The notes under the pieces: generated by a model | The model's database searches: none | Seen by the model: the letters and a program-made list of their open reading frames with translations, nothing else | Told to the model about the DNA's origin: nothing | Assembly (NCBI GenBank): GCA_902786965.1 | Contig: CADAEJ010000019.1 | Span: forward strand, 1-34,191 | DNA length: 34,191 bases | Direction of reading: 5' to 3' | Source: an uncultured Ruminococcus sp. | GTDB taxonomy: Bacteria > Bacillota > Clostridia > Oscillospirales > Ruminococcaceae | Part shown: positions 1 to 34,191 of the stretch, piece after piece | Numbering within the stretch: the first letter of the stretch is position 1 | Layout: every line of letters begins with the position of its first letter | Made by a program: the position numbers and the translations under genes

Positions 1-101
1 TGAGAAAGCTGCACGCAGAGCATCCTTCCGAGAAGGTCGGCGAGGAGATCAGAAAGCTGTACAGCTGGAACAACGAAGAGGACAAGTTCATCAACAACTA
101 A
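1..101 (+). CDS. 3' end of an unidentified protein
   Basis: An open frame enters from the left edge and stops with TAA at 99-101. The 32 visible residues are charged and end in SWNNEEDKFINN. No family is recognisable from so short a tail. It is taken as real because the reading frame is open to the edge and a strong intrinsic terminator follows directly downstream. Confidence 0.6.
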   Translation, partial: RKLHAEHPSEKVGEEIRKLYSWNNEEDKFINN

Positions 102-108
102 TAACTGC

Positions 109-141
109 AAAAGGACAGCTCAATACGGGCTGTCCTTTTTT
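109..141 (+). terminator. Intrinsic terminator of the leftmost gene
   Basis: A perfect 10-bp stem (110-119 with 129-138) closes a 9-nt loop and runs into a T tract. It lies just after the stop at 101. Confidence 0.85.
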
Positions 142-151
142 ACAGAATCAA

Positions 152-180
152 AACGGACAGCTCAATGCGAACTGTCCGTT
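152..180. terminator. Second hairpin, near-copy of the first; probable trmB-side terminator
   Basis: A 9-bp stem (152-160 with 172-180) with an 11-nt loop. Its sequence is almost the same as the 110-138 hairpin. It lies 10 nt beyond the trmB stop on the minus strand, but its minus-strand T tract is weak. Confidence 0.5.
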
Positions 181-189
181 AATTTGTAC

Positions 190-858
190 TCAAATCATAT
201 ATGCTTCAAGGCGGTATATCGGCAAGCCCATCTGCGAGAAGCGTGTTTCGTACTCGGTCATTATGTTGCCCTCGAAATCACTGTTGTGCAGGTCGAGGCT
301 CACATTTTTCAGCCCGAAGCCGTTTGCCGTGAACTGCTCGATAGAGAACTCGAAAAAGTGCATATTGTCCGTTTTCTGATGTATCTCGCCGCCTTGCTTC
401 AGCAGCTTTTTGTAGATCTCAAGAAAACCTTTGTGAGTCAGTCTGTGCGATGCGTAGGTGTTTTTCGGGAACGGACAGCTGAAATTCAGATAGATGAGCC
501 CTATCGACTTCTCGGGGATAAAGCAGTCAAGGTACTCGGCGTTGCCGCGCATAAAGTACAGGTTTTCCACGCCCTGCTCAATAGCGCTCTCCGCCGCATC
601 AACAATGACGTTGCTCGATTTCTCCACCGCAAGCACATTCACATCGGGGTGCGTTTTTGCAAACTCGATAGCGAACTGCCCCTTTCCGCAGCCTATCTCA
701 AGTATCACAGGGTTTGAGTTGCCAAACAGTGCCGCGTAGTCGATAAGCGCCTTTTCGCTCTTGTCCTGAAAATTCTTCTGATCTCTGTCCATGTATATTA
801 TCCTGTCGCCGCAGCCCTCAAGCCGCGAATCAAGATTGCGTTTTCTCCTCATTCTCAT
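190..858 (-). CDS. trmB: tRNA (guanosine(46)-N7)-methyltransferase TrmB
   Basis: A SAM-dependent enzyme that methylates N7 of G46 in the tRNA variable loop, acting in the cytosol. The 222-residue length fits the family. Visible are the MRxR start typical of TrmB, the SAM-binding IGCGKG (55-60), the acidic end of motif II near AVEK (77-80), and the family block NFSCPFPK (125-132) followed by HRLTH. In most TrmB proteins that block reads NFxDPWPK, so the usual Asp is Cys128 here. The start overlaps the end of the upstream membrane-protein gene by 29 bp. It is the last gene of the galK operon. The family call is firm; activity with the Cys variant is an inference. Confidence 0.9.
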   Translation of the reverse strand: MRMRRKRNLDSRLEGCGDRIIYMDRDQKNFQDKSEKALIDYAALFGNSNPVILEIGCGKGQFAIEFAKTHPDVNVLAVEKSSNVIVDAAESAIEQGVENLYFMRGNAEYLDCFIPEKSIGLIYLNFSCPFPKNTYASHRLTHKGFLEIYKKLLKQGGEIHQKTDNMHFFEFSIEQFTANGFGLKNVSLDLHNSDFEGNIMTEYETRFSQMGLPIYRLEAYMI

Positions 859-1423
859 CAGCTATTGCTCCTCCTTCGACCTTTTTCAATATAAGCTTTT
901 TGAGCAGTATCACCGCATCAAACATAATAAGCATCAGCACCGCAACGATCATCGTCACAATGCAAAGCGGTGCGTAGTCGGGCACTATCTTTTCGATGTT
1001 TTGCCAAAGCGGATAGGACTTTCCGTCGATCCTTTCGTATTTTAAGTCCGTTGGTGTGTCTTTGCTCCGATAGATCGCAACAGGGGAGTATATCCTGCAT
1101 ATCCACGGCAGTTTTGCATCGCTTGCTCTGATAACGAACTCACCGCTTGAAAACAGCTGGGTTTCGTGGAAAAACAAGTGGTCAGAATCCCACTTTTCGT
1201 AAGTGATCGAGCCAAGGATCGTGCCGTTGTGTACATTGTATTCCGAGCGCTTTGAATCTATCGCCTTCTGATCGACCTCAAACAGCACGAACGATACAGC
1301 CGCCGCCACAATAAGCACGATGTTTACCAGTCTTATCCGATGTTTATGCGAACCTTTTATGTATCTCACTGCGTGATATATCGTAAAAGCCGCCAACAGT
1401 ACCCCTATAACGATCATCAGCAT
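830..1423 (-). CDS. Hypothetical membrane protein with three predicted transmembrane segments
   Basis: Family not recognised. The 197-residue protein has hydrophobic segments at about 2-20, 31-49 and 150-174. A soluble stretch of about 100 residues lies between the second and third, and the C-terminus is charged (Lys then Glu rich). A GGGGTGA ribosome site lies 5 nt before the ATG. It starts 12 nt after the stop of the preceding gene and overlaps trmB by 29 bp, so all four genes from galK onward are probably co-translated. No catalytic motif is visible. Confidence 0.75.
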   Translation of the reverse strand: MLMIVIGVLLAAFTIYHAVRYIKGSHKHRIRLVNIVLIVAAAVSFVLFEVDQKAIDSKRSEYNVHNGTILGSITYEKWDSDHLFFHETQLFSSGEFVIRASDAKLPWICRIYSPVAIYRSKDTPTDLKYERIDGKSYPLWQNIEKIVPDYAPLCIVTMIVAVLMLIMFDAVILLKKLILKKVEGGAIADENEEKTQS

Positions 1424-1435
1424 TTTATCACCCCG

Positions 1436-1960
1436 TTATTTCAGTTCGTGTTCAAACCAGTCATGATCTGCGGTGACTTTCAGCCACTGCGTGCACGACC
1501 CCGTGAGCGGATTCTCATAGGGGTAAACGTTCAGCATCACCTCGGGCTCGCCGTCACCCGAATAGTGCGGCGTTACCTTAAAACGGATATCCTTGCTGAT
1601 TATGCTTGAAAGCGCCTCTTCCATAGTCTGATTTTCGCCTACCCTCTGCGATGCATCGGGAATATGTATGTGAGGAAACTTTGCCTGGTAGATGCGCTTG
1701 CCGTCCTTCTTCGCGGTCAGCGGCATATCGACCTTGTGAACGACCGTCTTTCCGCGGCGGTTCTCTATCCATTCAAAGTCGGTGAGCGTCACCGCGCCGC
1801 TGTCGATAGCTTCGCCCGAGAATGATACGCACAAGCCCTTTTGTGATGCTTTTCCATCACTTGTCACCGAGAACGAAAAGCGCAGCGAATCTATAAGCAC
1901 CTTGCCGCAAGCCGCAAAAGCAAGCTTTACGGGAAGCTCCCTTGCTTTGAAAAGCTTCAT
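1436..1960 (-). CDS. Hypothetical protein coupled to galK
   Basis: Function unknown. The 174-residue protein has no signal peptide and no clear membrane segment. It shows alternating beta-rich stretches, and its Trp and His residues cluster at the C-terminus (QWLKVTADHDWFEH). Its ATG overlaps the galK stop codon as ATGA, so translation should be coupled to galactokinase. It has codon use like its neighbours. A role linked to galactose use is possible from position only. Confidence 0.75.
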   Translation of the reverse strand: MKLFKARELPVKLAFAACGKVLIDSLRFSFSVTSDGKASQKGLCVSFSGEAIDSGAVTLTDFEWIENRRGKTVVHKVDMPLTAKKDGKRIYQAKFPHIHIPDASQRVGENQTMEEALSSIISKDIRFKVTPHYSGDGEPEVMLNVYPYENPLTGSCTQWLKVTADHDWFEHELK

Positions 1961-3210
1961 AAGATCTGTTCACCCCCAAGGTCGATCTCTGCACCGCCGA
2001 CAGCGCGTATGCCTAATTCATAACAGCAGTCGTCGCCGAACAGCTTTGTCATTTCCGCTTTGAACCCGTCAAGCAGCTCAAACGGCACATATGCCTGTAT
2101 CGTGCCTGCAAAACCGCCCCCGTGGACTCTGTACGCGCCTTTGCCGCCAAGAACTTTCCCCGCCGCGTAAAGTGCGACTGACAGCCCTTGGTTCTGTGGC
2201 TGCGAGCAAGGGAAGATGTTCTGCAAAAGGCTAAGTGACGATTGCCCCGACTCTCTGACTATTCGCAGAAAGCCTTCAAGATCGTCTTTTTCTATCGCGC
2301 AGGCCATCTGCCGTACGCGCTCGTTTTCGTCAAAGAAATGCAGCGCACGCAGGTAAGCCCTGTCACCGCATTTGCTGCGGACAAAAGCTGCGTTATCCGC
2401 AAGCTGCTCACGGCTTATCTCACGCAGAACGCTCTTGCCAAACACCTGTGCGACCGATCTCATCTCCGCAGGGATAGCCGCGTAATCGGGCGTAAGATCG
2501 GCATGGCTGCCTTTTGTGTCAACAATGCAAAGCGCGTATCCGTGAACTGCAGGGTCAAATCTCAGCGGTGTGACGATCGGCGAGCCTGCGTTTTCAAAGT
2601 CGATCGCTATAAATCCTCCCACCGAGCAAGCCATCTGATCCATAAGCCCCGAGGGCTTGCCAAAGTACGCATTTTCAGCATATTGACTTATCTTGGCTAT
2701 CTCGATATCGTCAGGGCAGCCGCCGTACAGCCCTGCGAGAATGTCGCCTATAAGCACCTCGAACGCCGCCGATGATGAAAGCCCCGAGCCTGAAAGCACG
2801 CTTGATACGCTGTATGCCTTGAAGCCGCCGATCTTGCAGCCGCGCTGCGCAAGTCCCGCACATACGCCCCTTATCAGCGCCGCAGATGTTCCGATCTCGT
2901 CCTGCCTTACCTCAAGCTCGCGCGTATCTATCTTCACATCACCGTATCCCATCGAGTGAAATGTGATCATCCCGTCATCAGTCGGTACGACCGCCGCGAT
3001 ACAGTCGAGGCTCACACCTGCCGCAAGCACACAGCCGTTATTGTGGTCGGTGTGGTTGCCGCAAACCTCCGTTCTGCCCGATGCCGAGAAAAATCTCTGC
3101 GGCTTCTCACCAAAGGTCTGCTCAAAGCCGCCGATCAGCGCGCGGTATCTTGTTTTTTGAGAGTCTATTGCTTTATCACCGTAAACACGGCTCAAATCAT
3201 ACTTGTCCAT
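1957..3210 (-). CDS. galK: Galactokinase family GHMP kinase
   Basis: Phosphorylates galactose to galactose-1-phosphate with ATP, the first step of the Leloir pathway. The protein is 417 residues, close to the family norm. The galactokinase signature is present in variant form, GRTEVCGNHTDHNNG (45-59). The GHMP ATP-binding loop is GSGLSSSAA (141-149), the catalytic Asp lies in GLMDQ (D191), and the C-terminal glycine motif is GGGFAGT. The start chosen is the ATG at 3210, 7 nt after AAGGAGA; an in-frame GTG at 3228 lies upstream of that site and is unlikely. No other Leloir genes are in view. Because the signature departs from the usual GRVNLIGEHTDY form, a related sugar is possible as substrate. 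Confidence 0.9.
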   Translation of the reverse strand: MDKYDLSRVYGDKAIDSQKTRYRALIGGFEQTFGEKPQRFFSASGRTEVCGNHTDHNNGCVLAAGVSLDCIAAVVPTDDGMITFHSMGYGDVKIDTRELEVRQDEIGTSAALIRGVCAGLAQRGCKIGGFKAYSVSSVLSGSGLSSSAAFEVLIGDILAGLYGGCPDDIEIAKISQYAENAYFGKPSGLMDQMACSVGGFIAIDFENAGSPIVTPLRFDPAVHGYALCIVDTKGSHADLTPDYAAIPAEMRSVAQVFGKSVLREISREQLADNAAFVRSKCGDRAYLRALHFFDENERVRQMACAIEKDDLEGFLRIVRESGQSSLSLLQNIFPCSQPQNQGLSVALYAAGKVLGGKGAYRVHGGGFAGTIQAYVPFELLDGFKAEMTKLFGDDCCYELGIRAVGGAEIDLGGEQIL

Positions 3211-3238
3211 AGCCGATCTCCTTTGCACATATATAATT

Positions 3239-3267
3239 ATTATACCACATATGCGCGCACAATAAAA
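3239..3267 (-). promoter_or_regulatory. Promoter of the galK operon
   Basis: On the minus strand an extended -10 reads TGGTATAAT (-10 at 3239-3244). The -35 match (TTTTAT, 17-bp spacing) is weak. It sits 29 nt before the galK ATG. Confidence 0.65.
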
Positions 3268-3302
3268 GCATTTTTTGTTAATTCACAGCTGTTAATTTAC
3301 TG

Positions 3303-3331
3303 TTGCAATTTTCGGGGAAGTGTGATATACT
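3303..3331 (+). promoter_or_regulatory. Promoter of the iorAB-paaK-ACT operon
   Basis: TTGCAA (3303-3308), a 17-bp spacer and TGATATACT (-10 at 3326-3331). A leader of about 85 nt to the iorA ATG contains short GC-rich hairpins (for example CGCC 3382-3385 with GGCG 3399-3402). No known riboswitch class was recognised in it. Confidence 0.75.
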
Positions 3332-3424
3332 GTTTATAGATATCGGCAAATGCGCCGTATACCGTGTAAAAAGAAATCTATCGCCTTGTAGGGTAATGGG
3401 CGAATGAAAGGAAAGATACATATT

Positions 3425-5152
3425 ATGAAAAAACTTATGCTTGGAAACGAAGCGGTAGCAAGAGGTCTTTACGAGGCAGGCTGCCGTATCGCGTCAGCGT
3501 ACCCCGGCACTCCCTCGACGGAGATAACCGAGACACTGGCAAAGTATGACGAGGTCTATGCAGAGTGGGCACCAAACGAAAAGGTCGCTATGGAGGTCGC
3601 GCTCGGCGCATCTATCGCGGGCGCAAGAAGCTTTTGTGCTATGAAGCACGTCGGGCTCAACGTTGCTGCCGACCCGCTTTACACCGCAGGCTATACGGGT
3701 GTTACAGGCGGTATGGTAGTCGCAGTTGCAGACGACCCGGGAATGCATTCCTCGCAGAACGAGCAGGATTCAAGACATCACGCTATAGCATCAAAGGTGC
3801 TTATGGTCGAGCCTTCGGACTCTGCGGAGTGCAAGGAGTTCGCAATAAAGGCTTACGAGCTTTCCGAGAAATTTGACTGCCCCGTGATACTCAGACTTTC
3901 AACAAGAGTTTCACATTCACAGTCTGCTGTTGAGCTTTGCGACAGAGTGGAAAAGGATCTTATCCCGTACGAAAAGAACATCGACAAGTACGTTATGATG
4001 CCTGCAAAGGCTATCAAGCGTCACCCGATTGTTGAGGACAAGCTCAAGGCTGCTGCCGAGTTTGCTGAAAGCAGCGAGCTTAACAGAGTCGAGATGGGCG
4101 ATACAAAGATAGGCGTTATCACCGCAGGCATCTGCTACGAGTACGCAAAGCAGGCACTTGGCGACAAGGCAAGCTTTTTGAAGCTGGGTATGATAAACCC
4201 GATGCCTACAAAGCTTATCAGGGACTTTGCCGCAAAGTGCGATAAGGTCTACGTTATCGAGGAGCTTGACGGCATCATCGAGAGCCACTGCAGAAACATC
4301 GGCGTTGACGTAGTCGGCAAGGAGCTTTTCGGCTACATCGGCGAGATCTCGCAGACTATCGTTTCCGAGAAGATACTCGGCACAAAGCCCGAGTTCGATA
4401 CCTTCGCAGAGAACGTTCCCGTAAGACCGCCTGTAATGTGCGCAGGCTGCCCGCACAGAGGACTTTTCTACTGCCTCAAAAAGCTTGGCGTTACCGTTTC
4501 GGGCGACATCGGCTGCTATACGCTTGGCGCAACAGCACCGCTGAACGCTATGGATTCAACGATATGTATGGGCGCTTCTATCTCGGCGCTGCACGGCTTC
4601 AATAAGGCTCTTGGCGAAAAGGCTGAGAAGAACTCCGTGGCTGTTATCGGTGATTCGACCTTTATGCACAGCGGTATGACAAGCCTTGTGAACGTTGCAT
4701 ACAACGCTACAAATTCAACTGTTATAATCCTTGACAACTCTATCACAGGTATGACAGGACATCAGCAGAACCCGACTACGGGCAAGAACCTTAAAGGTGA
4801 CCCTGCTGCTGCGGTAAATCTTGTTGACCTTTGCCACGCTATCGGTATAAAGAGCGTGAGAGTCGTTGACCCTTACCATATGGCTGAAACGGAAGCTGTT
4901 ATAAAGGAAGAGCTTGCAAAGGACGAGCCGAGCGTAATAATCTCACGCAGACCCTGTGCACTGCTGAAATATGTAAAGCACAACCCGCCGCTTAAAGTTG
5001 ACAGCAGCAAGTGCGTTGGCTGCAAGCAATGCCTCAAGATAGGCTGTCCTGCGATCTCTATGCACGACGGAAAATCTGTTATCGACCATACGCAGTGCGT
5101 AGGCTGCGGCATCTGCACAGAAATGTGCAAGCTTGGTGCTATCGTAAAGTAA
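3425..5152 (+). CDS. iorA: Indolepyruvate ferredoxin oxidoreductase, alpha subunit
   Basis: Oxidatively decarboxylates aryl 2-oxoacids such as indolepyruvate and phenylpyruvate to aryl-acetyl-CoA, reducing ferredoxin. The protein is 575 residues and shows the IorA layout. The N-terminal pyrimidine-binding half has AYPGTPSTE. The TPP-binding half has GDIGCYTLG and GDSTFxHSG from about 409. The C-terminal ferredoxin domain has CxxCxxCxxxxCP (C530, C533, C536, C541) and a second CxxCxxCxxxC (C558, C561, C564, C568). The start is set at MKKLMLGNEA, the usual family N-terminus. A longer in-frame form from 3404 exists but has a poorer ribosome site. First gene of the operon with iorB, paaK and an ACT protein. 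Confidence 0.95.
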   Translation: MKKLMLGNEAVARGLYEAGCRIASAYPGTPSTEITETLAKYDEVYAEWAPNEKVAMEVALGASIAGARSFCAMKHVGLNVAADPLYTAGYTGVTGGMVVAVADDPGMHSSQNEQDSRHHAIASKVLMVEPSDSAECKEFAIKAYELSEKFDCPVILRLSTRVSHSQSAVELCDRVEKDLIPYEKNIDKYVMMPAKAIKRHPIVEDKLKAAAEFAESSELNRVEMGDTKIGVITAGICYEYAKQALGDKASFLKLGMINPMPTKLIRDFAAKCDKVYVIEELDGIIESHCRNIGVDVVGKELFGYIGEISQTIVSEKILGTKPEFDTFAENVPVRPPVMCAGCPHRGLFYCLKKLGVTVSGDIGCYTLGATAPLNAMDSTICMGASISALHGFNKALGEKAEKNSVAVIGDSTFMHSGMTSLVNVAYNATNSTVIILDNSITGMTGHQQNPTTGKNLKGDPAAAVNLVDLCHAIGIKSVRVVDPYHMAETEAVIKEELAKDEPSVIISRRPCALLKYVKHNPPLKVDSSKCVGCKQCLKIGCPAISMHDGKSVIDHTQCVGCGICTEMCKLGAIVK

Positions 5153-5177
5153 TTCATACCGAAAGGAATGTGCATAA

Positions 5178-5750
5178 ATGGAAACAAAATCAATAATGAT
5201 AGTGGGCGTGGGCGGACAAGGCTCACTGCTCGCATCAAGACTTATAGGAAACGTTCTGCTTCAGCAGGGCTTTGACGTAAAGGTGTCAGAGGTACACGGC
5301 ATGAGCCAGAGAGGCGGCTCGGTAGTTACCTATGTTAAGTACGGCGACAAGGTGTATTCGCCTGTTGTTGAAAAGGGTGAGGCTGATATCATCATCAGCT
5401 TTGAAACGCTCGAAGCTGCAAGGTATGTGCCATACCTCAAAAAAGGCGGTCATATCGTGCTTTCAACACAGCAGATAGACCCTATGCCCGTAATAAACGG
5501 TGCTGCGACATATCCCGAGAATATAGTTGAGAAGCTCAAGGCTATGGGCATCGACGTTATCGCCGTTGACGCTCTTAAAATAGCAGAGGAGTGCGGCAAC
5601 GCAAAGGCATCAAATGTCGTGCTTATGGGCGTTGTATCGACTAAAATGCCTTTTGACGAGGCTTGCTGGAACAAGGCAGTCGAGGAGTGTGTGCCCGCAA
5701 AGTTCCTTGACCTTAACAAAAAAGCATTCGCAATGGGCAGACAGGCATAA
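5178..5750 (+). CDS. iorB: Indolepyruvate ferredoxin oxidoreductase, beta subunit
   Basis: The gamma-type, CoA-handling subunit that pairs with IorA. The 190-residue protein has the nucleotide-binding-like VGVGGQGSLLASRL near the N-terminus and the family block EVHGMSQRGGSV. It begins 25 nt after iorA, behind AAAGGA. With IorA it makes a complete two-subunit enzyme, so electrons from aryl 2-oxoacids would pass to ferredoxin, perhaps the one encoded at 7660. Confidence 0.95.
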   Translation: METKSIMIVGVGGQGSLLASRLIGNVLLQQGFDVKVSEVHGMSQRGGSVVTYVKYGDKVYSPVVEKGEADIIISFETLEAARYVPYLKKGGHIVLSTQQIDPMPVINGAATYPENIVEKLKAMGIDVIAVDALKIAEECGNAKASNVVLMGVVSTKMPFDEACWNKAVEECVPAKFLDLNKKAFAMGRQA

Positions 5751-5765
5751 ATCGGAGGAACGTGT

Positions 5766-7076
5766 ATGGGAAAGTATTGGAATGAATCAATGGAGTGCGC
5801 AACGCTTGATGAAATGCGCGCCCTGCAAAGCTTCAGACTGCAAAAGACAGTAAAAAGAGTGTATGCAAATGTCCCTTATTACAGAGATATGATGGACAAA
5901 GCAGGCGTTAAGCCCGAGGATATCAGGAGTGTTGACGATCTGCACCTGCTGCCGTTCACCTGCAAGCAGGACCTGCGCGACACATACCCATATGGGCTGT
6001 TTGCCGCACCGATGGAGGACGTTGTAAGACTGCACGCATCATCGGGTACAACAGGCAAGCAGATAGTTGTCGGCTATACCAGAAAAGACCTTGATATGTG
6101 GAGCGACTGCGTTGCAAGAGCGCTCACAGCCGCAGGCGCTACAAAGTCCGATTTTATGCACGTTTCATACGGCTACGGACTTTTCACAGGCGGACTTGGT
6201 CTGCACGACGGCGCAACAAAGGTCGGTATGACCACTATCCCCGTATCATCGGGCAATACCAAAAGACAGATAACCATTCTTAAAGACTTCGGCTCGACTT
6301 TCATCTGCTGTACACCGTCATATGCGCTGTACCTTGCCGAAACTATGAAGGAAATGGGCATCAGCAAGAGCGATATCAAGCTCAAAGCGGGCATCTTCGG
6401 CGCAGAGGCTTGGACAGAGCAGATGCGTAAGGAGATAGAGGATAAGCTCGGCTGCAAGGCTATGGATATCTACGGTCTTACCGAGATCACAGGTCCGGGT
6501 GTTGCGTTTGAGTGCGAGTGCCAGGACGGTATGCATATCAACGAGGATAACTTTATCCCCGAGATAATAGACCCCGATACCGGCGAGGTACTCCCCGAGG
6601 GCACAGAGGGCGAGCTTGTGTTCACCTGCATCAATAAAGAGGCTTTCCCGATACTTCGCTATCGTACAAAGGATATCTGCGTGCTTGAAAGAAGCAAGTG
6701 CAAGTGCGGCAGAACACTTATCAAAATGCGCAAGCCAAGAGGAAGAACAGACGATATGCTCATCATACGCGGCGTAAATGTCTTCCCGTCACAGATAGAG
6801 TCGGTGCTGCTCTCGCTTGGCGATACCTCACCGTACTATCAGATAGTTGTCGACAGAAAGAACAATACTGATACCTTCGAGATACAGGTCGAGCTTGCAG
6901 AGCATATGCTTTCAGATACCATCAAGACCATCGAGGATATGGAGGCAAAGATAACCGAGGCTGTTCATTCAACACTCGGCATACAGGCAAAGATACGCCT
7001 TGTTGAGCCAAAGTCGCTTCCGCGCTCGGAGGGCAAGGCTGTAAGGGTCATCGACCGCAGAAAGCTCGTAGATTAA
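5766..7076 (+). CDS. paaK: Phenylacetate-CoA ligase family enzyme
   Basis: An AMP-forming acyl-CoA synthetase of the PaaK family. It interconverts arylacetates and arylacetyl-CoA. The 436-residue protein has the phosphate loop SSGTTG (92-97), GAEAWTEQMR, YGLTE from 236, and the C-terminal LPRSEGKAVRV with the lysine usual in this family. GGAGG lies 7 nt before the ATG. Directly after iorAB the likely flux is aryl-CoA to free arylacetate with recovery of ATP, as proposed for ior-paaK clusters in anaerobes. The enzyme could also run towards CoA thioester formation; the sequence does not decide direction. Confidence 0.93.
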   Translation: MGKYWNESMECATLDEMRALQSFRLQKTVKRVYANVPYYRDMMDKAGVKPEDIRSVDDLHLLPFTCKQDLRDTYPYGLFAAPMEDVVRLHASSGTTGKQIVVGYTRKDLDMWSDCVARALTAAGATKSDFMHVSYGYGLFTGGLGLHDGATKVGMTTIPVSSGNTKRQITILKDFGSTFICCTPSYALYLAETMKEMGISKSDIKLKAGIFGAEAWTEQMRKEIEDKLGCKAMDIYGLTEITGPGVAFECECQDGMHINEDNFIPEIIDPDTGEVLPEGTEGELVFTCINKEAFPILRYRTKDICVLERSKCKCGRTLIKMRKPRGRTDDMLIIRGVNVFPSQIESVLLSLGDTSPYYQIVVDRKNNTDTFEIQVELAEHMLSDTIKTIEDMEAKITEAVHSTLGIQAKIRLVEPKSLPRSEGKAVRVIDRRKLVD

Positions 7077-7116
7077 AAAACTATACTATAATAAACATAA
7101 AAGGGAGGTCATTATT

Positions 7117-7545
7117 ATGACAGTAAAACAGCTGTCCGTTTTCGTTGAAAACAGACCCGGAAGACTCAGCGCGATAACCAAGCTGCTTGGCGACGCAAAT
7201 ATCAATATCCGCGCAATGTCTATCGCAGATACCAAGGATTTCGGTATCCTGCGCCTTATCGTAGACGATGCCGAAAAGGCTCTGAAAGTCCTCAAGGACG
7301 AGGGCTGCTCGGTAACTATAACGAACGTGCTCGTTCTGCGCATCACAGACAGACCCGGAAGCCTTGCACAGGCTATGAACGCTCTTTATAAGGATAACAT
7401 CAGCGTAGAGTATATGTACGCCGCATTCATCAATACCGAGAGCAATACCGCCTGCCTCGTTCTGCGCGTTGACGATAACGATAAGGCTACCGTTGCACTT
7501 TATGACAGCGGCTATAAGCTTTTGTCACAAAACGAGCTTGGCTGA
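7117..7545 (+). CDS. Tandem ACT-domain protein
   Basis: A 142-residue protein made of two ACT domains (about 1-68 and 69-142). Each begins with the beta strand and turn typical of the fold (VENRPGRL and ITDRPGSL). ACT domains bind small ligands, most often amino acids. The gene follows paaK by 40 nt behind AGGGAGG. Proteins of this type are often found beside ior/paaK genes. A regulatory role in sensing an aromatic amino acid is plausible but is inferred from context. Confidence 0.88.
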   Translation: MTVKQLSVFVENRPGRLSAITKLLGDANINIRAMSIADTKDFGILRLIVDDAEKALKVLKDEGCSVTITNVLVLRITDRPGSLAQAMNALYKDNISVEYMYAAFINTESNTACLVLRVDDNDKATVALYDSGYKLLSQNELG

Positions 7546-7578
7546 TTTATGAAATTTATATGAAAGTATAAAAAGTAC

Positions 7579-7606
7579 TTGATTTTTTTCGCAAATGTGT
7601 TATTAT
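7579..7606 (+). promoter_or_regulatory. Promoter of the ferredoxin gene
   Basis: TTGATT (7579-7584), a 16-bp spacer and TATTAT (7601-7606). It lies 54 nt before the ferredoxin ATG, so the ferredoxin can be transcribed independently of the ior operon. There is no terminator between the two. Confidence 0.65.
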
Positions 7607-7659
7607 ATATAGTAGGCATGGTAGAGGTCGTGCCAAAGACTATCAAGGAGGTTATCACT

Positions 7660-7830
7660 ATGGCTTATAAGATTAGCGATGATTGCATCGGATGCGGCGC
7701 TTGCGTAGACGGCTGCCCTGTTGGTGCTATTTCTATGGACGGAGATAAGGCAAAGATTGACGCTGATGCTTGCATCGATTGCGGTGCTTGCAACGGTACT
7801 TGCCCTGTAGGAGCTCCTACACAGGAATAA
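7660..7830 (+). CDS. 2[4Fe-4S] clostridial-type ferredoxin
   Basis: A 56-residue low-potential electron carrier with two CxxCxxCxxxCP motifs (CIGCGACVDGCP and CIDCGACNGTCP), each ligating one 4Fe-4S cluster. The ATG at 7660 is preceded by AAGGAGG at good spacing. The longer open frame upstream runs through the promoter and is not used. It is a natural electron acceptor for the IorAB enzyme encoded upstream, though it probably also serves other oxidoreductases. Confidence 0.96.
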   Translation: MAYKISDDCIGCGACVDGCPVGAISMDGDKAKIDADACIDCGACNGTCPVGAPTQE

Positions 7831-7849
7831 TTTTTACTTAATAAGAAAG

Positions 7850-7888
7850 CATCTGTTTGCAGAGCGTTCTGCGGGCAGATGTTTTTTT
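7850..7888 (+). terminator. Terminator after the ferredoxin gene
   Basis: CATCTG (7850-7855) pairs with CAGATG (7876-7881), an inner GCAGA/TCTGC stem is present, and a T7 tract follows. Confidence 0.85.
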
Positions 7889-7940
7889 GTTGTGCAAAAT
7901 GCACAAAATCGAAAATGTTTCTTGTGCTATTTTAGGATGA

Positions 7941-7967
7941 TTACAGAATTATTACAAGCTGGTTACA
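7941..7967 (+). promoter_or_regulatory. Triple TTACA repeat, candidate OmpR/PhoB-type operator
   Basis: TTACA occurs at 7941, 7952 and 7963, spaced exactly 11 bp apart, ending 7 bp before the -35 box of the next gene. Direct repeats at helical spacing are the usual target of OmpR/PhoB-family regulators. One such regulator is encoded about 1.1 kb downstream. Confidence 0.5.
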
Positions 7968-7974
7968 AAAAAGA

Positions 7975-8003
7975 TTGACACCTATATGTTGTTGTGGTAT
8001 ACT
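7975..8003 (+). promoter_or_regulatory. Consensus promoter of the transglutaminase-like gene
   Basis: TTGACA (7975-7980), a 17-bp spacer ending in TGG, and TATACT (7998-8003). Confidence 0.88.
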
Positions 8004-8042
8004 AGCATTTGGGGAAATATAGTATTAAGGAGTAAAACTACA

Positions 8043-8984
8043 ATGGGTTATTTAAGAACGGGTGTTAAGTGCAGACTTGCTGTTATAGTAACTTGTGCAG
8101 CTGTCGCAGTAGGCACCATCGGCTTTATAGGCTCAACCGGCAGTTCAAAAGATGTTCAGACCGAAGATCCATCTTCAAACAGCGAAGTAACAACTACTGC
8201 CGTAACACAGCAGACAACAGTTCAGACATATGCAGTAAATACCTATAAGCAGTCCGCACAGGTAAAGTGGGGCACAAAGATAGAGCCGGCTATAAAGGCT
8301 GTTGCGACCACAACTGCTGCTACAACTACCAAGGCAGCAACTACCACCACAAAGGCTGCGACAACTACTACCAAGGCAGCAACAACTACCACAAAGGCTG
8401 CCACCACAACAAAGGCAGCAACAGCAAAGCCTGTCACAACTACGAAAATTCAGGGCAACCCCGTGATATATGACGTTGGCGGCTCGGCAAAGGAGAGGCT
8501 CAACTCTGTAAAGCCCGAGGAGCTCAAGCCGACTATCACAGTCACAGGCAACGAGAGAGCAATACTTGAAAAGTATATGAAGGCTCTTGTTAACGATAAG
8601 ATGACCAACTATGAAAAGGTTCTTACCTGCTACGATTACCTTATCACACATACACGCTACGATTACGGCGGATGGAGCAATCCTATGCAGTCCGTGCTCG
8701 TAAACGGCTTTGGTACCTGCACAGAGTATTCGCACGTTATGTGCGCAATGCTCCGCTACATGGGCTTCAAGGCAAATACCGTCTGGGGACAGACAGCAAT
8801 GGCAGCAGGCGGCTACGGTCAGCATATGTGGGTCGAGGTCATCATCAACGGCAACACATACGTTGTTGACCCGCAGGTAGACGATAATATGTCATACGGC
8901 GGAAACATCTCACACAGAAGATTCATCAAGCTGTATTCCGAGACCCCGGGCAACTACATCAGAGGCTATACAGAAAAGTGGTAA
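8043..8984 (+). CDS. Secreted transglutaminase-like protein with a Thr-rich linker
   Basis: A 313-residue exported protein. An N-terminal hydrophobic segment (about 14-34) acts as signal or anchor. A low-complexity linker of KAATTT-type units follows (about 85-132), and then a transglutaminase/protease-like core. The core has the papain-fold triad Cys226 (GFGTCTEYS), His261 (GQHMW) and Asp276 (VVDPQ). Such domains act as peptidases or crosslinkers on cell-surface proteins or peptidoglycan; the substrate here is unknown. The start is the ATG behind AAGGAG with 10-nt spacing; the upstream in-frame ATG lies before the -10 box. Thr-rich linkers are common in Ruminococcus surface proteins and may be glycosylated. 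Confidence 0.88.
   Translation: MGYLRTGVKCRLAVIVTCAAVAVGTIGFIGSTGSSKDVQTEDPSSNSEVTTTAVTQQTTVQTYAVNTYKQSAQVKWGTKIEPAIKAVATTTAATTTKAATTTTKAATTTTKAATTTTKAATTTKAATAKPVTTTKIQGNPVIYDVGGSAKERLNSVKPEELKPTITVTGNERAILEKYMKALVNDKMTNYEKVLTCYDYLITHTRYDYGGWSNPMQSVLVNGFGTCTEYSHVMCAMLRYMGFKANTVWGQTAMAAGGYGQHMWVEVIINGNTYVVDPQVDDNMSYGGNISHRRFIKLYSETPGNYIRGYTEKW
8305..8432 (+). repeat. In-frame tandem repeats coding the Thr-rich linker
   Basis: Units of 18-21 nt coding KAATTT or KAATTTT recur about five times with silent third-base changes. Such arrays can change copy number by slippage. Confidence 0.8.
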
Positions 8985-8997
8985 AAACATAAAAAGG

Positions 8998-9027
8998 GAA
9001 CATCACCTCGCGTGGTGTTCTTTTTTT
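8998..9027 (+). terminator. Terminator after the transglutaminase-like gene
   Basis: A 9-bp stem (8998-9006 with 9012-9020, one G-T pair) with a 5-nt loop and a T7 tract. Confidence 0.9.
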
Positions 9028-9057
9028 GTTGCAAAAATGGGGGATATGTGCTATACT

Positions 9058-9089
9058 TTAAAGTAATCTTAAAGTAGCATTGCTATAAT
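9058..9089 (+). promoter_or_regulatory. Promoter of the two-component operon with phased TTAAAG repeats
   Basis: An extended -10, TGCTATAAT (-10 at 9084-9089), has no good -35. In its place are two TTAAAG hexamers (9058-9063 and 9069-9074) separated by 5 nt, an 11-bp period. The layout suggests activator-dependent transcription, possibly autoregulation by the encoded regulator. Confidence 0.6.
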
Positions 9090-9117
9090 ATGCTAAAATG
9101 ATACGAGGAGTGAGAAT

Positions 9118-9795
9118 ATGAGACTTTTGCTTGCAGAGGATGAAAAGGAGATGTCAAACGCGCTCGTGGCGGTGCTTAAACACAGCAACTATTCCGTAGA
9201 TGCGGTGTATGACGGGCTTGATGCCTATAACTACGGCATCAGCGAGAACTATGACGGGATGATCCTTGATATAATGATGCCTAAAATGGACGGCATAGAG
9301 GTGCTGAAAAAGCTTCGTGAAAAGGGCATAAATACGCCCGTTCTGCTGCTTACAGCCAAATCGCAGGTCAGCGACAGGATAGAGGGCCTTGACAGCGGCG
9401 CGGATGACTACCTTACAAAGCCGTTCGCAATGGGCGAGCTTCTGGCAAGGATCAGAGCGATGACACGCCGCAAGACAGAGTTCTCACCTAACGATCTGAC
9501 CATAGGCAACATCACATTGAGCCGCGAAACATTTGACCTCAAAGGTCCAAGCGGTACACAGCGCCTTGGCAGCAAGGAGTTTCAGATGCTGGAAATGATG
9601 ATGGTGAACAAAAACACCCTTATATCCACCGAGCGCTTTATGGAAAGGATATGGGGATACGACAGCGATGCGGAGATAAACGTCGTGTGGGTGTTTATTT
9701 CCTACCTGCGCAAAAAGCTTGTCAGCGTCGGCGCAGATGTCGAGATAAAAGCCGCAAGGGGAGTGGGCTACACCCTCGCGGAAAAGCAGAAATGA
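9118..9795 (+). CDS. OmpR-family DNA-binding response regulator
   Basis: A 225-residue two-domain regulator. The receiver domain (1-115) has the acidic pair in AEDE, phosphoacceptor Asp51 in LDIMMP, Thr in LLLTAK, and Lys in LTKPF. The C-terminal winged helix (about 127-222) ends in the usual wing motif GVGYTL. GAGGAG precedes the ATG. It is followed 33 nt later by its histidine kinase. Phased direct repeats at its own promoter and at nearby promoters are candidate targets. The signal is unknown. Confidence 0.95.
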   Translation: MRLLLAEDEKEMSNALVAVLKHSNYSVDAVYDGLDAYNYGISENYDGMILDIMMPKMDGIEVLKKLREKGINTPVLLLTAKSQVSDRIEGLDSGADDYLTKPFAMGELLARIRAMTRRKTEFSPNDLTIGNITLSRETFDLKGPSGTQRLGSKEFQMLEMMMVNKNTLISTERFMERIWGYDSDAEINVVWVFISYLRKKLVSVGADVEIKAARGVGYTLAEKQK

Positions 9796-9828
9796 TAGGT
9801 GCATAAGCACTGAGGAGTTGAGAAGAAC

Positions 9829-11112
9829 GTGATAAAACGCCTACAGAGGAAGTTCGTGCTTATCGTCGCGGTGAGTCTTTTTATCGTCGAGGTGCTGATA
9901 ATCGGCGTTATCAATATCATAAATATCCGTTCGGTCAATTCCGAGAACGATAACCTTATGCAGATGATAGCCGAAAACGATGGCAAGATACCCGATTTTT
10001 TCAAGCGCGATGATAAAATGCACCGCCAGATGACAGAGCCGGGCAATATACCGCAAAAGTTCAAAAACAACAATTTCAACGAGGAGACCAAGTACCAGAC
10101 AAGATTCTTTGTAGTCGAGTTCACCCAAAGCGGTGAGGTTAGCCGCGTTGATACGGGGCACATCGCCGCGGTGGACAGCGAGCAGGCTGCCAAGCTTGCA
10201 AAGCAGGTGCTTGACGGCGGCAAGGAAAGCGGCACGACAGATAACTATATGTACAGGGTCACCGAGCGTGAAGGCGGCAAAACGGTCATCTTCCTTGATG
10301 TGCGTCAGGGCGCGCATAACAAGAACAGGTTTATGCTCATCTCCGCGCTTGTCGCGGCGGCGGGGTATGTTATCACCTGCCTGCTTGTGCTTGTGTTCTC
10401 AAAGCGCGCGGTCAAGCCTGTCATCGAAAGCTACGAAAAACAGCGCAGGTTCATCACAGATGCGGGTCACGAGCTTAAAACTCCGCTTGCGATAATCTCG
10501 GCAAACACCGAGGTCATAGAAATGACGAGCGAGCCGAGCGAGTGGACGCAGAGCATCAAAAATCAGGTTACCCGACTTGACGGGCTTGTAAAACAGCTCC
10601 TTCAGCTTTCAAAAATGGAGGAGGACGATGTTAAGCTCGTCTTTGCCGATTTCGATATGACAAGTGCAGTCGAGCAGGCGGCGCAGCCTTTTGAGGCGGT
10701 CGCAAAAACCAATGAAAAATCCCTTCTGCTTGATCTGCAAAAGGACATCGTCATGCACGGCGACGAGAACGCGATAAAACAGCTCACAGCCATACTTGCC
10801 GATAACGCCGTAAAGTATGCCGATAAGGGCTCGCAGATAAAGGTCGCCCTTTCAAGATCACAAAGCGGCAGGCACGCGGTCTTGAGCGTTTCCAACGAGT
10901 GCGCACAGCCGCCGAAAGATACCGATAAGCTTTTTGACAGGTTTTATCGCAGCGACGAGGCAAGAACGCACGAAGGAAAAACAGGCGGCTACGGGATAGG
11001 ACTGTCTATCGCCCTTGCGGTCACACAGTCGCATAAGGGGAAGATAGAGTGCAGGGTGGACGGCAATACCGTTACCTTTACCGCCCGTTTCAGAACGGCA
11101 AAGGAAAAATAG
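9829..11112 (+). CDS. Sensor histidine kinase
   Basis: The 427-residue partner of the preceding regulator. Transmembrane segments at about 10-33 and 167-189 flank an extracellular sensor domain of about 130 residues with no recognised fold. HisKA follows, with phosphoacceptor His214 in DAGHELKTP. HATPase_c has the N box NAVKYAD, the G1-like DKLFDRFYR region and GGYGIGLSIA. No HAMP domain is evident between TM2 and HisKA, so the linker is short. The start is a GTG; the ribosome site is a spaced GAGGAG. Confidence 0.94.
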   Translation: MIKRLQRKFVLIVAVSLFIVEVLIIGVINIINIRSVNSENDNLMQMIAENDGKIPDFFKRDDKMHRQMTEPGNIPQKFKNNNFNEETKYQTRFFVVEFTQSGEVSRVDTGHIAAVDSEQAAKLAKQVLDGGKESGTTDNYMYRVTEREGGKTVIFLDVRQGAHNKNRFMLISALVAAAGYVITCLLVLVFSKRAVKPVIESYEKQRRFITDAGHELKTPLAIISANTEVIEMTSEPSEWTQSIKNQVTRLDGLVKQLLQLSKMEEDDVKLVFADFDMTSAVEQAAQPFEAVAKTNEKSLLLDLQKDIVMHGDENAIKQLTAILADNAVKYADKGSQIKVALSRSQSGRHAVLSVSNECAQPPKDTDKLFDRFYRSDEARTHEGKTGGYGIGLSIALAVTQSHKGKIECRVDGNTVTFTARFRTAKEK

Positions 11113-11123
11113 CTATCACAATG

Positions 11124-11157
11124 CGGAGCAGCGTGAAATCGCGCAGCTCCGTTTTTT
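11124..11157 (+). terminator. Terminator of the two-component operon
   Basis: CGGAGC (11124-11129) pairs with GCTCCG (11146-11151), with inner GC pairing and a T6 tract. Confidence 0.85.
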
Positions 11158-11192
11158 GCTGCCTGCACCTGAAAACTTCTGTGCAGCCTTTG

Positions 11193-11221
11193 TTGACTTG
11201 ACCTCGGAAAAGTGGTATAAT
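11193..11221 (+). promoter_or_regulatory. Promoter of the LRR/CWB2 surface protein gene
   Basis: TTGACT (11193-11198), a 17-bp spacer ending TGG, and TATAAT (11216-11221). Confidence 0.85.
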
Positions 11222-11247
11222 TACAAAAAAATAAGGGGGAACATCAA

Positions 11248-13257
11248 ATGAATAAGAGGGTACTTTCATCAGTTCTTGCACTCGCACTTATCTTTGGCAG
11301 CGCCGCGGCAATTCCGAAGACCGCCATGCCTCACAGCGCGGGCATAACAGCAGCGGCTGAAACCTCGGGGGATTATGATTATAAGATCCTCTCTGACGGC
11401 ACAGCGGAGATCACAAAGTATAACGGCTCATGTGAAAACCTTTTCATTCCGTCAGCACTTGACGACAAAAAGGTCACAAGCATTGGTAAGCTTGCGTTCT
11501 ATAATCGTTCACAGATAAAAAGTATTACTCTTCCAAGAACTCTTACGAGCATCGGGGAAAGCGCATTTTATGGGTGTAGTTCGCTGCTGGAGATAAACAT
11601 ACCGAGCAGTGTCACAAGCATTGAAAGAGCATCATTTGCTGATTGCACAAGACTTGAAAGCGTAACACTTCCTGAAAATATCACAACCTTGGAAGATGCC
11701 ACTTTCTTTAACTGCAAAATGCTCACATCAATAAGCATACCTAATAGCGTCACGAGCCTAGGGAGCAATTTGTTCTATAATTGCAAAAATCTTGCCAAGG
11801 TGTCCATTCCGACTGCTGTTACAAGAATCGGCAATGGAGCGTTTAATGGCTCAAAGTGGCTTGTTGACAGGCAGGACGAAGATCCGTTGGTTGTTGTCAA
11901 TTCAATTCTGATCGATGCAAAAAAGTGCAGCGGTGATGTCAATGTAAATAAAGATGTGAAAGTAATAGGTGAGGGTGCATTTGAGAACAACAGAAATGTT
12001 AAAAGCGTTACGCTTCCCTATGGCATTACGATGATAGATAATAGAGCATTTTACTTATCTCAGATTTCGCAGATCAATCTTCCCGATACGCTTGTACGCA
12101 TCGGTGATAACGCATTTTTAGATTGTACAAAGCTTAAGGGCATGACCATTCCCAGGAGTGTTGAGAAAATAGGAAATGAAGCGGTTGGCTTTTATCGGAA
12201 AACCGATCCGACACAAGAGGAAATATACTGCGAAAAGATCCGTGGTTTCAAGATAACCTGCTTCAGTGGTTCTGCGGCAGAGACATATGCTCGAATGTAC
12301 GGCTTTGATTATGACTATGTGCTGCCGCCGGTAGTTCGCCTTGCAGGCAGCAGCAGATACGATACCGCGGCGGATATATCCAAAGCCACCTATGACAAGG
12401 CGGACACAGTCGTGCTTGCGTACAGTATGAACTACGCAGATGCACTTGCAGGCGTGCCGCTTGCGGCAAAACTCAAAGCACCGATACTGCTGACAAACAC
12501 AGACTCGCTTGACCCCGCAGCGCTTGCAGAGATAAAACGCCTCGGCGCAAAAGAGGTTTTGATCCTCGGCGGCGAGAATGCGATAAGCAAGCAGGTCGAG
12601 CAGAAACTTGAAAAAGAGAGTATTGGCACACAGCGTATCGCAGGTGCAACGCGCTTTGGTACAGCTTCACAAATCGCACAAAAGCTCAATACAAAGCCGA
12701 CAGATGTGTTCTTTGTCTACGGCTTTAACTATGCTGATGCGCTTTCCGTGAGCACGGCTGCGGCGCAGAAAAACGCACCGGTGATATATCTCACGACCAA
12801 TGGCGAGCTCAATGCCGATACCGCCGCTTACCTTGCCGAGCTTAAAGAGTACAACTGCGTTAAGAACGCCTACGTTATCGGCGGCGACAAGGTAATATCC
12901 GACGATATGATGAACAAGGCAGCTGCGGCACTCGGTCTTTCAAAAGCGACACGTATCGCAGGTGCAGACAGGTTTGAGACCTGCGTGGAGGTAAACAAGA
13001 CCTTCAAGGCATTTTTAACGGGCAATAAGCTTTGCATCGCAACGGGTATGGATTTCCCCGATGCGCTTGCAGGCGGCGTGTATGCGGCAAAGAACAGATC
13101 ACCACTGTTCCTTGTCAACGGCAAGGCTAAAACTCCTGCCCTCAACGATGCACAAAAGGCGTATCTTAAATCAGTAAAGATAGATTCGTACGCGGTGTTC
13201 GGCGGCACAGGCGCAGTTGAGGATAAGCATATCGAATCCATCGTCAGAAATAAATGA
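11248..13257 (+). CDS. Secreted BspA-type leucine-rich repeat protein with three cell wall binding repeats
   Basis: A 669-residue surface protein. The signal peptide is about 1-22. BspA/LRR_5-type repeats (about 45-350) show the recurring pattern of SIxxxAFxxCxxLxxIxIPxSV. Three CWB2-type (cell wall binding repeat 2) units follow from about 362 to the end, each with RIAGxxRFxTA or RLAGSSRYDTA and GxxFPDALA or NYADALA. In other Firmicutes CWB2 anchors proteins non-covalently to cell wall polymers, while BspA repeats bind host or bacterial proteins. An adhesin or bacterial-contact role is likely. GGGGGAA precedes the ATG. The LRR part is more AT-rich than the CWB2 part. Confidence 0.93.
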   Translation: MNKRVLSSVLALALIFGSAAAIPKTAMPHSAGITAAAETSGDYDYKILSDGTAEITKYNGSCENLFIPSALDDKKVTSIGKLAFYNRSQIKSITLPRTLTSIGESAFYGCSSLLEINIPSSVTSIERASFADCTRLESVTLPENITTLEDATFFNCKMLTSISIPNSVTSLGSNLFYNCKNLAKVSIPTAVTRIGNGAFNGSKWLVDRQDEDPLVVVNSILIDAKKCSGDVNVNKDVKVIGEGAFENNRNVKSVTLPYGITMIDNRAFYLSQISQINLPDTLVRIGDNAFLDCTKLKGMTIPRSVEKIGNEAVGFYRKTDPTQEEIYCEKIRGFKITCFSGSAAETYARMYGFDYDYVLPPVVRLAGSSRYDTAADISKATYDKADTVVLAYSMNYADALAGVPLAAKLKAPILLTNTDSLDPAALAEIKRLGAKEVLILGGENAISKQVEQKLEKESIGTQRIAGATRFGTASQIAQKLNTKPTDVFFVYGFNYADALSVSTAAAQKNAPVIYLTTNGELNADTAAYLAELKEYNCVKNAYVIGGDKVISDDMMNKAAAALGLSKATRIAGADRFETCVEVNKTFKAFLTGNKLCIATGMDFPDALAGGVYAAKNRSPLFLVNGKAKTPALNDAQKAYLKSVKIDSYAVFGGTGAVEDKHIESIVRNK

Positions 13258-13271
13258 TCCCGCTCAAAAAG

Positions 13272-13299
13272 CTCCTCTGTAAAAGGGGAGTTTTTTTTT
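13272..13299 (+). terminator. Terminator after the surface protein gene
   Basis: A 7-bp stem (13272-13278 with 13284-13290) and a T9 tract. Confidence 0.9.
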
Positions 13300-13319
13300 C
13301 ACCAAAAAATCATTTTGTC

Positions 13320-13351
13320 TTTAAGTTAGTTTAAGGTAGGTCGGTTATACT
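13320..13351 (+). promoter_or_regulatory. Promoter of the VTC operon with tandem TTTAAG repeats
   Basis: TATACT (13346-13351) has no good -35. Two TTTAAG hexamers (13320-13325 and 13330-13335) occupy the -35 region at a 10-bp period. The arrangement resembles the TTAAAG pair at the response regulator promoter and, more loosely, the TTAAG direct repeat recognised by the streptococcal OmpR-type regulator CiaR. Confidence 0.55.
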
Positions 13352-13383
13352 AAAGTCAAACCAAACGAAAAGGAGTGAGCGTA

Positions 13384-14112
13384 ATGGGAGCTTATCAGGA
13401 AACCTTTGAACGTATCGAACAGAAATATCTGCTCGGCGTTGACACATATATGAAGCTTCGCAGAAAGCTTGAGGGCTACGCGCAGGTCGATAAGTACGGC
13501 AAAACGACCATCTGCAACATCTACTACGATACCCCCGACCACAGACTCGTGAGAACATCAAACGAAAAGCCGTTTTACAAGGAAAAGATAAGAGTCAGAA
13601 GCTACGGAACGCCCCGCGAGGACAGCACGGTGTTCGTTGAGCTGAAAAAGAAGGTGGGCGGCGTAGTCTACAAAAGGCGCGTTGATATGACCCTCGCGCA
13701 GTCGGAGAAATTTACAAGGCAGGGCATTGCGCCGATGAAGAACAAGCAGATAGAAAGCGAGATTGCCTATTGCTTCAAGCTGTACAACGAGCTTCAGCCT
13801 GCGCTGTATTTAAGCTACGACAGGGTAGCGATGTACGGCATAGAGGACGACAGCGTGAGGATAACCTTTGATTCAAACATCTTCTACCGCGACCATACAC
13901 TTGACCTTTCAAGAGGCGCGTGGGGAAAACAGCTTCTGAACAAAGGCGAAAGAATAATGGAAATCAAAATAGCAGGTTCAATGCCGATGTGGCTGGTAAA
14001 GATACTTGACGAGCTGAAGATATATCCGACCTCGTTCTCAAAGTACGGTTCAGCATATCAGCGCGAGCTTGCAAACACAGACATCAAGAAAGAGGGTGCC
14101 GATTGTGCTTGA
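13384..14112 (+). CDS. VTC-domain protein, polyphosphate polymerase-like
   Basis: A 242-residue protein of the VTC/CYTH tunnel fold. In yeast Vtc4 this domain makes inorganic polyphosphate from ATP. Visible tunnel residues include EQKYLL near the start, YYDTPD, KIRVRSYG, VELKKK, YKRR, LSYDR, MEIKIAG and the SFSKYGSAY end motif. This covers the basic and acidic residues expected of an active member. The start is the ATG at 13384, 8 nt after AAGGAG; an in-frame GTG lies just upstream. It overlaps the next gene by 8 bp. Bacterial VTC genes usually sit with DUF4956 and often a CotH-type gene; no CotH gene is present here. Confidence 0.9.
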   Translation: MGAYQETFERIEQKYLLGVDTYMKLRRKLEGYAQVDKYGKTTICNIYYDTPDHRLVRTSNEKPFYKEKIRVRSYGTPREDSTVFVELKKKVGGVVYKRRVDMTLAQSEKFTRQGIAPMKNKQIESEIAYCFKLYNELQPALYLSYDRVAMYGIEDDSVRITFDSNIFYRDHTLDLSRGAWGKQLLNKGERIMEIKIAGSMPMWLVKILDELKIYPTSFSKYGSAYQRELANTDIKKEGADCA

Positions 14113-14776
14113 CTTTACATCTGTATCATTTACAAGCGTTACCAATAAAACGCTGTTTGCAACATCACTTGTATCCATCGTACTCGGCGTAGTCATCGCA
14201 CTGGTGTTTGCCTATAAGAGCAAGAAATCCAAGGGCTTTTTGATGACCGTATCTGCTCTGCCGTTCATCGTGCAGATAGTGATAATGCTCGTCAACGGCA
14301 ACGTCGGAACAGGCGTGGCAGTAATGGGCGCATTCAGCCTTGTAAGATTCCGCTCGGTACCCGGCAGCGCAAAGGACATCTGCTCGATACTTCTGGCAAT
14401 GGCAGTCGGTCTTGCAACGGGAACCAATCACCTGATGCTCGCAGCACTTATGACGATAGTTGTCTGCGCACTTGCACTTGTGTACACCGTTATCCCCGAG
14501 AGCAAGTCAAGCGGCGAAAAGGAGCTTACGGTCGTTATCCCCGAAAGCCTTGACTATGCGCAGGTCTTTGATGATATCTTTGAAAAGTACACCAGCGAGA
14601 GTGAACTGGTGCAGGTAAAAACGGTCAATATGGGCAGTTTGTATAAACTAAAGTATAATGTTTCCCTTAAAGATAAGACCAAGGAAAAGCAAATGCTTGA
14701 TGAAATAAGAGTGCGCAACGGCAACCTTGAGGTCATCTGCTCACGGGCTAAATCACCCGATTATGAACAGCTGTGA
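14105..14776 (+). CDS. DUF4956 membrane protein, partner of the VTC protein
   Basis: A 223-residue protein. Four hydrophobic segments lie in the first 135 residues, followed by a cytoplasmic tail of about 90 residues with an alpha/beta pattern. The conserved GAFSLVRFRSVPGSAKDI is the hallmark of DUF4956. The start is the GTG at 14105, behind GAGGG and overlapping the VTC stop by 8 bp, so the two are co-translated. In such pairs the membrane protein may localise the polymerase or export the polymer; this is inferred from context, as the family has no settled function known to me. Confidence 0.88.
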   Translation: MLDFTSVSFTSVTNKTLFATSLVSIVLGVVIALVFAYKSKKSKGFLMTVSALPFIVQIVIMLVNGNVGTGVAVMGAFSLVRFRSVPGSAKDICSILLAMAVGLATGTNHLMLAALMTIVVCALALVYTVIPESKSSGEKELTVVIPESLDYAQVFDDIFEKYTSESELVQVKTVNMGSLYKLKYNVSLKDKTKEKQMLDEIRVRNGNLEVICSRAKSPDYEQL

Positions 14777-14855
14777 CAGCAAAAAAACCGTAAAGCTTAA
14801 AACGCAAAAGCGCGATAAACAAGCCAACTTCTCCTATTTTCATATTCTCACCTCG

Positions 14856-14896
14856 GAGAACAGTCACCTTTCAAGGCGGCTGTTCTCTGCATTTTT
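14856..14896 (+). terminator. Terminator of the VTC operon
   Basis: GAGAACAG (14856-14863) pairs with CTGTTCTC (14880-14887), with inner CCTT/AAGG pairing and a T6 tract at 14891. Confidence 0.8.
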
Positions 14897-14957
14897 TACC
14901 GCAAGTAGTGCAGCAAGTAATTGGCAGACAGTCGGCGGACAACAGAAAAATCAATCA

Positions 14958-15002
14958 TTAAAGGGAGATGTCCTTTGCTGTGGCAAGGCTTCTCCCTTTT
15001 AA
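14958..15002. terminator. Bidirectional hairpin
   Basis: AAAGGGAGA (14960-14968) pairs with TCTCCCTTT (14991-14999), with a further inner CCTT/AAGG stem. A/T tracts flank it on both sides. Confidence 0.6.
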
Positions 15003-15028
15003 ATTTTCAGGTGTGTTGGGATCTAAGC

Positions 15029-15060
15029 AAAAAAAAGAACCGCAAGCATAACACTTGCGG
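15029..15060 (-). terminator. Minus-strand terminator of the acyltransferase-like pair
   Basis: CCGCAAG (15040-15046) pairs with CTTGCGG (15054-15060). Read on the minus strand, TTC and then a T8 tract follow. It lies about 200 nt after the stop at 15263. Confidence 0.7.
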
Positions 15061-15262
15061 CATTCATGTGACTCCAGTACAAAAAAAGATGACACGAGAA
15101 AAGCCCGATTTTACGCGGTTTGCGAGGCGTATTTGATTTTTGGCTGTGGTTTGTAAGTGTAGTCCCTATTGTCAAAACAAGTAGAAAATTCAGCTTTTTT
15201 GACAAAACCTGAGGTTTATAAAGCCATGAACAAAACCGCTTCTCCGGGAATTATTGCTCTCC

Positions 15263-16543
15263 TTATTTTACAGGTATTCCATGCTTCGGCAGTCTCTTTG
15301 GGAACGGGCCTTCGATCTTACAAGGAATGCCCAGTTTCTCAAGTTCTTCCCGAAAGAGATCAATGTACTTATCAGTTTTTATGACCTGCATGAAGCCGAT
15401 GAAGATCTTATCCGCCATAGCGGTTATCTCTATTGTAAAATGTCCTTCAATAATAAAAACAAACCACTCAACATAATTCGCCAGTTCTCCCCAATCCATC
15501 AGCCCCGTGTAGTTGGCAATAAAGCTACCGTGCTGCGCATCCTTGCCGGTAGCAAGGCTGTGTTTTGCCATATACTTTCTTTTGGCCTTTAGGCTATGCA
15601 CTTTGTCGATCTCTTCATACAGTTCAAACAGTTCTTTTACCTGTGCATTGCTGACAGTAGGATCTGTCTGAAGAATTATCTGTCCTCTGGTCCTTGTTCC
15701 TAATTTTTCTAGGTCACCATTTAAACTGTCTCTGTCATAATCCACATACACATGGCTCAAAAAGTCACAATGTGTATTGGGAAGTCCGACGCTCTCTCGC
15801 AGATTATGCGCCGCCTCACCTACAATAACCCTGTTTTTTTGTGGGAATACCCTGTCCAAGACCCTTGCAAACAGAACAAAGAATAAGGAAAGTACGCTGG
15901 AATCATTCACCTTCGCAACTTTCAGGAAATCCTTCTGATCGATGGTCACCACAGTATAATTCGGATCTCTTTTTATCGGGATGAAAACTCCTTTGAGATA
16001 ATCCAGTCCCAGAACAGGAGCTTTTTTGATTTTTCTTTTATAGATCGGCTCCTCAGCCGTCAGCATATCCATTTCAGGTTCATCAGTCTCTCCCGGAAGA
16101 AGGTCACTGTCCGGTTTTCTGATCTCAGGCGCATAAGGCTCTACGTTGTATTTTTCTCTTACATACTCGTATACATTTGTCATGACCCACGGCTGAAAGC
16201 CTCTTCCGCCGCACATAGTATGGCTTATGTTGAAAAAAATATCCTTTCCCGAGCAATCTACATAAAGCAGATGATCATTTATGCTGCTGCTTCCGAGCAT
16301 TGGCATTTTTTCGGCTGTAGGCATCACAACGATCTTCCTGTCATTCGGAACGAGAATATACCCGCCATACTCGTCAACGGTTACTCTGACGGCAAAGTAA
16401 GGGTATCGTCTGATAGCAGAGTTGACCGCTTTATCCAGCACATTTATATCCACCTCATCCTTCATCCTGACATGGATGCGGACAGAATGTGCAAAATATT
16501 TCTCGCTCTGATATAGCCTGTATGTATCAATGCTGTATTTCAT
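15263..16543 (-). CDS. Condensation/acyltransferase-fold protein (CAT superfamily-like)
   Basis: A 426-residue protein with the two-lobed layout of the chloramphenicol acetyltransferase/condensation superfamily. The N-terminal half has IRRYPYFAVRV (a typical early block) and an HxxxG-type active-site motif, SHTMCGG, with His108. The second half carries a YVDYDRDS/RGQI region and a floor-loop-like segment. In condensation domains the motif is HHxxxDG; here the first His is Ser and the Asp position is Gly112, so it is a divergent member. The likely reaction is acyl transfer to an alcohol or amine; the substrate is unknown. GGGAGG precedes the ATG, 19 nt after the GNAT gene. Confidence 0.7.
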   Translation of the reverse strand: MKYSIDTYRLYQSEKYFAHSVRIHVRMKDEVDINVLDKAVNSAIRRYPYFAVRVTVDEYGGYILVPNDRKIVVMPTAEKMPMLGSSSINDHLLYVDCSGKDIFFNISHTMCGGRGFQPWVMTNVYEYVREKYNVEPYAPEIRKPDSDLLPGETDEPEMDMLTAEEPIYKRKIKKAPVLGLDYLKGVFIPIKRDPNYTVVTIDQKDFLKVAKVNDSSVLSLFFVLFARVLDRVFPQKNRVIVGEAAHNLRESVGLPNTHCDFLSHVYVDYDRDSLNGDLEKLGTRTRGQIILQTDPTVSNAQVKELFELYEEIDKVHSLKAKRKYMAKHSLATGKDAQHGSFIANYTGLMDWGELANYVEWFVFIIEGHFTIEITAMADKIFIGFMQVIKTDKYIDLFREELEKLGIPCKIEGPFPKRLPKHGIPVK

Positions 16544-16562
16544 TTTTTATCCTCCCGATCCG

Positions 16563-17195
16563 TCACAGATCCATTCTGAATGTCCAGTTCCCAATAGATT
16601 TCGCTTTGTATTCAAGCGTTTCTTCTTTTACCAGCGTGAACCCGTTTTTAATATAAAAGGCTACGTTTTTCTCGGAATTGGTAGTAACGGTTATCAGATT
16701 TCCGCCGTTGGATCTTACCAAAGGGATAAGGAAATCCTGTATCGCACCCGATCCGATGCCCCGGCTCTGATATTTCGGGTCAACTGCCAGAAAAAATAAA
16801 TGCCAGCGGGGTTCAGGAATGCTTTTTACAACCATTTCAGTTTTATCTGACAATTCCATATATTTAAGGGTGTCACTAAGCCCGATTCTCGCTATGATAC
16901 CTGCCATTCCGCTGACGGCATAATCCCAAAATCCGACCGGTTTGTCTGACGGCTTCTCAACGATCACAATGGCTCTGACCTTTCCGCCCGCAATACCAAT
17001 ATAGCAGTCATCCTTGCGGACAGTAGCTTTGAATATCCCCTTCATCAGACGCTCATAAAAACTGCGAAGTTTGCTTTCTGACTTGAACCGGCCTTCAAAA
17101 GCTCCCCAAAAAAGGGGATAATCAACAAAAGACTCTGCGAAAACCTTTAACACCTCAGTTTCATACGAGCTGTCATAATGCTTATACTCAATCAT
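16563..17195 (-). CDS. GNAT-family N-acetyltransferase
   Basis: A 210-residue acetyl-CoA-dependent acetyltransferase. The CoA-binding motif A is AVDPKYQSRGIGSGAI. Motif B follows with VTTNSEKNVAFYIKNGF. The start is the ATG at 17195, 7 nt after GAGGA; a longer frame to 17252 begins upstream of the -10 box and cannot be used from this promoter. It is the first gene of a two-gene operon with the condensation-fold protein, so both may modify the same small molecule. The substrate cannot be told from sequence. Confidence 0.9.
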   Translation of the reverse strand: MIEYKHYDSSYETEVLKVFAESFVDYPLFWGAFEGRFKSESKLRSFYERLMKGIFKATVRKDDCYIGIAGGKVRAIVIVEKPSDKPVGFWDYAVSGMAGIIARIGLSDTLKYMELSDKTEMVVKSIPEPRWHLFFLAVDPKYQSRGIGSGAIQDFLIPLVRSNGGNLITVTTNSEKNVAFYIKNGFTLVKEETLEYKAKSIGNWTFRMDL

Positions 17196-17235
17196 ATACA
17201 TATCCTCATTCTGAATTGTATTATCTGCTGATATT

Positions 17236-17263
17236 ATTATATCATAATTCATAAAAAAATCAA
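17236..17263 (-). promoter_or_regulatory. Promoter of the GNAT operon
   Basis: On the minus strand: TTGATT (17258-17263), a 16-bp spacer and TGATATAAT (-10 at 17236-17241). The ATG lies 40 nt downstream. Confidence 0.85.
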
Positions 17264-17529
17264 CAGCTTGTACGATTTATTATCAATCATGAATTGTGCA
17301 CAGAATTATATCATTCCCGTTCGTTCATTTTCCCTTTCAGCCACCCATTAAAGCAAGATATCGTTTCTTCATAAGGCCTCAGGCAGACTGTCGGTATTTC
17401 TGCTGCATATAAGCGAGCTGACCTCACCTACCTCATTCAACTCTTAATATCTGCTTTCTTAGTGTATTTGCCTGATTGATCCAACACGCTGGTAGCCCTT
17501 TGATTCTTGGGAACTGAAAGTAAGAATGC
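17264..17529. other. Region without a supported gene
   Basis: No gene can be supported. A minus-strand frame of about 37 codons ends near 17310 (containing RPYEETISCFNGW) but has no good start or recognised family. It may be the tail of a lost gene. Confidence 0.4.
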
Positions 17530-17673
17530 CTTACTCCCAATAAGGTCGCTGACTATATACACTTCTATAACCATGAACGTCCGCATAAATCAAATGGATA
17601 TAAAACTCCTGACAGAAAAGAAAAAGCCTATTATGCTAACGAAAGCAAAACAGACTATGGTTCGGATCTGTAG
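17530..17673 (+). pseudogene. Remnant of an IS3-family transposase C-terminus
   Basis: The frame ending in TAG at 17671 reads DYIHFYNHERPHKSNGYKTP. This closely matches the end of IS3/IS150-type integrase-core transposases, whose common form is YIxFYNxERxHxSLGYxTP. Upstream in the same frame there are stops within about 20 codons, so only this fragment of the catalytic domain survives. No terminal inverted repeats were found. It marks an old insertion between the GNAT operon and the tRNA genes. Confidence 0.65.
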
Positions 17674-17767
17674 TCCCGGCAGAAAAATGTATCAGTTTTC
17701 GCTCGTTTTAACATTTCAAGCTTATCGTACAAACCGTCAAAACCGCGCAGATGCGTTGGATATAACA

Positions 17768-17806
17768 AATGACCCCACAGTCATGGTTCGTAACTGTGGG
17801 GTCATT
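17768..17806 (-). terminator. Terminator of the tRNA-Gln pair
   Basis: A perfect 13-bp stem (17768-17780 with 17794-17806) just downstream of the second tRNA. The minus-strand T tract is weak (ATTTGTT). Confidence 0.7.
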
Positions 17807-17810
17807 CACA

Positions 17811-17886
17811 TGGCTGGGGTGGAAGGATTCGAACCTTCGGAATGACGGAGTCAGAGTCCGTTGCCTTACCACTTGGCGACACCCCA
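17811..17886 (-). tRNA. tRNA-Gln (anticodon CTG)
   Basis: 76 nt with an encoded CCA end. The acceptor stem TGGGGTG/CACCCCA has the U1-A72 pair usual for bacterial tRNA-Gln. The anticodon loop is CTCTGAC, giving anticodon CTG. The T loop is TTCGAAT. It lies 11 nt after the other tRNA-Gln. Confidence 0.97.
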
Positions 17887-17897
17887 ATACTTATTAC

Positions 17898-17973
17898 TGG
17901 CTGGGATAGATGGATTCGAACCATCGAAATGACGGAGTCAAAGTCCGCTGCCTTACCTCTTGGCTATATCCCA
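17898..17973 (-). tRNA. tRNA-Gln (anticodon TTG)
   Basis: 76 nt with an encoded CCA end. The acceptor stem is TGGGATA/TATCCCA. The anticodon loop is CTTTGAC, giving anticodon TTG. It is the first of two tandem glutamine tRNAs transcribed on the minus strand. Confidence 0.97.
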
Positions 17974-18036
17974 ATATTAAGGGTATCACAGCTTCCTGCT
18001 CATTCCGTCCAAGACCTTTCCTCAGACAGCTTAATC

Positions 18037-18065
18037 ATTATACCACAACGGCGGACAGATTTCAA
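18037..18065 (-). promoter_or_regulatory. Promoter of the tRNA-Gln pair
   Basis: On the minus strand: TTGAAA (18060-18065), a 17-bp spacer ending TGG, and TATAAT (18037-18042). Confidence 0.85.
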
Positions 18066-18224
18066 GTGAATTGTCTTTTGTTTACAATTTATTTACAAAC
18101 GTCCCTTTGTCCGTTTGGTGTAAATGAAATTCCTGCCTGACAGGAACAATATTACATTAAACGCAAACAGCGATCTTACGCCAAAAAGGTAAATATATAA
18201 ACCAAAGAAAATACGCGTTCTGTA

Positions 18225-18253
18225 TTGACTTTATTGCTAAAATGTGTTATTCT
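18225..18253 (+). promoter_or_regulatory. Promoter of the sensor-EAL fusion gene
   Basis: TTGACT (18225-18230), a 17-bp spacer and TATTCT (18248-18253). Confidence 0.8.
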
Positions 18254-18299
18254 AAAGTGGGTATATCCAATTCATTTTATGCGTTGAGGAGGTGTGCAG

Positions 18300-21200
18300 A
18301 TGGGCGAGCGAAGAAAGCGCTATGCTGTTTTGGTCGGACAAGCTGATGAAAGCTATCAGCAGCGTTTTATCACAGGCTTTTTGCGCAAGGCGTTTGCCGA
18401 TAATACCGATGTCTGCATATTCTCAATGTATCTGAAATATCAGGATACCTCCGTAAGAGAGCAGGCTGATTCAAACATCTTTTCGCTTATGGAGCCGTCT
18501 GCTTTTGACGGTGCTGTAATACTTAAAGACAGCATACAGACCGCGGGCGCTGCGGAGAGGATCGAAAAGCGCCTTAAAGAGAGCTTTGACAAGCCTGTAC
18601 TTGTCGTTGAGAAGCCGAGTGAATACTTCCCCTATGTCATCACAGACGGCTATCAGGCGATGTACGACATCGTAACGCATATGATAGTCAATCACGGGTT
18701 TAAGGATATTGGCTTTCTTTCGGGCAAAAAGTGGCATGAGCATTCTATACAGCGTATGCAGGCGTATAAAGACGCTATGCACGACCACGGACTCGAGGTA
18801 AATGAGGACAGGATAGTTCACGGCGACTTCTGGTATCAAAGCGGTGAAATGTGCGCAGAGCAGTATATCTCCAAGCAGCACAGCCTGCCCGAGGCAGTAG
18901 TGTGCGCAAATGACCAGATGGCTATCGGTCTTTGCAAAGCGCTTTCCGAACGCGGTATAAGAATACCCGAGGACGTTGCGGTCGCAGGTTACGATACAAC
19001 GTATGAGGGTCAGACAAGTCCTAAATCTCTCACATCTACACTTATCCCCGCCGATGAGATGGGCGAGTATGCCCACTATTTCCTGAAAACCAAGGCACAG
19101 GGTATCGAGCCCGAGCCTTACGATAAAATACCAACTCTCGTTTCGGGCGAAAGCTGCGGCTGCAAGGTGCATACCATCGCACAGTATTCGCTGCGCCGCG
19201 ACCACTGGGGCACACCTGTCTCCGAGGAGGGTTACAGCTCTATCTTCAATAAGATGGAGGAGAACCTTATTATGCAGCAGAATATGGAGGACTTCGCAGG
19301 TGCGCTGTACTCCTACTGCTATCAGCTGACAGGCGCGAAGAGTTTTCATATCTGCCTTACTAACTGGTGGAAGTATACCGAACAGGACGCAGGTCTGCAC
19401 CTGCGCAACGAGGGCTATCCCGATAAGATGACCTACGCCATCAGGTACAGCGGCGACCGAAAGAACAATAAGCTCTCCACCAACGAAACCTTTGAAACAA
19501 GGATAATGCTGCCCGACCTTTACGAAAGGCGCGATAAGCCGACTGCGTTTATCTTCACGCCGCTTTTCTTTGAGACCGAGTGCTTTGGCTATGCCGTTAT
19601 CAATTACGGTGATGAAGCGCGCAGCTATGACGAGGATTACCGCAGGTGGATAAACTCGGTGATGCGAGCCTTTGAAGCGCTGCGCAGAAATCTTGTCATC
19701 GCCAATATGCAGCAGATGATGAAAAAGTTCAAGGTCAGCAAATTCGGCGGCGTGAACAGCGCCTACGAAATGATGAGCGATGAGGAAAAGCTCGACCACG
19801 ATACCGTGGGACAGATCCTTGACAACAATCTGCTGACATATCACTTTCAGCCTATCGTCAGCGCAAAGGACGGCTCGATATATGCCTACGAGGCGCTTAT
19901 GCGGTCAAATACCGAAAGACCTATATCACCGCTGCGCATAATCAAGTTTGCGACTATGCAGGGCAGGCTTGAAGATGTCGAACGCGCGACCTTTGTAAAC
20001 GTGCTTTCCATAATAGATAAGAAAAAGCAGCGGCTGGGAAATGCAAAGGTGTTTATAAACAGCATACCCGGCGTGCGCCTGCACGATCCCGATAATAATG
20101 TCATCGAAGGGTACCTCAAAGCCAATTCGGAAATGGTAGTCGTAGAGCTTACCGAAGAGGCTGAATTGAGCGATGAAGAGCTCGAAAGGCTCAAGGACTA
20201 CCTCAAAAACCTCGGCATAGAGATCGCAGTTGATGACTACGGTACAGGCTACTCCAATGTGTCAAATCTTCTGCGCTATATGCCTAACTATGTTAAGATA
20301 GACAGAGCGCTTTTGTCGGGTATCCAGAGCGACAGCCACAAGCAGCACTTTGTCCGCGAGATAATAAGCTTTTGCCACGATAACGATATCCTCGCGCTTG
20401 CCGAGGGCGTTGAGACCTCAGACGAGCTTGCAACTGTCATTCACCTCGGGGCAGATCTTATACAAGGCTTCTATACAGGTAAACCGTCGCCGATGTTTGC
20501 AGGTGAGATAAACACCGCTGTACAAGGCGAGATAAAGACCTATTATCAGGAGTTCCTTGACGGAACTACCAAAAAGACCTACACCGCAGGCAAGACCAAC
20601 CGTATATCGCTTGGCACGCTCGTCAGGGACAGATGCACCGATATCGTCGTAGGTCAGGGAACTATGGTGTATAAGGATATCTCCATCATTGGCGCACCGT
20701 CGCTCCAAACGGATATCCACCTGCGCGTTGCCACGGGCTACATCGGCAGGATAAGCTTTGAGAATGTTTATCTCTCCAACGTCAAGGGCAGACCGTGTAT
20801 CGACATCGGCGAGAACTGTGATGTAACGCTTTCGCTGCAGGGCTCAAATGTCCTTGCAAATGGAGGCATCTGCGTGCCCGAAAGCTCGCGGCTGGTAATA
20901 GAGGGCGACGGCGATCTGAGCATATCCTGCAACAATCCCCAATACTACTGCATCGGCAACGAGCTTGACCAAAAGTGCGGCGAGATAGTCTTTGAGCAGG
21001 ACGGCATCATTGAAATACATTCTCACGGTATGAACGGCGTGTGCATCGGTGCAGGCAAGGGCGGAACTATCCGTATCAACAAAGGACAGTATAAGCTGCA
21101 CGTCACGGGCGATATGGGCGTGGGCATAGGCTCGGTTACGGACGACATCAAGCTGGAGATAAACAGCTGCAATATCCTCGGCGAGCTGTACGTCAGCGAG

Positions 21201-21653
21201 GGCGTGGCAATTGGCTCACACAGCGGCAGCGTTGATATATCTCTTGCACGAAGCTCATATAAGCTCGACGTAAACGGCAATACCATAGTCGGCATAGGAA
21301 CGATAAAGGGCGAAAGCGCAAGTATCTCAATGCTCGAGCTTAGCGGAGAGATAAGTATGCGTGCGGATAATTCCACAGGCTACGGCGCACTTGAAGGCTC
21401 AAGCCGCATCTATGTGGCATTTGCATCAATGCATATGGGCATATCGGGCAAGAACGCACTCGCGCTGGGCGGACGAAACGAGAACACCGACATCGTGTTC
21501 AACAATGTCGATACCCGCAGCGATGTGCATAACCTTATCGACAAGGACACCTATGCACCGCCCGAAAGGATACGCCTTATCAACGGCAGACGCACGTTTA
21601 TGGTCAACGATAAGGAAATAGAGCGCAAGCTCACATATGATTTTAACGATTAA
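18300..21653 (+). CDS. c-di-GMP phosphodiesterase: LacI-type sensor domain, EAL domain and C-terminal beta-helix-like domain
   Basis: A 1117-residue protein without signal peptide or membrane segment. Residues 1-290 resemble the ligand-binding core of LacI-type regulators (VVCANDQMAIGL, VAVAGYDTT) but lack a DNA-binding helix-turn-helix. A linker of about 200 residues, possibly GAF-like, follows. The EAL domain (about 515-740) is complete: EALMR from 531, FINS, ELTEE, DDYGTG with D645-D646, KIDR, EGVET and QGFYTG. Active c-di-GMP hydrolysis is therefore likely. Residues about 765-1100 form repeats rich in Gly, Ile and Val with GxGxG turns (for example CIGAGKGG and GIGTIKG). They look like a right-handed beta-helix normally found on surface polysaccharide-binding proteins. 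The start is the ATG behind GAGGAGG. The sensor probably binds a sugar. Confidence 0.88.
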   Translation: MGERRKRYAVLVGQADESYQQRFITGFLRKAFADNTDVCIFSMYLKYQDTSVREQADSNIFSLMEPSAFDGAVILKDSIQTAGAAERIEKRLKESFDKPVLVVEKPSEYFPYVITDGYQAMYDIVTHMIVNHGFKDIGFLSGKKWHEHSIQRMQAYKDAMHDHGLEVNEDRIVHGDFWYQSGEMCAEQYISKQHSLPEAVVCANDQMAIGLCKALSERGIRIPEDVAVAGYDTTYEGQTSPKSLTSTLIPADEMGEYAHYFLKTKAQGIEPEPYDKIPTLVSGESCGCKVHTIAQYSLRRDHWGTPVSEEGYSSIFNKMEENLIMQQNMEDFAGALYSYCYQLTGAKSFHICLTNWWKYTEQDAGLHLRNEGYPDKMTYAIRYSGDRKNNKLSTNETFETRIMLPDLYERRDKPTAFIFTPLFFETECFGYAVINYGDEARSYDEDYRRWINSVMRAFEALRRNLVIANMQQMMKKFKVSKFGGVNSAYEMMSDEEKLDHDTVGQILDNNLLTYHFQPIVSAKDGSIYAYEALMRSNTERPISPLRIIKFATMQGRLEDVERATFVNVLSIIDKKKQRLGNAKVFINSIPGVRLHDPDNNVIEGYLKANSEMVVVELTEEAELSDEELERLKDYLKNLGIEIAVDDYGTGYSNVSNLLRYMPNYVKIDRALLSGIQSDSHKQHFVREIISFCHDNDILALAEGVETSDELATVIHLGADLIQGFYTGKPSPMFAGEINTAVQGEIKTYYQEFLDGTTKKTYTAGKTNRISLGTLVRDRCTDIVVGQGTMVYKDISIIGAPSLQTDIHLRVATGYIGRISFENVYLSNVKGRPCIDIGENCDVTLSLQGSNVLANGGICVPESSRLVIEGDGDLSISCNNPQYYCIGNELDQKCGEIVFEQDGIIEIHSHGMNGVCIGAGKGGTIRINKGQYKLHVTGDMGVGIGSVTDDIKLEINSCNILGELYVSEGVAIGSHSGSVDISLARSSYKLDVNGNTIVGIGTIKGESASISMLELSGEISMRADNSTGYGALEGSSRIYVAFASMHMGISGKNALALGGRNENTDIVFNNVDTRSDVHNLIDKDTYAPPERIRLINGRRTFMVNDKEIERKLTYDFND

Positions 21654-21688
21654 AAAGTCTCACGGGATATTGATCCTGTGAGACTTTT
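21653..21688. terminator. Bidirectional terminator between converging genes
   Basis: A 16-bp stem (21653-21668 with 21673-21688, one G-T pair) with a 4-nt loop and A/T tracts on both sides. It serves the EAL gene and the anti-sigma-like gene. Confidence 0.9.
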
Positions 21689-21704
21689 GCATTGCTGGCG
21701 TTTT

Positions 21705-22913
21705 TCAGCTGACCTCGCTGTTTATTCCGTAGTATGAATGTATAGTTGTGACGCTTGTGTATTCGCGCCCGAACCCGAGCGGGTTGCTGTCATCGTATAC
21801 CTCAAATGTGAACTGCACATCGTAGCCCACACATTCGCCTGTGTCCTTATAGCTTTCTTTAGACTTGAAAAGCATCCTGTCCGTGTCTGCAGCCTTTTTA
21901 TCAGCTGTTAACGGTATTGATCCGTCTTTATCACGTTCAGATGTCGTGGTAAGCCCGTCAAGAGTCTGCTGACTTGCTCCCTTGATGTGCGGTGTGAGCT
22001 TTATCGTCATCTTATCGTCCTTGATGCGCACACCGCCGGGTATTTTTACATCAATACCTTCAATGTACGCCGCATCGTAAAGCGTGTTGATCTTATAGGA
22101 TATAGATATATTGTCGCGCACCTCACGCGAGATAACAGTTCTCCCGTTAGTGCTTTCAAGCTCCTGCTTTGTCACAAAGTCCTTGCAGACGGAGGTGTTT
22201 GTCTCCCAGTCTATCGGCAGATTTTTGCCGTACTGCGAGAAAAACGATTCCGTGTATAAGCCACTCGGTACATTAAATCTGTAACCATACGTCTTTTTGC
22301 CGAGCCGAACGTGAATGTACCCGTTGTGTTCTGTGTCCTCACTGTATACCAGACTGTCCTCGCCGTCCTTGCGGTGTATTGCAAGCACGCGTATGTTATT
22401 CAGGGTGAATATCACGCCGCTGTCCGTTTTCATCTCTTTGACGTTCATAAGATACCTGCCAAGCGCCGCCGCCGTGCGCGAGTGTACATCAGGGTGCCTG
22501 CTTTCCTGCGTAACGTCAGCACATTCCGATTCATCGTATTTTACGCTGCTTTCGCTTATCGCGTAGAATTTCTTGTCATCGCTCACAAGCTGCGAGATAA
22601 ACTCGTTCGCCTCTTTATCAAGCCCTTTGGGCATTACCGTTTGCTGCTTTGCGCTGTCATTTTGCTGCTGTGATACAGGTGATATCTGCTGCTGTGATGA
22701 CAAAGCCTCGGGCTTGTGCGAACTGCTTATGTATAAAAATCCTGCTGCACCGACCGTCAGCGCGAGTGCCGCGAACACCAGCGCCCTGCCAAGATGCGAG
22801 AACCTGACCGATGCCTTAGCGGGCTTTTTCTCTATCGCCTCGTCAGCCGTCAGGTCTGTCGGCAGCTTGAGATTGCTCGCCATCGACTGCCTTATAAGCT
22901 CCTTTTCAGTCAT
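21705..22913 (-). CDS. Probable membrane-anchored anti-sigma factor with a large extracellular domain
   Basis: A 402-residue protein. A short cytoplasmic N-terminus (1-40) precedes one transmembrane segment (about 44-63), a Gln/Ser-rich linker and an extracellular domain of about 300 residues. Its beta-rich sequence resembles the DUF4179-type extracytoplasmic regions of sigma-linked proteins, though I cannot assign a domain with certainty. Its ATG overlaps the sigma factor stop by 8 bp, which is the main evidence for an anti-sigma role. The N-terminus would bind the sigma factor and the outer domain would sense an envelope signal. Confidence 0.7.
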   Translation of the reverse strand: MTEKELIRQSMASNLKLPTDLTADEAIEKKPAKASVRFSHLGRALVFAALALTVGAAGFLYISSSHKPEALSSQQQISPVSQQQNDSAKQQTVMPKGLDKEANEFISQLVSDDKKFYAISESSVKYDESECADVTQESRHPDVHSRTAAALGRYLMNVKEMKTDSGVIFTLNNIRVLAIHRKDGEDSLVYSEDTEHNGYIHVRLGKKTYGYRFNVPSGLYTESFFSQYGKNLPIDWETNTSVCKDFVTKQELESTNGRTVISREVRDNISISYKINTLYDAAYIEGIDVKIPGGVRIKDDKMTIKLTPHIKGASQQTLDGLTTTSERDKDGSIPLTADKKAADTDRMLFKSKESYKDTGECVGYDVQFTFEVYDDSNPLGFGREYTSVTTIHSYYGINSEVS

Positions 22914-23439
22914 CTTCCTTCCTCCTTGTGTACTTTCTGCGTATCAGCCTTACAGCGCGGTATAGCCGCTGCCTGACCGTGTTTTCGTTCATCTTCAGTA
23001 TCCTTGCAGTCTCCTCAAGCGGCAGGTCCATAAAGTAGTGCAGGTAAAACATCCTCTGCACATCAGCACTTTGCGAGCGTATCTCTCTGAACACCTGATC
23101 GAAAAGCTCGCTGTTTATCACCGCAAGCTCAATGTCCTCGCCGCTTGGAATATCGCCGATGTCTTCATCACTGCCTTTTGCCGAAAGGCTCACGCGCGCC
23201 CTGAGCCTTTGCATAGCGGTGTAGTAATGTGCAATACAGTGCTTTGCCGTACCTATGACGAAAGCCTGTTCGTCCTTTATCTGCTTTCCCTTTGAAAGCG
23301 CCTCAAACACCCGCGTATATGTCTCCTGATAGATGTCCTGTATATCACATATGTTTATGCATTTTGATGCTATGTATTTCAGCACGCCTTGCTTTGTGTT
23401 CTCGTAAAGCTGTTCAAAGCGCGGCTCTGTCTGCTCCAT
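22906..23439 (-). CDS. ECF-type RNA polymerase sigma factor
   Basis: A 177-residue sigma-70 family protein. Region 2 (about 10-75) includes DIQDIYQETYTRVFEAL for core binding and -10 recognition. Region 4 (about 120-172) has the helix-turn-helix LPLEETARILKMNENTVRQRLYRAVRLI that reads the -35 element. GGGAGGTGAGG precedes the ATG. It is coupled to a probable anti-sigma gene. No convincing autoregulatory promoter was recognised. Its regulon may include surface genes of this window, but that is only a guess. Confidence 0.93.
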   Translation of the reverse strand: MEQTEPRFEQLYENTKQGVLKYIASKCINICDIQDIYQETYTRVFEALSKGKQIKDEQAFVIGTAKHCIAHYYTAMQRLRARVSLSAKGSDEDIGDIPSGEDIELAVINSELFDQVFREIRSQSADVQRMFYLHYFMDLPLEETARILKMNENTVRQRLYRAVRLIRRKYTRRKEDD

Positions 23440-23562
23440 TACCTCACCTCCCTATAACAGTAGTGTAAAAAGCATAGCAAATAGTTGTAGATTTTTTGTA
23501 AACGTTTTGTGTATTTTCATCATCGGCGCGTAATAGAAATTCAATAAGATCTCTATAAATAG

Positions 23563-23591
23563 TTGCATTTCCGCGCCGCTTGTGATATAAT
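23563..23591 (+). promoter_or_regulatory. Promoter of the GGDEF/EAL gene
   Basis: TTGCAT (23563-23568), a 17-bp spacer and TGATATAAT (-10 at 23586-23591). Confidence 0.8.
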
Positions 23592-23637
23592 ATACTAAAT
23601 ATATATTCAACCACAAAACTATCGGAGGACCGACACC

Positions 23638-26600
23638 ATGACAAATGATCCGATCTTCAATAAAATAGCTGATGCTTTGCTTGCGGACTATACCAGCGTT
23701 TACTACGTCAATGCCGTAACGGATGAATACAGCTGGTATTCGTCCGATCCCAAGCTGCGCGCATTTCACGAAAAACACGGCGGCAGGGACTTTTTTGCCA
23801 ACGTTATCAGCAACTCGCAGGAGATGGTCTACGAGCCCGACAGGCAGACCTTCCTGCACGAGTTCAACAAAGAGAACCTTCTTGCGCAGATGAAAAGGGG
23901 AACGCTCAAGAACATCGAGTACCGCCTTATGATAGACGGCAAGCCCGTGTATCATTCACTGCGCCTTATCAGAGGCGTGAGGGATGACGATGATTATTTT
24001 ATCCTTGGTGTGCTGAATATCGACGATATGGTAAGGGCAAGGCATGAGGCTGAAAGGGCAGAGCAGGAGCGCGAGGTATTCAACCAGATAGCAGGCAGCC
24101 TTGCCGAGCATTACGATACCCTTTACTATGTTGACATACAGACCAACAAGTATTTTGAGTTCTCCTCGTCAGACGATTACAAGAGCCTTCAGATACCCAC
24201 ATCAGGTGACGACTTTTTCAAAGAGAGCCGAAAGAATATCAGAAAGCTTGTCCACCCCGATGATGTTGACAGAGTGGTAAAGCTCTTTTATAAGGAAAGA
24301 ATACTTCAAAACCTTGCCGATAAAAATACGGTAAAAGTGACCTATCGCCTTAACATCGGCGGAAAGCAGAGATACTACCGCACCTCACAGATATGGGCGA
24401 GCGACAAAAAGCACGTTATAATCGGTATCGAAAATATCGACAAGGAGATACAGACCGAGAAAAAGCTCAAAGAAACGCAGAAAAAGAACGTCACCTACGA
24501 GCAGATAGCCGAGAGCCTTGCCTCGCATTATGACGTTATCTACTATATTGATTCATCAAGCGGCAGGTATGCCGAGTTCACCTCCAACCACATCTACGGC
24601 AATCTTGAGCTTCAGGAAGAGGGTGTGGACTTCTTTGCCGATGCACAGCGCAATATCGTGCAGCTTGTCCACCCCGATGATGCTGAAAGGGTCGCAAAGG
24701 TGCTTGAAAGGGACTTCCTTATCTCCGCACTTGAAGATAACAAGCAGCTGCGCACCGACTACCGCCTTATAGTCAACGGCAAAACGCAGTATACAAGGTT
24801 CTCGGTCATATGGTCAAGCGACAAGATACATTTTATCATCGGCGTTGAAAACATCAATGCCGAGGTCAAAAGAGAAAAAGAGCAGGTCAAGGCGCTCGAT
24901 CAGGCAAACGACCTTGCAAGGCGTGACGAGCTTACAGGCGTGCGCAACAAAAAAGCATTCAGCGAGCTTGAGGTCACCGTTCAGCACAATATCGACAGCG
25001 GACTTGATTATTTCCCGTTCGCCCTTGTCGTGTTCGATATTAACAACCTCAAGCTTGTCAACGACTCGCAGGGTCATAAGGCAGGCGATGAATATATCCG
25101 CGCGGCTTGTCGGCTCATATGCAATGTTTTCACTCACAGCCAGGTGTTCCGCATAGGCGGTGACGAGTTCGTAGCGTTCCTTGGCAGCGGTGATTTCTTT
25201 GACAGGATAGCTCTGCTCGAAAAGCTCAAAACCACAGTCAGAGAGAACCTCATCAACGGCGAGGGCGCAGTTGTCGCGGCAGGTATGGCTATCTTTGAAA
25301 GGGATATGGACGATAAGTTCTCCGATGTTTTTGAGCGCGCCGACAGTAAGATGTACGAGGACAAGAACAGGCTCAAAGAGGTATTCCGCACAGGCGTTAA
25401 TATGCCCGAAAAGCACAGGATAGATGCCGCTATACCGACCGAGCGCAGAACAAAGCTCGAGGGCTTGTTCAAAGCATTCAGCATCATTTCCGAGGGCACA
25501 TACGTCTACCTTTGCGATATGAAATATGACTACTCCATATGGTCAAAGACCGCAGTCGATGCCTTTGGTCTGCCGGCAGAGCGTATGTACAGGGCAGGCG
25601 ATATATGGGAGGAGCATATCCACCCCGACGACCGCGAGACCTACCGAAACGGTATCAATGATATCTTCACAGGCAATTCCACAGGTCACGATATGCAGTA
25701 CCGCGCAAGACGTGTGAACGGCGATTATGATGTTTGCACCTGCCGCGGAATAGTCCTGCGTGACGACAGTGGCGCTCCCGACTATTTCGGCGGAGTTATC
25801 CGCAACCACGATATCCTCGGTCATATCGACGAGCTTACAGGTCTGCGCAATCAGTACGGCTTCTTTGAGGACCTCAAGACCGTGCTTGAAACGACCGTGC
25901 CCGTTCGCGTGTTCATGGTCGGCATAAGCAGATTTTCCGAGATAAACGAGCTTTACGGCTACCATTTCGGCAATAACGTGCTTCAGCGCTTTGGCAGACT
26001 TTTGTTTGAACACGTTGCAAATGACGGCAGCGCATACCGCCTTGACGGAACAAAGTTTGCCATAATCAGCAGCACTCAAACGCTGAATGAAATGGAAGAA
26101 AAGTATGAAGACCTGCGCAGCTTCTGCCGTGAGAAATTCTATTCTGATGATAAAAAGCTTGTGCTTGAGCTTAACGCAGGCGCGATAAATGTTGACTACT
26201 TCAACATCGACTACCAGACTATCTATGCCTGCCTCAACTTTGCCTATGGTGAATCAAAGATAAAGGCACAGGGCGATGCTGTCGAGTTCACCAACGGACG
26301 CAGCAAGGACAGCAAGCGCCATATCGAGCAGCTCCACACGATACGCGATTCTATAATACGCGCGTTCCGCGGATTTTTCCTGCTCTTCCAGCCCGTTGTC
26401 GATCCTCACGCACACAGACTTGTCGGCGGCGAGGCGCTCCTGCGCTGGCAGAATGAAGAGTACGGCGTTGTTCCGCCCGACAGCTTTATCCCCGTGCTTG
26501 AAAGAGATCCGCTGTTCTGCGGTCTGGGCGAATGGGTACTGAAAATGTCGGTCAAGGCAGGAAAGAAAATGCGCGAGATCTACCCCGATTTCGTGATGAA

Positions 26601-27087
26601 CGTCAACGTTTCCTATTCGCAGCTCGAAAAGCCCGATTTTGTCGATATGGTCCTCAATATCCTCAAAAAGTATGACTATCCGCCCGAGAACCTCTGCCTT
26701 GAGATCACCGAGCGATGCAGACTGCTCGACTTTGATCTGCTCAAAAACATCTTCGTCAACCTGCGCGGCAGGGGAGTAAAGATCGCCCTTGATGATTTCG
26801 GTACGGGATTTTCCTCAGTCGGCTTGGTCAAGAATTTCACATTTGACGTTATAAAGATCGACCGCAGCTTCGTGCGTAAGATAGAGGACGACGAAACCGA
26901 GAGAAAGCTGCTTGAAAGCTTTATGGAACTTGCGGGCATCTTCAGCGCAGCCGTCTGCGTCGAGGGTATTGAAACCGCACAAATGCGCGATATAATCAGA
27001 AACTACAACGTCAATAGTATGCAGGGCTATTACTTTGCAAAGCCGCTGCCGTTTGACGAATTCATTGATTGGGAGTATAAGGAATGA
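23638..27087 (+). CDS. Multi-PAS, dual GGDEF, EAL c-di-GMP turnover protein
   Basis: A 1149-residue cytosolic protein. Three homologous PAS-like units of about 130 residues occupy 1-415. Each begins FxxIAxxLAxxYxxxYYV and ends IIGVENI or similar. The first GGDEF domain (about 425-590) has an intact RIGGDEF site (507-511) and NLKLVND. A fourth PAS (about 605-725) has HPDD. A second GGDEF fold begins DELTGLRNQ, but its signature is DGTKF (803-807), so it should be inactive. The EAL domain (about 900-1140) is complete: EALLR from 932, NVNVS, EITE, DDFGTG, KIDRSF, EGIET and QGYYFAKP. It can probably both make and break c-di-GMP. GGAGG precedes the ATG. Confidence 0.93.
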   Translation: MTNDPIFNKIADALLADYTSVYYVNAVTDEYSWYSSDPKLRAFHEKHGGRDFFANVISNSQEMVYEPDRQTFLHEFNKENLLAQMKRGTLKNIEYRLMIDGKPVYHSLRLIRGVRDDDDYFILGVLNIDDMVRARHEAERAEQEREVFNQIAGSLAEHYDTLYYVDIQTNKYFEFSSSDDYKSLQIPTSGDDFFKESRKNIRKLVHPDDVDRVVKLFYKERILQNLADKNTVKVTYRLNIGGKQRYYRTSQIWASDKKHVIIGIENIDKEIQTEKKLKETQKKNVTYEQIAESLASHYDVIYYIDSSSGRYAEFTSNHIYGNLELQEEGVDFFADAQRNIVQLVHPDDAERVAKVLERDFLISALEDNKQLRTDYRLIVNGKTQYTRFSVIWSSDKIHFIIGVENINAEVKREKEQVKALDQANDLARRDELTGVRNKKAFSELEVTVQHNIDSGLDYFPFALVVFDINNLKLVNDSQGHKAGDEYIRAACRLICNVFTHSQVFRIGGDEFVAFLGSGDFFDRIALLEKLKTTVRENLINGEGAVVAAGMAIFERDMDDKFSDVFERADSKMYEDKNRLKEVFRTGVNMPEKHRIDAAIPTERRTKLEGLFKAFSIISEGTYVYLCDMKYDYSIWSKTAVDAFGLPAERMYRAGDIWEEHIHPDDRETYRNGINDIFTGNSTGHDMQYRARRVNGDYDVCTCRGIVLRDDSGAPDYFGGVIRNHDILGHIDELTGLRNQYGFFEDLKTVLETTVPVRVFMVGISRFSEINELYGYHFGNNVLQRFGRLLFEHVANDGSAYRLDGTKFAIISSTQTLNEMEEKYEDLRSFCREKFYSDDKKLVLELNAGAINVDYFNIDYQTIYACLNFAYGESKIKAQGDAVEFTNGRSKDSKRHIEQLHTIRDSIIRAFRGFFLLFQPVVDPHAHRLVGGEALLRWQNEEYGVVPPDSFIPVLERDPLFCGLGEWVLKMSVKAGKKMREIYPDFVMNVNVSYSQLEKPDFVDMVLNILKKYDYPPENLCLEITERCRLLDFDLLKNIFVNLRGRGVKIALDDFGTGFSSVGLVKNFTFDVIKIDRSFVRKIEDDETERKLLESFMELAGIFSAAVCVEGIETAQMRDIIRNYNVNSMQGYYFAKPLPFDEFIDWEYKE

Positions 27088-27093
27088 TCCCGC

Positions 27094-27128
27094 GGCTGCC
27101 GTGCGCTTTGCATCGGCAGTCTTTTTTT
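27094..27128 (+). terminator. Terminator of the GGDEF/EAL gene
   Basis: An 8-bp stem (27094-27101 with 27114-27121, one G-T pair) and a T7 tract. Confidence 0.88.
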
Positions 27129-27154
27129 CGCATTCATTTTTTGACAAAAAACAC

Positions 27155-27183
27155 TTGCAAAAGGTGTGCAAATGTGCTATACT
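27155..27183 (+). promoter_or_regulatory. Promoter of tRNA-Gly
   Basis: TTGCAA (27155-27160), a 17-bp spacer ending TGC, and TATACT (27178-27183). Confidence 0.8.
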
Positions 27184-27194
27184 ATAAACTGTAC

Positions 27195-27266
27195 GCAGAT
27201 ATAGTATAGCGGTCATTACTCCAGTTTCCCAAACTGGTGATGCGGGTTCGACTCCCGTTATCTGCT
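27195..27266 (+). tRNA. tRNA-Gly (anticodon CCC)
   Basis: The acceptor stem is GCAGATA/TATCTGC and the anticodon loop TTCCCAA on a CCAGT/ACTGG stem gives anticodon CCC. The T arm is GCGGG-TTCGACT-CCCGT. The discriminator is T and no CCA is encoded, unlike the two tRNA-Gln genes. Confidence 0.94.
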
Positions 27267-27273
27267 TAAAGCC

Positions 27274-27307
27274 AAAGCCCGTAAACACGTCGTTTGCGGG
27301 CTTTTTT
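27274..27307 (+). terminator. Terminator of tRNA-Gly
   Basis: A 13-bp stem (27274-27286 with 27292-27304, one G-T pair), a 5-nt loop and a T6 tract. Confidence 0.9.
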
Positions 27308-27392
27308 GCGTGTCAAAATCTGCACTTGGTCTTTATTTGGTCTTTGTTTTTACATCTCACTGTACTGAGAATGTCAAGAATTCAGCGCATCT

Positions 27393-27428
27393 GCGCACTT
27401 TGCGCCTGTGATACAAGTGCGTCTTTTT
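27393..27428 (+). terminator. Plus-strand hairpin with T tract
   Basis: GCGCACTT (27393-27400) pairs with AAGTGCGT (27415-27422), followed by C and T5. It lies in the 218-nt gap between tRNA-Gly and the recombinase; that gap also holds a direct repeat TTGGTCTTT and another small hairpin (27464-27482). A terminator left by a lost gene is possible. Confidence 0.5.
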
Positions 27429-27484
27429 GGCTTTTATTTTAATTAAAAAAATATGAACAATGCCCCGTGAGCTCAAGACGGGTA

Positions 27485-29217
<1,733 letters not shown>

Positions 29218-29222
29218 TTATC

Positions 29223-29251
29223 ATTATAGCGCGCATTTCCGAATGATTCAA
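29223..29251 (-). promoter_or_regulatory. Promoter of the recombinase gene
   Basis: On the minus strand: TTGAAT (29246-29251), a 17-bp spacer ending GCGCGC, and TATAAT (29223-29228). It lies between the tnpW stop and the recombinase start. Confidence 0.75.
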
Positions 29252-29269
29252 TACGCCGATATTCCAAAG

Positions 29270-29488
29270 TTACACAGCCTGCTTCTCGGGTTCTTGTCCG
29301 GATTCACCGAGGATTTTTTCGCCCTCCCGGATGATCAGCCTTTTAAGAATATCAGAAAGGCTTTCCTTTGAAGCAGGGTTGAACACGGTGGTCACCGTGT
29401 AAAGAGTATGTCCGATCTTGTATTCGGACGTTGTGTTAAAAGTTGTCTCTGCCTTTTCTCTTTCTACGACAGTAGTGATGTTATTCAT
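29270..29488 (-). CDS. tnpW: Transposon-encoded TnpW-family protein
   Basis: A 72-residue protein with the TnpW pattern IGHTLYTVTTVFNPASKESLSDILKRLI. Such genes accompany the large serine recombinase in Tn4451-type elements; the molecular role is not established. AAAGGA lies 9 nt before the ATG. The ATG overlaps the stop of a 31-codon leader ORF as ATGA. The call rests on sequence resemblance and on position just upstream of the recombinase. Confidence 0.75.
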   Translation of the reverse strand: MNNITTVVEREKAETTFNTTSEYKIGHTLYTVTTVFNPASKESLSDILKRLIIREGEKILGESGQEPEKQAV

Positions 29489-29580
29489 AGCGATCTTTCC
29501 TTTGCATTTATATCTCTAAGCATTGGTGAGGGCATCGCTTTATCTCTCTTACCCTCTAAGCAGCCGCAAGGTCGGAACAT
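29485..29580 (-). CDS. Short ORF (31 aa) coupled to tnpW
   Basis: Starts MFRPCGCLEGKRDKAMPSPM and ends ERSL, with its TGA overlapping the tnpW ATG (ATGA). AAAGGAAG lies immediately before the ATG, with rather short spacing. It begins about 30 nt after the likely transcription start. It could be a coupling leader rather than a functional protein. Confidence 0.5.
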   Translation of the reverse strand: MFRPCGCLEGKRDKAMPSPMLRDINAKERSL

Positions 29581-29618
29581 CTTCCTTTCAGCTGACCGAG
29601 TATTTTGCGACTATAACA

Positions 29619-29648
29619 ATTATAGCGCGCACTGATACTAAAAGTCCA
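29619..29648 (-). promoter_or_regulatory. Promoter of the tnpW leader and tnpW
   Basis: On the minus strand: TGGACT (29643-29648), an 18-bp spacer and TATAAT (29619-29624). The sequence TGCGCGCTATAAT around the -10 is shared with the recombinase promoter. Confidence 0.65.
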
Positions 29649-29677
29649 GATTCATTGCGCACGAACTTTAGGTTGAA

Positions 29678-29718
29678 TTTCATTTTTCCCCAGTGAAATT
29701 TGCACTGGAAAAATGAAA
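29678..29718. repeat. Long imperfect inverted repeat
   Basis: Arm 29678-29695 pairs with arm 29703-29718 over 16 bp with a 2-nt bulge. Its inner part TTTTTCCCCAGTG recurs in inverse orientation at 33168-33180. Confidence 0.7.
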
Positions 29719-29748
29719 AAAGCACCAAGTCCATAAAACTTGATGCTT
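29715..29748 (-). terminator. Terminator of the ogt-like gene
   Basis: Read on the minus strand, AAGCATCAAG (29739-29748) pairs with CTTGGTGCTT (29720-29729) and a T tract follows. Confidence 0.8.
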
Positions 29749-29757
29749 GAAAAGTTT

Positions 29758-30267
29758 TTATAGTGCTTTTTCCAGTTTCAGCAGCTTGATCTTTCTATCC
29801 AGTCCTCCTGCATACCCGGTCAGGCTGCCGTCTGTGCCGATAACTCTGTGACACGGGACAATGATCGAAATAGGATTATGCCCGACAGCACCGCCAACAG
29901 CCTGAGCTGACATACGCTCGATACCTTTCTGCTCTGCGATGATATTTGCAATCTCGCCGTAGGTCATGGTCTGCCCGTATGGTATCGTGAGCAGTATCTC
30001 ATAGACAGCTTTGCGGAACGGAGTTGCAGTCAAACTTATAGGCGGAGTAAAGTCGGGAGCTTTGCCGCCGAAATATGTATTGAGCCATTTGATAGCCTGC
30101 GTGAATATCGGCAGCTCTTCTTCGGTGCTTTCAGATATGAGCTTATGGGGAAAGTGTTTCTGTCTGTCGAACCATAAGCCGGTTAGTGCTTCGCCGTCGC
30201 TGGCGAGAGTAATGTTGCCGAGCGAAGAATGATAGTGATTTATATAAGATGAATTCTTACCTATCAT
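29758..30267 (-). CDS. ogt: Methylated-DNA--protein-cysteine methyltransferase
   Basis: Repairs O6-methylguanine by transferring the methyl group to its own cysteine, a one-turnover reaction. The 169-residue protein has the active site IIVPCHRVIG with acceptor Cys139, the DNA-binding helix MSAQAVGGAVGHNP carrying the usual arginine-finger region, and a normal N-terminal domain. No good ribosome site precedes the ATG (GATGGACGATTTCT), so expression may be low. It lies inside the mobile region and is probably cargo. A strong terminator follows. Confidence 0.93.
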   Translation of the reverse strand: MIGKNSSYINHYHSSLGNITLASDGEALTGLWFDRQKHFPHKLISESTEEELPIFTQAIKWLNTYFGGKAPDFTPPISLTATPFRKAVYEILLTIPYGQTMTYGEIANIIAEQKGIERMSAQAVGGAVGHNPISIIVPCHRVIGTDGSLTGYAGGLDRKIKLLKLEKAL

Positions 30268-30366
30268 AGAAATCGTCCATCAATTCCAGTTGATTCATGA
30301 CAAGCATAATTGTTTCACGATGAGTATACTGATGCGAATGATAGCTATATTTCAAATGCTTTCTTG

Positions 30367-30842
30367 CTATTTTTTTCTATGTGCTTCAATAAATCCCGAG
30401 CCAAACCTTTTGGAGTTTACTAACTGCTCAAATTCCATCTTAGCTGCTGAAAGATCTCGCTTTTCTATCAAAATGCCGTTTTGAAAAAATAATTCAAAAG
30501 CTCGATCAAAATAGATATAATACTCTACACCACAATACAATCCACCATATCTACCGCTATGAGGAATAAAGGCAATAACAAAAGCACCTGTGAAATCTAC
30601 AAACAATTTTTCGGATGATACCGGCTCTCCATATATATAACTTTTGTACCATAAAGTTTGTTGTCAATCAATTCATAATCTGCTACATATCCTCGTCGAT
30701 TATTAGTACCCGGATCATATTGAAATTCACATGGCATGATAAAATTTGCACATAGAATAGGATGAGCATATTTCGAGATGTCTATAACTACATACTCAAC
30801 TCCATCTAATGTAAAAGAATCAGTGGAACATGAAGCGCTCAT
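30367..30842 (-). pseudogene. Unknown small protein gene split by a frameshift in a TA run
   Basis: Two adjacent frames form one protein of about 155 residues. The first part (from the ATG at 30842, 8 nt after GGGGG) reads through NNRRGYVADYELIDNKLYGTKVIY. The frame then breaks at TATATATA (about 30635-30643) and continues in the other frame as GEPVSSEKLFVDFTGAF to FIEAHRKK. A consensus promoter is intact. The family is not recognised. The size, acidic and aromatic content, and location suggest an orphan immunity-type or accessory protein, but this is only a guess. Length change of the TA run could switch the gene on and off. Confidence 0.6.
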
Positions 30843-30865
30843 ATCCATCACCCCCATTACCAATT

Positions 30866-30894
30866 ATTATACAAGCGTATCGCAGAAAAGTCAA
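30866..30894 (-). promoter_or_regulatory. Promoter of the split small gene
   Basis: On the minus strand: TTGACT (30889-30894), a 17-bp spacer and TATAAT (30866-30871), 24 nt before the ATG at 30842. Confidence 0.82.
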
Positions 30895-31164
30895 TGCCAG
30901 AGAAATAAATAATCATTGGAATAAATGATATAGAGCTAACATCGTTCCGAAGGAGCGAAATCTTTCCCAGCAAGCTCGGTATCCCCGCATTACAGTTTTG
31001 AAAATTGAATGCTGCGATACATAGCTTGACAGGAGCTTTGCCCCTATGACCCCGACCGAGAAAAAATACAATATCCGATGCTATCACTTGAACCACAAGT
31101 GAGCAAAAATACCGAGTCTGATGGCTCGGAAACAGAGATGCCCCAAAGGGGCAAGATTCAACCT

Positions 31165-31249
31165 CAGCAAGCACGGCAATTCGTTCCCACGGAAACCCGT
31201 GATAACGTCTCGCCTTGCTTGCTGAGGGATACTCCCCCAAGCCCCCGAA
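31165..31249. repeat. Palindromic repeat, copy 1
   Basis: CAGCAAGCA at 31165 pairs with a TTGCTTGCTG end at 31224, giving a 60-nt imperfect hairpin with an inner CCCACGG/CCGTG part. It is followed by GAGGGATACTCCCCCAAG and then CCCCCGAA. Confidence 0.8.
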
Positions 31250-31303
31250 CAATGAAACAACAGTATTAAAAATGAATGCCCAAAAAGAGAGTAAAAACCA
31301 ATC

Positions 31304-31386
31304 CAGCAAGCACGGTATATCGTTCCCACAAGTTTCGTGGAAAACGACATACAATGCTTGCTGAGGGACACCCCCAAGCCCCCGAA
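31304..31386. repeat. Palindromic repeat, copy 2
   Basis: Also a 60-nt imperfect hairpin (31304-31363). CAGCAAGCA pairs with TGCTTGCTG, GTAT with ATAC, and CGTTCCCAC with GTGGAAAACG. The same GAGGGACACCCCCAAG tail follows. Stems differ from copy 1 inside but keep pairing, which suggests selection for structure. Confidence 0.8.
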
Positions 31387-31582
31387 ATATGATAAGTAAT
31401 AATCATTGAAATTATCCAATCTACAAGTTAAAAAAAGCGTACGCTTTGTGTCATAAAGGTAAAGAAAAATAGGACAGGAAAAAGATATTCTTGTCCTATA
31501 TGTTTTATATCAAAAATCAAAGCAGAGTTTATGAAATTACAGTTTGCTAAACTAACTCAGAAATACTTCAATGTAGATTAAT

Positions 31583-32533
31583 CTATACTTCTTGTCCTTC
31601 ATAGAAATCTATGCTTTTGTAATTAAAATAATAATTCGCTATCGCAGCGTGTCTATACACAATATATTTTTCAAGATAAGCATTAGTAATGTCAATTACA
31701 GCATCCATTACACTATTAAAATATTCGTCAACTGTATGTTGTTCTAAATGATATAGAGTATCATCAACATTAGTTTTTAGTCTTTGATATGAAACAGTAT
31801 TTTTGAAATGCTCATCAACTCTACCATTGTTATGAACCATCATATTTCGCAAGTTAACTATATCAATAAGATCGTCCCATTTTTTCTTATCTATTAGTGA
31901 TTTCAAATCAATATCAAAAGCCTTTTTAAAGTGCTTATTCGACTTCTCTATATTCATAAAATCATTGCCAGCTGATTTGCTAATAACTTTCCGAATGTAA
32001 TCATTATTTAATCCGATGTTCTTTATAAAAATTAATGCTTCAAAGCATTCTCGACATACTACTTCAATAATTGAAGCAAGTTCTATTATTTCCATTTGAT
32101 AGCAATCATATCCTAACAGCCAGTCCTCTGTATCTTCATGTTCTTTCTTGAATTCCTTTAATCCCATATATAATATCCCTGAGATTCTAATAAATCGAGA
32201 TAAATGCTTTATCAACATGTAGGTTGTGGACGCACGTCCGCAGTTGCAACAATAATTCGGGCTGCTACTATTCATTAATTTTTTATCAGTAGGCATTAAA
32301 AGAATAGTGCCGCAATACGGACAACATAATTGATAAAATCGAATTCTTCTGCGCCTCATGTTTTTAAAGAACTCTTCTTTAGATAGTGCTTTTCTATTGT
32401 GATGTTTGCAAAAAGTACTATAAAAATCATAGTACATCGTTTTCATATAATCGCGATGATTGTATTCAAAATGAGAGATAAAATCTTCATCAACCATACA
32501 ATAAATCTCATTTTTAAATTTCTGGATTTTCAT
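31583..32533 (-). CDS. Zinc-ribbon protein with a HEPN-like C-terminal domain
   Basis: A 316-residue protein, AT-rich and unlike the backbone genes in base use. The N-terminal basic part (about 30-70, with KNMRRRRIRF) leads into a zinc ribbon, C71-PY-C74 and C95-CN-C98. The C-terminal helical half (about 145-295) carries R229-NMMV-H234 followed by NNGRVDEHF. This fits the Rx4H motif of HEPN nucleases and related abortive-infection or toxin proteins. The start is the ATG at 32533, 6 nt after GAGG. A small coiled-coil gene lies 66 nt upstream on the same transcript. A DNA- or RNA-binding defence effector is an inference; the HEPN call rests on the motif and helical context only. Confidence 0.6.
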   Translation of the reverse strand: MKIQKFKNEIYCMVDEDFISHFEYNHRDYMKTMYYDFYSTFCKHHNRKALSKEEFFKNMRRRRIRFYQLCCPYCGTILLMPTDKKLMNSSSPNYCCNCGRASTTYMLIKHLSRFIRISGILYMGLKEFKKEHEDTEDWLLGYDCYQMEIIELASIIEVVCRECFEALIFIKNIGLNNDYIRKVISKSAGNDFMNIEKSNKHFKKAFDIDLKSLIDKKKWDDLIDIVNLRNMMVHNNGRVDEHFKNTVSYQRLKTNVDDTLYHLEQHTVDEYFNSVMDAVIDITNAYLEKYIVYRHAAIANYYFNYKSIDFYEGQEV

Positions 32534-32599
32534 ACACAACCTCTATTAAAACCTCTTGAATTATAAAACCATTCATAGAATCTTTGTTGTTCGATAATA

Positions 32600-32860
32600 C
32601 TAATCTTCAGTTGATTTAGCTATCATTAATGATTGCAAAAATCTCATACAGTTTGAAGCGTTTTCTTCAAGCGAACGTGGAGGATTGGGATTAGCCGTAT
32701 TATACACCATTCTTTCAACAAGATATTTGTTCTGTAAGTCTTGAAGGTGTTTTTGCAACTCTTCAGTTTTACCTTCATTAAGAAGTTTTTGTGTCTTTTC
32801 GTATTCTTCTCTTAAATCTGCAAGTTCCTTAACTTTTTTTGCATCTTTATCCGTTATCAT
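32600..32860 (-). CDS. Small coiled-coil protein upstream of the HEPN-like gene
   Basis: An 86-residue protein. Residues 5-52 form a charged heptad-like helix (KKVKELADLREEYEKTQKLL). The C-terminal part holds NTANPNPPRSLEENA. Not recognised as a family. AAAGGATG precedes the ATG. Placement as first gene before a HEPN-like protein, on one promoter, would suit an antitoxin or regulatory partner, but nothing in the sequence proves it. Confidence 0.65.
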   Translation of the reverse strand: MITDKDAKKVKELADLREEYEKTQKLLNEGKTEELQKHLQDLQNKYLVERMVYNTANPNPPRSLEENASNCMRFLQSLMIAKSTED

Positions 32861-32971
32861 AAAATCATCCTTTCATTATAGTAATTGAAATGCTTTTTGG
32901 GAAAATATGAGATATTACCTAAAGCCAAGTTTTATATTGATACTGTCACTGATTTATTTGACTATAGCTAT

Positions 32972-33000
32972 ATTATACCAATAATAAGGCAAATAGTCAA
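32972..33000 (-). promoter_or_regulatory. Promoter of the coiled-coil/HEPN pair
   Basis: On the minus strand: TTGACT (32995-33000), a 17-bp spacer ending TGG, and TATAAT (32972-32977). An inverted repeat TTGACTA (32958-32964) / TAGTCAA (32994-33000) flanks the -10. Confidence 0.85.
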
Positions 33001-33230
33001 TCATAAGATAGTGTTTTTATGACATTTAGTAAAATACATTGTATAGTAACAAAGAAGCTGCTTTTTATTTAAATTATAAGTTCTGCGGATGCCTAACATC
33101 CCCAAAGAATTGTACACTATATTATATCTTTGTATAATTATGAGTTTAAATGATAACAGCGCAATGCACTGGGGAAAAACAAGATTTTGCTGCGCCTTTC
33201 ACAATAATTATTACAATCATTCCGATACGC

Positions 33231-33259
33231 TGGACTCCGGTAGTTTTATCTGATATAAT
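33231..33259 (+). promoter_or_regulatory. Promoter of the small gene and ssb
   Basis: TGGACT (33231-33236), a 17-bp spacer and TGATATAAT (-10 at 33254-33259). Confidence 0.75.
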
Positions 33260-33293
33260 GGATTCACGATAAAACTTATGGAGATAAACAGCT

Positions 33294-33503
33294 ATGTTGA
33301 AAACACCCGAATTGGCAATGCCGAGAACAAACGAAGTCACTACCGTATGTAACGGTAAGCGTGAGATCTGGACAGACTATGAAGAAGCTAAGGCATACTT
33401 TCTTGAACTCATGATGTCTACAGACGGCGAAGAGCACGACCGAGCAGAGTGCGTTTATATTCAGCTCATGCACGGGCTTGATGAGTGCAGTGATGAGAAT
33501 TGA
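33294..33503 (+). CDS. Small hypothetical protein of the mobile region
   Basis: A 69-residue acidic protein; family not recognised. It contains VCNGKREIWTDYEEAKAYFLE and ends in DECSDEN. Short proteins of this kind, with a beta turn around the Trp and an acidic helix, are frequent beside ssb genes in Firmicutes integrative elements (from general familiarity, not a search). GGAGA lies 10 nt before the ATG and ssb starts 12 nt after the stop. Confidence 0.7.
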   Translation: MLKTPELAMPRTNEVTTVCNGKREIWTDYEEAKAYFLELMMSTDGEEHDRAECVYIQLMHGLDECSDEN

Positions 33504-33515
33504 AAGGAGCAGATT

Positions 33516-33845
33516 ATGTTGAACAAGGTAATGATGACAGGACGTATCACAACTGATCTCGACGTAGTGACCGAGGATAATAACAGCTACTGCAAATTTG
33601 GCATTGCCGTTGACCAGCCGAAACGCAACGACACAGAAACAGTAGAGACCGATACATTCACATGTCTCGCTTTTGATGACAATGCAAGATCAGTGAATTT
33701 CCTCTATTCCAAAGGCGGGCAGATAACATTTGTAGGCTCGCTCAGGAATGCTCCCGATAACACTGCTGTTCTCATCGTAGAGGAACTGCACTTCAAGAAT
33801 AAGTTTACCGTCAAGGCAGACGTTGAAACAGGGCAGATTTTCTGA
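33516..33845 (+). CDS. ssb: Single-strand DNA-binding protein, short mobile-element type
   Basis: A 109-residue OB-fold protein that coats single-stranded DNA. It begins with the SSB pattern MLNKVMMTGRITTDLDV and has FGIAVDQPK and DTFTCLAFDDNA, matching the strand order of bacterial SSB. It lacks the Gly-rich linker and the acidic DDDIPF tail that recruits host repair proteins. It is therefore a trimmed form, as carried by plasmids and conjugative elements. AAGGAG precedes the ATG. It implies that the element goes through a single-stranded transfer stage. Confidence 0.88.
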   Translation: MLNKVMMTGRITTDLDVVTEDNNSYCKFGIAVDQPKRNDTETVETDTFTCLAFDDNARSVNFLYSKGGQITFVGSLRNAPDNTAVLIVEELHFKNKFTVKADVETGQIF

Positions 33846-33936
33846 TATTGTAGACAGTATACTCTCAGACGAACGGAATAGGCTCATATTGGTTTTCGGA
33901 TATGGTTTCCGTTCTGTTATCCATAAATATAAAACG

Positions 33937-33964
33937 AGGCTCTCAGAGTGTATTCTGGGAGCCT
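33937..33964 (+). terminator. Hairpin after ssb
   Basis: An 11-bp stem (33937-33947 with 33954-33964, one G-T pair). The following T tract is poor. Confidence 0.6.
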
Positions 33965-34052
33965 TATCTATTATGAAGCTCTCTGCAAGATCGTAAGAAG
34001 CTTTTTCACATATTCAGCGCACAAGTAGTGCAATACTGGCGCGCGTATCACT

Positions 34053-34080
34053 TTGATTCGGCGCAGTACCATTCTATAAT
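34053..34080 (+). promoter_or_regulatory. Promoter at the right edge
   Basis: TTGATT (34053-34058), a 16-bp spacer and TATAAT (34075-34080). Confidence 0.7.
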
Positions 34081-34191
34081 TACAATAGCCGATTTCTCAA
34101 AATAGATACATTCAGGAGAAAGCTAACAAAACAGCGTAAAATCGTCACTATTCAGTTTTCAAGATGCTGTTCTGACACCAATTTACAACTG

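Follow-up and report, generated by a model that had tools for sequence, protein, structure and literature searches.

Enzymes with an EAL domain are usually understood via the domains in front of it, and to our knowledge c-di-GMP signalling in the gut bacteria considered here has been little studied. The closest described systems are the EAL c-di-GMP phosphodiesterases (PF00563; RimA and DosP are the nearest named families, with structures such as BlrP1) and the LacI/GalR regulators CcpA, AscG and PurR. According to the available part of one study, bactofilins use a cytosolic beta-helix as a scaffold (PMC12448750). In the available part of a survey of fibrillar adhesins, PF18889 is listed as a stalk domain and as one of the domains that did not occur together with any known adhesive one (PMC8286594). 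No description of an EAL domain combined with a beta-helix, a solenoid or a LacI sensor was found in searches of open-licence papers.

The protein described here is encoded in the window, i.e., the whole 34,191-nucleotide stretch of DNA that was analysed. Like the EAL phosphodiesterases it has a complete EAL domain with the catalytic set, but a predicted beta-solenoid of about 345 residues stands behind the EAL domain and a LacI-type sensor in front of it. The ligand-binding core is common to this protein and the LacI/GalR regulators, whereas the helix-turn-helix (HTH) is missing and the output is an EAL domain instead of DNA binding. In our best reading, this is a cytosolic, ligand-gated c-di-GMP phosphodiesterase to which a predicted beta-solenoid is obligately joined. 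The features are given below; residue numbers count from the GTG codon, and 2 is to be subtracted for numbering from ATG 18300.

18225..18253, + strand: candidate sigma-70-like promoter, TTGACT-17-TATTCT, 9/12 consensus matches
18287..18292, + strand: ribosome-binding site AGGAGG, 7 nt upstream of ATG 18300, read from the sequence
18300..21653, + strand: whole gene, 1117 aa, LacI-type sensor, GAF-like segment, EAL domain and predicted beta-solenoid (ORF call, Pfam, alignment, full-length model)
18315..19193, + strand: LacI/periplasmic-binding-protein-type ligand-binding core without HTH, residues 8-300 (Pfam; PDB relatives CcpA, AscG and PurR; Foldseek)
19251..19733, + strand: GAF-like segment ending in a long helix, residues 320-480, so named from its predicted secondary structure only
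19818..20486, + strand: EAL phosphodiesterase domain, residues 509-731, catalytic residues intact (Pfam, alignments)
20508..21650, + strand: C-terminal domain (CTD), with a linker helix at 741-757 and then a predicted beta-solenoid at about 761-1104 (structure prediction, alignments, coil motif)

The open reading frame spans 18294-21653 on the + strand and gives 1119 aa counted from GTG. The AGGAGG motif lies 7 nt before ATG 18300, therefore 18300 with 1117 aa is the better gene model, and the true gene probably starts at this ATG and stops at 21653. The first-pass annotation, which was made from the letters of the DNA, had also read a single protein from 18300 with the order sensor, EAL and beta-helix, and the Pfam matches, the models and the AGGAGG spacing agree with it. 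Two promoter-like sites were found in the region, as compared to a mean of 1.3 in shuffled sequences, and the candidate at 18225-18253 is a weak one. Neither a signal peptide nor a transmembrane segment is visible: the highest 19-residue mean hydropathy is 1.34 (residue 418) and the N-terminus is charged. The cytosolic location previously proposed on the same grounds was upheld, as far as the sequence allows it to be judged. A second open frame on the opposite strand, at 18471-19844, overlaps the gene.

Pfam matched Peripla_BP_3 at residues 131-288 (1e-28) and Peripla_BP_1 at 57-236 (4.9e-16), and Pfam, Foldseek and the PDB relatives together showed the sugar-binding core of the LacI/GalR type. 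The N-terminal HTH of LacI/GalR proteins is absent from the frame: the core starts near residue 8 and the frame opens two codons upstream of GTG 18294, therefore no in-frame HTH can precede it, which confirms the earlier description of a LacI-type core without HTH. R154, N206 and D234 align with identical residues of AscG and are invariant in all 8 LacI-bearing rows of one alignment; their equivalents are ligand contacts in LacI proteins. The segment at about 325-481, overlooked in the first-pass annotation, is modelled as an alpha/beta part from about 331 followed by a long helix at 447-481, and it is conserved across the 9 sequences compared. Residues 320-480 of the window protein gave no Pfam GAF match, and a PDB profile search with the segment returned chance-like matches only (best E 0.18).

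The EAL domain matched PF00563 at 509-731 with an E-value of 7e-49 and 166.8 bits against a cut-off of 31.3. E533, N589, E618, D647, D648, K668, E704, E707 and Q724, which are presumably the metal-binding and catalytic residues, are identical in 54/54 EAL rows; the complete active site noted in the first reading is therefore found throughout the group. Since these nine positions and the contact-type residues of the LacI core are kept, the window protein would be expected to be an active, ligand-gated c-di-GMP phosphodiesterase, with gating by a ligand likely. The NCBIfam matches listed are all far under the curated cut-offs (the best has 99.4 bits as compared to 782). Two further proteins of the same genome, L002 and L008, pair the same type of core with GGDEF, not EAL, and may couple similar ligands to the opposite reaction. 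Searches of this genome, which is 91.39% complete, gave no match for PilZ (5/14 controls matched) or flagellin (4/14 controls matched); the c-di-GMP-I riboswitch search matched no control and hence was uninformative.

The CTD (residues 739-1119) was modelled together with 12 relatives, and the prediction reached a pLDDT of 92.2 and a pTM of 0.87, consisting mainly of strands that follow a short helix at the N-terminus. The model predicts a beta-solenoid with high confidence, in line with the beta-helix earlier suspected at the C-terminus. Matches of the coil motif lie at 916, 943, 971, 999 and 1056, with a spacing of 27-28 and a last interval of 57. In the autocorrelation, lag 28 stayed under the permutation limit and only lag 2 exceeded it, so that no coil length was singled out; the periodicity test is weak, and therefore the solenoid assignment rests on the structure model. 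The Foldseek search of the CTD against the PDB gave an exopolygalacturonase as best match (3jur, E 0.022), followed by weaker matches to alginate lyase, tailspikes, PfbA and AlgG and a few proteins of other kinds; most of the top matches are known right-handed beta-helices. The fold search thus returned the beta-helix type anticipated by the first-pass annotation, with no PDB match at E<=0.001, and none at this level among viral models. Pfam gave no real match for residues 740-1119 of the window protein, and a PDB profile search with the CTD returned only chance-like matches (best E 0.22). Judged from its model, the CTD seems to be a beta-helix that has no close relative of solved structure. 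In the full-length model (pLDDT 83.5, pTM 0.47), the LacI core, the GAF-like part, the EAL domain, the helix at 741-757 and the solenoid can be recognised, and at this pTM the packing of the domains is not fixed.

A search with the single CTD query matched 95/396 genomes of the family, in 22 of the 126 genera, and the CTD profile matched 16/391 genomes of the class and 3/398 of the phylum. Among named records, the query found 12 loci (6 of Lachnospiraceae, 4 of Oscillospiraceae or Ruminiclostridium and 2 of Clostridiales), half of which are titled as from deer, cattle or goat gut. An EAL domain stands directly in front in 57 of the 59 CTD-bearing frames examined, and the remaining two belong to the secreted-type proteins L062 and L063; the frames examined are the fetched loci, in which the window gene and the L010/L039 gene are each counted twice and L020 ends at a contig edge. 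The domain order first read in the window hence recurs elsewhere in its EAL-CTD part, with a varying front. Measured between profile ends, EAL and CTD are separated by 3-7 residues in all but one of the 54 aligned rows, the exception being L058 with 68; this set leaves out L009, L010 and L020. A CTD-blind search, meant to remove the bias of a CTD query, was conducted with the LacI-GAF-EAL part alone (E<=1e-60) in 29 genomes of the genus. It yielded 63 matches, of which 59 extend to the end of the EAL domain and four, left out of the count, stop short of it; a CTD match follows 9-27 nt downstream in 59/59. In the reverse check, 10 of 69 CTD rows had no partner in the CTD-blind search because their EAL domain is too distant for E<=1e-60 or the row is a fragment; one of them, G065 (L055), does carry an EAL domain. 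The window's own genome has about ten more distant EAL regions without a CTD and one CTD in total, therefore the CTD marks one EAL subfamily. The EAL-CTD pair looks like a constant unit, and the tail a genuine part of this enzyme group. An assembly artefact joining separate proteins, which the first-pass annotation had named as a danger, was rejected, since many assemblies contain this fusion.

The domains in front of this unit are variable. The 54 rows comprise 20 with a LacI-GAF front, 6 with LacI and GGDEF, 7 with other long fronts and 21 with short fronts, and 21 of the 54 were scanned against Pfam. In the LacI-GAF group, L044 is incomplete and was placed by its GAF part, and several others are cut within the LacI core. 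Pfam found GGDEF in 5/6 proteins of the LacI and GGDEF group, the sixth (L023) being incomplete and placed by spacing. Among the other long fronts, GGDEF is above the Pfam cut-off in L052, L053 and L058, below it in L059 and not matched in L054 and L060, and L057 is outside the scanned set. The GGDEF motif is intact in one (L051) of the seven read. The 21 short-front proteins keep the CTD where LacI, GAF and GGDEF are missing, and they form one side of a branch in the maximum-likelihood EAL-CTD tree with a support of 100/98. Four label changes on the tree account for all front groups. Under a midpoint root, used for drawing only, the tree reads as a loss of GGDEF and later of LacI-GAF, with EAL-CTD staying.

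The CTD profile also matched proteins without EAL, namely L062 (E 6.9e-42), L063 (6.9e-11) and L064 (9.7e-10, obtained only with the HMMER filters off or via the genome search), as compared to E 0.035 for the top-scoring one among 63 controls, which were shuffled or reversed sequences. L062 has 2231 aa and six such matches. All three carry PF18889 (Beta_helix_3) repeats according to Pfam; L062 and L064 start with a hydrophobic, signal-peptide-like segment as judged by eye, and in L063 the start is lost to the contig end. About 90-190 residues can be aligned to the CTD with significant scores, and alignments were inspected for L062 and L063. L062 and L064 have regular GIGGG repeats and a signal-like start, whereas the CTD has no signal and is linked to EAL. 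PF18889 was found in 8/21 genomes of the relatives search (4 above the cut-off) and in 0/14 controls, and the search of the window's own genome gave no match. No PF18889 match was obtained in the CTD of the window protein up to E 10 or in 13 CTDs up to E 1, and a PDB profile search with one EAL-free relative gave nothing useful. By these profile matches, the CTD is related in sequence to modules of secreted-type PF18889 proteins, and we infer a recruitment from outside to inside the cell. The bactofilins, with their cytosolic, polymerising right-handed beta-helix, provide a model for assembly through the CTD. The CTD differs from them in having about three times the length and in being fused to EAL, and it is known here from sequence and predicted fold. 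Membership of the bactofilins was rejected, with no bactofilin Pfam match up to E 10.

In the 54-row alignment, the CTD columns with at least 85% identity hold Gly, Ile, Leu, Val, Pro and Ala together with Y763, N852 and C959, and no column of Asp, Glu, Arg, Lys or His reaches this level. In the closer alignment of 13 rows, E746 and R770 never vary and D795, E840 and R1099 hardly do, so a functional site may exist. The median identity of the CTD is 33.4% as compared to 55.0% for EAL over 1431 pairs, with EAL higher in 1430 of them. Within the CTD, the first half (820-929) reaches 44.5% and the second half 26.2%. Among the 8 rows of the LacI type, identity is similar in the GAF-like segment (41.7%) and the CTD (40.8%), so fast divergence does not single out the CTD. 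The pattern of conservation and divergence agrees better with a structural element than with a single conserved sugar site, and the first half may leave room for a site.

The fold class, the fusion and the catalytic set are well supported, and the role of the CTD as a structural or docking element is a reasoned choice. We give slightly more than an even chance to a soluble, cytosolic, ligand-gated c-di-GMP phosphodiesterase whose CTD is a structural, docking or dimer-organising beta-solenoid. By homology, a small intracellular ligand, probably a sugar or nucleoside, would close the LacI-type core; the change would reach the EAL dimer by way of the GAF-like segment and its long helix, and would set the rate of hydrolysis. 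The predicted solenoid, linked by a short helix to EAL, would be a rigid module organising EAL dimers or larger assemblies, or alternatively would dock the enzyme on a partner, and c-di-GMP would be removed at a particular place or within a complex. As kin of secreted-type beta-helices, the solenoid would work with EAL and not with the sensor. Docking or assembly is preferred on three grounds: the CTD accompanies EAL behind every type of front, its widely conserved residues are structural ones, and it is related to a stalk. A farther-reaching version, that an extracellular adhesin-stalk beta-helix family moved to the cytosol and became obligately tied to a single EAL subfamily, with ordered assembly into bactofilin-like arrays or stacked dimers that localise c-di-GMP destruction and carry swappable sensors, seems unlikely in its entirety. 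Ranking next after docking or assembly, and also unlikely, is an allosteric brake or cap, i.e., a solenoid packed on its own EAL domain that gates the active site with no partner or assembly. That EAL and CTD lie so close together and strictly co-occur in the genus (59/59) would suit such a brake, but the CTD varies faster than EAL in nearly every pair, unlike a fixed interface, and the full-length model gives no confident interdomain arrangement.

The first-pass annotation had suggested either a scaffold or oligomerisation unit or a glycan-binding module; the former fits better, and glycan binding is little supported by the Gly/aliphatic columns and by the CTD of sensor-less short-front proteins. 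As a glycan reader, the solenoid would bind a cytosolic glycan (glycogen, an imported oligosaccharide or a polysaccharide intermediate) and tune hydrolysis, giving the enzyme two carbohydrate inputs. The weak fold matches to polysaccharide-acting GH28, PL6 and tailspike proteins, the better conserved first half, the few charged positions kept in the 13 closer sequences and the 15 Tyr and 7 Phe of the window CTD are consistent with this. However, Y763 is the sole aromatic column, and no acidic or basic one is found, at the 85% level in the 54 rows; the short-front proteins keep the CTD without a sugar sensor, and the repeat of the relatives is a stalk and not an adhesive domain in the available part of the survey (PMC8286594). 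Trp is rare in the CTD (0.06%), but this counts little against a glycan reader because EAL is equally poor in Trp (0.05%). We consider a glycan reader quite improbable, and the two carbohydrate inputs of the earlier proposal found no support. A polysaccharide lyase or hydrolase (GH28, PL) seems less likely for want of a widely conserved charged column in the 54 rows, although E746 and R770 are kept throughout the closer 13 and D795, E840 and R1099 in nearly all of them. A c-di-GMP receptor of the LapD or FimX kind, inactive as a phosphodiesterase and with the CTD as its output domain, is very unlikely. The EAL domains of LapD and FimX are among the PDB and Foldseek matches and an output domain C-terminal to EAL would be suitable, but receptor-type EAL domains are degenerate at catalytic positions and here the nine positions are kept in every row.

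In this enzyme group the constant part is a large structural domain behind EAL, and the sensors in front are exchangeable. The domain itself is without a real match in the Pfam copy used, for the window protein as for 13 CTDs. Under the structural or docking reading, it would be a testable example of local c-di-GMP control and of an extracellular structural fold put to use in signalling.

The neighbouring genes of 12 flanked loci were judged by eye from their sizes and first residues, and none is common to all that would point to a partner of the CTD protein. L047, L048 and L049 have in common two opposite-strand genes, which encode about 500 and 223-235 aa. Close to the genes of Lachnospiraceae bacterium NE2001 (L042) and AC2031 (L043), a sigma-like gene precedes one of 402-420 aa, an arrangement also seen in the window and L039.

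The gene carrying the LacI-type core, the EAL domain and the C-terminal domain (CTD, a predicted beta-solenoid directly behind EAL) is convergent with a gene pair at 21705-23439 of the window (reverse strand), which encodes a sigma-70 region 4 protein and a neighbouring 402-aa protein with no Pfam matches. The EAL-CTD gene of Lachnospiraceae bacterium AC2031 (L043) is followed by a pair that, to judge by protein sizes and N-terminal residues, is similar, and another such pair is located farther down in Lachnospiraceae bacterium NE2001 (L042). The window also encodes a second c-di-GMP protein (23638-27087, forward strand), which is composed of GGDEF (two stretches), PAS and EAL domains and has no CTD; a gene of equal length was found in the matching position of L039, a relative's EAL-CTD locus.

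At another such locus, L057, the EAL-CTD gene has no LacI-type core of its own but is immediately followed by a frame that contains one (2-2161, reverse strand); the sensor of the EAL-CTD protein may be supplied by this neighbour. Three loci whose EAL-CTD proteins have little before EAL have in common two adjacent genes on the other strand, of about 500 and 223-235 aa:

L047, EAL-CTD gene at 9075-11257, reverse strand
L048, EAL-CTD gene at 7640-9819, reverse strand
L049, EAL-CTD gene at 7620-9820, reverse strand

The first residues of the two shared neighbours suggest that they are possibly a two-component pair.

Six CTD-like modules occur in the EAL-free relative of the CTD at L062 (1-6693, reverse strand), a secreted-type protein that is at least 2231 aa long. 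Elsewhere in the window, a surface-type protein (11248-13257, forward strand) has three stretches of the cell-wall-binding type CWB2 as well as BspA-like leucine-rich repeats. At 27195-29211, where a tRNA-Gly precedes genes for a DUF4368 protein and a serine recombinase, the arrangement looks like the border of a mobile element.
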